Below, piece by piece: positions 1-64,000 of a stretch of 64,000 nt of DNA (position 1 is its first letter; each line of letters starts with the position of its first letter). Position numbers and translations under genes: made by a program. The notes under the pieces were generated by a model, which was not told the origin of the DNA, did no database searches, and saw only the letters and a program-made list of their open reading frames with translations. The stretch is from Morinoia aosen (Eukaryota; Arthropoda; Malacostraca; Amphipoda; Talitridae). The stretch covers positions 14,884,058-14,948,057 of the forward strand of contig CM059576.1 in assembly GCA_030386875.1 (NCBI GenBank). The letters are read 5' to 3'.

Positions 1-449
1 TAAGTTACATTTAATTAGCCGTTAGTTCAGACCTAGTTAACCTTCAGGCTTGTTTAATGCTGCCTCAGCAATTGGATTTGTACGCCTATTTGAGCGTTCT
101 TTTGTGTTTCTGCAAACACAAAGTTGGGGAAGATGTGACGAGTGTGTGCAGGCAACGGTCAGCTGCAGGAGCCTTAATAGAGTGTGTTTATTCATGTCCT
201 TGAAATGATTTGTAATGTTAAGCAGACAAGTAATGGGAGTTTTTTAATGGATGTTCAAGTGTTCATTATCTGAATTTGTTTCTTTATTTTGCCGTGTTTT
301 TGGTGTTTTGATAAGTGTTAATGCACTGATTTTTCTTCCACTTCAAGTCACTTGCAGTAAAGTAAAAGGGTAAAACTTGAGAGTATTTCTTGGCAGAGTT
401 TTTTTTTCTCTGGATATAACCAAGTGTTGAGTTATCGAGTGTTGCTTCA
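1..449. other. no recognisable feature
   Basis: I see no convincing exon, transposon terminus or tandem repeat here. The stretch runs up to the first copy of the SINE-like repeat. Confidence 0.5.
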
Positions 450-776
450 CCCCTCAGGGGGATACAACTATTGTATCTATGGGAATTGGCGCTCCCAGGG
501 GGACTATGTGAGGGCCTGAGCTAAAGGTTTGGTAAGCTTCCTTCATGTTGAAATAGAATAGGTTTTTGTTATGTTACGGACCATCTTTTTTCGGTTGACT
601 GCTGTCCTGTTTTTCAGCACCTACTACTTTCTTCTTCAACTTTTTCTTGTTTCATGAACTTCTTTCTTAGCTTCCTGTTTCTGTGCACCTTGTGCATAGA
701 TTCCGCGTTTCCTCCACTCCATACTAAATGGTGCCTTCCTCTTTCCTCTCTTGGAACATCTTTGTCGTGGTTAGCC
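450..776 (+). repeat. SINE-like dispersed repeat, copy 1
   Basis: First of about 16 copies of a 330-360-bp repeat. It opens with CCCCTCAGGGGG, followed by the 7-bp hairpin GATACAACTATTGTATC and a second stem (TGGGA...TCCCA). The body has the landmarks TTACGGACCATC, CAGCACCTACTACTTTC and GTGCACCTTGTGCATAG, then a CCATACTAAATGG motif near the 3' end. This copy loses its tail at the GTGGTTAG boundary. There is no tRNA-like A/B box, so it is not a classic tRNA-SINE. Confidence 0.8.
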
Positions 777-814
777 TCTCTTTAGCCTTCCACCCATTAC
801 CCCTCACTACACTG

Positions 815-1086
815 CATTGTGGCAGTGTAGGTGGTACATTGTGGCAGTGTAGGTGGTATATTGTGGCAGTGTCGGTGGTATATTGTGGCAGTGTAGGTGG
901 TATATTGTGGCTATGTAGGTGATGCATTGTAGCAGTGTAGGTGGTATATTGTGGCAGTGTAGGTGGTATATTGTGGCAGTGTTGGTAGTATATTGTGGCA
1001 GTGTAGGTGGTATATTGTGGCTATGTAGGTGATGCATTGTAGCAGTGTAGGTGGTATATTGTGGCAGTGTAGGTGTTATATTGTGG
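815..1086. repeat. 22-bp minisatellite
   Basis: About 12 tandem copies of the 22-bp unit TATTGTGGCAGTGTAGGTGG+TA. A five-unit block (110 bp), marked by a variant GGCTATGTAGGTGATG unit followed by a GTAGCAG unit, recurs, so the array has higher-order structure. Open frames here are only a consequence of the repeat. Confidence 0.9.
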
Positions 1087-1380
1087 TATAAGCTACAGTT
1101 CCTCTAGAACATCAATAGCAGTAAAGGGTGTGAGGTAAAGTGGGTAGAATTCGTGTATTTGTGCCAATAGAACTGGGCACTGTAACAATGGGTGCAATAT
1201 CACGTATAGTTTAGGGTACAATGTTCTGGACTGTGCATTGTAGGGTACAATCCCTTTAGGTACTGAGCTATCGGGCACAGTCCTAATACTCTTTGTAATC
1301 AGTGGAATTCTAATGGGTTGTAATCCTGTTCGGTATAGTGGTAAAAGGTAAGATTTAAACAGTAGGTAAAATATAATCCA
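1087..1380. other. non-coding spacer between arrays
   Basis: No gene is visible. The last part (from about 1300) contains diverged units resembling the adjacent 30-bp array. Confidence 0.5.
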
Positions 1381-1740
1381 ACCATTTTAATGGTCCGGCA
1401 CAATATAATCCAACCATTTAGTGGTAGGTACTATAAAATCCAACCATTCAGTGGTAGGTACTATAAAATCCGACCATTCAGTGGTAGGTACTATAAAATC
1501 CGATCATTCAGTGGTAGGTACTATAAAATCCAACCGTTCAGTGGTAGGTACTATAAAATCCAACCATTCAGTGGTAGGTACTATAAAATCCAACCATTCA
1601 GTGGTAGGTACTATAAAATCCGACCATTCAGTGGTAGGTACTATAAAATCCAACCATTCAGTGGTAGGTACTATAAAATCCAACCATTCAGTGGTAGGTA
1701 CCATAAAATCCAACCATTCAGTGGTAGGTACAATAGAACA
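1381..1740. repeat. 30-bp minisatellite
   Basis: Eleven near-perfect 30-bp units built on GTGGTAGGTACTATAAAATC plus an (A/G)ACCATTCA segment. Because 30 is a multiple of three, all frames stay open and a spurious ORF with a PFSGRYYKI repeat reads through into the following transposase relict. Unit similarity links it to the 28-bp array at 2640-3445. Confidence 0.92.
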
Positions 1741-1842
1741 CATTGGATGCAGCTCAAATACCGGGTGTGTGAGGTATCTGAGGACACTCATGTATTTGTA
1801 ATTTACGCTAACCCGGTAATAATTGATGCATTTTTTAGTTCA

Positions 1843-2541
1843 AAAATCTCGTGCGTCACTTCTATGGCGTATGAACTGAAAAGACGCGCCGTAATAGTGT
1901 CTATAGAAGCAAAACACAGCAATTTAGAAATTGCAAGATATCTAACAGTCGCTAGATCTTTTGTTTGCAAAGTTAGAAAGGAGCTGAATGAAAGCAATGA
2001 AGACAACTTGGCTCGAGCAAGAGAAAACAGCATTGTCCACGCTGTGAATCACTCAGAACACAAAGTTTCCGGCAACACTGATGGTCTTTGGGGGTTTTAT
2101 GAGTGAAAGCTACACCATACCTCATTTTTTTCCTCAACGGCCTTAAAGTCAATGCAGATGCGTCTGTTGACACTCTTCAAACCATCGTTAAGCCCTGGAT
2201 AGACAGCGTAGCCAATGGAAGAGCCTATGTCTTCCAACAAGGTTAAGCTCCACCCCCATAAAGCTCTTAAAACCCAGGATTAGAACGCCAAAAATTTTCA
2301 TTATCATGTCACACCAAACTTATGGCCTCCTAACTCACTAGACCTCAATCCTTGAGATCATTACTTGTGGGCGTCGTTGAAAAAGAAGTTAATAAGCATC
2401 CACATAACACCAAATCCTCTGATGGAAGCTATAGCCCGAGCAATGCAGGACATGAATAAAAGCCACCTGATTAACGCTTCCAGTTGCTTTCGGACTCGAA
2501 TTAAGTCTATGACAGAAACCAAAGGAGGATGCATAGAATAA
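1843..2541 (+). pseudogene. mariner-family transposase relict
   Basis: Degenerate Tc1/mariner-superfamily transposase. An N-terminal helix-turn-helix-like segment begins MAYELKRRAVIVSIEAKH at 1864. It is followed, after a large deletion and frame changes, by stretches resembling the mariner catalytic core: FGGFMSESYTIPHFFPQ, then VDTLQTIVKPWIDSVANGRA, then a mutated FQQD-A-P block in which the catalytic Asp reads Gly and is followed by a stop. A C-terminal stretch EAIARAMQDMNKSHLINA ends at about 2541. At least three frames are used, so the copy is dead. It sits between two related minisatellites. Confidence 0.75.
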
Positions 2542-2639
2542 TTCGTAGGTTCATACTGTTTATTTGTATTGTTATAAGAAATTGTAGGTTTCAACGATTA
2601 ACAGTTTCAATCTCGGTTTTTCTAAAGTATTTTCACCTT

Positions 2640-3445
2640 GTACAACGGAATTCAACAACTTTAATGGGTACAAAAGAGTCCTATCATTCAAATGGTAGGT
2701 GCAACAGAATTCAATCATTCCAGTGATAGGTGCGGCTTAAAAACAATGGAATCCAATAATTCTAATGGGTACATTGGCATATAACCATTCTAATGGGTAC
2801 AATAGCATTTAATCATTTCAATGGGTACAATGGCAAACAACCATTTTAATGGGTACAATGGCATTTAATCATTCCAATGGGTACAATGGCATTTAATCAT
2901 TCCAATGGGTACAATGGCCAACAACTATTCTAATGGGTACAATGGTAAACAACTATTTTAATGGGTACAATAGCATTTAATCATTCCAATGGGTACAATA
3001 AAATTTAATCATTCCAATGGGTACAATGGCCAACAACTATTCTAATGGGTACAATGGCAAACAACCATTCTAATGGGTACAATAGCATTTAATCATTCCA
3101 ATGGGTACAATAGCATTTAATCATTCCAATGGGCACAATGGCTTACAACCATTCTAATGGGTACAATGGCATTTAATCATTCCAATGGGCACAATGGCCA
3201 ACAACCATTCTAATGGGCACAATGGCCAACAACCATTCTAATGGGCACAATGGCCAACAACCATTCTAATGGGTACAATGTCCAACAACCATTCTAATGG
3301 GTACAATGGCCAACAACCATTCTAATGGGTACAATGGCATACAATCATTCTAATGGGCACAATGAAACACAACCATTCTAATGGGTACAATAGCATTTAA
3401 TCATTCCAATGGGCACAATGGCTTACAATCATTCTAATAGATACA
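2640..3445. repeat. 28-bp minisatellite
   Basis: About 28 tandem copies of a 28-bp unit, CATTCYAATGGGTACAATGG followed by CA(T/A)(T/A)YAAY. Two alternating variants (catttaat and ccaacaac) are visible. Transitional units at 2680-2750 (AATGGTAGGTGCAACAGAAT) resemble the 30-bp array upstream of the mariner relict. Confidence 0.9.
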
Positions 3446-3508
3446 CCGTAGAATCCAGTCACAATAGGCGTCACTAACTCGCCACGCCACATTGTGGCAT
3501 GCCGGCAG

Positions 3509-3640
3509 GTGGACAGCGCCACAGTGGCGGCCCTGAAGCAGCAATGCCACAGCCTCCTGGCATTGCTCGATGCCGTCTCCGCCACACAGCAGATGCCACA
3601 GCCGCAGCAGATGCCACAACCACAACAGATGCCGCAGTAG
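3509..3640 (+). CDS. candidate coding exon, Gln/Pro-rich
   Basis: A GC-rich island in AT-rich DNA. A plausible acceptor (GCCGGCAG) at 3508 is followed by an open frame of 43 residues containing VDSATVAALKQQCHSLLALL, which is helix-like, and three QQMPQP repeats, then TAG. Alternative donors lie at 3637 (weak) and near 3669 (GTAAGAGG). It could be an upstream exon of Gene A, which has similar composition, but the phase does not join directly to the exon at 6308, so a missing exon would be needed. It could also be a chance frame in a Gln-codon microsatellite. Confidence 0.3.
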   Translation: MDSATVAALKQQCHSLLALLDAVSATQQMPQPQQMPQPQQMPQ

Positions 3641-3774
3641 TTGACACAGCAGCTGAGTGCTATGCATATCGGTAAGAGGTAGAGGTCGAGCAAGTGCCTG
3701 GGCCAAGGGCCTTTTCTGTGTGTGGGTAGGAGTAGTGTTTTTGGTGACATTTTTAGTAGCCTTTTTTTGGTAGG

Positions 3775-3900
3775 CATTTTCTCGATTGGCCTTTTCTCGA
3801 TTGGCCTTTTCTCGATGAGGCTTTTTTTCGCTAGGGCCTTTTTTTGGTTGGGCCTTTTTTTTGGCAGGGCCTTTTTTCGGTTGGGCTTATTTTAGGTAGA
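3775..3900. repeat. short degenerate tandem repeat
   Basis: Five to six units of roughly 20 bp built on TTGGCCTTTTCTCGATT grading into TTGGGCCTTTTTT. T-rich; no coding signal. Confidence 0.6.
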
Positions 3901-4123
3901 CCTACTACTAGTGATGATATTCATCTTTTTTCGGAGAACAATCATTGTTTATAAGCAACATGCTGTTTGGTATTGATATATTGCTCTTGTTGCTGATAAT
4001 TGACGGTTGGGTTTTCAAAATAATTTGATTTGATGCTAAGTTCGGCTCTCTACTTTCTTGTTATTGTCAATAAATAACCTGTCAATCGTCATTAAATAAT
4101 AACGGTGTTTTCTCTGTAGGGTC

Positions 4124-4485
4124 CGCTCAGGGGGACACAACTATTGTATCTATGGGAATTAGCGCTCCCAAGGGGAAGATGTGAGATCCCGAGGCGAGAG
4201 TTAGGTAGGCCTTCTTTGTGTTGAAATAAAATGTTTTTGTTATATTAAGGACCATTTTTTTTGGTTCACTGCAGTCCTGTTTTTCAGCACCTACTACTTT
4301 CTTCTTCTACTTTGATCTTGTTTCATGAACTTCTTTCTCATCCTACTGTTTCTATGCACCTTGTGCATAGATTCCCCATTCTCATATCTCCGTCCTAAAT
4401 GGTGCCTTCCTCCTTCCTCTCTTCGATACGCTCTTTTTTGTAGCGGTTAGGGAGGTTTAACTAACTTATAATCTTAATCATAATC
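4124..4485 (+). repeat. SINE-like dispersed repeat, copy 2
   Basis: Full-length copy with the structured 5' end, although the 7-bp hairpin carries one unpaired position (GACACAA/TTGTATC). The tail is AACTAACTTATAATCTTAATC. Flanking TCTCTGTAGGG and TCTCTTTAGGG may be an imperfect 11-bp target-site duplication. Confidence 0.8.
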
Positions 4486-4764
4486 TTCTCTTTAGGGGGC
4501 ATAAATAAAATGTTATTTTCTTCCGCTCTAAGTTAAAGTTAGTAGTCTTAATTTCTGTGCGCGTTGTCTTTAAAATAACGAATATCATACGAAAATAACG
4601 CATAATTTCGTTCTGGACAAATTAACAGTGTAATTCCTCATGTAAATTTGTTATTGAAAGTTGAGGTCACGTGATGGTGGGCCTGCCAACGGGACAACGT
4701 GCCATAAGTTATCGTTTATTATACGTAGCCTTCTGTACGGAACATTTTGAAAACATCGAAGCAT

Positions 4765-5520
4765 TTAGAAACGGACGAAACATTAAGAAACGGACGAAAC
4801 ATTAAGAAACGGACGAAACATTAAGAAACGGACGAAACATTAAGAAACGGACGAAACATTAAGAAACGGACGAAACATTGAGAAACGGACGAAACATTAA
4901 GAAAAGGACGAAACATTAAGAAAAGGACGAAACAACAGGAAAAGGACGAAACAATAGGAAAAGGACAAAAAAATAAGAAATTGACAAAAAAATAAGAAAT
5001 TGAAAAAAAAATAGGAAAAGGACTAACAATAGGAAAAAGACGAAACATTAAGAAAAAGACGAGAAACATCAAGAGATAGACGAAACAATGAGAAACGGAC
5101 GAAACATTAAGAAAAAGACGAGAAATATCAAGAAATGGACGAAAGAATAAGAAACGGACGAAACATTAAGAAAAAGACGAGAAACATCAAGGAATGGACG
5201 AAACATCAAGAAATGGACGAAACAATAAGAAAAGGACGAAACAATAAGAAAAGGACGAAACATTAAGAAAAAGACGAAACAATAAGAAAAAGACGAAACA
5301 ATAGGAAAAGGACGAAACATTGAAAAGGACGAAACATTAAGAAAAGGACGAAACAATAGGAAAAGGACGAAACAATAAGAAAAGGACGAAACAATAAGAA
5401 AAGGACGAAACAATAAGAAAAGGACGAAACAATAAGAAAAGGACGAAACAATAGGAAGAGGACGAAACATTAAGAAAAGGACGAAACAATAAGAAAAGGA
5501 TGAAACAAGAAAAGGACGAG
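4765..5520. repeat. 19-bp minisatellite
   Basis: About 40 copies of ATTAAGAAACGGACGAAAC and variants (AATAAGAAAAGGACGAAAC), grading from the CGGACG form on the left to the AGGACG form on the right. The purine-rich + strand yields long Phe/Ser-rich frames on the - strand (169 codons at the longest) that are repeat artefacts. Confidence 0.92.
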
Positions 5521-5647
5521 ATATTTTGAAGCATGAAATAAAGGAAACATTTCCCCCACATTGATTCATAGGATACATTAGGTTACTTATACATATTTCT
5601 TTGTTTATGTGTATTTGGTGTTAAGACTTGATTTTTCAAGGCTCACG

Positions 5648-6002
5648 CCCCTCAGGGGGATACAACTATTGTATCTATGGGAATTGGCGCTACCAGGGGG
5701 CTATGTAAGGGCCTGAGCTAAAGGTTAGGTAGGCTTCCTTTTTGTTGAAATAGAGTAGGTTTTTATTTTGTTACGGACCATCTTTTTTCGGTTCACTGCT
5801 GTCCTGTTTTTCAGCACCTACTACTTTCTTCTTCTACTTTGGTCATGTTTCATGAACTTCTTTCTCAACTTACTGTTTCTGTGCCTTTTCTGCATAGATT
5901 CCACGTTCCCTTAACTCCATACTAAATGGTGCCTTTTTCTTTCCTCTCTTTGGATCGCCTTTGTTGCGGATAGGGAGGCTTAAACTTACTAATAATCTAA
6001 TC
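5648..6002 (+). repeat. SINE-like dispersed repeat, copy 3 with perfect TSD
   Basis: Complete 355-bp copy flanked by a perfect 13-bp direct repeat TTCAAGGCTCACG at 5635-5647 and 6003-6015. This defines the element's ends: it begins CCCCTCAGGGGG and ends with an ACTAATAATCTAATC-type tail. Target duplications of variable length (13-15 bp between copies) indicate LINE-mediated target-primed insertion. Confidence 0.88.
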
Positions 6003-6307
6003 TTCAAGGCTCACGTAAATTTCTTGTGTTCACTATAGGCCTAAATGCGTTGTATGAAAAAAGGTATAATTTACACACGCACGTATGTCTTAAATGAAGT
6101 ATTTTGTATCTTGTGTTACATTGAACTTTTTGTAAAAAAGGAAAAAGACAAGCTTTCATTTAAGTTAAATCAAGAAATCATAGAAGTCTCTTATGTTTTT
6201 TCTATTTTATTTTCCCTACTCTGTTCTGTACTCCGATATCCCGCTTTCTTGTCTCTCCCCCCATTTCACCCCCATTAACACCCCCTCATCGCCTCCCTCT
6301 TCCCCAG

Positions 6308-6361
6308 GTCCGCCCCCCGCGGCACCCCAGCCCCCCAGGGAGTTCGACCCCCTCACCTCAG
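6308..6361 (+). CDS. Gene A exon: PPREFDPLTS segment
   Basis: 54-nt exon. The acceptor is a C/T-rich tract ending CTTCCCCAG at 6307 and the donor is GTGGGG at 6362. Entered in phase 1 it reads GPPPAAPQPPREFDPLTS and exits in phase 1. Phase 2 would create a TAG at the start of the next exon, so phase 1 is preferred. Its GC content is far above the flanks. Confidence 0.55.
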
Positions 6362-9300
6362 GTGGGGTTATTTATATACGTATCTATCTATATAATGTAT
6401 ACCGTACATAATAACATAAATAAACATTACACAGCATATCAATGTTGTGTTATGTTTATTTATGTAACTATATATATAAAACTGAGTTAGCGTGTAACGC
6501 TCTCATCTGAGAGAGCGGTATCATGGATACCAAATTCCCGAGTGTTGCACTAAAAGATGCATGGATACGTTCGACATTTCGTCAGGTTACCATACGTTAG
6601 GTAATGTTGATTAATTCTTTCACAGGTCAATGGTTTTTTATGTGTGACATACACTCGCGAGCAAAAGTTTGGAATCACTTTCTTGAAATTGGTTCCGCGC
6701 GATTTTGAGCACTAAATATTTTTTCAATAACCATGAAAATTACATCAATTTAAAGGTTCAACTTTTAAATTTGAATTGATACCAAATTCATTCAAATCAA
6801 GCCATTATTTCGGGAGCTATCCCGGATCAAGTGAAGGCGTAACCGAAAAGACGTGTTTAAATTCTTAGATACGTCGCGAGTAGCGACCTATTGACCCCAT
6901 ATAAAAGCACCTGTTATCGGATTTGATTTCTCAGTCCACCTTCACACGTTGATCGGTACACATCGGTACTTTTGACCCTTTCCTTGAGGTGACAACTGAC
7001 AATGGAGACAACTCCTACAGAAGCAGCACAAATCGTAGCCCTGTTGCAAGAAGGGCTCAGCCAGCGAGTTGTCGCTCGTCGGCTCCACATAAGGCAGTCA
7101 TGTGTTTCGAAAGTTCACAAACGCTTTCGGGAGACTGGTGGCTTTATCCCGAGACCAAGATCTGGACGACGCCGGTGCACCTCGGAGAGGGATGACCGTA
7201 TTATCGTATCAAGCTCTCTCTGAAATCGGCATTTGACTGGTGCCGACGTTCAACAGGAGCTCAGAGATGTTCGTGGGGTAGCTGCCAACGAGTGGACAGT
7301 TCGTCGACGGCTCAAGCAAGCGAACTTGACTCCAAAAAGACCTGCCACAGACCCGAAACTCACGGCAGCTCACCGACAAGCACGCCTTCAATTTGCTCGC
7401 ACCCATCTTGATTAGGAGGTTGAGCAATGGAGTCAAGTTCTGTTCTCCGACGAGTGCAGGATGTGTTTGCACGGTAGCGACCGAAGAGGTCGGGTCTACA
7501 GGCGGCCTGGGGGAGCGATTTGCGCAGCTCTGTTTTGCTGAAACGGTGGCTTATGGGGGCGGTTCTTGTATGATGTGGGCCGGCATTTCCTTCGACGGTA
7601 AAACGGAGATTGTTTTCGTGCCTGGCGGGGGACGAGGAGGCGGTCTAACCTCGGACCGGTACATTTCCGATATTCTGCTGGAACATGTCGTTCCCTATGC
7701 GGGATACATCGGTGTTGACTTCCTCCTTATGCACGATAACGCTCGTTGTCACACTGCCCGTGGCACAACTGAATACCTCGAAAAAGTCGATATCGCCACA
7801 TTGGACTGGCCAGCGCTCAGCCCTGACTTGAATCCCATTGAGCACGTGTGGGATGAACTGAAGAGGAAGGTTCGTTCCAGAACTCCTGCTCCTTCATGTC
7901 TGAATTAGCTGAAATCAGCTTTAATTGAGGAGTGGGAAGGTATCCCACAAGAATCAATTCAGAACTTGATCAGGTCGATGAAAAATCGTCTTCGAGCAGT
8001 TATTGGGGCAAGGGGAGCAAACACAAAGTATTGACACTTAATTTTAAGGCTAAATAAATTTTCCATTGATTATTTTTTGTTTTATTCGTTCCCATATATG
8101 CTTGTTTTCCTACCTCCTTGATTTAATCCGGGATAGCTCCCGAAATACTGGCTTGATTTGAATGAATTTGGTATCAATTTAAAGTTAAGAGTTGAACCTT
8201 TAAATTTATGTAATTTTAATGGTTATTGAAATAATATTTAGTGCTCAAAACCGCGCGGAACCAATTTCAAGAAAGTGGTTCCAAACTTTTGCTCGCGAGT
8301 GTATTATCAGGATATCTTTGGTTAGGATTGCATTGTAGGGATGTGTTAGGTTAGGATATGTTAGGTAATGTTGACGGAATTTTTTCTCACGGTTTCACCT
8401 ATCATGAGGTGCACGATTGGATAGTTTATGAATCTTGATTGAGGTAAATTGTTCAGTGACATGAGCGCAGGTGTGAGCGAGGGTTAAATACCAAACTTAT
8501 TTATGAAAATGACGTACGAGACATACTAATGGGAGCGGTTTCCTAAACAACTCAAATACGTCAACAATTAATTCTATGTACACAAGGAGTTCCGAGACTC
8601 GAACTCAGGACTTATAAATTACCGAGCCGGCACGCTATCGACTGCGCTACCAATCACCCTAAAAGGTGACCGGGGGACGGTCACCTTTTATGAAACTTTG
8701 AACTTTTTTTATCCCGACACTTTTCTAATATTTTTATGCTGATTTGTATATAAAAAGACCTGCTGAATCCAATGGTGCTTTAGTAAATAGGGAGAAAAAT
8801 ATATGTCGGGACAGCACGTACCTGCACTGGGCCAAGCATTGCTGTCGTTGGGCTTCGGTCACCTTTTAGGGTGATTGGTAGCGCAGTCGATAGCGTGCCG
8901 GCTCGGTAATTTATAAGTCCTGAGTTCGAGTCTCGGAACTCCTTGTGTACATTTATTTCGTTTCAACTTGTGGAAGCAGCAGCTTCTCGTACCAGATTCA
9001 GTATCTGTTTCTGGGAGTTTACTAGACTGTGAACTCTCGATAAAAATAGGGAGTACAATTAATTCTATAAATACACATATATCGAAACCCTCCGTTAAGC
9101 AATATTAACATTAAGCAAATACAAGATGAATTTATAAGTCGAGCTTTTTGGCATCTTTCTGTTGGCATTTGAAGACGTCCTGACGAGTCGATGCTTCTGG
9201 AGGGTTATAGACATATGAATGTTCACCGACTATACACTTTTGATATCTTCATTTGCAGTCTTTAGAACTTTGATGGAATGATGCTAGATCATCGACAGTT

Positions 9301-12300
9301 GTAATGAGAAGTGTAACAAATGTTATGTTGATATAATGCATATATTATGTATGTTGTGTTGTATTTATTTATATCCCATCAGGGGGACACAACTCTTGTG
9401 TCTATGGGAATTGGCGCTCCCAGGGGGGAATAGGTGTGAGGTCCCGAGCTGAGAGTTAAGTGAGCCTTCTTTTTGATGAAATAGAATGTTTTAGTTATGT
9501 TAAGGACCATCTTTTTTCGGTTCACTACTGTCCTGTTATTCAGCACCTACTATTTTCTTCTTCAACTTTTTCTTGTTTCATGAACTTCTTTCTTAACTTA
9601 CTGTTTCTGTGCACCTTGTGCATAGGTTCCGCGTTCCCTTTTCTCCGTGCTAAATGGTGCCTTCCTGCTTCCTCTCTTTGAACATCTTTGTCGTGGTAAA
9701 GAGAGGCTAAAACTTTTTTATAATCAATCGATTTCTTGTGCGACATTAAATTTCGGGGTCGTTCGCTAACGCATATTCAAAATACGTAGTGTTCATTTTT
9801 TTCTCATTTGGTGTGCCTGTCAATATTAATTTTTTACATCGTTGATCCAGGCACAGACTTTACCTTTGCATTATGGTTGAACTTCATTTTATGTAATTTT
9901 GTTCGATATTCGCAGTGTGGTCAACCGCACGCCTTAACACTTTGACTGCAACGTGCACCACCGGTGGTACACGGAGGTCATTTTCATAATGCTGCTGACC
10001 TGCCAGTAGTCACAAACTCAATTTTCATAAATACTTAATCAAAGCTAAATGAAGGCACGATCCAGTTTACGTTTGGTATTTTCTAAATAGTTTACTACAA
10101 TTGACTTTGAATTTTGGTTTGGTGTTGAGCTTAATATTTAGTAGTTGCAGTCGAAGTGTTGACTCATGTGTCTAATTCGTAACGCTCGTTAAATTGTGTG
10201 TTCGACTGAACCAAGTGAAGTTTCATTGCCTTTCTGTTTCTATTGCCTGGACATTTTGCTTCTTTCAATTTTGATTTTATTATTTTCCCCTATTTCTTCT
10301 CCGCTGCTCCTGTGCACCTTGTGCATTGATTCCGCGTTCCCTTGAGTCCATACATAACGGTGCCCTCCCTCTTTCCCCTCTTCGGATCTCATTTGTAGCG
10401 GTCAGGTTAACTTAATGTAGTTATTTTATTTAATAGATTTTTGTATGTATTTCAGGTAGCAGCTCGAGCTCTCCTGTGCACTCCACGCCCGGTAATGTTT
10501 TATTAATTATATCAATATAAGCTATTTTAATGAACGCGTCTATATGTGAATGTTCAGTAATTAATTGCTATATATAATAATTGGCGTAATTATCACACTT
10601 GAGATCATCCGAGTTGGAGACCTTTTTTCGTCCGAATCGTTTGAAAATCGGCCAGTATATGTCTTATGTGAAAGTAAACCTTTTTTGCTCCTGTCTTTTT
10701 TTCGATTTAGGCCTTAGTTTTTTTTGGACGAAAAATAAGTTTTTTGGTATATTTTATGTATATTTCAAATTGTATCTCCTCGTTGAGTTTTGATGCTAGA
10801 ACAAAAACAAAGACAGTTTTAGAATCCTTGAAACATTTCTAACAAACTCAGGGCTTTTTTTCAAATTCGAATTTTATCGATTTTTTCAAAATTTTTGGAA
10901 ATTTCTGAAATAAACAACAATTTTTTGGGTTTAGAGCTATATATTTTTTCGAAAAATTCGAATTTCAAAAAAAAGCCCTACTGAGTTTCTTAGAAATGTT
11001 CCAAGGATTCTAAAACTGTCTTTGGTTTTGTTCCAGCATCAAAACTCAATGAGATACATTTTGAATGTTGAAAATTTTTTGGGTACTTGCCATACAAAAT
11101 TTTTTGTTGAAGTGTAATATAATGAACAATTTATGTAATTGAATGCAGTTTTAATTTTTATTTCGATAATTTCCATACATAACTTCATATTCACAGTGTG
11201 AATTGTGATTTCCCCAAAAAAAAAATTATTTTATTTTTAAAAATGAATTTTTTTTTTCAGTCTGACTCTTATGAAATTTGACTATGATATGTAACTTTCG
11301 AAAAGAAACAATTTATTCCATTCGTTTTTTTTATTTAGGCCTTAGTTTTTGCAAAAATTTGACAAATTAGTTTTTACGTATTGATATTTCACTGATATTG
11401 ATATTTCAAGACGGATCCCCTCCTTCAGTTTTGATGCTAGAACGAAAACAAAGACAGTTTTAGAATCCATCGAACATTTTTAACAAACTCAGTAGGGCTT
11501 TTTTTCCATTTCCTTTATGTTCTCTTTTTATATGGGGTCAAAATCTGTCGAAAATGAAAAATTTTGGTCCCCTAACCCCCCCCGAGGGGGGGGGGGGATT
11601 ATTGTCCGTAGCGCCATAAAATTTTATGACGGAATAGTCCACCTAATAAGGGTCCTTTTCCTACAAAACATAAGAAATGACCCCCGGACCGACAGGGGCC
11701 GTGGATGATGTCCTTAAACATGTTCTAATGCAGAGTTCCGATGTTCATTTGCAGCTGTTACCCGCACGGACTCTCCAAGCGCCACCCCTTCTACTGCTGG
11801 CCAAGCCCCGCCTCCTGTCTCCACTCCCTCCACCAAACCCGCCTACTCCGTCTCTGGCCCCGCCCCTTCTGGAGGGGGCGTCACCTCATTGGCTAGTGGC
11901 TCCGCCACTCTTGGTACTGGCGCCACCTCATTGGTTGGTGGCTCCGCTCCTCCTGGGTCTCGCGCCCCCTCATTGGCCGGTAGTGGCTCCGCCCCTCCCA
12001 ACGCAATGACGAGTGGCTCCGCCCCTCTTGTAGCTGGCTCCGCCCATCACGGCGCTAGCCCCACCTCATTGACCAGTAGCTCCGCCCCTCCTGTGGCTGG
12101 CCCCACCCCATCCATTGGCCCCGCGCCCCAAATGGCTACGATGCCGTACCCTGGAGGCGTTTATTACCCACACCACGTGAACGTGGCCTCGTCGTCGGGG
12201 GCCACCACGAGTGTGAACTCAGCGCCCACCAATCACGGGGCGCCCCCCAGAGCTGTGGGGCCCTACCCCTGTGCCGTCGCGGTTGCGCACTTTCTCTGTA

Positions 12301-15300
12301 CATATGTTCGTACATATGCTGATGCAACGCCTGGGTGCGGTTTTACCGCAGTGCGGGTGCTTGGTCAGCAAATCGACACTATATAAAGACGTGCGCGACT
12401 CGCAAAGTCGCATTTGGACCGTGTTCCTCCCCTGTACAACATCGTTACCAGTAAACGTCGCCTATAACCAGCGTTATCTCTCTACCCTTCGGACTTCACA
12501 CCTACTTATGCCTTCACACTGGTGGCCATATCAGTGACGGACCCACGAATTCGCGAAGATATTTTGAAAAGAAAAGAAGATACAGTATTCGACGAGCAAC
12601 CTAAATAAGTTTGAGAAGAAGGTCGAGTGACTTCAGCAAATCAAGACGACGGAGATAACTACAGAGAATTCGAGAGAACTCCCGGAAGATCGTCTGGTGA
12701 CGAGAAGAAATATACTTTCTACGAAGATTATCTGCAGAGACTGCAGAGCAACGAGATATCGACTATAAGGACAGCATCTACAGACAGAGAGGTTCAGAGT
12801 TCTACGGAGAGGGCGGCTACGGAGCTGAAACCTTCAACTACGAGGTGATTCAGCCGACTACAGTTACGTTAACTTCGTGCTACGGGCGGAGCAGTGACGG
12901 TGCATCGCCTACAACGATGGCAGAGATCACGACATCGTGCGACAACTCTAACTACAATTTAAGATAAGTAAAGCAGCAGTTAATTGTGATAATTGTAACA
13001 GTGCCGTTGCAGCTAACTATTCATTGCGAGTGAGGCAGGCGGCGTGCAGCGTGCGCGTCAGCCAGTACGTGCGGGCGTCAAGGTCAAACTAGCTGGGCTG
13101 TACTTGCAGTTGCAGAGAGCAGGCTGTGTGTTCAATGACCCCTAGACATGAGCTGTTTTCAAGGTGTTACGAGTCTTATTTTTTAAAAGTGAGTGGCGCT
13201 ATTTTCTCGAGGTGTTGCTATAACTGCTTCAAGTACTTTTGTATTGTTTTAGTTGTGTAAATTTAATCTTGAGCAACGTTAAACTCATTTGAGCAGTGAT
13301 GTTATTTGTGTAATACGTAGAGACCAAACTCGTAACGTAATTATGCCTGAAATTTCAGTATCGAGTGATTTTCGAAATAGTAGAATGCCTACCACAGTTT
13401 TTTTTCTGATGTGGATATATTGGCGACAGAGAGATAAGTATACTTAAATGCCTTCTGTGGTCTGTACAACATGTAGGTCATGTGAGATTTATTTTTTTGC
13501 TGGTTGCGTCTGGTAGGATGATGGAGGGGGGAACTGCATTCCAATTTGCCCAAAGGTGATGCTGAAGACCTTTGTAAAAATCAACTTTCTAGCGTTAGAG
13601 TATAGTAAAATTAGAACAGGAATTGAAAGATAGTTTTCGACTAGTACAGAGCAGGCTGAGGATTAAGCCTAGCGAGAAATAATAACGATGAAATATGACG
13701 TAATGATGAGAAAATAATGATGAAATATTTTGTGGCTTTTAATGTGCTGAGAAGTGTTATGTGACTTCGAGAATTAAGAATAAATATAAGTAGGAAGGAG
13801 TAAAGATACTCTTCCGAGTGAGGTAAAATATCGTGGATGATATTCTGATGATACCTGATGTGCACGGATAGCACGGTTAAAGTAAGAATGAAGTATTTTT
13901 GAATACCGTAAATAATGCAGAGTGTCTGATGACAGACGTGGTTGCCCAGAGGTGGCGTAAAGAGTAATATTTGCGACGGTAGAGAGAGCCTCGAAAATGG
14001 CGGTGCTGTGGGGCAGTGAAAAAACCCCGAGACAGAAGTGCTGTGGGGCAGCGAATAACCCCGAGACAGAAATGCTGTGGGGCTATCTGGGAAAAGGCAA
14101 ATTAGTACCAGGTAATTCTATCAGCGAGGTCAAAGTATTGAAGTAGAAATGAATTCGCGCAGACAATTAAGTGAGTAAGCTTTAGAGAAGCGAATGTTTG
14201 CGATGTTCCCGGTAATGCGAATCTACCCAGGGTCGACAGTGTTTGTGGTGAAAGTTTCAATGCCATCTCTGGTAAAGACATTGGGGTAGTATCTGTAGAA
14301 CCGAGGCATTGTTGTAACGATATTCGTGTTGACGAACTAGGAATTAATGCCAGTGATACCATGATGGTCAGAGTAGCATTGTGGATTGTGTTTGTCCTTG
14401 TGCTGGCGAACAGAAGTATCATACGAGAGTAATAATGAGAGGCGATAGAAGCCCATTAATTAACCACACGTGGTGGTGAGGTAATTAGTTAAGAGTAACG
14501 AGAGTAATAGTGTGCAGAGTGTGCAGAGCTGTACGCAGCTGCACCGATACATTGAACTCTGAGAAAAAAGAGCACTAGACGACATGCAAACGCTGACTCA
14601 TACGTCAGACAGTGAGGCGCCGTATTTCCGGTGTCTGTGTTCAGCAACAGTTGCCAGGCAAGCTACGACGGCGTGGCATGAACATGACTGGTGAAGTCAT
14701 TTTGCAAGCCTACCCGAATTTCATACTCAGAATAGTTTTATGTTGTGTATTTTATTATTCAAACGTAAAAGAATGCAAAATTTATCGTCAAATCTCTCAA
14801 AGTTTCTACGGGATAATTAACAACTGATTGAACGATTAAAATTTAGAGTGCTTAACGTCAATATTGATTTTTACCTTGACAACTTTTCGTGTACGTAGCG
14901 TAAAATGTGTGTTTCTTATGTATTGAATTGTGTCTTTTTGTTGTATTTGCTTATGCTTCATGTTAACCTCGTATATGCATTAGTATTTAACCTTTTTAAT
15001 TAAGGCATTAACGTAACGCGATAAGTGAAACGTAAAGTACCCGTTCACAGTGTAACAGTTCAACAAGTAGAGTATAATAATACGTAATTTTCTTGTGCAA
15101 AAGCAGTACGTGATTATTGATTGTGATCTGTCGTGGCAAGAAACATTGATGATCTTGAAGAAATTAATTTTTTTTAAATTGTGCATCGAGGCTGAAAATG
15201 CCCCAGTTTTGCTCACGATAGAAACGGTGAATTAACAGTTTCTTAGTTTTGAATTCCACATTTGCGTGATAAGACTACTGATGCATTTTTCTTTTAAACA

Positions 15301-18300
15301 GAAATTTGAATGTCGGTCGGGGAGATTAAATGTAAATGCGGAATTTAGTCGTTCTTTATTGGGTTAGCAATTATGTTACGGGAAAATTCATGGATGGTAA
15401 TGAGGAAGCTACTTTTGGTTGTCATTAAAATTATTGATTTAAAAGCTTTAAGGAAGTTTACCCGTCATTAACTAAATAGTTAGATTCTGTAATGGATCAC
15501 TGGATCACTGTGACATTAATGGTGTTTCTCATTTTACTTTATTCAGGCATTCATGTACTAAATTTTGCGTTTTGGTCATGCTAATCGTTTTTGTATTGAA
15601 TTCCAATTTCAGTTCGAGCGTGTGCGAGCGGTAACACAACATCTGTAACACGGTAACATGGTACATGTACATGGCATCGCGTTGGTGTACGACAGCCTGG
15701 TGCCAGAGCGCTTGTCAACAAACATCGATGGCCTTGGCGGCAGCAGCGCTTTGCACGCAGCAAAGAGACTACTGAAATTTACCTTCGCGCGCAGTCAAGA
15801 GTTTACTGAAATTCATCTTCGCGCGCAGTGATTTCAAAACAGTAACTTACTTTGAAGATTCAATATGGTGTTAATACTTTATACTTTACCATGTTCGTAG
15901 TGTTGAAAACGTGGTTTAATAAATTTCGTAACTTAAAATGTGGTAATTATAAATTCAGAGTAGTTCAAGAATTTTGGACTTTGTTCACATGTTATTACTA
16001 TTGGATTACGATAAATTGAAATTGTTTAGTGATTTTCCTTTTATTTTTGCAGAGTGCGAAACCGATTTTCATATTCATATTCGATGTTCTAAACTAGTGT
16101 GTCTTCGATTTTGTTACGTATTATCTTATATCTTAATCCATGTGCTATACCATTATGTTACCGATAGAATTACGTTTTACGAGTCTACGGTACTCTGTTT
16201 ATTCTGATTGGTTGTTTTACTAATAGTGGAAAAATTCTGTTCTAATTTGTGCGATGTTTGGTTATAAGATTATCCAACTTCTATTTTTAAGTCTACGGTA
16301 ACGCAGACGATATTTTGAATGTTTCTTTTTGGTGAAAACTTTAATGATGCTTTATTTAATATCAACTCAACTTTTCTGTATCATTTTTCATTACCTACGA
16401 GGCAATAGTTTTGATTCTTATAAAATTTTCCGAAATTGCCTTTGCCGAAGAACTCGTGTTTTGCTCGGTGTTACTCTTTCACCAGAGATGTAAGCGAATG
16501 TTTTTATATTTACTCATGAATTAATATTAAGTTGGTATTTCCAAGCTTGTGTTTTACGTATTTCATTTTAACCATGTTCGCGAAGATGCTCGAGTCGATG
16601 CAACGTTCAGGTATATAATTATGATTTGTTTCATTTTGGTTTATCGATAAGCCAATTTATGCGAATACGTTGTTCACTTAAAATTTTAAAGGCATTGTGT
16701 ATTTAAATTTCATGCGTGTTTATTATTATACTAACGAATGTATTGGTTTTATTTAAAAATTTATGGCGAGTGTCAATGCAAATGTACGAGGTATCTGCGT
16801 GCCTTATTTCTTATTTTTGTTTGATTAAAAAACTTTTTAGTTGTTGTTTCAACGATGCGATTTTCTTTTTCATTTTTACTGCGTTAGCATTTGAACTGTT
16901 TACCACAAAACAATGTTAGAGTTAATTGTGTTTTTCATGGCTGGTGTTCATGTTAGCGGATTTTTGTTTTTTTTAGTACGACACGTGCCGAGGTGCATTG
17001 TTTTAAGGTTTTCTGTTGCCAGAAAATTTTTTATGTTGCAATGTTCAAGTGCCAAAATTTTTTTTTTTGCGTTCTATACGTGTCTTGAGCAGCGCCTCTT
17101 CCCATGTTTTTTTTGGTGATGGGGGTGTTTGCGTTTTTCTTTGCGATGCTTTTTGTTGAATTTAACTGGACGCGTTTGTTTTTCCTGTTACTGGCAGTTG
17201 TTTTTGCCACGAAAGGATTATTTTTATTTTTTTGGTTTTTCTAACCAGGATGCCTTTAGCTTACTGTGTTGATTTTTAATTTACGGTTCTTCCCTTTGAT
17301 TCGTGTATTTTGTAATAAATCAGGCATGGGGCAAGGTGTGTGCCGTCGCGGTTGCGCACTTTCTCTGTACATATGTTCGTACATATGCTGATGCAACGCC
17401 TGGGTGCGGTTTTACCGCAGTGCGGGTGCTTGGTCAGCAAATCGACACTATATAAAGACGTGCGCGACTCGCAAAGTCGCATTTGGACCGTGTTCCTCCC
17501 CTGTACAACATCGTTACCAGTAAACGTCGCCTATAACCAGCGTTATCTCTCTACCCTTCGGACTTCACACCTACTTTTGCCTTCACACCCCCCCTACCCC
17601 TCGTCTGCCTACCCCTACACCTCCGCAGGTATGTTATACCTTTATATTATGTAGTTATTTATTTGTTCAATTATATGTACGTTGACGTTAATGTATGTAT
17701 TTTTTTACGCAAACGTTTATATATACATGTTTTATTTGTACGGTTATATGTTTATTGATACATACGCTTTATTTGTAGGAGTAGAAATTAACTATACTTT
17801 CGGTCATGAAATATTCGCACGAGCATTTGATACATTGACTGATACATTAAATAAGTAAGAAAACTTTGATGATTTATGAAATTAGGGTATGGAAAATTTT
17901 CCCATTAGGCCGTGCCTTCTTTTCAATTACTTGACTGTAATGAAGGTTGTATTATTACTGTACATGTAACAGCATTACCCTCCGCGTGCAGGTTACTACT
18001 ACCCCTACCCCATGCAGGGGTGAGTACGGGGGTTAGGGGGGTCTGGTGTATGTGAAATGTTGTCATTTGTGCTGATATTGTGTGTTGAATGTGCCTATTG
18101 TGTGTACTGGATATTGTGTTGGTGTGTTGCGTCCTTCATTGCCTACCCCCACTACTTCCCTCTCATCCTCATTACGCCATTTTTTTCCCATTTCCCCCTT
18201 TTTATCCCCATTTCCCCCTTTTTATCCCCATTTCCCCCTTTTTATCCCCATTTCCCCCTTATTATCCCCATTTCCCCCTTTTTATCCCCATTTCCCCCTT

Positions 18301-19593
18301 ATTATCCCCATTTCCCCCTTATTATCCCCATTTCCCCCTTTTTATCCCCATTTTCCCCTCTTTATCCCCATTTTCCCCTCTTTATCCCCATTTTCCCCTC
18401 TTTGTCCCCATTTTCCCCTCTTTATCCCCATTTTTCCCTCTTTAGCCCCTATTCCCTCTCTATATCCCCTATTCCCTCTCTTTATCCCCTATTCCCCCTC
18501 TTTAGCCCCATTCCCCCCTTTTTAGCCCCATTCCCCCCTTTTTAGCCCCATTCCCCCCTTTTTAACCCCATTCCCTCCTTTTTAAACCCATTCCCCCCTT
18601 TTTAACCCCATCCTCTCCTTTTTAACCCCATTCCCTCCTTTTTAACCCCATTCCCTCCTTTTTAAGCCCATTCCCCCCTTTTTAACCCCATTCCCCCCTT
18701 TTTAGCCCCACTTCCCCCTTTTTAGCCCCACTTCCCCCTTTTTAGCCCCACTTCCCCCTTTTTAGCCCCACTTCCCCCTTTTTAGCCCCACTTCCCCCTT
18801 TTTATCCCCACTTCCCCCTTTTTAGCCCCACTTCCCCCTTTTTAGCCCCACTTCCCCCCTTTTTAGCCCCACTTCCCCTTTTTTAGCCCCACTTCCCCCT
18901 TTTTATCCCCACTTCCCCCTTTTTATCCCCACTTCCCCCTTTTTATCCCCACTTCCCCCTTTTTATCCCCACTTCCCCCTTTTTATCCCCATTTCCCCCT
19001 TTTTATCCCCATTTCCCCCTTTTTATCACCATAACCCCTTCCCCCAGATACACCCCCACTCACCCCATTACCCCCTCCATCAGGTACACCCCCACTCACC
19101 CCATTACCCCCTCCCCCAGGTACACCCCCACTCACCCCATTACCCCCCTTCCCCCAGGTACACCCCCACTCTCCCCATAACCCCCTTCCCCCAGGTACAC
19201 CCCCACTTACCCTATTACCCCCTCCCCCCAGGTACACCCCCACTCACCCCATTACCCCCCTCCCCCAGGTACACCCCCACTCACCTCATTACTCCCTCCC
19301 CCCAGGTACACCCCCACTCACCCCATTACCCCCTCCCCCAGGCTCCCCCAGGTACACCCCCACTCACCCCATCACTCCCTCCCCCCAGGTACACCCCCAC
19401 TCACCCCATTACCCCCTCCCTCCAGGTACACCCCCACTCACCCCATTACCCCCTCCCTCCAGGTACACCCCCACTCACCCCATTACCCCCTCCCTCCAGG
19501 TACACCCCCACTCACCACATCACCCCCTCCCCCGAGGTACACCCCCACTCACCCCATTACCCCCCTCTCCCCAGGTACACTCAGCACCACTAG
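6308..19593 (+). CDS. Gene A: Pro/Tyr-rich protein, C-terminal exons (interrupted)
   Basis: Exon chain inferred from splice signals and consistent phase: 6308-6361, 10456-10491, 11755-12269 joined to 17592-17628 across an LTR insertion, 17992-18019, and 19575-19593 (stop TAG 19591-19593). The first three junctions are phase 1 and the last is phase 2. The encoded tail contains PPREFDPLTS, SSSSSPVHSTP, a 170-residue Ser/Ala/Pro/Gly-rich stretch with 'SGSAP'-like repeats, MATMPYPGGVYYPHH, and an end with YPYTSAGYYYPYPMQG then YTQHH. The Tyr-Pro periodicity running across exons 3 and 4 supports the model. No folded domain is visible. Upstream exons lie outside the window or were not recognised. 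Low-complexity Y/P tails occur in RNA-binding scaffold proteins, but I do not identify the family. This haplotype is disrupted by the LTR element. Confidence 0.6.
6413..6463. repeat. short imperfect palindrome
   Basis: CATAAATAAACATTACACAG is followed about 10 nt later by its near-perfect reverse complement. It is a potential AT-rich hairpin in the Gene A intron. No wider element was recognised. Confidence 0.5.
6652..8301 (+). mobile_element. full-length Tc1-like DNA transposon
   Basis: 1650-bp element flanked by TA at 6650-6651 and 8302-8303. It has long terminal inverted repeats of about 185 bp starting CACTCGCGAGCAAAAGTTTG (left to about 6838, right from about 8115) that are about 95% identical. 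It encodes one broken DD34E transposase. TA target, TIR length and size all fit the Tc1 family. It lies in the Gene A intron between the exons at 6308 and 10456. Confidence 0.93.
7002..8034 (+). pseudogene. Tc1 transposase pseudogene (DD34E)
   Basis: Starts METTPTEAAQIVALLQEGLS with a paired-type helix-turn-helix (VARRLHIRQSCVSKVHKRF) and a GRPR-like motif (RPRSGRRRCTSERDDR), followed by the second HTH region (DVQQELRDVRGVAANEWTVR). Catalytic Asp 1 is in LFSDECR, Asp 2 in HDNARCH, and Glu in SPDLNPIEHVWDEL with 34 residues between Asp 2 and Glu. Lesions: TGA at about 7221, TAG at 7413 (Trp position), a one-base gain in the G-run near 7510, and TAG near 7906. The protein cannot be made from this copy. 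Usual family length is about 340 residues, matching the span. Confidence 0.9.
8302..8563. other. intronic spacer
   Basis: No gene is visible. It contains GTTAGGTAATGTTGA, which also occurs at about 6600 on the other side of the Tc1 element, suggesting a short older duplication. Confidence 0.4.
8578..9054. mobile_element. inverted-dimer tRNA-derived SINE
   Basis: Element flanked by a perfect 14-bp direct repeat ACAATTAATTCTAT (8564-8577 and 9055-9068). Inside, a tRNA-like head appears twice in opposite orientation: arm 1 (about 8577-8673, - sense) and arm 2 (about 8857-8953, + sense) are identical over about 96 bp. Each arm has an A-box-like TAGCGCAGTCGATAGCG and a B-box-like GAGTTCGAGTCTC. 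Between the arms lie about 185 bp of unique sequence starting with a 12-bp palindrome (AAAGGTGACCG...CGGTCACCTTT). After arm 2 comes about 100 bp of unrelated tail. One TSD around the pair means they inserted as a single retroposed unit. Confidence 0.82.
9375..9745 (+). repeat. SINE-like dispersed repeat, copy 4
   Basis: Near full-length copy in the Gene A intron. Its 5' hairpin reads GACACAACTCTTGTGTC. Compared with GATACAA/TTGTATC, both partners of the third base pair changed (T-A to C-G), so the stem is preserved by a compensatory double change. Confidence 0.82.
9937..10162. mobile_element. TTAA-type MITE (family M1), copy 1
   Basis: Short non-coding element with terminal inverted repeats CACTTTGACTGCAAC (left) and CACTTCGACTGCAAC (right, inverted). 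It is preceded by TTAA and followed by TTGA, a degraded TTAA target duplication. A related full copy lies at 31078-31309 and a partial one at 33762-33865. TTAA targets point to a piggyBac-like mobiliser. Confidence 0.7.
10240..10425 (+). repeat. SINE-like dispersed repeat, copy 5 (3' part)
   Basis: Only the 3' half is present: a CCTGTGCACCTTGTGCATTGATTCC block, then a CCATACATAACGG variant of the 3' hairpin motif. It ends about 30 bp upstream of the acceptor of the 10456 exon, so the element's pyrimidine-rich sequence sits in the branch-point/pyrimidine-tract region of that intron. Confidence 0.65.
10456..10491 (+). CDS. Gene A exon: Ser-rich microexon
   Basis: 36-nt exon between acceptor TATTTCAG (10455) and donor GTAATG (10492). 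In phase 1 it reads GSSSSSPVHSTP and leaves one base, which joins in phase with CT at 11755 to make an Ala codon. Small size and high GC within AT-rich repeats support it. Confidence 0.55.
10770..11510. repeat. hairpin repeat plus third direct copy
   Basis: A roughly 105-bp module (GTTTTGATGCTAGAAC, then AAAGACAGTTTTAGAATCC, ending AGGGCTTTTTTT) occurs at 10775-10880 (+), again inverted at about 10945-11062, and a third time in + orientation at 11410-11512. The first two form a long imperfect hairpin with a loop of about 70 bp. No ORF. Likely a foldback-type DNA element or its remnants, in a Gene A intron. Confidence 0.7.
11755..12269 (+). CDS. Gene A large exon, 5' part (Ser/Pro/Ala-rich)
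   Basis: Acceptor TCATTTGCAG at 11754. The frame continues from the previous exon (Ala-Val-Thr-Arg-Thr-Asp) with no stop to 12269. It encodes about 170 residues: SPSATPSTAGQAPPPVSTP, then imperfect SGSAP / SLxxG repeats (a degenerate GC-rich coding repeat 'TCATTGGCTAGTGGCTCCGCC'-like), then MATMPYPGGVYYPHHVNV and GAPPRAVGPYP. The exon is broken at 12269/12270 by an LTR element. It resumes at 17592 after a 4-bp CCCC target duplication with the frame exactly preserved. Confidence 0.65.
12270..12518 (+). repeat. 5' LTR of ORF-less LTR element
   Basis: 249 bp, TG...CA. Contains TATAAA at 12382-12387 in CACTATATAAAGACGTG, followed by a small hairpin (GCGACTCGCAAAGTCGC) where the transcript would start, and an upstream ACATATG...ACATATG repeat. 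Virtually identical to the LTR at 17339-17587. Confidence 0.9.
13985..14095 (+). repeat. tandem GGGG/CCCC hairpin repeat inside the LTR element
   Basis: Three tandem copies of a roughly 36-bp module TGCTGTGGGGCAGCGAATAA + CCCCGAGACAGAA. Each can fold by GGGG pairing with CCCC. It lies in the non-coding interior of the ORF-less LTR element. It could be a recognition or packaging structure, but that is a guess. Confidence 0.55.
14100..17338. other. non-coding interior of the ORF-less LTR element
   Basis: AT-rich, T-rich towards the 3' end, no ORF above about 106 codons, and no RT, integrase, protease or gag motif in any frame. It is unlike an eroded pol, because neighbouring dead elements still show clear protein blocks. 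Confidence 0.7.
17339..17587 (+). repeat. 3' LTR of ORF-less LTR element
   Basis: 249 bp, with one visible substitution relative to the 5' LTR. TATAAA at about 17451. Followed directly by CCCC and the resumed Gene A exon. Confidence 0.9.
17592..17628 (+). CDS. Gene A large exon, 3' part
   Basis: Reads PYPSSAYPYTSA in the frame that continues the 11755-12269 exon when the LTR element and one CCCC copy are removed. Ends GCAG before donor GTATGTTA at 17629, phase 1. The repeated YP pattern on both sides of the insertion shows that this was one exon. Confidence 0.6.
17992..18019 (+). CDS. Gene A microexon (YYYPYPMQ)
   Basis: 28-nt exon between acceptor CCGCGTGCAG (17991) and donor GTGAGT (18020). 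Reads G-YYYPYPMQ-G in phase 1 and exits in phase 2, continuing the Tyr/Pro pattern. Confidence 0.6.
18181..19030. repeat. 20-bp C-rich minisatellite
   Basis: About 42 tandem copies of CCCCATTTCCCCCTTTTTAT and variants (CCCCACTTCCCCC, CCCCATTCCCCCC) in the last Gene A intron. The G-rich complement has regularly spaced GGGG/GGGGG runs, so quadruplex or i-motif formation is likely. Long frames here (162 codons at most) are repeat artefacts. Confidence 0.93.
19031..19574 (+). repeat. 36-38-bp minisatellite carrying splice-acceptor copies
   Basis: About 14 tandem units of CCCCCAGGTACACCCCCACT + CACCCCATTACCCCCTC. Each unit contains a pyrimidine-rich tract, CAG, and the first six bases (GTACAC) of the real terminal exon of Gene A at 19575. 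The array therefore looks like repeated duplication of the exon's 3' splice site. Confidence 0.88.
19575..19593 (+). CDS. Gene A terminal coding exon
   Basis: After acceptor CTCTCCCCAG (19574), phase 2: G completes Gly, then Tyr-Thr-Gln-His-His and TAG (19591-19593). This differs from the upstream decoy units, which continue CCCCCACTCACC. A 3' UTR follows; a candidate AATAAA poly(A) signal is at 20186-20191. Confidence 0.55.
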
Positions 19594-20521
19594 CACCGCT
19601 GCACCTCCGGTCATCTCAATTAAGCCGCAATAATTGTACTAAATATTGTGCTCATTTCTCTATTGTACCCGCAATTAGTTCTGAGGACAAATTTGAAGGT
19701 ATTGCCGGTAATTGAAGGCGTTTAGTTATTTTCTTTGGGTTGTTTTTATTGAATATTTTGGGTACTGAAGAAAAAGGAGTGTGGAATATTTATTATTTTG
19801 AACACCGTAATTAGAGACAAATCATTTGCTGAAGTTTTTGTACTTAGGGTTTTTTTAGGATGGGTACGGTGTTTCGATAAGTTATTTTTTGTTATTTTGT
19901 TGGCTGGGGTTATGAGAATTGCTCATCGTTAATATTCAATAACTATTTTTAATTGTGCTTGAAATGTACCATCACGCGTTATGAATAATATATAATCCCG
20001 TTCATTCTAGGAAATAGTTTCCAAATGAAGAAATTTTCATAATTTCGCACCTAATTGAGGACTAACTTCATCAGTTGAACAAAACAAAGTGTTTCGAAAG
20101 TCCAGATTTGGTTTCAATACAAACTTTCATAAAAATTAAAATAAGTTAAAGTTTTCCTCGTGTGCATTTTTGTGCCAATATTATCAATAAAATGGATACG
20201 ATTTTTGGAGCGTCTTTTTTTATCATTATAAACCAAAAAATAAATAACTTGCGAAGAAAGAGTCCCGGGTTCAAATCCCGGCTACAGCATAGAGCATTTT
20301 TAAGAGTGAACAGCATCTCTGGTGGTTAGAAAACAGAAAAAGCGGGTACGGCATAGAAAATGTGATGTAATAGTATAGAAACTCAGTGCTCTCAGTGATG
20401 GCATAGGGCACAATTCGAATATGCAGTATTGTGGGTACGATAAATTAAAAATATATACCCAAATGAAGAAGAATGTTAACAAAATATACTCTACTAAAGA
20501 CCGAATGTAATGCTCCGTATT
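19594..20521. other. probable 3' UTR and spacer
   Basis: AT-rich, no coding signal. AATAAA at 20186-20191 could end the Gene A transcript. At about 20250-20281 there is a tRNA 3'-half-like piece (CCCGGGTTCAAATCCCGG) with no matching 5' half. Confidence 0.45.
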
Positions 20522-20868
20522 AGATTAGATTATTAGTTTAAGCCTTCCTATCTTCAACAAATGAGATCCAAAGAGAAGAAGGCACCATTTAGTATGGGGC
20601 TAAAGGAACGCGGAATCTATGCAGAAAGGGCACAGAAACAGTAAGATCAGAAAGAAGTTCATGAAACAAGATCTAAGTTGAAGAAGAAAGTAGTAGGTGC
20701 TGAAAAACAGGACAGCAGTGAACCAAAACAAGGTGGTAACATAACAAAAACATTTTATTTCAACGAAAAGAAGGCCTACCTAACTCTTAGCTCGGGCCCT
20801 CACATTGTCCCCTTGGGAGAGCTAATTCCCATAGATACAATACTTGTGTCCCCCTGAAGGGTTCACCA
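20522..20868 (-). repeat. SINE-like dispersed repeat, copy 6
   Basis: Full-length, reverse orientation. The tail (- sense) is AAACTAATAATCTAATCTAA. This is the first of the - strand copies; all copies from here rightwards are on the - strand. Confidence 0.82.
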
Positions 20869-20884
20869 ATACCAAAACCCCCCC

Positions 20885-21196
20885 ACACACATTCTGGAAA
20901 ATATAACACATACACCACAGAAGTAAACACAGTGCTCCAATGAAGCCGGAAGCAAAGGGTGAGCCAACAAACGTAAATGAAATATTATGACGGGTATAAA
21001 AATTTAATCAAGAAGTGCTGCCTGCTTGCACACCCAAATATCGATACCAGCTATTATAATGACAGAGTATTAGTGTTGTATATTTTTACATATATTTTTT
21101 TCTGTATGTAATTTTTCCATTGTGTGGCGGACCCTAGGGCCTTCTCAGGTACCCCAAGAGTACAGTGACCCCAGTTTGGGAACCACTGACATAAAG
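20885..21196 (-). mobile_element. hAT-like 5' end fragment, copy 1
   Basis: About 310 bp that also occur at 57064-57401. The right boundary reads GTTTGGGAACCACTG followed by ACATAAAG; its reverse complement CAGTGGTTCCCAAAC is a typical hAT terminus. Non-coding. Sequence beyond this end (21485-21840) is also shared with 57402-57770, so a larger block was duplicated. Confidence 0.55.
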
Positions 21197-21484
21197 GTTA
21201 AAGGTTAACATCGGCATCTTTGGGATGCTTTATTTCCAATCAAGCCTGATACATATGATCTTAGCATTGGTTTTTCAAATGTCTTATAACTAAGCCTATA
21301 TATAGGACACCATGACGGTTCCCCCGTAAAGCCGGTACCCATTTCCGACACCTGGGTTGAGTGGGGTATTGTGCTTGAGCTTTCCCTTATACCCAACGGG
21401 GAAAATCTTCGCGCCAGCGCTGGGAACGAACCCGCGACTTCCAGCATACAAGTCCGATCCCTTAACCGCTGTGCCACGGAGAGC
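21197..21484 (-). mobile_element. tRNA-derived SINE, copy a
   Basis: On the - strand the head reads CTCTCCGTGGCACAGCGGTT (A-box region) with B-box GCGGGTTCGTTCCC. A body with GTGTCGGAAATGGGTACCGG and a 3' end GATTGGAAATAAAGCATCCC follow. It is flanked by ACATAAAG (21189-21196) and ACATAAG (21485-21491), a probable TSD. It interrupts a repeat that is uninterrupted at 57402-57430, which confirms the insertion. Confidence 0.82.
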
Positions 21485-21846
21485 ACATAAGACATTCGAG
21501 TAGATTACCAGAAATGTACATTCTCTTACACACACAAACAAAGAACACGAAACAGTTCAAGATTGTGACCGTTTACCCTGGAATATAAACGAAGAAAAAA
21601 ATTCGCAGTGTAAGTCTGACAAATGTCACAAGGATGCAACAAGATACATTACGAAACAGAATGTGAACAGCTGATTTTCATGCGTCATCCTAAAAAGCCA
21701 CTCAGCAACTGAAAGAAAGTTCTGATTTGATTCAAAAAAGACACCACAAATTGCCCAGAATAGTACGCAAAATGAATAATGCAGTGTTTGGAAGGAAAAA
21801 ATAAAACAATAAATAAAACAATGCTACCGAGGCGTTAGCTTATATT
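21485..21846. repeat. dispersed repeat shared with 57410-57770
   Basis: About 350 bp including AGAAATGTACATT, GTCACAAGGATGCAACAAGA and CATCCTAAAAAGCCACTCAG also occur downstream of the hAT end at 57402. No ORF. Family unknown. Confidence 0.6.
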
Positions 21847-22252
21847 ACGAGGCGTGTCAGTAAAATAAGTTCCACGGGCTGCCGCTGGCGCTAGGATCGT
21901 TTCTATGCGCGGCCAGGCAACAGAAGTAGTTTGTTTGGTTCCCCCACTCCAATCCCTTACCAAGCCAGCGTCGCTGCGACGTTTAGTCTTGGCTCAGCAG
22001 CCGTCAGCGATGGAGCTTCCTCTTGCGTCTCCCGCGAGTTGCGAGTTGCGGTCTGTTATTCGTTTCCTGGCCGCTAAGAAGAAATCGGCGAAAGAAATTC
22101 ACGAAGAACTTTGTCAAGTGTATGGAGAAGAGTGTATGAGCTCCGGAATGGTGCGCAGATGGGTCAGGGACGAGCTTCGTCGTGGACGTCTGTTTGGCCA
22201 TTTTCAAAGTCCCTGGTCTACGAGGAAGCATCACATCGTCTATGCCTTCTAG
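21847..22252 (+). pseudogene. mariner-like element, truncated transposase
   Basis: Begins with an ITR-like ACGAGGCGTGTCAGTAAAAT. A frame from ATG at 22010 encodes a mariner-type N-terminal helix-turn-helix domain (ELRSVIRFLAAKKKSAKEIH, then EELCQVYGEECMSSGMVRRW) and then runs into unrelated sequence with a stop at 22250-22252. The catalytic DD(34)D domain and the right ITR are missing. It differs from the mariner relict at 1843. Confidence 0.75.
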
Positions 22253-23260
22253 AAGAAACGTCGTCAGAACATCGACGAAACAAGAACACCGAGAGGAATG
22301 CCAGGAACATCAACGTGCAATTTCGTGTTTCATTTCCTTAATATTAATATTGTTATTTTGGAATTTCAGTATAATTGTATTCATAAAATTAATTATCGAA
22401 GAAATGTAAGATGTTTTAGGAAATATCTTCCATTCATATGTCAATCTTGCGATACCATAATTACGATTTAGCATCTCGAGAGGCAGTCCTAGCGTCGACC
22501 GAGGCGGTTGCTTGCGAGGGTCAGGGGCAGTCACGTAGGAACTCGCATTGAAAACACAGGCGTGAGCTCGTACATATCTACTCCCGGCCCAGCTTGGGCT
22601 GAGGGTCGCTTTACGACAGATGCCAACTTAATTACATCAATTTGATATTGAAATAAACATTCGTGCCCTTCATTCATAATAAAAGTGACTGCCATCAACA
22701 TTAGTCAGCTGTTGACCGTAACTGTCGACCACAACGCTCCAACATGGCGGCCCGGCGACAAAAGCCCAACCTGTCTACACTGGCCTTCAAATTATCAGAC
22801 GAGTTTCAATCATTTCCATGTCTGTCCATAATGCTCCTCTTCAAACTTCTAAGTATGTAGGATGTGGATTCGAGTATGTAATCAATTAACACCTTGATTT
22901 CTTTTATTGTATCAATAGTGAAATGTCTTAATCTTTCGTCTCTTTAATTTCCTTCATAATTAGATTAGGAAGAGCTGTCGAGATGATGATGATAAAGAAA
23001 CTATTGAAAGATAATGCACACACATAATAATAGCCTTCAGCTCTGACCTAACGCGTACCGAAGATCATAACATTATCCTGTCTTATAAATATAAATATTG
23101 TTTGCCCGAGAGGCTGGTGGCAGCGTAGAAAAGCTATCCTGATTAATAAAGACTAGAAAGATAAAAGAAAGTGACGAATAATAACAAATGTCACGACAAT
23201 TAAACATCACGAAATGAATGTCGGCAGCGATGCGGGATCAGAACATAACGGAATAATGAA
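22253..23260. other. no gene recognised
   Basis: Mixed-composition intergenic DNA. I see no exon, transposon end or tandem repeat that I can defend. Confidence 0.45.
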
Positions 23261-23264
23261 AAAC

Positions 23265-23600
23265 AGGACCGCAGTAAACGCAAAAAAGGTCCTTAACAAT
23301 GCTAAAACATTTCTTTTCCACAAAAACATGACCTCCTTAACACATTCCCCTACAATTTCATTCATAAACGTTCCTTTTTCAGACTAATTTTTTTATTTTA
23401 ACGAGAATGCTCGTTTCACACGTAGAATGGCTTACAAAGGCTTAAAATCGACGAGTATACTCGTCGACGACTGAAAAATAACATTTTGTGAAAATGAGTA
23501 TACTCGTTTCCGCCGGGGAATGTGTTAACTCTTAGTTCAGAACCTCACTTATTCCCCTCGTGAGCACCAATTCCCACGGACACAGAAGTTGCATTCTGCA
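23265..23600 (-). repeat. SINE-like dispersed repeat, copy 7 (old, split by a MITE)
   Basis: Degenerate copy recognisable by AAAAACAGGACCGCAGTAAA and by CCAATTCCCACGGACACAGA near its 5' end (- sense). It is interrupted at TTAA by the MITE at 23341-23524. Confidence 0.65.
23341..23524. mobile_element. 184-bp TTAA-flanked MITE
   Basis: TTAA at 23337-23340 and 23525-23528. The 10-bp terminal inverted repeats are perfect (CACATTCCCC...GGGGAATGTG). A 20-bp perfect palindrome, TCGACGAGTATACTCGTCGA, lies inside. Non-coding. piggyBac-like target choice. Inserted into an old SINE-like copy. Confidence 0.85.
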
Positions 23601-23714
23601 AAAGGAGAAGCTCACAAGAACTTTGATCACATTTGAGAGCTACAATATTTAAAAAATGTGATGTGCGATGTAGTGATTGGACATTTGAATACCAAATAAA
23701 TCTGCATTTCACAT

Positions 23715-25120
23715 CTAAAAAGGAAATGCATAATGTTTGCTAGCTAGGTGTGTTTTAACTTTATCCTCTCGAACGGAAGAATAGTTACATAATTCACACT
23801 TGAGCAGCTGACCTGCAACATGTTTGAAGGCTAGGTGAAGTTTAAGATTTCCCAATAAGCAGTGGAATATTTACAATATTCACACTTGAACAGCTGACCT
23901 TTACCATGTTTGCTGGCTAGGTGTCGATTTAGATTGACTTTACGAGCAGAGGAATATTCACATAACTCACACTTGAACACCTGACCTACCCCATGTTTCC
24001 TGGCTAGGTGCTCTTCAAGAGTAACCTTATAGGCAGAGGAATAGTCACACAACTCACACTTGAGCAGCCGACCTTCACTATGTTTGCAGGCCAGGTGACG
24101 TTTAAGATTATCCTTATAGGCAGAGGAATATTCACAAAATTCACACTTCAACAGCTGACCTTTACCATGTTTGTTAGCTAAGTGCAGTTCAACATGACTC
24201 TTTTGAGCCGAAGAATAGTCACATAATTCACACTGGAAAAGCTGACCTTTACCATGTTTGCTGGCTAGGTGTCGTTTAACATTGCACATATCAGGAGAAG
24301 AATAGTCACAGAACTCACACTCTAACAGTTGTCCCTTCCTACCTTTGCTGGCTTGGTGTGGTTCATGTTTGTTTCTACGTGCTGAGTTATTCAAGTTACG
24401 CCTGTAAAGTCGACTTTGAACATGTCTGCTTATTTGAGGTCCTATTTTGCGTGTACCAGCCAAACACTGCTTCATGTTTCCTTCATCAGCTGAAGAATAT
24501 TTGCACACTTCACACTTGTACACCATTCTATTGTCCAATGCACCTGTTTTAGGTGCATTAGAACTGGACTCGACGACAAAACGAGAGTCACAGAAATCAC
24601 ATCTAAGCTCTTCCTGACCATGTTTATTAGTTCGCTGTTCCCCCGTCATTTCCACACCTGTACGTTGGTAACTCCCGGATAGACCTTCGTACCGGCTCTC
24701 ATTACCATGCTGCTCCACTACGTGCCGCTTCAAAATACTCATGTACATTGTGGAGTAATCACCCAACCCACAATCGTAGTTACATCCCAATTTGTGCCTG
24801 ACACGGAGGTGCAGCTCCATAAGGTTCCTCCTACCAGTGGAGTGATCACAATGTTCACACAGTGAGGGCCGTGACGTGAGTCTGTCAGGAGGTGCGGCCT
24901 CAACACCACCGCCGCTACCCGACACTTCTGACGGTAGCGAGTCAGCGCTCCCCTGAGATGCTCCAGCTGGTCCCTGATGAACAGCACTTGTGTTGCACGC
25001 ACCAGAGCTGTCTTCCCTCAACTCATCCTCTGCTTCTGCGTGCCCTGAACGTGCCTCAGTGCTGTCATTGTCTACTTCTCTCTTGAAAGTAACTGCATGA
25101 GAGCCTGAACTTGAACTGGC
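23715..25120 (-). CDS. Gene B exon 3: zinc-finger exon with 3' frameshift
   Basis: Acceptor TTTCCTCACAG precedes GCC at 25120. An upstream open frame to 25156 starts only at TTG, so splicing is a better start. An acidic/Ser-rich stretch (ASSSSGSHAVTFKREVDND) leads to fingers. The first (CEHC...HLRVRH) is good; the next three are degenerate (CGLGDYS, CDFCDSRF, CEVCKYSS without His pair). Five canonical ones follow from about 24310 to 23910, spaced about 29 residues. The sixth of this array (CEYCKYSTAYWEIL) is cut by a one-base frameshift near 23836. In the other frame it continues as HLAFKH plus a further finger, CELCNYSS...HLASKH, ending at 23715. Sequencing error or a real C-terminal truncation are both possible. 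Confidence 0.85.
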
Positions 25121-25741
25121 CTGTGAGGAAAACATTTCCCGATTATTACTGGCCAAGATTCACAGGAAAAAACGCACCCCAAATACGCAAATTGCAATTA
25201 GACGTACCTTTGTATTTGGTAACCATGTACTTTTGAGACTAAGTTGTGCACTTGTGCATCCATTCTTATTTTAATCTTCAGCAAATACGCTCAACTGTTA
25301 AAACAATACAATAAAAATATATGAAAAGTAATACAGGAAGCAAAAAATAACGATGGCACAAGAGGCATTTGAAAAGCACATTCTCTCTTCATAGGAGATT
25401 AATACTTCAAAATAGAGCAAAAATTTAACAAAGTTTTCATGCAAAATCTTTTACATGCAATAGCGCTTGTCATGACCACATAATTTTGGATAGCGATTCG
25501 TGCACAAAATTTTACTGTTAGCGTTTTTCTCTTCAAAACACAGAACTAACTTGATAATTCTTCTTAAATTCAAAAGCAGCTTCAATTGTATTAGAAATAT
25601 TGTCTCTGAATAACTAAGAGTGGCTCAAGTGACTTCTTACATTAGCAAAACAATAAAAAAATATTCATTCGTTAGTTCCACACACAACCCAAGAAACACA
25701 TAAAAATCATAAATCTGGCTAATTAGGTAATTAATATGGTT

Positions 25742-25805
<64 letters not shown>

Positions 25806-28800
25806 CATTATTATTATTATTACATAAGAAAGTTTTAGCCTCCCTTAACTGCACGACAAAGATGTTCTAAGAGAGGAAGGAGGAAGGCACCATTTAGTAT
25901 GGAGTTGAGGGAACGCAGAACCTATGCACAAGGTGCACAGAAACAGTAAGCTAAGAAAGAAGTTCGTGAAACAAGAAAAAGTAGAAGAAGAAAGTAGTAG
26001 GTGCTGAAAAACAGGACAGCAGTGAACCGAAAAAAGATGGTCTGTAACAAAACAAAAACCTATTCTATTCCAACAAAAAGAAGGCCTACCTAACCTTTAG
26101 CTCGGGACCTCACTTAGCCCCCCTGGGAGCGCTAATTCCCATAGATACAATAGTTGTCCCCCTGAGGGGATTAATATGGTTTCACGAGTGTCAAGAGTTC
26201 CACACGGACATCTTTACATCAAAAATTTGGCAGCAAATGTTTGAAGAAGTTAAGGGGACGGTTCGGGGTAAAGAAAAAATCTGTAAGTTCTCGTTGGATT
26301 TTTCTGAAATATCTACCGTATGTGTAAATTGTTATGGATATTTTTTTTATTTGTGCGTATTTTTCGTAACCATACATGAAAAAGATTATTTTTAAAAAAC
26401 ATGAAAAACATGTGTTGCGGAAAATCCTACTCCTCCTACAATTTTGAACTCAGACAACTGAGAAAATATTTTATAGATAGCAAATTGTCTTTTCCGGAGA
26501 TCCGGTAAAAAATTTTTCGATTATTTGATTTTTTGAGTTTTAAGAACTTTTTTCCCTAAAAAATGACTTTTTTTCCACTTTTTTGAATAATTTGCTTCTA
26601 ATTTTTAAGGTGAATTGAAATTAAAAAAAACTTTTGCACCGGATCTATTTTCCCTTTTAAGCGCTATTGATTGGTATGCTCGCCATCTCTGTACCTTCAA
26701 ACTGTGGGAGGAGTAGGTTTTCGAAAATCAAAGTGATTTTGCAGAAACACCTTTATTCCAAAAAAAAATTTTTCGTTCTTTACATATTTTTAAATTGAGT
26801 CTTATCAGCGATTCTGTACCTTTTTATGTACCTTCAAAACAGTGGGAAAGGATCCATATCAAAAGTCAATAAATACAAGTTTCAGAACAGGGTTTTTTTT
26901 AGCAATTTTTTTTTCAAAGCTGGCTGATTTTTTTTCAATTACCTGTATTGCTTTGTAGCTCGTTTTAAGCCCTTTCGATTGATATAATTGCCATTCCTGT
27001 AGCTTTAAAACTCCGGGAGGCGTTTATGTTTACATAGCCAGCTAATTAGCTGATGACTCAGCAGCCGGACTCAAAACAAACACTCAATTACACCATCATA
27101 ATTTATCCCTGAGTAATAGAATGTTTTGTTTGAGTACAAAAGCATTTCAAGTGAGGCCATGAATGAACTCTCATGCTATTCCCGTAGAGAAACACTCAAA
27201 ACTGGCTCGTAATGGGGGGGAAGAGGGAGGTCACCCATCCATAGGTGCACCCCTAGATCACACTAGTGAGCGTCTTTTACCCCGTCCAGAAGACTAACCA
27301 ATTGACGTACTTGAAAGCCAATTATATCGTTGGATGCGCAAGAAATATCTCTATAAGATGAGTTTATAAACTGAAAAATTGCCATAATCCGAAAATAGAT
27401 CCGAACCGTGCCCTTAAGGGGGCAGAAGAAAACTTCGAAGCATCTTGAAACGATCACTGGCGTAAACCAGTTATAATGCATCGTGCGAGTCAACTCACTG
27501 AGGCACAACGCAATTAAGAAAGGGCTCCATGACACTGGGGATACAAGAAGCATGCTGAAAACAGTTTCAACACAATTAATCAAGGGACCAAAGCCCAATC
27601 AACACTGGTTGGGAAACGAGAATAAAGTTGATCACATTGAGAATTACAAAACAAGACTCAATACCATCAGTCAAAGATACAATCACTCTACGACAGGCAC
27701 CACAATTTTGAAAAAAAATATATATTACACTAACCACCAATCAAGCAATCAAACAGACAATAAATCTCAATTCAACAGAATTTAAAATCTAGAATAATGG
27801 AGTGTGAAGCGAGACCATTAACTGGAACCAGATTATAACATCGGTCAGCCGCTAATTCAATAGTTTTGCAATAAATTGAGCTAATCTAAAGTGAAAAGCT
27901 TTAAATCATTCATAAAGCAGTTAGAATAGAATTAAATCTGCTGAATGAAAAGTTTTGCTAACTATGTTCGAAATGCTCAAAACAAGAGGTGAAAGCAGTA
28001 ATAACGATATAATTGTCACAAAATAGTGTTCAAAAACAGGTAGAAACAGACTACATAAGAAGTAAATTCAAATTTTCATTGGATTCACAAATACTCCTCT
28101 GAAATCAAAGAGAAGCATTCAAGAAGAGAGCGAGTTATCAACTGGAAGCATTCAAGAGGGAAAGTAACCAGTAGGAAGCACTGAAGAAGAGAGTAAGCAA
28201 TCCACAGGAAGCACTCAAGAAGAGAGTAATGAACCAATCAGAAGCACTAAAGAGAGTAAGCAACCAATTAGAAGCACTGAAAAGGAAAGTAACAACCAGT
28301 TAGAAGTACTCAAAAGGAAAGTAACAACCAGTTAGAAGTACTCAAAAGGAGAGGAAACTACCAATTAGAAGCACTCAATAGAAGAGTAAGCAACCAATTA
28401 CAGCACCTGGGGTTCCTGATGCCAGTCAACGGGTTCGTTCTTTACAGTAACGGCCTCCAGCTCAGCGTCAGGCACTTCACTTTTGATGTAAATTACTTTT
28501 AGATGGCTCCCAGAGCTCGGCCCATCACCTGCAAGTGACAAAAGCTCATTGAGAAAAATTGCATCTGAGATAACAAATCTAGTAACAGCTTTTTATGTGT
28601 TAAAATACAAAGATAATTCCTTAATTTTGACAATGCTAACAATTTTGTTAGTATCCTAATACATGAAAACTGGAACAATCTAGAAGGTTAGGAAAAGAAA
28701 TCTAGTTATACTTACGGCAGGTAACACAATATAATTCTTTCAATTAAATAGTTAATACTTCACAAGCTTTGGAGATTAAATGAGCTTAATCATATTTTAG

Positions 28801-31800
28801 CTTGAACCAGCAAATTTAAGGACAGCGTCCCCCAAGAAATTGAAATATTGGGGGGAAAATAGATTTTATCCACTATAGAAGGTAAAAGAGGCCAGGTACA
28901 TCCTGTGAAAAAATGAAATTACGTTCGCTCGTTACACCCACTACGGGTGTTTGAAGAATGTGGGGAAGGGGAGGGGGAAGTGGTATTTAATCATCTTACA
29001 CTTCCCCCTTGGCTCATCACGGCGCAATGTTGCTACGCCATCTTCATGTCTATTTATTACTGTGTAATGATTTCAAGGGTCCTAGCTGACCCCACAAATA
29101 ATGACAAAGAAAAATTGAGATTGTTTATATTTACCCATTTTGCCTTGGTTTTGAGGATCGGAATGTGGTGTTTCAAAATGCATCTCCTACAGTTTTCAAG
29201 CTACTGTGATGATTTTGGTATTATTGGATGCAGAAAAGTGTGTAGATTATGGGAAGTGAAGGATTACTTCTAAATTTGCCAAAATCGAACGTAGTGACGT
29301 CACAAATGAAAATTTCCGCCCAAAAAATGATGGCCCCTCAAAAAAATTTTATTAAAATTTTAATTATGACTTTAAAGATTACTAGTTTACTTACTATAAT
29401 TTACACAATATAACTCACCCAATGATACAAAAATCATTACTGTAGCTTAAAAACTGTGGGAGGAGATGCATTTTTAAATCCCCCAAAAACACTCCATTTT
29501 CTATGAATATCTCATTTTCTTTGCACAATACCGCATTTTTTGTAGAAGACGAACGATTCCAAAATGCAGTTCCTATCAGTATATCAAATTTCATTGCTCT
29601 AGGTTCAATAATGAAAAAAAACATATGGGGGAGGCCATCCTTATGTGACAATAAGAAGCGTGAAAGAAGGTCTTCAGAATAAAAATTAGTTACAATTTAT
29701 AAGAAACTAGCAAATACAATAAAAATTAGCATTAAAAAATGTACTTTACACTTCACTATATTTCTGAAAGACATCATGCAAGTTTGAATTAAAAATTAGG
29801 GTAAACCAATTTTTAAATCATTCATGAGACATTCAAAATAGAACAAAATCCAGTGGGTGACATGTTTTCTCAATTATGACACCATTTCTCAACCTTGAGG
29901 GAGGAAGTTTCACACTGAAGACAAAGACAAAAACTCAACACAGCTCCTTATACCAAGGAAGTCCTCATCATTAACAGAGCAATACCACAGTTTTTTGCAA
30001 GTTTTCAAATTGGATTAGATGTAAGTTTGAGCCTATTTATCTGCAACTCAGGTGTTCCAAAGATAGGATGGAGGAAAACACCATTTAGTTTGGTGTTGAG
30101 GAAATGTGTAATCTATGCACAAGGTGAATAGAAACAGTAAGTCCAGAAAGCAGTTCATGAAACAAGATTAAACCTGACGCAGAAAGTAATGAATACTGAA
30201 AAACAGGACAGCAGCAAACCGCAATAAAATGATCCACAACAAAACAAAAATGTATGCTATTTCAACAAAAGAAGGCATACCTACTTTAGCACAGCATTCC
30301 ACATATGTTCCCTGGGAGTGCTTATTCCCATGGAAACAAAAGTTGTATCCCCATGAGGGGTGACGGTTTTCAAATACACAACATAACAGCCATAGCATAG
30401 TTCGGCAGACAGAAAGAATATCAGTGAGATAAGGCTTACTATGGGAGTAATTCTCACAAAAATTCATGGTGTGAATGCTCAGGTGGCAGACGCTAAAAAT
30501 TATGTTATCTAAAAGAATAATAAACATGGTACTCAAATAATCTATTCCAAACAGAGATTTACATGCAGTATTGCACTCCTAAATATTCACACATCATCTA
30601 CACACATGGCTGTGTACACCAAAATGCATGCAAAATGACAGCATAAACCCAAAAACAATAAGTTGCAGATAATGTTGAGAACATTAAAACTTTGTGTCTC
30701 ATGTTGCCACATCTCCACTCACAGCATGGGACTTTCAATTTGTCTATGCTCCTGATATTCACAAAACGTACATACCAATTTCATTATGTGCAAACTTTGT
30801 TTCATCTTTTGTATGATGCAAGAAATTCTATTCAAACCAGAAGGCTTTACAGAACATGTCAAAATAATGACTAGAGAGAAATATTTACGTGCAATTTGGT
30901 TCTATTTTTTAACAAAATTTTTGCAACATTATACCCTATTAGTGTTCAGACCTGTCAAAAATGCAGGGATGTGATATTTTTCCTAAATAAATCTCCCAGA
31001 TGTAAATGACAAACTATATCCATCCTAAAAGTACCATTGATTAAAATTTTGTTTGTTTCAAAATACGATCAAGTATCCGTAACACTTTGATCACAATTGG
31101 TAAAACTGATGTGCAATATTCAACTCAAATTTATTGTCAATAGTAATAAGTCATTTTGAAACTAGCAATCATTAACTGAATCATACCCTCATCTAGCTTT
31201 AACTGAGTAATCATGAAAATTGAGTTTAGGACTACTGGTTAGTCAACAGCATTATGAAAATCTTATCCATAGCCACCAGCAGCACACGTTGCAGTCAGAG
31301 TGCTAAGAGGGTTATAGAGAGACGGCCAACAAAAAAAAACTGTGCATACATGCAGAAACTCTGCCAATTGTAATAACGTAGGGGAAAATACAAACAAAAA
31401 ACATAGAAATTAATTTATTTACAGAGACATCTGGAGTTTTACTATATAAGGATAATTTACTTTTGTTTCATTATATCATAATCTGTAGGCACTACCCTCG
31501 AACTAGTGGGGAGAGCAGAGCATTGATTTTAAATCCATTTTACTTCATTTCCATATAGAAAGGCTTAGTTTTCTACTTAAATATTAACTGTACTGTCTTT
31601 GTCTCACACCCAGACCAGATCTAAGTCTCATCTTGCGTATTGTTCTCCGCTGCAGCTTCTTGCTTTATGAAATCCTGCCTGCAGCACAGCCTCTCCATTT
31701 TAGCATCTGTCAGCTTGTTCACCATAACCACTGCACGCTCCATGCTGGGTGCTTTGGAACCTGAGCATTGGGATGCTTGTTTGCTCTAATATTCCAGAAA

Positions 31801-34289
31801 ACAGAAGTTATAACTTGAAGAAAATAAAAACATAACACTGTTCTTCCATCATTACAGAAAATTACCAGTGGCCACACATTTCAATAATGCACTATATCCA
31901 TATATCAAGTTGGTTGGACAATTTAAAATCATTTAATAAAAGAATAGAGTGATATAATTTTTGTCTTTGTGTTATAGGATGCACCACCCAAAGCTTCTTT
32001 ACTGTAAAATAGTCTGCAGGCAAAATAATTATTTCATTGAAGTAATACCTTTTTTATATCCTTTGGTTTTTTAAATGAAATATGCACTATCAAATTACTT
32101 TGCGAGTTAATTCTTTAGTTTATTTGTGGTCTGGTTGCTTTATAACAATCAGCTAGCACAAGATGAGTATATTTATTTTCGGGTCTCAAATGATCAATCA
32201 ATAATGAATAGTTAACAGAAATTAAAGGTTCATATATCAACTTTAACATCAAGTTGTAGAAGTTATTGTTTTCATTTGAGTCTCTCATTGGCGGGACATC
32301 ATCAAGGCAGAAGTAGTTGTCTAGATTTAGTTCCAGAATGTTATCTGTCTGTTACAAATTAGGGTTCACAAAATAGTTGCAATTACACATCGTTAGTACT
32401 TATGCCATGACTATTGGTAAGTTCAGATGGATGTAATCATTTTGCCATAATTAAAATTGGGCCTTGAGAACTGGCATAGTGAATTCAAATGTAGTGTCAG
32501 TGATTCCCAAAATAAACAATCTGGATTACTGACAATAGAATCCTACTTCTTTTTGTCATGGCAACGCGCCCTCTTGGTATCCGTTTGTTATTACCATCAC
32601 TCTCTCATATGTGTCTTCCGACCCAGGTAAATAGAAAGTTTGCACTGCCTTGCTAAATTCTTTTGAATATTGTGAAATAACATATAGTTCCCAATGCCGC
32701 ATATTTAACTTAGTTACTGTTTACAGTCTTAATTAGTTTGTTCTTTGTAGGCGGCACTGTGGTCGACACCTCAAGGAGCCTGTTTTGTAGCTGATGCCTG
32801 CTCGCTGTTTGTCCTACTTGCTTCATCTTCTGGCTTCGGTCGTGCTACCCAATGGAGTGTATAATCATCTAACATTTGTTCTGGGGACGGAATCCAAATT
32901 TAATGGACGTGACTTCTATGCTTCAAATTTGGTGGACTTATTATTTGCGTAATGGTGACAACTTCTGACTGTAAAATTAAAGTCTAACAATGAATTCGTG
33001 TTGAAACCTGTATCGTTTGGAAGTATAAGGGGTGGCTGGAACTTAACTTTAAAATTAGGTCAGCCGATGGCTTGAACAAGCGACAAAACCCCAACAATTG
33101 GCGCTGTAGACAGGATCTGTTTTATTGCATAACTTCCAGTCAATAGTGCTCTTATATTGTTAATTGTTCCAATTTTCTTGTAAGAATTATCCTAGCGGTT
33201 TGCAGCCAAAAGTGGAGGCAGTGATGCTCCTGATACGTTTTAATGTCATTAGTCAAATGACTGTGCACAGGAACCAGGTTAGATCAGCTAGGAATTAGGC
33301 AGGCAATTGTTACTATTTATTGAGATAGGTTGCCTTGTGTAACTACTCTTCTTTGGCTGTTTGATTGTGATGCTTGTGTGAGGCTTTCTTATGAATTTGT
33401 GTACTTCTGGAGTTATCCTTTTGTCATTTCGTGATTTTGTCCGTACCTGTTGTTGTGCCGCCAACACTAGTATAGCTTTGTGAGGCCACGATAGCTGTTA
33501 ATTAGGTTTACTGTGTTCTGGTGAATCTTTGATTTAAAATACTGTTCTCTCTCGTTATTGGGTACGTGAATAATACCTTTCATTATGGATCGGCCTATCC
33601 CTACTCTGATCCAGTTAAGGAAGATAGGCGAAGACATGGGATTGACCTGCTCAGAGTTAGCTACGTTCATTTGCTCTCAGCAGACTGCTGCTCGTGAAGA
33701 TAGGGCACATGAAAGAGAGGAAAAAGAAAAACAGAGGGAGAGAGAAGTGAATATTTTTGCATGAAAATTAAGTTTGCAATTTCTGGTTAGTCAACAGCAT
33801 TATGAAAATCTTATCCGTGGCCACCAGTAGCACACATTGCAGTCAGTGTGTTAAGAGCGTGACAGAGAGACGAGCCAACCAAAACAGCAACAAGTGTGCA
33901 TACATGTAGAAACTCTGTCAATTGTAATAACATAAGGGAAATTACACACAAAAAAACATAAAAATTAATTTATTTGAAGAGAAACCTGGAGTTTTATTTT
34001 ATACGGATAACTCATTTTCATTTCATTAAATCATAAACTGCAGGTCCTACCCTCAAACCAGAGGGGAGAGCATTGATCCAATTACCATTTTAGTTTATTT
34101 CCACAGTATAAAGGCTTCGTTTTCTACTTTAATATCAACTATCATTGTCTCGCACCCAAACCAGAGCAAAGTCTCACCTTTCGTCATTTTCTCCTCTGCA
34201 ACTTCTTGCTTGATGAAATCCTGCCTGCAGCACAGCCTCTCCACTTCAGCATCCGTCAGCTTGTGCACCATAACCACTGCACGCTCCAT
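23715..34289 (-). CDS. Gene B: C2H2 zinc-finger protein, three exons
   Basis: Assembled by matching phases: exon 1 34178-34289 (phase 1 exit), exon 2 28407-28528 (phase 1 entry, phase 0 exit), exon 3 starting 25120 (phase 0 entry). The frame ends at 23831, giving about 507 residues. Beyond a one-base frameshift, one more finger reads on to a stop at 23715-23717. N-terminal part: four SUMO-consensus-like sites (FIKQE, IKSE, VKNE, FKRE). C-terminal part: tandem C2H2 fingers with KHGKGQL linkers, implying sequence-specific DNA binding in the nucleus; target unknown. Introns of 5.6 and 3.3 kb are full of repeats. Confidence 0.7.
25160..25729. other. intron of Gene B, no element recognised
   Basis: AT-rich, no coding signal or repeat that I can name. 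Confidence 0.5.
25745..26169 (-). repeat. SINE-like dispersed repeat, copy 8 with (ATT)n tail and TSD
   Basis: Flanked by the 15-bp direct repeat ATTAATATGGTTTCA (25730-25744, 26170-26184). At the 3' end (- sense) the tail is expanded into about 23 (TAA) repeats (25754-25825), so this copy includes a microsatellite. The 5' hairpin has lost a few bases (GACAACTATTGTATC). Confidence 0.88.
26254..27413. mobile_element. TTAA-flanked non-coding DNA transposon, 1160 bp
   Basis: TTAA at 26250-26253 and 27414-27417. Terminal inverted repeats GGGGACGGTTCGG (left) and GGGCACGGTTCGG (right, inverted). The interior has several diverged copies of a motif around CTGTACCTTCAAACTGTGGG + AGGAG and no ORF. 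The same motif occurs in the element at 28820-29640. Probably a non-autonomous piggyBac-like or other TTAA-targeting element in Gene B intron 2. Confidence 0.72.
27418..28109. other. intron of Gene B, no element recognised
   Basis: A 100-codon frame at 27483-27785 has no recognisable motif and ordinary composition; I do not call it a gene. Confidence 0.45.
28110..28400. repeat. 33-38-bp degenerate minisatellite beside exon 2 donor
   Basis: Eight to nine units built on AGAAGCACTCAAGAAGAGAG + TAAGCAACCAATT. On the - strand the array begins within about 10 nt of the exon 2 splice donor of Gene B, and units carry TAATTGGTTGCTTAC, the sequence just after that donor. Confidence 0.75.
28407..28528 (-). 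CDS. Gene B exon 2: SUMO-motif linker
   Basis: 122-nt exon. Acceptor CACTTGCAG (- strand, 28529-28530 is AG). In phase 1 it reads GDGPSSGSHLKVIYIKSEVP, then an acidic AVTVKNEPVDWHQEPQ tail. The donor CCCAG|GTGCTG at 28405-28406 is a GT but a weak consensus. Failure to splice would give Val-Leu-stop. Its start resembles the start of exon 3 (SSSSGSHAVTFKRE), suggesting ancient exon duplication. Confidence 0.7.
28820..29640. mobile_element. second TTAA-type element with internal hairpin
   Basis: Imperfect terminal inverted repeats GGACAGCGTCCCCCA and GGATGGCCTCCCCCA. TTAA on the left (28816-28819) and TTAT on the right (29641-29644). An internal inverted repeat pairs 29170-29225 with 29420-29475 (AATGCATCTCCTACAGTTTT and its complement). 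Shares the CTGTAGCTT-AAAACTGTGGGAGGAG motif with the element at 26254-27413. No credible ORF. Confidence 0.6.
29645..30029. other. intron of Gene B, no element recognised
   Basis: AT-rich, nothing identifiable. Confidence 0.45.
30030..30362 (-). repeat. SINE-like dispersed repeat, copy 9
   Basis: Diverged full-length copy between exons 1 and 2 of Gene B, in the same strand orientation as the gene. Recognised by ACTGAAAAACAGGACAGCAG and the 5' end CCATGAGGGG (- sense CCCCTCATGG). Confidence 0.75.
30363..31077. other. intron of Gene B, no element recognised
   Basis: AT-rich, no supported exon or element. Confidence 0.45.
31078..31309. mobile_element. TTAA-type MITE (family M1), copy 2
   Basis: Opposite in orientation to the copy at 9937. 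Shares AACACTTTGA at one end and TTGCAGTCAGAGTGCTAA at the other, plus ATCATGAAAATTGAGTTT and CAACAGCATTATGAAAAT inside. Its right part is included in the exon-1 duplication. Confidence 0.65.
31215..31866 (-). repeat. segmental duplication containing a pseudo-exon 1
   Basis: About 645 bp similar to 33765-34408, estimated at 80-85% identity by eye. It runs from inside the M1 MITE through the exon-1 homologue to GTTCTTCCATCATTA. It is the inactive copy (see the exon entry at 31621). Confidence 0.8.
31621..31743 (-). pseudogene. duplicate first exon of Gene B, donor destroyed
   Basis: Begins MERAVVMVNKLTDAKMERLC and keeps CRQDFIKQEA, so the first 30 residues match exon 1 with few changes. At the homologous splice donor the GT of exon 1 (AAAG|GTGAGAC) reads AT (CAAG|ATGAGAC, 31630-31631) and the frame runs to TAG at 31621-31623. 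It can no longer splice into exon 2 by that site. It lies between exon 1 and exon 2, on the same strand. Confidence 0.75.
31867..32556. other. spacer between duplicated blocks
   Basis: AT-rich and unrecognised. Possibly part of the host sequence of the relict LTR element that follows. Confidence 0.4.
32557..33764 (+). mobile_element. relict LTR retroelement: LTR, leader and gag start
   Basis: A presumed LTR region (about 32557-33093) ends before CAACAATTGGCGCTGTAGACAGG; TGGCGCTGTAGACAGG is a candidate primer-binding site. A leader of about 490 bp follows. From ATG 33585 a frame MDRPIPTLIQLRKIGEDMGL then a charged coiled-coil stretch (REDRAHEREEKEKQRERE) resembles the N-terminus of retroelement Gag proteins. 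At about 33757 the element is cut off by the duplicated MITE sequence; frame stop at 33762-33764. No pol or 3' LTR is present. Confidence 0.5.
33762..33865. repeat. partial M1 MITE at the duplication breakpoint
   Basis: About 100 bp matching 31210-31310 (GTTAGTCAACAGCATTATGA, then TTGCAGTCAGTGTGTTAAGAG). It is the left end of the functional block of the exon-1 duplication, so one breakpoint lies inside the MITE. Confidence 0.65.
34178..34289 (-). CDS. Gene B exon 1: N-terminus
   Basis: ATG at 34287-34289. 37 codons starting MERAVVMVHKLTDAEVERLC and containing CCRQDFIKQEVAEEKMTK, then G before donor GTGAGAC (34176-34177), phase 1. Joins exon 2 in phase. A downstream frame would read on to 34095 if unspliced. 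FIKQE is a SUMO-consensus-like site. The paralogous copy at 31621-31743 supports this as a real conserved exon. Confidence 0.72.
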
Positions 34290-34429
34290 GCTGGGTGCTT
34301 AGGTACCTGAGCATTGGGATGCTTGTTTTCTCTAATATTTAAGAAAACTGAAGCTATAACTTGAAAAAATTATAAACATAACAGTGTTCTTCCATCATTA
34401 GAGAATATAATCGTAATACCCCAACAAAC

Positions 34430-34850
34430 CCCCAACAGAGGAGAAATAAAGAAGGCATTGCTTGGTATAGAGTTGAGGTATTATGCTAGATATGTTAGTT
34501 TGTGCCTTCCTTTGCCCAACAGAGGTGATCCAATGGGAAGAAAATAGGAGGCAGCATTCAGTTTGGAGTTCAGGCAACAAGGAGTCTACACACAAGGTCT
34601 GCTGTCACACAGGATCCCTGCATTCAAGAACAGCAAGTAAGAAAAAGTTTAAGAAAAAAATTGAAGTTGAAAAAAAAGTTATGGATACAGTAAAAACAGT
34701 AACTGAAAAAAAGATGATCTGTAACAAAATGAAATCATTTCATATAATAAAAAGAATAACTTCCTAACTTCAAGCCTAGGATCTGAAAATTCCTCCAGGG
34801 AGCAGTAATTACCAAAGATACAGAAGTTGTATCCTCCTGAGAGGACAGTA
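34430..34850 (-). repeat. SINE-like dispersed repeat, copy 10 (highly diverged)
   Basis: Recognisable by GATCTGTAACAAAATGAAAT..., TCCTCCAGGGAGCAGTAATT and GATACAGAAGTTGTATCCTC, the 5' hairpin in - sense. It lies upstream of Gene B exon 1, in the gene's orientation. Confidence 0.6.
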
Positions 34851-36089
34851 ACTATCAATTGTTTACTTTATTACATATACATCTATTGGGAGTCTCTTCC
34901 ACAGCAAAGTCCACCAGCACTATGTGAATTTACTCCTGCAGCTTTAGAAGAATTCAAAGATTCCAGGCGTAAAGAACTGACACAATCACACATCCAATTT
35001 ACCAAACCTGGGTCACTCATGCAGGCCAAGAACCTCCAGCCATACCCATCATGACAATCACAGTCAGCCACTTACAATCACTATCAACTTATCTCCAACT
35101 GTTGGTCATCTTCAGAAATGATTGTGCAATGTGCTTTCAACTCCATTTGTTTATCCAGTTTTTGACTAACCTCTAACATCCCTTCCCTGTGCTTCTGACT
35201 TCATTGTTTCCTTCACCAACAATTCCTTTTTGATTTTCCCATTTGGATAAACCATTTCAACGCACAGCAGTTCACACTTTATGCCACCCTTCCTACATTT
35301 CCCACACTCCTCAGCTCATTGATTTACCTATCCCATAATATCACCCCAGCCATACTCCTCACACACTCCATCTGGAGTACATTCCACTGACTCCTATCAG
35401 CCACTTTTGAGCCTCAAGTTTCATATCCATCCAGCACATCAGCCTAACACTCGCATACTGTTAGGAGAATGCTTAGATGTATGCCTCCTCAATACAGAAA
35501 TGCTAAAGGTTCCAGAAGACCAGCATAGCACCACCTACACAGTCAATAATTAAGGAACACTCGAAGCAAACCATATGAATGAGCAAAATATAACAGAAAA
35601 TCAAGGAAAACTACAAAATGGTGACATGGGTAATTTGTTAGCAATCCCAACGGCTGTGCAAGAGAAGCGTCATGAATTTCTGTCAACACTAGAAATCATA
35701 GCACAAAATTAAGTCAATAGAGAGTAGTAAGTTGAATTATCGACTCTTGCAAAAATTCAAGATAGCTAAACAAAAAAACTAGGATTCAATTAACATTCTA
35801 TAAATAAAATTAAAGAACTGAGAATAACTCATAGGTCTTGAATGATGTTACACATTTAATCAAATCTTGAACACAGTTATCTAGAAACTGAAGACAATTC
35901 AAAACTAAACAAAACTTAAGCTTTGGGAACAAATAAATACAAAAAACACAGTCACAGGATTTGAGGAGAGTCATCAAAGAAGTAGAGCAGGCCATGAAGG
36001 CTCACCTGTCAGACTCCAGAAGTCAATCAGTGGCCTCAACACTGCCAGGCACTCCAGCCAGCACCAACTTGCTGGTCTCCACCTGACCC
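34851..36089. other. no gene recognised
   Basis: AT-rich with a C/T-rich, low-complexity part at 35100-35460. No exon or transposon terminus that I can defend. The right end abuts the truncated Gypsy copy. Confidence 0.45.
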
Positions 36090-39000
36090 TCGGAGGTGGT
36101 GGGTATGAATTTTGAGCAGGTTGTGGAAACACGACGGTTTCCTCCGTAGGTTGTTCCAAGGGTTCAGGGATGGTGTTCGAGCAGGTAATAACTTGGTCCT
36201 GGTGTCGACGAACGACCTCTCCCCCCTTCAGTTGGCACTTGTAGGATACCGGGCCTGTTTTCTCAATGGTGGTAGCAGGGGTCCATTTTGGGGAACCCGG
36301 CGTGTATTGACGGACCATCACAGGAGACTCCGGCGGAATATCAACCGCGCGAGACCCTGGGTGGTATCTTTTCTGAGCGTCCTGGCGTTGAGCAACTTTG
36401 GACGCGACTGCTTCTGACGGCCAAAGCAGATCAAGACGAGAGCGAACTTTTCTGCCTAACATCAGTTCGGCGGGCGTAATACCTGTTGTCGTGTGGGGTG
36501 TCAGCCGATAGTTGAACAGAAACCTGTCTAGTGCTAGGCGTAGCGGTTCCGTTGACTTTCGTATATTCTTCTTGAAAGTTTGTACCATGCGCTCTGCCAG
36601 TCCATTAGTTGAAGGGTGGTATGGTGCGCTCGTAATATGTCGCATACCACATGCCTTCACAAATTCTTGGAATTCAGCCGATGTGAAACACGTTGCATTG
36701 TCAGAAACAATTGTTACTGGAAATCCAAATGTCGCAAAAGTGTGTTTCAGGCACGAGATCGTTTCGCTAGAGGTTGTAGTAGATGTGGGAAAAATTTCAA
36801 CCCGCTTAGAGTGTGCATCCACGATCACTAGATAGTATTTTCCATCCATTGGGCCCGCGTAGTCAATGTGTATGCGATGCCAAGGCTTCGCAGGCCATTC
36901 CCACGGATGGAGTTCAGCTTTCGTTGGTGCAGCTCGAGTGCTCAGGCACTCGCTGCATGACTTAGTCGTTTCTTCTAGATCTTTGTCCAGCAGCGTCCAC
37001 CATACATAGCTGCGAGCTAACTCCTTCATCCTGGATGATCCAGCATGGCCAGAGTGCAGTTCGTCCACAATGGCTTGTCTGAGAGCTTGGGGTACAATAA
37101 TTCTTGCTCCCCAGAGCACACAGCCATTTTGTGTGGACAATTCGTCTCGCCTCCTAGTATACGGAGCGAGATCAGGGTCACCAATTACCGTCGAAGGCCA
37201 GCCTACTTGGCAGTATTTGTATACCTTTGAAGGTACCTGGTCCCTTAGGGTGCCGTCGCGGATGTGGGTGCTGGTGACTGGAGCTGACTCAAGGAAATTA
37301 ACTAAGGACGTCCATTCCGCAGGAATAGGTGTGGCTTCCTCGGGAGTTGTCAAAGGTAGACGACTGAGAGCATCAGCTGTGCCCAACAGCACGCCGGACC
37401 GGTGACGCATGGTAAACTTGTAGGACTGCAGTAGTAAAGTCCACCTTTGAATGCGCCCGGATGCCATCGGAGGAATGCTTCTACCCGGATCAAATAGTCC
37501 TAATAAAGGTTTGTGGTCCGTAACCACAGTGAAATCCTGTCCCCACAGGTAGCAATGAAATTTTCGAAGTGCGAACACCATAGCTAGGGCTTCTTTCTCA
37601 GTTTGAGAGTAGTTGCGTTCTGTTGCTGTTAGAGTTCGGGAGGCAAAATAGGCGGGGCGTTCAATCCCATCAATAAGGTGACACAGCACCGCTCCCACAC
37701 CATACGCACTACTTTCCGCCACTACCACTATGGGCTTCTGAGGGTCAAAATGGACTAGAGTCTGAGAGTCCAGGAGGGCTTGTTTAGATTTCTGGAAGGC
37801 TCTCTCCTGACTTGCATCCCATTTCCAAGGGGTTTTGTCTCTCAGTAAGGTATTTAGGGGCTCCAGCATAGTTGCAGATGATTTTAGAAATTTCCTATAG
37901 AAATTTAGCAGCCCAAGGTAGGCTCTCAGTTGAGTTACATTAGTAGGAGCTGGTGCATTCTGGATTGCTGCTACCTTCTCTGCAGTGGGGTGCAATCCAT
38001 CCTTGTCAATATGGTATCCAAGGTAGGATACCTGTGGCACTCCAATTTGGCATTTATTCATTTTCAGTTTTAGTCCTGCCTCCTGTAGTTTAGATAAGAC
38101 TTGATAGAGACGCTTGTTGTGCTCTTGCTCATTAGTCGCACTCACCAGGACATCATCCAGGTAGCAGAACACTCCTGGGAGGCCCTGCAATAGTCCTTCC
38201 ATGGCACGCTGAAAGATTCCAGGTGCGGACGCAATTCCAAAGCTGAGACGGTTGTAGGCAAATAAACCTCTGTGGGTGTTTATTACCGTGTGTTCCTTGG
38301 AGTCTTCATCCAAGGGTAGTTGAGCGTATGCCTGAGACATATCTAGCTTGGAGTATATAACTCCTCCTGCTAACCCGCTAAATAGATCTTCCACTCTGGG
38401 TATGGGGTAGGTATCAAGCCTAGTGGCTCTGTTGACTGTTAATTTGTAGTCCCCACAGATGCGGATGCTTTGATCAGCCTTGAGCACAGGGACGATAGCC
38501 GCTGCCCATCTCGAGTACTGTACAGGGGTGAGGATACCTTCCTGCACCAGTCTATCAAGTTCTGCATCCACCTTAGGTCTCAGTGTGTAAAGCACGTTCC
38601 TGGCCTTACAAAACTTTGGTGGTACGGCTGGATCCACTTCTATTTTGAAATTCCTTCCCTTAAAGCAACCTAGACCTGGTTGAAAAAGGTCGGGGAATTT
38701 ATTTGCTAACTCTTAAGGGCAGGTAGTCAATTTGTTGACATTATTTGATACTATAGTTAGCCCAAGGGAATCAAGCAGGTCCCTACCCAGCAAAGCTGGC
38801 CCCTACCCTGTCTACAATCACAATAGCTGCTAGTTGAGGAACCATATTACCAGATTCACGCTGGATGTTAGCCCTAATCTCTCCGCAAACTACAAGCTCC
38901 GCTCCCCCATAAGTCCTAAGCCTAACATCAGAAGGTCTCAGCTCGGGTCTTGACTTAGCTGGTATTTTAGAGTAGGTGGCCATAGAAAGGATAGACCTGG

Positions 39001-40346
39001 CAGCACCTGTATCTACCTCCATCTCTAATGGCACACCATTTAGTAACAATTTTATTTTAATTGGGGGTTTCATTTCTTCGGCTATTGAGAAAATCTCCCC
39101 ATAACAGCCTAGATTAGCAACTGGATAGTCTGCACAGGTTGCATTGTTAGTTTTGTTAGGGTTAGGGTGGTGTTCCCTCCCCCTTTTCACATACATAGCA
39201 TGCACAAAATTATTTTTGTTGCCTTTAGCAGAATTTTGATTTTTCAATTTAAAGCAACATTTCTCAAGATGGCCTTTTTGGCCACAACCATGACAAACAC
39301 TGTCTTTATAGGGGCAATCTCTACGCCAGTGCAGATTAACACAGCCGCTGCATGCTGATTTGGGGCTAGCTTGAGCCTGAGTTTTGCCCTGAGGCTTAAT
39401 AGCAGTTTGCTTTACTCTATGCTGGCCCACATTTAGTATGGAATTAGGTTGCCTTAACACAACCGTCTCCCTCAGTTGAGTTTCTTTGGCAGTTGCCAGA
39501 TCCACGGCTTTTTTCCATGTGAGGTCTGCTTCATTAAGCAAACAATTTTGAACATCATTACTGGCCACACCCAGTATTAACCTATCTAGCAGCGTTTCTT
39601 CCAGAACTTCCTGTTTGAAATTACAGGTGTCTGAAAGGGCCTTTAAGCTAGCCACAAAATCAGCAATGCTCTCCCCTTGTTTCTGGTTCCGCTTATGGAA
39701 CCTAAACCTTTCAAAGATCTGGTTGCGTTTAGTTTATTAGTTTATTAGTTAGTTTAAGCCTCCCTATCCTCAACAATGAGATGTAAAGAGAGGAAGGAAG
39801 AAGGCACCATTTAGTATGAAGTTAAGGGAACGTGGAATCTATGCAGAAAGGGCACAGAAACAGAAAGCTAAGAAAGAAGTTAATGAAACAAGAAAAAGTT
39901 GAAGAAGAAAGTAGTAGGCGGTGAAAAACAGGACAGCAGTGAACCGAAAAAAGATGGTCCGTAACACAACAAAACCTATTCTATTTTAACAAAAAGAAAG
40001 CCTACCTAACCTTTAGCTCGGGCCCTCACATTGTCCCCCTGGGAGCGCTAGTTCCCATAGATACAATAATTGTATCCCCCTGAGGGGAGATCTGGTTGCG
40101 TGTCGGCTTAAAATGCCGTCTTAACGCTTCCATGATCTCCTCATAGGTAGCATCTAAAAGTCTTTTAGGTGAGAGTAGGTCTTTGGCTAACCTAACAATT
40201 TTAGGACCCACCAGAGCAATAAATGTTTTAGCTTTATTTGAATCTTCCACTTTATTAATACTCAGAAAGCAGTTTAGCATGACTTCATATTCTGGGAATT
40301 CTTCCTCTAAAGGATTGAATTCTCCCACTGAGCCTAGCATTGGCAT
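36090..40346 (-). pseudogene. Gypsy 1 gag-pol, broken
   Basis: Order (- strand): gag (MPMLGSVGEFNPLEEEF start), zinc knuckles (CSGCVNLHWRRDC and CHGCGQKGHLEKCC), aspartic protease (EVDTGAARSILS), reverse transcriptase with FCYLDDVLV, RNase H, and integrase with an HHCC zinc finger (HSGHAGSSRMKELARSYVWW...CSEC) and DDE residues (HIDYAGP, VSDNATCF, NGLAERM). Lesions: SINE-like insertion in gag, one-base gain near 38795 after protease, and an in-frame TAA at about 38713. The first RNase H catalytic Asp is Glu (VVVAESSAYG versus VVVADSSAYG in Gypsy 2). RT, RNase H and integrase are otherwise one open frame of over 850 codons. Confidence 0.92.
39729..40087 (-). repeat. SINE-like dispersed repeat, copy 11, inserted in Gypsy gag
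   Basis: 359-bp copy flanked by the perfect 14-bp repeat AGATCTGGTTGCGT (39715-39728, 40088-40101), a duplication of gag sequence that is single in Gypsy 2. The pre-insertion sequence is therefore known. The tail (- sense) is a run of AACTAATAA repeats. Confidence 0.93.
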
Positions 40347-40563
40347 TTTTACCCAGCTTTACAGCCAATTGTCAGATATCTACCTGAAATAGTAGTAGCA
40401 ACAATATCAGTTGCAAGAGTAGCCAATTTAAGAGACTAATAATAACACACCTTGTTAAAAAAAACACAGAAATTTATAGCATCAATACTCTAGTCACAAT
40501 AATTCTTATTTCCTTCATTAGTCTAGCCTCTCCCAATAGTTCTACAAAAATCCTCGTCGCCAG

Positions 40564-40976
40564 TATAATGGAGTGGATAGCCCTACACTAGAGCACAGCA
40601 TAGGTTCCACATAGACACAACATAGTTATAGTACTGAACACAATAGACAATGCAATGACACAGCTAGGTAGGTAAATAGTTCACTCACCTCTTGGATACC
40701 TTAACTTTATACTCAAATGACGGTACTGTGGTCAGTGAGGTTAGAGTGGAGATAGACGGAAATAATATAGAATAGGATAGAATAGAATTAGTACATTAGT
40801 TTAGAACTTAAGAAGTTAGATACCAACCACAGTAGGCGATTATATACACATTCGGTCAACATTTACTTGTTGTCGAATCCGAGGCCAATAGCAGACTGAC
40901 TTGCGAGTGTTGCTCTCTCGAGCGTTGCCAACTTATGGTCTCTCTAACTAGAACTTACACTACTCGCTATATTACA
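40564..40976 (-). repeat. 5' LTR of Gypsy 1
   Basis: 413 bp. In - sense it begins TGTAATATAGCGAGTAGTG and ends CATTATA. Similar to the Gypsy 2 LTRs, but it lacks their 84-bp internal tandem duplication and instead has its own short insert (about 40618-40650). Confidence 0.85.
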
Positions 40977-41126
40977 GTCACACAGGTTGATGATCACAAT
41001 GATGGTTCAACAAACACTGCAAATGAAACATCGACATCATATTAAAATTTTGATAACTCTCCATTCAAATGCTTCTTGAAAATAAGTAATGAGACAGTTA
41101 TTTCAAACAAACAAACAAAACAAACA

Positions 41127-41401
41127 TCAGCATCTTTGGGATGCTTTATTTCCAATCAAGCCTGATACAAATGATCTTAAGCATTGGTTTTTCAAATGTC
41201 TTATAACTAACCCTATATATAGGACACCATGACGGTTCCCCCGTAAAGCCGGTACACATTTCCGACACCTGGGTCGAGTGGGGTATTGTGCTTGAGCTTT
41301 CCCTTATACTCAACGGGAAAAATCGCAGCGCCAGCGCCGGGATACGAACCCGCGACTCCAACATACAAGTCCGATCCCTTAACCGCTGTGCCACCGCGAG
41401 C
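41127..41401 (-). mobile_element. tRNA-derived SINE, copy b
   Basis: Same family as copy a (21197-21484): head CGCGGTGGCACAGCGGTTAA, B-box CGCGGGTTCGTATCCC, body with GTGTCGGAAATGTGTACCGG, 3' end GATTGGAAATAAAGCATCCC followed by a (TTTG)n tail. TTTGAAAT/TTGGAAAT flanks may be a weak TSD. Confidence 0.82.
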
Positions 41402-41530
41402 ATTTCCAAGAAAATCCAGTGCACCAAAGAAAAAAAAAAGAATGAAAGAAAAACGTTTATTTTCCAAGTGGCCACATGAGATACATGTCAACATATTTGG
41501 TTTTAAAAAGTTTCTTAATATAGGACGCCC
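41402..41530 (-). repeat. LINE-type 3' tail fragment
   Basis: In - sense reads AAGAAACTTTTTAAAACCAA ... CCACTTGGAAAATAAACG and a T/C-rich run. This is similar to the 3' tail at 46925-47035 and to the 3' ends of the tRNA-SINEs, and is probably a 5'-truncated LINE stub. Confidence 0.5.
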
Positions 41531-42441
41531 TTACACAAAAGTTCCATACGAGGAGTACTAATTGACAAACCATCAGAGGTGTACAAATAGAAAAGCCATA
41601 TGAGGCATAATAATTGACACACTATACGAGGTGTACTGATAGACAAACCATACGTGACGTGCTAATAGTCTAACAAATGTTCCATACGAGGAGAACTAAT
41701 TGACAAACCATCCTGTTCGAATCAAAATTCTTGTTCGATTCATGTTCGATATTGATGAAATTATGTTATTACAGAATTCGATTTTTAGAGCAATAAATAA
41801 ATTCCAACAATCTACGTTGTCTTTAAAGCGACATCACAGAATAAGAAAGTAACTGTTCAAGAATAATCTTGAGGCCCACAACAGTTATTCAGAGCAAAAG
41901 TTACCGATTTATGAAGGTTGTTTCTAGACACACGTGGTTTCTGTTCGATATTTGATGAATTACCCTATATTAATTTAATGTAACAATTAATCAAGCGCAT
42001 TACAGCTGTCAGAAGAGAGAGTCCATTAAGGGACCTCCCCTCAAATCAATTTTTCCCACGCTTCAAAGAATAAAATTGCGGTAGGTCCCCTATAGCTGTA
42101 ACTTGGTAAATACTCATTTTTAACGGAAAGTGCATTGAAAATTTTTCATTTTAATCTAATTACCAATAATCAAGCACCAAAAACTGGAAAATCAGTTATT
42201 GTCTTCTCCTTCACAAGTATCTATGCCTCAGTAAAGCTTATTTAAGTCCTTCTTTTCTTCTCTGTATTCGAGTTCCCTCGAGGTTTCAGAAGAGGGGTTA
42301 CCCGCGACTTGAACGTCACGGCACTTCGCTCCCCTCCCATCCACCTTTCGGTCCTTCTCGTCGGGTGAATAGATAAGTATTCGGGAGAAAAATCTCCCTT
42401 TCAACTAGGTATATTACTATATTTTAGAGAAAGTCTTATTA
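41531..42441. other. no gene recognised
   Basis: Contains short repeated phrases (CCATACGAGGAG, TTGACAAACCAT) at 41545-41715. A single TTAAGGGACCTCCCC near 42030 may be one end of a decayed TTAA-type element; no partner found. Confidence 0.4.
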
Positions 42442-42793
42442 TTATTATATAGGAAAGTTTTGGCCTCGCTTTATCACGACAAAGACGTTCCAAGAGAGTA
42501 AGGATGAAGGCACCATTAAGTATGGAGTTGAGAGAATGCGGAATCTATGCACAAGGTGCATAGAAACAGTAAGCGAACAAAGAAGATCATGAAACAAAAA
42601 AAATTGAAAGAGAAAGTATTAGGTGCTGAAAAACAGGACAGCACTGAACCGAAAACAAGATGGTCCGTAACAAAACAAAAACCTATTCTATTTTAACGAA
42701 AGAAAGCCTACCTAACCTTTAGCTCGAGCCCTCACATAGTCCCCCTGGGAGCGCTAATTCCCATCGATACAATAGTTGTATCCCCTGAGGGAT
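42442..42793 (-). repeat. SINE-like dispersed repeat, copy 12
   Basis: Full-length copy with an ATT-type tail (TATTATTATTATATAGGAAAG in + sense). 5' end intact with GATACAATAGTTGTATC. Confidence 0.82.
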
Positions 42794-43634
42794 CTTTTGT
42801 CACCTCTATGCATCATACATCAACCACGTGACGCCACATCTTCACATCAAAAGAGCATTATAACTTTGATGAAATGCTTCTCAAATAAACAATGGCAATT
42901 ATGTATCGTCAACTATTCACATCATGATCATCCTATGACCGTGAGCATTTATTTTGGGGTCTCAAAGTAGTGAAAATATATTTCGTCTCAACTTTTCATT
43001 ACATGAGAAACAATTGCGAATTCAGTTCAAACCAGGTACGAAAACGACTTGAACTGCACTTTAATTTTACTTTTTTTTAAATGAAACCCTGATAAAACCT
43101 ATCGCATCAGGAGTATTCTTATGCCTGAATCAAGGAAAAAAACATGACACTCCAACACGATCTCAGGAAAATGGTAATATTCATCTCACGTGGTCTGGAA
43201 ACAATCAATTAATGCATTATCAACACAATAATAAAACGCAATGTGTCTTCTAAAAGTCGTATATGAAGATATATTTTGTGTTCAATTTCTCCCATTTTAT
43301 CCTAATGGGATCTCATTCAACACATCAAATTGGTTGGTCCGTCTCTCTGTTGCGCCTTTTAGGGATGTCTGATGTCCGTATCTGTGATACGAGTTTCACC
43401 AGTGCACAGGGACATGAATATTTTTACCGCGGGTATACTATTAGGATGGATATATTTGTTTGTCATCCACATCTGAAGGATTTTAGTGAAAAATATCAAA
43501 TCCAGTCATTTAAGGCAGGTTGTGTACAGATTTTATTGAATAAAGAATAAAAATTCGAGAAATCTTATATCTACTGTAGCAATTGTGAAACGAGGGCAGA
43601 GTTTCGTTAACGACGGCCAGATCACAGGCTCCCC
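42794..43634. other. no gene recognised
   Basis: A 95-codon + frame at 43263-43550 includes GHEYFYRGYTIRMDIFVCHP, with no family that I recognise and no splice context. I leave it uncalled. Confidence 0.4.
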
Positions 43635-43930
43635 ATCCTTGTTTAATTGAGTTTGAGCCTCCCTATCGCAAAACATGGGCGTTCCAAAGAGAAAAAGGCA
43701 AAGAGCATCGTACGGTATGTAGCTAAGGAAACGCGGAATTTATACCCAAAGTACATAGAAACAAAAAATTAATCAAGAAGATTGTGAAATAGGATAAAAA
43801 ATGAAGAAGAGAGTAGTTGCTGGAAAACCGAACAGTAATAAACAAAAAAAATTGCAATAAAGCCAAATTCATAATATGTTCAAAAAAATGAAAGCCTAGT
43901 CTACCATTAGCTTGAGACCTCACATATTCC
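43635..43930 (-). repeat. SINE-like dispersed repeat, copy 13 (diverged, 5'-truncated)
   Basis: Recognised by GTTTGAGCCTCCCTATCGCA at the tail side and by GAAACGCGGAATTTATACCC and CTGGAAAACCGAACAGTAAT. The structured 5' end is lost. Confidence 0.65.
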
Positions 43931-44861
43931 CCGTGGAAGCTCTAAAGCACATCCCCATTTCCAGAAGCGGTGAACGTAAACGGAAAATTGCGGCGTTGCT
44001 CCCAACTCGCGCGGACGATTTGATCAAATCTGGCGAGGCACTGAAGCCTTTATGGACCAAATTTTGTGGTCTTGAACGAAATGTTGCGTTAATTTCTCTG
44101 CAACTATCGTAATGAAACCCAGTGATGGGGGCTTTTCATCGAAGCATTAGGAAGACACGGACGATGTGAGTCTTGATGTCACTCAGGAAGGACGGGGGAC
44201 GATATAGGATGTTAACCAGTTAAAAACAGATCAAAGCTCTTTAAAGTTACATTTAGCCTTACATTCTAGATTAAGCGACCCAATCCGGTTATTTCTCCCC
44301 GAATTTATTTGCGCATATTTGACCGAAAGAAAAAAAATTGAACTGAAGACCAAAAACTGTCAGTATTATAGATTTAAAAATTATATACTCGGTAAAAATA
44401 CAGAAAAAGTTGAACATGCTGACATTACCTTTCGAAATATAAAAACAAACCTCCCTGGTACCACAACCCTAATTTTTTTTATGAGAAACAAAAAACAGTA
44501 CAATTTCTGGAAGTTAATTCAATAAATTCAACACAATGATTTCTGGAAAACTCTCAATACAAAGAGCGTTGGATCTAATTCGAGGAGAAACCGCAGCACC
44601 TACTCTAATATCTAGAACAGTAGCTAAATTAACAGAGGACATAGCGGTAAAAGTGCATCCTTTGCTACAAATTAGAACACAAGCAGAAATGTAAAATGTT
44701 TTACTGGTAAAACGACAAGGAAATATTTATGCGTTGTTACAGCAAGAGTTCGAAGGTTTATTTCCACAGCAGTTATTAAACGAAATTCATCACAACCAAT
44801 TTCAATTTTGAAAAATACTCAAATTAAAAAGGTTGAAGTAAAAAAAAAGCTGTATGAAAAT

Positions 44862-44985
44862 CAGGTTAGTCGTTAGTTTTAGCCTCCCTACCACCAACAA
44901 CAAATGCGATCCAAAAAGAGGAAAGAGGAAGGCACCATTTAGTATGGGGTTAAGGACACGCGGAATCTACGCAAAAAGGGCATTT
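44862..44985 (-). repeat. SINE-like dispersed repeat, copy 14 (3' fragment)
   Basis: Only the 3' third is present (- sense), with GGCACCATTTAGTATGGGGT and ACGCGGAATCTACGC in + sense, so it is 5'-truncated. It ends just before a tRNA-SINE region. Confidence 0.75.
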
Positions 44986-45047
44986 GAAACTAATTTTTCC
45001 TGCGAACATATTAATAAAACGCACCTGGTAACTCGGCAAACACATGG

Positions 45048-45348
45048 CAAACGTTCTCGCCATAGCCGTGTGGTTAGAGGATCTGCCGCCGTGCGGCAGG
45101 CCTGGGTTCGAGTCCCGGCGCTGGTGGCGATTATCTCTGTTAGGTGTAGGAGAAAAATTCCAAGCACAATACCCCACTCTACCCAGGTGTCTGAAATGGG
45201 TACCGGTCTTGACCGGGGGAAAGCGTCATGGCGTCCTGGCGTTAGTTGTAAGGCATTCGAAAATCCAATGTACAAGGTGATATGTATCAGGCTTGATTGG
45301 AAATAAAGCATCCGTGGATTCCTTCATTATTATTATTATTCATAATAC
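45048..45348 (+). mobile_element. tRNA-derived SINE, copy c (different head)
   Basis: Head CGCCATAGCCGTGTGGTTAG ... CCTGGGTTCGAGTCCCGGCG (A and B boxes), not the head of copies a and b. The body (CCCAGGTGTCTGAAATGGGT, ACCGGTCTTGACCGGGGG) and 3' end (GTATCAGGCTTGATTGGAAA + TAAAGCATCC) are the same as in a and b. Ends with an (ATT)5 tail. It is therefore a sister family with an exchanged tRNA-like promoter. Confidence 0.82.
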
Positions 45349-45939
45349 AACAAAATTTTGCGTTAAAATTCCCACCAAAACAAGGCTGGCACACAAAATT
45401 CCCAGTAGACAGACACGAGCAAGAGCGGCCGTCGCACGAGACAAACAAATATTTCACCATCAAAAAGAACTCTGTACGAAAATGAAAGTTTGTTGATAAC
45501 ACACAAATAAGGTAATGTTTTGGATTATAGGGAATTCCCCAATATAAAATTACTCGTGTCTACTTGATCGTAGTAAAATATAAGGTATTCTAAGGCCCCC
45601 GACAAAGGTTCAAATCAAGCACAAGATGTGAAATGGAAAGAAAGTTTGTACGAAATGTTTGCTTTATGTTTAGAAAAACGAAAAAACGTGAAACACTTGA
45701 CCGAACAAACCAAAATTGCGTCCTCAGTGATGTTCAAGTGGGAAATAGTTGGCAAATAATTGTAAAAAACACAGCACAACGCGCACGTCTAACAGAAGGT
45801 GCACGCAGAAATGCAATAAAATTGGAAACCTAATGAAGAATACGTGATGAAATTCATACATATGCCATCATTGTACCAAAACATTTTCAAGAAAATTCCA
45901 AGTGTCAATCCAAAACTTTAGAATTCGAGATAAGTTTGT

Positions 45940-46255
45940 TCAGCCTCCCTCCCTATACACAACACAGGCGTTCAATGAGAATAAAAATGAAGGCACCATT
46001 TAGGATGGAGCTGAGGGAACACAGATTCTATGCGCAAAGAGTGTTCGTAACCAGGACCCCCAACACATAGAAACAGTAAGTTAAGAAATAAAGTTGATAT
46101 GAGATTAAAGTGGAAAAGGAAGCCGGAGGTGAAGAAAATCAGGACACCAATAAACCGAAAAATTGGTCCTTAAAAACAATATTTCAATTCGAAAAAAAGA
46201 AGACTTACCTAAATCACAGCTCAGAAACCTAACATTTTCTGCCTACTAATTTCCA
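45940..46255 (-). repeat. SINE-like dispersed repeat, copy 15 (old)
   Basis: Diverged copy with GGCACCATTTAGGATGGAGC and AGGTGAAGAAAATCAGGACA. The 5' end (near 46255) is poorly kept. It ends about 45 bp left of the hAT boundary. Confidence 0.65.
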
Positions 46256-46692
46256 TTGTCGGTTTCTGGACTAAAATCCGTACGAACACTGTTTCTATGA
46301 CATAAAACAAAAGTTCCCAAACTTTACCATGCCAAGGACCCTTAGATATTTAAGCTCCATCCGAGGACCCCCAGCCAATCGAAAGTTATTATTGCCATAC
46401 CAAGATAGAAACTTCAACAAACAAACTTATCAACAAACTTCTACATCATTAGTAAGCAGTAAATATACCACTTGCATATTCTATACAAACAAAGTATAAA
46501 AATATGCTTATAACATTTTCAAAATTTTTCACAGTTTCAAATTCAATTCAAAATAAAATTGGGAGAAATACCCCCAGTATATAGATGCTTACACTCATTA
46601 CAAAATGTACAGTCAACACAGATAACTAAAAAACGAAATACCTTCCTAAAAAAGTGCAGAATTGAACACAAAAGCTATCAAACATTTTTTGT

Positions 46693-46911
46693 TTAGTAGG
46701 ATGGATGAACTTGATGGCTCCTACACATTTGATCGATTCGGGGCTTGATGTTAGTGAGTGCCAAACGCATGTCGTTGTTCACCTGTAGGCGTGCTCTGGG
46801 CTTGGTTTTCACTATTGTCAATGTGGAAAATCCTTTTTCACAAAAGTAGGTCGCGGCGAATGGCAAAATGTATTCCAGAGTTTTCTCATCCAGAGCATGA
46901 TATTCAGTTCT
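46693..46911 (-). pseudogene. hAT transposase C-terminal dimerisation domain
   Basis: About 72 codons to TAA (46693-46695): EYHALDEKTLEYILPFAATY, FCEKGFSTLTIVKTKPRARL, QVNNDMRLALTNIKPRID. This is the conserved C-terminal block of hAT transposases and their domesticated zinc-finger-BED relatives. The upstream part of the transposase, including the RNase-H-like catalytic domain, is absent; the frame is cut at about 46920 by the LINE tail. The piece itself has no stop, so it is not the oldest relict here. Confidence 0.82.
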
Positions 46912-46924
46912 TGAAAAAAAGAAA

Positions 46925-47035
46925 GAAAAGATAAAGAAAAACGGTTTATTTCCAATAGAGATGGTACAAAAGTACCATCATTGGTTTTTAAAATATCTTA
47001 AAATTAATACACTTAGATGATACACACACACGAGT
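46925..47035 (-). repeat. LINE 3' terminus
   Basis: In - sense: TTTTAAGATATTTTAAAAAC + CAATG ... CTATTGGAAATAAACC followed by a TTTCT-rich tail, at the junction with hAT sequence. This terminus resembles the 3' ends of SINE copies a, b and c. It is attributed to the LINE whose ORF ends at 48673, which would give a long (about 1.7 kb) 3' UTR; that link is an inference. Confidence 0.55.
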
Positions 47036-47397
47036 ATTGAAAAACTCGTGTCACTAGTCAAAAGAAATGATTGAGGGCAATGAACTCCTAATCTAGCTTA
47101 ATCTACATTTGATAATACATGTAATGATAATTGTAAGAGATAACACAATTTCATGGACGATGCATTTTCCTTGTGGGATGAAAACACTTTTGACAGTTTA
47201 CATGTACATGACATAAAACTTCGCAATTCTTGATGCCAGGAAATAATATATGAAATCGCTTGTTTCGGTCAATGTTCACAAGTGTCATTTTAAGGAAGCA
47301 TGAAAAAAAGAAAAATAAATATATATATAAATATATATCCATATATACACATATGTACACACACGTATGCATGTGTGACTATACCCATACACACACT

Positions 47398-47429
<32 letters not shown>

Positions 47430-48620
47430 CATATGTGTACATATAAGCATGAGGACTAAGAAGATTATAGGTTTTGTATTTCTGATTCAACAATTTTAAC
47501 AAAACGGTCATTAGTTAACAAGCATTTTATTTAAATATAAATGGATGATCGCACAACAAATGTATTGTTTTTACATGAATGCTTTACAATACTAAAGGTA
47601 TGACGAGTTAGGTTATATTACAAGTTGAGAGTACACAGAAAAAAAAACATTATCTTTAGTAAAATGCTAGTTGTCAGTCTAGTACACACATATGTGCACG
47701 TATACATGTAAATATTTACACATACACATGCACACATATACCCACGCACATATTTACACCTAACTCGTAAGCATACACAAATGCATTTCTATGCATCGAG
47801 GCAATACATACGCATTCTACAGAGTGTCATACGCATAGCGTGGACACGTACACATTTACACAAGGAAGCATGTGCGCAAATATCAGCGTAAACTAGTCAG
47901 TATAAACCAGAATTCCAATCGAGGGAAACGGAGAAAATATCTTTTATTATAGCATGAATTTTATAAAATTTCGTACTAGAAATAGTGGCACAAAACAGTC
48001 TACTTAAGTCAGAAACATGAAAACGATTGTGGGACGTGAATAAGAAAGAAAACAATAATGTCCGATAAAGGTTTCATATTAGAAAAAAAAATCACATTAT
48101 CTTTGAAATATGGCGTAAATTGTCGTCAATTGATAAACAAACATAGGTATCACATTATTGTAAGCATATAACTATAAGCCAAATAAGTATATTACTGCAG
48201 TATAAATGGATGATCACACAACGAATTGATTTTTTTTACATGGATGCTTTACAATTTCATATTAGAAAAAATACATTATCTTTGTAATATGGTGCAGAAT
48301 GTCTGTAATTGATCAACACACACACACATAGGCACCATGACGGTCTAGTTTGATGCTTGCACAGAAACGGAGAGGAATGACATAAAATGCACCTTCGACT
48401 GGTTCATCTACTCTAGTGCACACAGTTGTACGTGCACATGTACACACCCATATGCGCACATACACCTATATACGTACACACATATACAAGTAAGCATGTT
48501 CGCAAATGACAACGTATAGGCGGTCAAATCATAATACCTACGCATACTTCAAAACTGTTGTTTGATGTCTTGAATTATAAAACAATGAGCGAGGGAGATT
48601 GTTCAGCAATGGAGATACCA
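47036..48620. other. probable LINE 3' UTR with microsatellites and internal repeats
   Basis: No ORF. Holds a (CA)n tract (47390-47425) and CA/TA-rich stretches. Two repeated blocks are visible: AAATGGATGATCGCACAAC at 47538 and again at about 48205; TTTCATATTAGAAAAAA with ACATTATCTTTG at 48073 and 48256. Confidence 0.5.
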
Positions 48621-48672
48621 GATAAATGAGATTCGTCAGTACTCATTCAGTATGTTCTGTAACTAAGGATTA

Positions 48673-49320
48673 TTATTGAGACACAAGATGACGAGTTATT
48701 TTGGCTTTAAATTCTCGCGGTCTTTGAGGGACTTTAATACTCAGGGGAAGTTTGTTCCACAGTAAGGCGCCTGATATGGACAGAGCCTTCTGCCCTAAGT
48801 GAGATGAACGATAGTTGACTAAGAAATTATTGTTTCTGTTCGGTTTTTGATTGGTTACAGTGGGTGGATGGAAACGCACTATCTCAGCATTGCTCTGAGG
48901 AAGATATAACGAGGAGAATACGTATTGGCCCTTCTGCATGAGGAGCCTTTCTTGAATAGGGATCCAGCCGAGTTTATTGAGGAGAGGGGTTACGTGATCA
49001 CTTCTTATGAAATTACCGTTGCATACCACCTTGGCTGCAAAATTCATGCATTTTTGTAAGTCCCTTTGAAGGTATTGAGGTAAGTCTCCCCATACTAGGC
49101 TGTAGTAGTCAATGCGCGATAACACAAGGGATTGAATTGCTAATAATCTGGATTTTTCGTCTAGCATACTTTTTATACGATGAAAAAAACATTAAAGTTC
49201 CGTAGATTTTGTTGCAAGTAGTCTCAACGTGAGATTTGAAGGACATATTTCTATCGAACCAGATACCTAGATTTCTAACTTTTTCTGATGCATTAATTTT
49301 ATCATTTCCAACTGCAAGAG
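48673..49320 (-). pseudogene. LINE ORF2, 3' part (after RT)
   Basis: Continues the LINE frame beyond the Gypsy insertion: INASEKVRNLGIWFDRNMSF, SHVETTCNKIYGTL, then after a one-base gain in a T-run near 49175, SRLLAIQSLVLSRIDYYSLV, LLNKLGWIPIQERLLMQKGQ and a C-terminus ending HLVSQ-stop. These are the conserved post-RT blocks of CR1/L2/Jockey-type LINEs. Joined to 54528 across one AAGAG copy, the frame is exact (KKISDLTL then AVGND). Confidence 0.88.
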
Positions 49321-49784
49321 TATAATGAATTAGGCAACCCTACACTAGAGCACAGTATGGGTTCCACATAGACAATGCAATGACACAGCAAGTAAGGTAA
49401 ATAGTATAATAAATTAGGCAACCCTACACTAGAGCACAGTATGGGTTCCACATAGACAATGCAATGACACAGCAAGTTAGGTAAATAGTTCACTCACCTC
49501 TTAGGTACCTTAGCTTAATACTCAACTTACTGAACTGTGGCTAGTGAGGTTAGAGCGGAGATAGGCGGAAATATATAGAATAGAGAAGAGTAGAATTAGT
49601 ACATTAGTTTAGAACTTAGGAAGTTAGATACCAACCACAGAAGGTAATTATATACACACTCGGTCAACATTTACTTGTTGTTGAAGCCGAGGCCACTTGC
49701 ACACTGGCGTGCGAGTGTTGCCCTATCGAGCGTTGCCAACTTTCGGTCTCTCTAACTAGAACTTACACTACTCGCTATATTACA
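49321..49784 (-). repeat. 3' LTR of Gypsy 2
   Basis: 464 bp. Contains an 84-bp tandem duplication (49321-49404 and 49405-49488 approximately) with CCCTACACTAGAGCACAG and GGTTCCACATAGACAATG. The same duplication is in the 5' LTR, so it predates this insertion. Confidence 0.92.
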
Positions 49785-49904
49785 CCCCTCCCTCCTTAAT
49801 TAGAAACCCCTCCCTGTATCCCCAGTCCCCTTATTCAATATAGTCAATCCTGAAGATCCATTCTCACCACAGGCTTCCGAGCCCGGGTAGACCTGCGTGA
49901 GATG

Positions 49905-52900
49905 CTAGGATGCACTTGGAGGCTCGTGCATCCTAGCCTTCTGGGTGGGAATCGGGTAATCAGCTGTTTCGGAGTCAGGTTCATTGGTCGGAGGTGGTGG
50001 GTATGAATTTTGAGCAGGTTGTGGAAACACAACGGTTTCCTCCGTAGGTTGTTCCAAGGGTTCAGGGATGGTGTTCGAGCAGGTAATAACTTGGTCCTGG
50101 TGTCGACGAACGACCTCTCCCCCCTTCAGTTGGCACTTGTAGGATACCGGGCCTGTTTTCTCAATGGTGGTAGCAGGGGTCCATTTTGGGGAACCCGGCG
50201 TGTATTGCCGGAGCATCACAGGTGACTCCGGCGGAATGTCAACCGCGCGAGACCCTGGGTGGTATCTTTTCTGAGCGTCCTGGCGTTGAGCAACTTTGGG
50301 CGCGATTGCCTCTGACGGCCAAAGCAGATCAAGACGAGAGCGAACTTTCCTGCCTAACATCAGTTCGGCGGGCGTAACACCTGTTGTCGTATGGGGTGTC
50401 AGCCGATAGTTGAACAGAAACCTGTCTAGTGCTAGGCGTAGGGGTTCCGTTGACTTTCGTATATTCTTCTTGAAAGTTTGTACCATGCGCTCTGCCAGTC
50501 CATTAGTTGAAGGGGGGTATGGTGCGCTCGTAATACGTCGCATACCACATGCCTTCACAAATTCTTGGAATTCAGCCGATGTGAAACACGTTGCATTGTC
50601 AGAAACAATTGTTACTGGAAATCCAAATGTCGCAAAAGTGTGTTTCAGGCACGTGATCGTTTCGCTAGAGGTTGTAGTAGATATGGAAAAAATTTCAACC
50701 CACTTAGAGTGTGCATCCACGATCACTAGATAGTATTTTCCATCCATTGGGCCCGCGTAGTCAATGTGTATGCGATGCCAAGGCCTCGCAGGCCATTCCC
50801 ACGGATGGAGTTCAGCTTTCGTTGGTGCAGCTCAAGTGCTCAGGCACTCGCTGCATGACTTAGTCGTTTCTTCTAGATCTTTGTCCAGCAGTGGCCACCA
50901 TACATAGCTGCGAGCTAACTCCTTCATCCTGGATGATCCAGCATGGCCAGAGTGAAGTTCGTCCACAATGGCTTGTCTGAGAGCTTGGGGTACAATAATT
51001 CTTGCTCCCCAGAGCACACAGCCATTTTGTGTAGACAATTTGTCTCGCCTCCTAGTATATGGAGCGAGATCAGGGTCGCCAATTACCGTCGAAGGCCAGC
51101 CTACTTGGCAGTATTTGTATACCTTTGAAAGTACTGGGTCCCTTAGGGTGCCGTTGCGGATGTGGGTGCTGGTGACTGGAGCTGACTCGAGGAAATTTAC
51201 TAAGGACGTCCATTCCGCAGGAATAGGTGTGGCTTCCTCGGGAGTTGTCAAATGTAGACGACTGAGAGCATCAGCCGTGCCCAACAGCACGCCAGACCGG
51301 TGACGCAAGGTGAACTTGTAGGATTGCAGCAGAAGAGCCCACCTTTGAATGCGCCCGGATGCCATCGGAGGAATGCTTCTACCCGGGTCAAATAGTCCTA
51401 ACAGAGGTTTGTGGTCCGTAACCACAGTGAAGTCCTGTCCCCACAGGTAACAATGGAATTTTCTGAGAGCAAACACCATAGCCAGAGCTTCTTTCTCAGT
51501 CTGGGAGTAGTTGCGTTCTGTTGCGGTTAGAGTTCGGGAGGCAAAATAGGCGGGGCGTTCAATCCCATCAATAAGGTGACACAGCACCGCTCCCACACCA
51601 TACGCACTACTGTCAGCCACCACCACTATGGGTTTCTGAGGGTCAAAGTGGACTAGAGTCTGAGAGTCCAGGAGGGCTTGTTTAGATTTCTGGAATGCTC
51701 TCTCCTGACTTGCATCCCATTTCCAAAGGGTTTTATCCCTCAGTAAGGTATTTAGGGGCTCCAGCATGGTTGCAGATGATTTTAGAAATTTCCTATAGAA
51801 ATTTAACAGCCCAAGGTAGGCTCTCAGTTGAGTCACATTAGTAGGAGCTGGTGCATTCTGGATTGCTGCTACCTTCTCTGCAGTGGGTGCAATCCATCCT
51901 TGTCAATTTGGTATCCAAGGTAGGATACCTGTGGCACTCCAATTTGGCATTTATCCATTTTCAGTTTTAGCCCTGCCTCCTGTAGTTTAGATAAGACTTG
52001 ATGGAGACGCTTGTTGTGCTCTTACTCATTAGTGGCACTCACCAGGACGTCATCCAGGTAGCAGAACACTCCTGGGAGGCCCTGCAATAGTCCTTCCATG
52101 GCACGCTGAAATATTCCAGGTGCCGAGGCTATGCCAAAGCTTAGCCTATTATAAGCAAACAGACCTCTATGGGTGTTGATCACGGTGAGCTCCTTGGATT
52201 CATCATCCAGCGGAAGTTGGGCGTACGCTTGAGACATGTCTAGCTTGGAGTATATAACTCCTCCGGCTAACCCGCTAAATAAATCTTCCACTCTGGGTAT
52301 GGGGTAAGTATCAAGCCTAGTTGCTCTGTTGACTGTTTATTTGTAGTCCCCACAGATGCGGATGCTTTGATCAGCCTTGAGCACAGGGACGATAGCTGCT
52401 GCCCATCTAGAGTACTGTACAGGGGTGAGGATACCTTCCTGCACCAGTCTATCAAGTTCTGCCTCCACCTTAGGTCTAAGTGTGTAAGGCACATTCCTGG
52501 CCTTACAAAACTTTGGTGGTACGGCTGGATCCACTTCTATTTTGAAATTCCTTCCCTTAAAGCAACCTAGACCTGGTTGAAAAAGGCCGGGGAATTTATT
52601 TGCTAACTCTTCAGGGCAGGTAGTCAATTTGTTGACATTATTTGATACTATAGTTAGCCCAAGGAAATCAATCAGGTCCCTACCCAGCAAGGCTGGCCCC
52701 TCCCCGTCTACAACCATAAAAGTTGCTAGCTGAGGAACCATACCACTAGATTCACGCTGGATGTTAGCCCTAATCTCCCCACAAATCACTAGTGGGGTTC
52801 CCCCATAAGTCCTAAGCTTCACATCAGAAGGTCTCAGCTCGGGTCTTGACTTAGCTGGTATTTTTGAGTAGGTGGCCATTGAAAGGATAGACCTGGCAGC

Positions 52901-53867
52901 CCCTGTATCTACCTCCATCTCTAACGGCACACCATTTAGTAACAATTTTATATTTATTGGGGGTTTCATTTCCTCGGCTAAAGAAAATATTTCCCCATAG
53001 CATACTTGGTTGGGAGCTGGATAGTCTGCACTGGTTCCGTTGCTAGTTCCATTAGGGTTAGGGTGGTTTTCCCTCCCCCTTTTTTCATGCATAGCATGCA
53101 CAAAATTATTTTTGTTGCCTTTATCAGATTTCTGCATTTTTGTTAGTTTGAAACAACATTTTTTTAGATGACCTTTTTGGCCACAACCATGACAATTACT
53201 GTCTTTATAGGGGCAATCTCTACGCCAGTGCAAACCACCACAGCCGCTGCATGCTGATTTGGAGCTAGCTTGTGCCTGAGTCTTGCCCTGAGGCTTGTAC
53301 GCAGTTTGCTTAACTCTGCTCTGACCTACATTTAGAATTGAATTTGGTTGCCTCAACCCCACTGTTTCTCTCAGTGTGGTTTCTTTAGCAGTAGCTAGAT
53401 CCATGGCCTTTTGCCATGTCAGGCCAGCTTCATTCAGCAAGCAATTTTGAATTTCATTACTGGACACAGCCAAAATGAAACGATCTAGAAGGGTCTCTTC
53501 TAGCACTTCCTGTTTGAAATTACAGGTATTAGAAAGGGCTTTCAAGCTAGCCCCAATCAGCAATGCTTTCCCCTTGTCTCTGGTTCCGCTTATGGAACCT
53601 AAACCTCTCAAAGATCTGATTACTTGTTGGCTTAAAATGCCGTCTCAACGCTTCCACAATCTCGTCATAAGTAGCATCAAGGACTTTTTTAGGAGACATC
53701 AGATCCTTGATCAACCTAGCAATTTTAGGACCCACTAGTGAAATTATTGACGGGGCTTTTTTTTCCCCTATTTTGTTTATTACAAAATAGCAGTGTAATC
53801 TAGTTTCATAGTCTCCAAATTCTTCCTCTAAAGGATTAAATTCTCCCACTGAACCTATCAATGGCAT
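49905..53867 (-). pseudogene. Gypsy 2 gag-pol, multiply broken
   Basis: Gag starts MPLIGSVGEFNPLEEEF at 53867. Zinc knuckles CSGCGGLHWRRDC and CHGCGQKGHLKKCC, protease EVDTGAARSILS, RT with CYLDDVLV, RNase H VVVADSSAYG, integrase HHCC and DDE blocks are all present in order. Compared with Gypsy 1: 2-bp loss in gag near 53555, nonsense at about 52338 (Leu to TAA), nonsense at about 52024 (Gln to TAA), one-base loss near 51885, and nonsense at about 50833 (CGA to TGA) between the HHCC and DDE parts of integrase. At least five disabling changes despite young LTRs. Confidence 0.93.
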
Positions 53868-54058
53868 ATTGAATTTTTTTAGTAAGTCAAAACACACTGT
53901 GAACACTGTGAACACACTTGATCAATTCTGAGTTTCTTCACTAGTCTAGCCGGTCTAGCAACACCAGAAAAAAAAATTCACTAGGCAAATTCTATGTTCC
54001 CTCACTAGTCACTACTACTGAGCCACTTCCAGCAGTTCTACGAAATCCTCGTCGCCAG

Positions 54059-54522
54059 TATAATGAATTAGGCAACCCTACACTAGAGCACAGTATGGGT
54101 TCCACATAGACAATGCAATGACACAGCAAGTAAGGTAAATAGTATAATAAATTAGGCAACCCTACACTAGAGCACAGTATGGGTTCCACATAGACAATGC
54201 AATGACACAGCAAGTTAGGTAAATAGTTCACTCACCTCTTAGGTACCTTAGCTTAATACTCAACTTACTGAACTGTGGCTAGTGAGATTAGAGCGGAGAT
54301 AGGCGGAAATATATAGAATAGAGTAGAGTAGAATTAGTACATTAGTTTAGAACTTAAGAAGTTAGATACCAACCACAGTAGGTAATTATATACACACTCG
54401 GTCAACATTTACTTGTTGTTGAAGCCGAGGCCACTTGCAGACTGACGTGCGAGTGTTGCCCTATCGAGCGTTGCCAACTTTCGGTCTCTCTAACTAGAAC
54501 TTACACTACTCGCTATATTACA
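54059..54522 (-). repeat. 5' LTR of Gypsy 2
   Basis: 464 bp, about 98.7% identical to the 3' LTR by my count. Starts (- sense) TGTAATATAGCGAGTAGTG. Confidence 0.92.
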
Positions 54523-54527
54523 AAGAG

Positions 54528-57063
54528 TAAGATCTGAAATTTTTTTGATTGCATCTTTGGATCCAAAAATAATGCGTTGTGTTTTATTAGCATTTAATTT
54601 GAGACCATTTCGGTCGTACCATGATTTCAGGCTAGTCAGTAAAGTTTCGGCTTTAATTTGCGTCTGTGGTATTTCCGATACAGAACTTGTTATTGCAATT
54701 TGAACATCATCTGCATACATTGAGATCCGTGTGTTAGAAGGCATTGAAGGGAAATCATTAATGAAAATAGAAAACAGTAGCGGACCAAGAATGGATCCTT
54801 GGGGAACACCAAAATTGTTTTGAACGAATGGGGACAATTTGTTTTCTATGCGGACTGCATGAGATCGATTTGACAAGTAACTTTCAAACCATTGCGTGTC
54901 TATTCCCAAGTTCAGTATTTTACGTAGAAGTCTTTCATGTTGGACGCTATCGAACGCCTTAGAGAGATCGAGTAGTAGCAAGAGTGTTACATTCTTTTGA
55001 TCGATGTCACTGTATATTTTTCAGATATATTGAGCAGAGCGTCTTGAGTGCTAGTATTTCTTCTATAGGCATATTGATTTTGGTGGAGTAAATTTGACTC
55101 GTCCAGGTGAAATGGCAGTTGATTTGTCACCACTTTCTCCAATAGTTTGGACATGACAGGCAAAAGACTGATGGGCCTGTAGTTTGATGCTGTATTTAGG
55201 TCACCACTTTTGTGCAACGGTCTAATGATGGAGTGTTTCCATTGGTTTGGAAACGTATTGGTTACTATTGATGTATTAATTATCAGACAAATCCATGGTG
55301 CTGTAACAGGGAAACTGTCTTTGATATATTGAAGACTGATACCATCAGGTCCAACTGCCTTTGTGTTTTTTAGTGAGTATAAGATGTTTCGTAACTCTGG
55401 TAAATCGACAGGGCGTGGTCTCCACTTGACATCAGTCCTCGAGGGTGCAGTGGGGCATGAATTTTCAATTGTCGTTTCATCTGGATTGATACACACCTCA
55501 CTGAAAACTTGAGCCCCTACTTTTGAAAAGAATGTGTTGAAATCTGTGGCTGTTGCCAAGGGATTTTCAAAATTACTTATGCGATCTTAATTTTTATGTG
55601 GGGCTACCTCACTAATGATTTCCCAAGTTCGCTTCGGGTTATTTTTAGCCGTTATCAGTGCCTGGTGGAAGTGAGTTTGTTTCGCTTCAGTGCTTTTCTT
55701 TCGAAGAATTTTTTCATGTTCTTTATATCTCTTGTATAAGGTACTGTTTGATCTATTGTTTTTGTACTCTCGCAAGTTAGCTTTCTTTATTCTGCTCATC
55801 TCTTCAACTTCGTCAGTAATCCAAACAGTCCGTTTTGGCTTGGTTTTTTTGGTGACGTAAGATGCACATTTGTCGAGAGCTGCTGTGAAGTTCTCGTTGA
55901 AAATTGACACTTGTATGTCAACATCGTCAGATTGCATCATTTTCTGGAATTCGGTAGACCTATCGAGTAGTTTTTCTTGAAATAGTTCTGCTGAATAGTG
56001 CCTTTTCGAGCGATAGGTCATTAAGCGGTATTTTTGTCTTTCCTTCGCAATATTAATTTCACATTCTATCGAGTGGTGATCGGAAATAGAAGGTGATATT
56101 ACTGTACTAAGTATTGCGGTGGGATTATTTGTGATTGCTAGATCGAGGAGAGTTGCAGAGACTTTAGTGATGCGAGTCGGTTCTTTGACCATTTGTGATA
56201 AGCTTAGTTTATACAATAGTTTGCTTAGCTGATTGTTTTTGTCCGTTAGGTCAACATTGAAATCTCCGAAAGCAAAGAATGATTTTTTAGCCTGAAGGTT
56301 TTATTTGAAGGTTTCCTCAATGAAATCTAGTGTTAGATTTAGGGGAGACGATGGGTGCCGGTAAAGGCTGCCAATGATTATTGATTTGTGTTTATTTATT
56401 TGCACTTCTAACCAAACCATTTCAATGTCTTCGCAAACTTTATTCGCTAGTAGTGAAGATGTTGAGTACATTTCTTTCACAAAAATACAAGATCCACCCA
56501 CTACCTCGGCTGGTTTTAGCGCCGTCGTAGCGGTACGACACGTAATCAGGAATGTTAAAAAATGAACTTTGGGTTCGTGAATCAAACCATGTTTCTGAGA
56601 CACACAAAATGTCAATTTTTTCAGTGACCAACATTACTCTGATTTCATCCAATTTACCATTCAGGCTTCGAGCATTTACATGCTTGATTTTGATTTTACC
56701 TATATTAGCACTCTTTTTAAAGGTAGCGAGGTTACTATCTCGATGGTATCGTTCAGGGGATTTATCGATTTTGTCTAAGTTGCCCAGGGTGTTTGGCCTA
56801 GCATCTCCTATGTAAGAAAGTCTATTTTTTGGCTGGGCAGCAGCACTCTGTCAAGATGAGGTGATCCTGGTCTGATTTTTGCCTTGTGTGACAAGAGCAC
56901 TGTAGTGATCGTTTTTACGATGGAGCAGTAGTGGAGGGTTATTATTTGATAACTCTGAAATGGGAACGAATGTGTCATTGAGAAGATCCAGAACTCTGTC
57001 AATGGTAGGACAGAGAACTTTATTTTCATACCCCATCATATGGTAGTTTAACGAGTTTTTCTC
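54528..57063 (-). pseudogene. LINE ORF2: endonuclease and reverse transcriptase
   Basis: From 5' to 3' (- strand): an N-terminal stretch of unknown function (from about 57060), then an APE-type endonuclease with IKIKHVNARSLNGKLDEIR, ILCVSETWFDSR, GSLYRHPSSP, FGDFNVDL and SISDHHSIECEI. Then RT with AVGPDGISLQYIK, YRPISLLPVMSKLLEKVV, LLLDLSKAFDSV, GVPQGSILGPLLF and the catalytic YADDVQI. Lesions: TAA near 56298 and 55590 and a frameshift near 55012. 5' truncated at about 57063, where hAT sequence starts. Motifs fit the CR1/L2/Jockey group; I do not assign a clade. The Gypsy element interrupts it at 54527. Confidence 0.92.
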
Positions 57064-57401
57064 ATTGAACCACACACATTCTGGAAAAAGCCACCACACG
57101 TACACATTTCGGAGAACATAACACACCACATAAGAGAACACAGTGCTTCAATAGAGCCGGAAGCAAAGGGTGAGCCAACAAACCTAAATCAAATATTATG
57201 ACGAATTTAAAAATTGAACAGAGAAGTGCTGGCTGCTTACACAACACAATATTGATAACACCTATAATAATGACAGAGAATCAGTGTTGTATATTTTCAT
57301 ATATATTTTTGTCTAAAGATAATTTTTCCAACGTGTCGCGGACCTCCTAGGACCTTCGCAGGGACCCCAAGGGTAGGGTGACCTAAGTTAGGGAACCACT
57401 G
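57064..57401 (-). mobile_element. hAT-like 5' end fragment, copy 2
   Basis: Same sequence as 20885-21196 (CACACACATTCTGGAAA, GAAGCAAAGGGTGAGCCAAC, GTGTCGCGGACC). Ends GGGAACCACTG followed by ACATAAAA. Non-coding end of the hAT remnant. Confidence 0.62.
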
Positions 57402-57409
57402 ACATAAAA

Positions 57410-57770
57410 CATTGCATTAGGTTACCAGAAATGTACATTTTCTTACAAACGCAAAAAAGAAGACGGAACAAGTCATGATTGTGACCGTTAATCATGGAAT
57501 TTAAACAAAGAAAAAGAATTTGCACAGTACTTCTGATAAATTTCACAAGGATGCAACAAGATACACAACGAAATAGAATGTTAACGGGTGATTTTCATGT
57601 GTCATCCTAAAAAGCCACTCAGCAACTGAAAGAAAGTTCTGATTTCATTTGAAAATATACCTTATAATTTACTGAAAATTGCGCAGAATAGTACGCAAAA
57701 TGATGAATGCAGTGTTAGGGAGGAAATAAAAATTTTACCTACGACAACGCTACAAAGGTGTTAGAATACG
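57410..57770. repeat. dispersed repeat shared with 21485-21846
   Basis: Uninterrupted version of the block that carries SINE copy a near 21.2 kb. Holds GTCACAAGGATGCAACAAG-like and CATCCTAAAAAGCCACTCAG segments. No ORF. Confidence 0.6.
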
Positions 57771-57784
57771 TTAGATAAGATACT

Positions 57785-57900
57785 TTAGGCCTGTTTAATT
57801 TTAAAAATGGTGTAAGAGAGGAAAGAGGAAGAAATCCTTCAGTAATCACTTATGGAAACGCTGGGTTTATGCACATGGTTCATAGAAACAGCAAGTTGCA
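57785..57900 (-). repeat. SINE-like dispersed repeat, copy 16 (3' fragment)
   Basis: Only the 3' third survives: AGAGAGGAAAGAGGAAGAAA and TATGCACATGGTTCATAGAAAC in + sense are diverged but alignable. Confidence 0.55.
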
Positions 57901-58114
57901 TAGAACTTATTGATTTTCGTTTTGGAAAACGTAATCTACATAAAAACAAAAGAATCAAGGAGGGTAAAAACATCATCCATGAAGTTTTCTTTATAAAAAT
58001 AGAGCTTTCGAGTAAAAACTTTACTCATCTTCAGTATCTGGAACAATAATATAAATTCACAAATTATAGCAGCAGAGTAAACACAGGAAAGTGATACAAG
58101 ATTAGATGGGAGTC

Positions 58115-58960
58115 CTAATTTAAAATATACAGAGGTGCAGACGAATCTGCTTCATTTAACGTAGGCCTAGTGTGGTGAATAAGTATACTTTCTAACAAAC
58201 GAATATCTAGTTTATTGCTATGACCTATAATTTCGAAACAATTTTCAGTGATTGGGTGGTCAGCTGCATGCGAGTGGTCTCTTATACTGCTGTGCAAAGT
58301 GTTGGCGGTAGCTCTCCCAGTACGTACTGACACCCCCTTATGCTCTGCTATGCGCGTCACTAAGTGGCGAGTTGTCTCCCCACAATATGTAGCATTACAC
58401 TGGCTACACTTATATTTATAGACGACGCAGCTTTGCAGGAACTCAGGCATCCGATCAGTAAACCGGAAAAAACTGCCAACACTGAACATATTGCGAAAAA
58501 TTATTCTAGGATTTATTTGTGGATAGTATTTAGTGATAAGTGTTTTTATTTCGTTTTCTACATAGCGATTAGTACACACAGACACATATGGTAATGACAC
58601 GTACAAAATTTTTTTCGGCACATCAAAATTAGCCATCTTTCGCACACGGTGAGAGTCAGTTGTCCTACGAAAACATTTTTCAATTAAAAAAAGGGGAAAT
58701 GAATTTTTGCAAAAATATGAACGTAGAAATTCTAGCTGTGTTAAAAAAGTCATATGTCGAACAAATTTTAAAGGCTCTATCTACTAGGCAAGAAATAAGA
58801 TTGCACTTGAAGTTGATTGCACTATAATATTTCATTCCTAAGCCAGTGTTCGTTAATTTATGAAACACGGTAGTTTTGAACGAGTTAGCAGTTTTTTCTA
58901 TGCAGACGTCTTGTCATGGAGCCTTTTCTTGATGTCACTCTTTATTTTCTTTTCATCTTT
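58115..58960 (-). pseudogene. Penelope-like retroelement, C-terminal fragment
   Basis: Reads (- strand) FKTTVFHKLTNTGLGMKYYS and SCLVDRAFKICSTY, the end of the RT thumb region. After a frameshift near 58760 come LRSYFCKNSFPLFLIEKCF, VSLPYVSV, and a GIY-YIG-type endonuclease: VVYKYKCSQCNATYCGETTR, HLVTRIAEHKGV, SSIRDHSHAADHP. The frame ends at 58115. The Cys pair before the Y.G.T.R....R..EH signature is typical of Penelope-like elements. The RT core and any terminal repeats are missing; a TAG lies near 58900. Confidence 0.82.
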
Positions 58961-61310
58961 TTTCGTATGAATGGCTCTCTTTTGATGGTCGTGATTTATT
59001 AATCACTTTCTTTTATTTTAATTAGTAGATATTGATGCTCAACTGAAAATATACTGGGACTTTTCAATGTCCATAAATTTAATTAATGAGCAAGTTTCGA
59101 ATTAATGAGAATGGTAGAAATTGATTTATATTTTGGTAGCGTGGAGTCTCTCCACAGATCATGATAGTTCATCTCCCTAACTAACAGGTAATTATACGCG
59201 GTGACGCATCGACATTTATTACTTATTCGCGTTACATGAGATTGGCGTTCTTGAATACAAATAGACCTAACGCACTAAGTTACATTCAATACTCATTTTA
59301 GCTATACACTGACGGCAAGAACACAATTAGTGCTGAGGGCAAATACATAACATGTGCTGAAGGCATAACGTTTACAAGAGAATACTTAAGGCATGATGAA
59401 ACCTAGGCACAGAGAAATCGACACGGGGATGCTCATGGAAAAGTATACAATACCGAATGAGACTCATCTTAGTTTCGGATCCGAGGTGGTGTCGCTTTAT
59501 ATAACGCGGGCAGCCATTTACGTTATTACAATACTTCGGAAAGACACTTGATTTACTATGACACTGAGTGACTATAATGACGTCAGATGAACAGAAGACC
59601 CCTAAGGGGTTGCCCGAGGGCGAGGAAAGAAATCTTATGTGCGTGCTCTCTCTTTGGCTGCCGCGCTCTAACTAACTCCCCCACGCTTGGTAGCTGTGCG
59701 GTAGTGCGCTTCTCGGTAAGGTTGACTTTGCATGAGAACATAAACCTTTACGATGAATTGATTCACAATTGAGCGTTATAAACAACTCTATCGTCTTTAG
59801 TTACTTCGTGCGATGAAATATCAAGTCATGATAATAGCATTAATGATCTAAGAAAAGTTAGGTATAAAACAATACGGACATCATACAGAGAAGATCTTCT
59901 AGTAGCGATGTCTTGAAATCCCTCTTCGGTCGGTTGACGTCCTTGTTTCTTCCGCGATCTCGGAGTCGACGTAGAGGAGATATAAAGGGGGAGAAGAATA
60001 ACTACTTAGAACGATTCGCGAAGTCTGATAACCGTTTCCCGAAGCACACGACGTCTCTCCTCGGCTGCTTTGGATCATCCTGAACATATAGAGGCGTCCC
60101 TCGTTCTGAAGATCCTTACGTTGTGATAAGATCACAACAAAATCTCCCCTTGTTGGCGATGAAGACGATCTCCTGATCGTTGACTTTCTCTACAGCTTTT
60201 ACGTGCCAGTGGGGGGGGGGGAGGAAGACGTTGATAAGACAGATCTTTCATTTTTTGGTATATCCACGTATCCAGCTGTGATGACTTTACGGCAGCGATG
60301 ACTGAGTTTGTTCTTCTGTCGAACTCTGATTTGAAACCTCCAGACATGACCAAGTCCTCCGTCCGTTTTTGGCAAACGTTATTCCCCGCAGAAAATGGCG
60401 GAGGCTTCCTCAGCTCGCAGAATAGTTCTAGAAAATATTCAATGAAATAAAAATTTCATTAAAGGACACGGGACAATTAAAGTCTCGGTCGCCGTGATCA
60501 TACTTCAGCAGCATCCAATTATGTGGAAGGATAGACATCCTCGCAATGCCTGTGTTCAAGAAAGTCATTTTAACCGCGCCTTATCATACACGATCTCCTT
60601 CGCGATGGGGTTTTATTTTTGAGTCCTGAAGACTTCTTTTAAACAGCCACGAAGACACGCCGATGTCGCAAAAAGATCATCAAAATCTTTGTAGTTGTAG
60701 TTCATTTCGTTGTTCATGATGCGCTGGTATATCCCGGAGCTTCGTCGTAGTCGTGTTCCTTCTTCTTCTTGCCGATGTTATCCCCACTCAGGTTCCGTGA
60801 TTCGAAATATCCTCCCAGAAAATTTTTAAAGTAGTTGACCCAGTCAACTGGCGGACGGTTTTCTTTCGTCGTTTTCCTCGAGGTCGTGCGTCTAGCTCAG
60901 ACTGTTCTTGTTGGTGATGTGTCGCTGAGCGGACCATTTTCTACGACGTTTTCTCCGCGCTCGTGCGTTGAACTCGTCGGAGTGTCGTTATCGTTGTTGC
61001 CGCCAATGCCCCGTTGTTGCGTCGCCGCTGCCACGTCCACGTCCGAGCCATGTTGACACTTAGCGCGGACCACATGAACGCGAAGTCCGCCGCAAGCGTG
61101 GTAGCTTAGGCACCGAGGTAGAGAATGGGCTGGTTGTGTGGGGCTGGTATTGAAGACGCAGCAGTCCATCCCGTCCGCTCACAGAGTCCACGGCACCAGC
61201 TGAAATTACCGTTATTGTTATTTATCGTTCTTGTGAATTTTATTCATTCCCAGACAAGTTCTCATTCATTCCATACGATTCCCGCACCTCGACCCGTTCT
61301 ATCCTCTGTG
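58961..61310. other. no gene recognised; GC-rich islands
   Basis: Contains a TATA-like TTATATAACGCGGGC at about 59498, a G-run of 12 (about 60210-60222) and GC-rich stretches at 59600-59720 and 60900-61180. A - strand frame at 60132-60353 (SVIAAVKSSQLDTWIYQKMK) has no family that I recognise. It could be the LTR and leader of an unidentified retroelement or 5' exons of a host gene; the sequence does not decide. Confidence 0.35.
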
Positions 61311-61314
61311 CTTA

Positions 61315-63950
61315 CAATAGGACATAATATTGAGCTTAAACCTACGTTCCAGTTTCGAAGTGACATTATAATCTAGTACGACGTGAAGCAAAATTTTTTT
61401 TATAGCGCATTCACGTTGAGCACGTCAAATGACAAAGAACTCCTGCGATTAGATAATATCAAGGGTGTCTTTATAATGATCGGATTTTAAATTTCGTTAT
61501 AAAGTCCATTATCCTGACGTTGAGATAATTATCATTTAAAATCACATGACGCTGATATTTGCACTATCATCCGATTTCAGAGAAGTATATTTATGTGCAT
61601 AAAGCATTACTCATTTATCTTTAAGTCGTGATCTGTTAACGAAAATTTCATATGACAAGTAAATTCAAAATTTTAAATAAATGAAATCATTACACACTCA
61701 CGCTAATATTCATCACATGATTACAAAATTACACCAAATTCAAATCATTAAAAGTTTATCCTAAGTTCAAATTTATCGAATCTTTCAGCGTAATAGAACT
61801 GCTATGCAAAGTAGCGTTCGAAAGACGGCAAAAGTCTGAGTCTGCTATCGTGCCTGCGAGGTAGAGTATGCTCGTGCGACAGTTAGGCCTTCCCTTCGAA
61901 CGAGAGCGAAGTAGAGAGCAAGCCGAGAGTCGGAGGATTGGAGAGAGAAGGGGGGTGAAGTTGGGTGATTTGAAACAACAGGGACGTTGTCGGCTCGGGC
62001 TTGAGCGCACCCTGTCTGGGCCTGTCACGTCGCGACTCCCTTCGCACAGCCTCACTCCACACACATTCTTCCCTCACTCCTCAGCATTCAGGCAAACGTT
62101 CATTACAATGACATGGTTAAACAATACATTGGAATTAAAATTAGACATGAACACCCTAATCAAATGAAATAAATCTTTCTCTGCATGATCATTTCTAATT
62201 AAATGAAATTTACTTCTAGATGAATTCCTTTAAAGTAGAACATGATTGAATTTCAAAAGATAATCTGATGAATATAATTTAAATCACTCATGAGGTCAGA
62301 CTTAAGGGAAATTTTTTTTTCATCTTCCATGTCTCACTAGAGTTGGTTACGTGGCAGATTGGTAAATACTACATCATTACACCTACAACATTAACGAAAC
62401 ATTAAACATTCCATCAACACTTAGTCCAAAGTTAATCCATCAAATATTTTAATGTGACGCATTGTAATTATCAAGCAAGTAGAATTCATGATACGACCGT
62501 TGGGTACGAATGCTAGAGAGAGAGCAGAAATTGAGAGAATAAATGACTGAAGTAGGAGATAGAGCTAGCCCGCACTGGCTGCTGGGGAGACATGGAGGGG
62601 GATGTAGAGGGTGCGAGGTAGCGGCAGCCTCAAGCTAAGCGATGTTTGGGGATTTGTCTCAAAACACATCGAGCTTAAACTACGTTCCCGTTTCGAAGTG
62701 GTATCATAATCTTATACGATGCGAAGCAAAAATTTTTTTAAATGGTGCATTCACGTTGAGTAAGTCATTAACAAAATTTTCCAGTAAATTTAAATTGAAC
62801 GTGAAGCGTACATCAATAAAGATCACAAATTTATCTCATCCTAAATTCCAGTATTATACTGTTGAGATATTTTAAATTCTCATAACGTTCTCCTCGTTGA
62901 GAGATAATTTTGATGAACATAAGTGATTCAATTATTTAAATCGTGTTCGAGAAAATAAAATTTGCATATGTAAATTCAAAATCTTAAATCAACTATGATT
63001 ATTTACGTTACCACGCATCATGTTTACAATGTTATCTTCGCACTAAACATTTACCTCTACTAAATTCAAGTTTATCATATAAGTTTTCAAGGTGCTGTTG
63101 ATCGAGATAGAATTCGTGAAGCGATCGTTACAGTTGGAACAAAGAAGAGAGAGATGGAGATCGAGTGAGAAGCAGGAGAGGGCTAGCCACTGGCTGCCGG
63201 ATAGGGGGGCGGCGTTGAGGTTTGTTTACGAAACAAAATGAGTCCGGGCACTCGAGAACTACCCTCCACCACACGATTAGCTGGTCTTAGAATTTTCTCA
63301 CATCTCAACACGCATAATCACGCAACATTCATGATGATTATATGGTTAAAATACATGTTAAAATAACGCATTGAAATTGTGATTTACACACGGACGTCTG
63401 GATGGAAAGGTTGCCATAGATTTAGCATCATAGTATCTACGATATATATGAATTTGAATTTTTAATCATGTAAATAATTCCTGACTAAAAATAAGTTTAC
63501 TTCTAAAATGAATTTTCATTTCGTGTAAATATGATGGAATTTCAAGGAGATGATTTACCGATGGTCATTTATAAGCCGAATTAGAAGAAAATTTCAATTT
63601 ATGGTTGATTTTATAAATGTAAATTTTTGTGATACGGAGATTCAGAGTTTAAAATGAATAGCACGTTCAGTACAAATCAGAACAAAATGACAAAATAGCG
63701 TCCGTTTAGAGTCATGAAAGAGAGTTACATGGTAAATTGGAGAAATTTATACGGTAAATCATAATTTTACATAATTCATTGGAGTGCAGTTATCCCGCAT
63801 CGTAAATAATTGAATGATTCACGTTGTCAAATTGGCCTTTAGTAATTGAATGCTCTTGGATCAGAAGGTTAATTCATATTGTCATATTCCTTACAATCAA
63901 ACGATTTGACATATTAAAAGAATTGATACGTAACAATCAATGCATTTTAT
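61315..63950. repeat. long-period degenerate tandem repeat
   Basis: Order-preserved similarity with a shift of about 1.29-1.34 kb: ATTGAGCTTAAACCTACGTT near 61325 and again (ATCGAGCTTAAACTACGTT) near 62660; GTGAAGCAAAATTTTTTTTA and GCATTCACGTTGAG after each; GTAAATTCAAAATTTTAAAT at about 61660 and 62970; TTTACTTCTAGATGAATT at 62210 and its relative at 63498. A GA-rich block (GAGAGAG..., CACTGGCTGC) occurs three times. No ORF. Extends to the window edge. Confidence 0.65.
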
Positions 63951-64000
63951 AATGATCTCACAGAAATGAAATAGAAAGCAAAATAAACACATAGCAATAA

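Follow-up and report, generated by a model that had tools for sequence, protein, structure and literature searches.

An LTR element interrupts a probable coding exon

The window, a 64,000-nucleotide stretch of Morinoia aosen contig CM059576.1, carries a probable coding exon that is split by a 5,318-bp element (Table 1). The element is bounded by direct LTRs with TG...CA ends, as is expected of an LTR retrotransposon, and these differ at a single base (12508 A vs 17577 T; divergence 0.4%). The LTR coordinates, and a six-frame Pfam search of the window copy that gave no above-threshold match, bore out the original prediction of an element of about 5.3 kb with 249-bp LTRs, one difference between them and no gag or pol.

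Table 1. Features of the interrupted exon and of the inserted element
Feature	Position	Strand	Remarks
Possible upstream exon, PPPAAPQPPREFDPLTS	6308..6361	+	Predicted; phase-compatible
Host exon, upstream part	11755..12269	+	
Target-site duplication CCCC, left copy	12266..12269	+	
5' LTR	12270..12518	+	TGTGCC...TTCACA; 249 bp; TATATAA at 12380-12386, read from the sequence
First in-frame stop (TAA) for the interrupted host frame	12384..12386	+	Falls in the TATA box of the LTR; 38 LTR-encoded residues precede it
Internal region	12519..17338	+	4,820 bp, non-coding; modular in the middle, with flanking parts conserved across 13 other copies
Putative primer-binding site	12520..12541	+	TGGTGGCC..., begins one base past the 5' LTR
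Putative polypurine tract GGCATGGGGCAAGGTG	17323..17338	+	Adjoins the 3' LTR
3' LTR	17339..17587	+	249 bp
Target-site duplication CCCC, right copy	17588..17591	+	
Host exon, downstream part	17592..17628	+	Donor CAG|GTATGT
Next host exon, GYYYPYPMQG	17992..18019	+	Phase-compatible; present in L051/L059 and L054

The putative primer-binding site carries TGGTGGC and may resemble tRNA-Ile. This motif follows the 5' LTR in the window copy and in 13 of the 14 element copies displayed; the tandem copy L032 lacks it, and L035 and L036 diverge further along. The LTR end joined to the putative site had 52 exact matches in the genome, that is, 5' junctions, and the reversed control had none. Likewise, GGCATGGGGGAAGGTG precedes the 3' LTR in all 14 copies displayed. 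Searches of the window returned no Rfam match and, with ARAGORN, no tRNA, and a 22-base LTR pattern had no match in the IMG/VR and GTDB contigs.

The duplicated CCCC sits in a C-tract, CCCC making up 11% of the local 4-mers. We find it convincing because exact 4-bp target duplications flank 14 of the 15 LTR pairs examined elsewhere (the sole exception, L032, belongs to a local tandem duplicate) and because the paralog L051, in which 11713-12269 aligns directly onto 17587 onward, provides a natural empty site. L054 is also an empty site, with the predicted sequence there. On removal of the element with one CCCC copy, GPYP and PYPSSAYPYTSA were rejoined in one frame and in the phase that fits the next exon, as had been claimed. 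Incidentally, in-frame rejoining is expected for any LTR insertion within an exon.

Relatives of the exon and age of the insertion

The host exon recurs at 19 loci, including an uninterrupted copy, L051, at C21:10.49 Mb. The element was absent from all 17 relatives fetched, two of which keep the frame while 15 are pseudogene-like. Two intron stretches differ between the window and L051 at 56 of 862 positions (6.5%), far more than the LTRs do (1/249; p = 1e-5), and therefore the insertion came later than the duplication. It is recent, as originally proposed. Since unbroken exon copies exist elsewhere in the genome, the locus resembles a routine case in which a large, recently active element family has damaged one duplicate. 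Tolerance had been attributed to truncation of a low-complexity tail; duplication offers a simpler reason, which the original prediction lacked, having missed the 19 loci and the two uninterrupted in-frame copies.

An alternative that we consider possible, if rather unlikely, is that the principal working gene is the window locus and that L051 and L054 are partial copies, the insertion being a serious allele in the sequenced animal, perhaps heterozygous. As a matter of fact, the surroundings of the possible upstream exon matched no further DNA in the genome, and for this reason the window could hold the most complete copy of the gene and not the expendable one. The homologous block, moreover, starts at 10246-10253 in L053, L054, L055, L057 and L058 and at 10303 in L056, in every case within the intron that follows this possible exon; L051 homology reaches further, to about 9884-10092. 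However, a DNA search would miss a diverged upstream exon elsewhere. Besides, the window exon has 10 derived changes vs 3 in L051, as polarised by L054 and other copies, a difference that is not significant (p = 0.09), and a second insertion, of 1.1 kb and confined to the window copy, stops 42 bp short of the acceptor.

We also asked how well the exon behaves as coding sequence. Between the window and L051 it differs at 14 of 546 positions, which is less than in the introns (p = 0.0009); without one gap-placement difference the count is 13/546 (p = 0.0003), and the contrast between exon and introns held on a second alignment. The dN/dS ratio was 0.36-0.58, varying with the pair and the alignment. 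An excess of synonymous over non-synonymous change was significant for window-L054 (p = 0.004 and 0.0095 on two alignments). For window-L051 it fell short of significance (p = 0.13 and 0.31), and for L051-L054 it was alignment-dependent, weakening on the second alignment (p = 0.008 and 0.15). Splice sites and the next exon are conserved in both L051 and L054.

These observations make it improbable that the "exon" is a GC-rich dispersed repeat that does not code and is open in one frame by chance. That reading would account for the number of loci and for the lack of an open frame through the exon in 15 of the 18 copies examined; a frame open on the + strand over 515 bp arose in 14% of order-2 simulations, some in-frame gaps are explained by 42-bp tandem units, and only one pair out of three shows a clear synonymous excess. 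Yet multiples of three (63, 33, 12, 6 and 3 bp) account for many of the widely shared gaps, although gaps of 1, 2 and 4 bp also recur in several copies, and the conservation relative to introns, the window-L054 excess and the retained splice sites all point to coding sequence. The exon ORF had no Pfam match and no PDB match that would identify the host gene; when four stretches were scanned with Pfam on the + strand, transposase and helix-turn-helix domains came up, as did sub-threshold matches. The original prediction placed the insertion in an expressed exon. Conservation and the empty site in L051 support an insertion inside a probable coding exon, which may be expressed; the insertion may also, as originally suggested, be polymorphic.

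Splicing might remove the element from the mRNA and leave a working gene, the flanking exon ends being intact and in frame. We regard this as quite doubtful: no donor matching 7 or more of the 9 consensus positions was found in 11755-12518, that is, in the upstream half-exon and the 5' LTR, by a simple scan of a kind that would miss weak sites.

A large element family without apparent coding capacity

The longest stop-to-stop frame of the internal region is 158 aa, a length also reached by 14 of 300 order-2 shuffles. The six-frame Pfam search of the window copy gave one sub-threshold match (E 0.21) and no pol, the gene whose domain order and type separate the Ty3/Gypsy, Copia, BEL and ERV superfamilies. 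Single-ORF scans gave two further sub-threshold matches (E 0.13 and 0.23); Pfam coverage comprised the window copy together with portions of a single nested copy. When 13 other complete copies were compared, none of the window ORFs of 80 aa or longer proved intact in every one. The family is thus predicted to be devoid of coding capacity, as judged from 13 other copies among about a thousand candidates. Descent of the element from a coding LTR element by decay or deletion of this one copy would fit its short, gene-free internal region, but is very improbable since the 13 other complete copies share the ends of that region and none of these window ORFs is intact in all of them.

A first look yielded 1,544 LTR and 996 internal candidates. 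Forty of each were scored, and all reached at least 96% for the LTRs and at least 94% for the internal region. In the 14 LTR pairs with a target duplication, the 5' and 3' LTRs differed at 0 bases in eight pairs, at 1 in four, at 3 in one and at 15 in one; these copies were found via similarity to the window LTR, which biases the sample toward young ones. LTR divergence among the copies compared reaches 16 of 249 bases.

Mobilisation in trans, also claimed in the original prediction, is consistent with these data, as no window ORF of at least 80 aa is intact in all 13 other copies and yet 12 of the 14 LTR pairs with a target duplication differ at 0-1 base. The 20 stretches fetched yielded no autonomous partner, and mobilisation in trans is for this reason a step that we infer. 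Two candidates were rejected. The 14.3-kb copy L044/L045 seemed promising for its weak match to Retrotrans_gag, which at E 0.0052 did not reach the cut-off of that family, but its extra 5.2, 2.3 and 1.6 kb bear terminal repeats of their own (direct repeats of 1,377 bp and 386 bp, both 100% identical, and 21-bp inverted repeats, 95%) and appear to be nested insertions. In L032, the coding frames resemble the Gypsy elements of the window on the opposite strand, in an apparent local tandem duplication.

Across copies, 12519-13478 is held at 92-100% and 16119-17318 at 86-99%, while the middle of the internal region is swapped blockwise. This pattern could reflect template switching, with selection acting on non-coding signals for packaging or priming. 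We tentatively raise the possibility that the family is an evolving parasitic RNA, in which co-packaged RNAs would exchange their middles while an unrelated partner helps. Folding of the first 300 internal bases gave no signal (z 0.21).

Proposed course of events

Taken together, we think it very likely that one copy from a large LTR family, recently active and coding-free, integrated into the exon of one member of a duplicated gene family. The element RNA would have been made from its own LTR promoter, and another LTR element would have supplied the proteins for its reverse transcription and integration. Integration would have taken place in sense orientation at the exon C-tract, duplicating 4 bp, and the host protein would end after GPYP and the 38 LTR-encoded residues. 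The insertion was probably tolerated, for the unbroken L051, and perhaps L054, remain; the window copy may already have been less constrained.

The locus is a clean, internally dated example of gene breakage by coding-free LTR elements. One genome holds the filled site, two empty frame-keeping paralogous sites and many sister elements, and therefore the relative age of the insertion, the target duplication and the fate of the duplicate can be read without a second species. The family, with about a thousand candidates, no genes in the 14 copies compared, LTR pairs that are for the most part near-identical where examined, and swapped middles, offers a system for studying the source of the enzymes and the non-coding signals needed.

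Comparison with known systems

Several families resemble the Morinoia element in part. TRIMs such as PbTRIM of ants are, according to PMC3532108, likewise non-coding and have no known autonomous partner; they carry a primer-binding site and a polypurine tract, both of which are putative in the Morinoia element, but they are shorter than 1 kb and the Morinoia element is 5.3 kb long. Mouse ETn/MusD, VL30 and the ERV-beta4 insertion of Ednrb-s (5 kb, non-coding) are also non-autonomous and gene-mutating, and are moved by proteins of other elements, as is predicted here; according to PMC6466679 they are mammalian retroviral families with known or likely helpers, whereas none was identified for the Morinoia element in 20 stretches. 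Plant LARDs (large retrotransposon derivatives) share a several-kb non-coding internal region and an assumed mobilisation in trans. Their LTRs of about 4.4 kb and centres of about 3.5 kb, as given in PMC3532108, differ from the 249 bp and 4,820 bp found here, which places the element outside the strict plant description.

A further likeness, described in PMC3286476, is with the non-autonomous cqUNK families of Culex quinquefasciatus, whose LTRs measure 208-315 bp in four table rows. They too combine short LTRs, a length of several kb and target duplications with no coding sequence, and have many genomic matches, insertions in genes and no known master copy; their primer-binding site has a putative counterpart in the Morinoia element. 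They differ in carrying tandem arrays and in their duplications, of 5 bp in three of the four rows and absent in the fourth, whereas the Morinoia element has 4-bp duplications and two short 34-bp tandem arrays. The Morinoia element is a several-kb non-autonomous LTR element, a LARD in the loose sense and cqUNK-like, lying in one copy of a duplicated gene, and it is of a kind already known.

Structure of the element and of the interrupted exon

The original prediction had an LTR retrotransposon splitting a host exon (11755-12269 and 17592-17628) in frame, and the structure of the element at 12270-17587 confirmed this. Its two LTRs differed by a single base, CCCC was present at both ends, and deleting the element together with one CCCC restored the frame ...RAVGPYP + PYPSSAYPYTSA, in a phase compatible with the next exon at 17992-18019. 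The absence of gag and pol was also rightly predicted: a six-frame scan of the 4,820 bp between the LTRs gave no above-threshold Pfam match, and the longest internal stop-to-stop frame (158 aa) was equalled in 14 of 300 order-2 shuffles. When the ORFs of 80 aa or more in the window were compared with 13 other complete copies of the family, none was open across all copies covering it, except an 83-aa frame open in the four copies still having its segment. Frames of up to 165 aa occurred in other copies; the Pfam scans were of the window copy and parts of one nested copy. The CpG observed/expected ratio was 1.33 in the LTR and 0.86-1.99 along the element (400-bp steps) against 0.74 for the window, which fits little decay.

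Features of the window, in window positions
Feature	Position	Length	Remarks
5' LTR	12270-12518	249 bp	direct repeat, TGTGCC start, TTCACA end
3' LTR	17339-17587	249 bp	direct repeat, TGTGCC start, TTCACA end
Insertion upstream of exon	10601-11712	1.1 kb	internal inverted and direct repeats
Tandem units in exon	11855-12111		~42-bp units; array detected at 11855-11998
Minisatellites in host intron	18165-19580		long, C+T-rich; 20-bp unit x43, 37-bp unit x14.5
Gypsy-type copy, minus strand	35977-40976		
Gypsy-type copy, minus strand	49319-54522		466-bp terminal repeats, 98.7% identical, doubled 84-bp unit in each
Dispersed family copies	450-770, 4122-4484, 5648-6003, 9373-9722, 20518-20861, 25811-26170, 30009-30360, 39734-40088, 42436-42791	~350 bp	

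The two Gypsy-type copies were ~93% identical over 3.6 kb. At least nine copies of the dispersed family lie in the window, one apparently within a Gypsy copy.

The element family in the genome

In the genome containing the window (1.99 Gb, 29 contigs), a first look found 1,544 candidate matches to the LTR and 996 to the first 982 internal bases; all 40 scored LTR candidates were full length at 96% or more, and all 40 scored internal candidates were at 94% or more. A pattern joining the LTR end to the primer-binding site had 52 exact matches, versus none with a reversed control. We fetched 20 stretches of the family. Exact 4-bp target duplications flanked 14 of the 15 LTR pairs examined, the exception being L032, which has an LTR in common with another fetched stretch, L031, in a local tandem arrangement. 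Among the 14 pairs, in a sample picked by similarity to the window LTR and biased to young copies, the 5' and 3' LTRs differed at no position in eight, one in four, three in one, and 15 in one. Between elements, the window excluded, LTRs differed at a median of 9 and a maximum of 16 positions. In a set of 28 LTR loci, each taken with 1.5 kb of flank, four were apparent solo LTRs, judged from matching 4-bp flanks; 10 loci lay in reverse and were classed no further.

Over the 13 copies (240-bp steps), the best-conserved parts were 12519-13478 (92-100% identity in all) and 16119-17318 (86-99%); in the internal middle, blocks were present or missing by copy, and identity ranged from 0 to 100%. No autonomous partner was found among the 20 fetched stretches. 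A 14.3-kb copy at C24:5.41 Mb was rejected as a partner, its extra sequence reading as nested insertions. This copy, in stretches L044 and L045 (C24:5411266-5426172), has identical LTRs and three apparent nested insertions, two of them with 100% identical terminal repeats (1,377 and 386 bp).

Copies of the exon without the element

The joined exon peptide matched 46 stretches of the genome at 19 loci, counted as places: 13 on C21, window included, and two each on C3, C9, and C19. Since C21, one 121-Mb sequence, holds 13 of the 19, the exon family seems to have spread mainly inside one chromosome. We examined 18 copies, leaving out that at C3:3.97 Mb, and the element was at the insertion site in none of the 17 relatives. 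The alignment of the paralog L051/L059 (C21:10.49 Mb) covers window 11713-12269 and then passes straight to 17587-19579, the blocks overlapping by a few bases, as target duplication predicts; it continues through the intronic minisatellites. In a second paralog, L054 (C9:79.53 Mb), the sequence at the site is the predicted empty sequence. A single frame was open through the exon in three of the 18 copies: the window (element left out), L051, and L054; both paralogs also retain the following exon with its splice sites. Each of the other 15 had at least two non-triplet gaps in coding columns, and their printed translations, judged by eye, had no open frame through the exon. The next exon had no match in the other fetched relatives, though many of these stretches stop short of it. 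Much of 27446-36090 is homologous, inverted, to C21:10473-10484 kb, directly upstream of L051, and probably represents a segmental duplication with inversion.

Coding status of the exon

The claim that the exon is coding held in part, comparisons between copies giving it moderate support. The open frame alone is weak evidence, since an open + frame over 515 bp arises in 14% of order-2 simulations. Window and L051 differed at 14 of 546 exon sites against 56 of 862 in two intron stretches (p = 0.0009; one exon difference depends on gap placement, and with 13 differences p = 0.0003). For the mutually non-independent pairs window-L051, window-L054, and L051-L054, dN/dS was 0.40, 0.36, and 0.38 in a protein-guided alignment and 0.49, 0.42, and 0.58 in a multiple alignment. 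The synonymous excess varied with pair and alignment: for window-L054 both alignments made it significant (p = 0.004, 0.0095), for L051-L054 just one did (p = 0.008, 0.15), and for window-L051 neither did (p = 0.13, 0.31). Within the exon's tandem units, ATTGG alternates with GGCTCCGCCC; on the opposite strand, these motifs resemble CCAAT and GC boxes.

Age, predicted effect, and tolerance of the insertion

The insertion had rightly been called recent. LTR divergence was 1/249 sites (95% interval 0.01-2.2%) against 6.5% between window and L051 introns, so the insertion is much younger than the duplication separating these copies.

Its consequence had been less fully foreseen: truncation of a low-complexity tail, polymorphism, or splicing around the element had been proposed. 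The interrupted host frame has 38 LTR-encoded residues and then a TAA at 12384-12386, within the LTR TATATAA, where a host frame reading into the LTR would end; uninterrupted exon copies with an open frame stand at L051 and L054. Exact removal of the element by splicing appears unlikely, since no splice donor in 11755-12518 matches the consensus at 7 or more of its 9 positions. Lying in sense orientation, the element could in principle end transcripts in its 5' LTR and start them in its 3' LTR.

Polarised by L054 and other copies, derived exon substitutions numbered 10 in the window and three in L051 (p = 0.09), whose exon also has a derived 3-bp deletion. The 1.1-kb insertion, which stops 42 bp short of the exon acceptor, occurs in the window copy alone, being missing in L051 and the other relatives spanning the place. 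Together, the substitution excess and this insertion hint at weaker constraint on the window copy. Pointing the other way, the region of a possible, phase-compatible upstream exon (6308-6361) matched nothing else in the genome at the DNA level, so the most complete gene copy may be that of the window.

Relation to known elements

The element belongs to a known type, and its host is one copy of a duplicated gene. PbTRIM and the sizes typical of LARDs and TRIMs are described in PMC3532108. The nearest animal precedent is given by the non-autonomous Culex families, described in PMC3286476 as having short LTRs and neither coding sequence nor a master copy. The damage is of the same kind as that done to genes by the mouse ETn, VL30, and 5-kb Ednrb-s insertions, as presented in PMC6466679.
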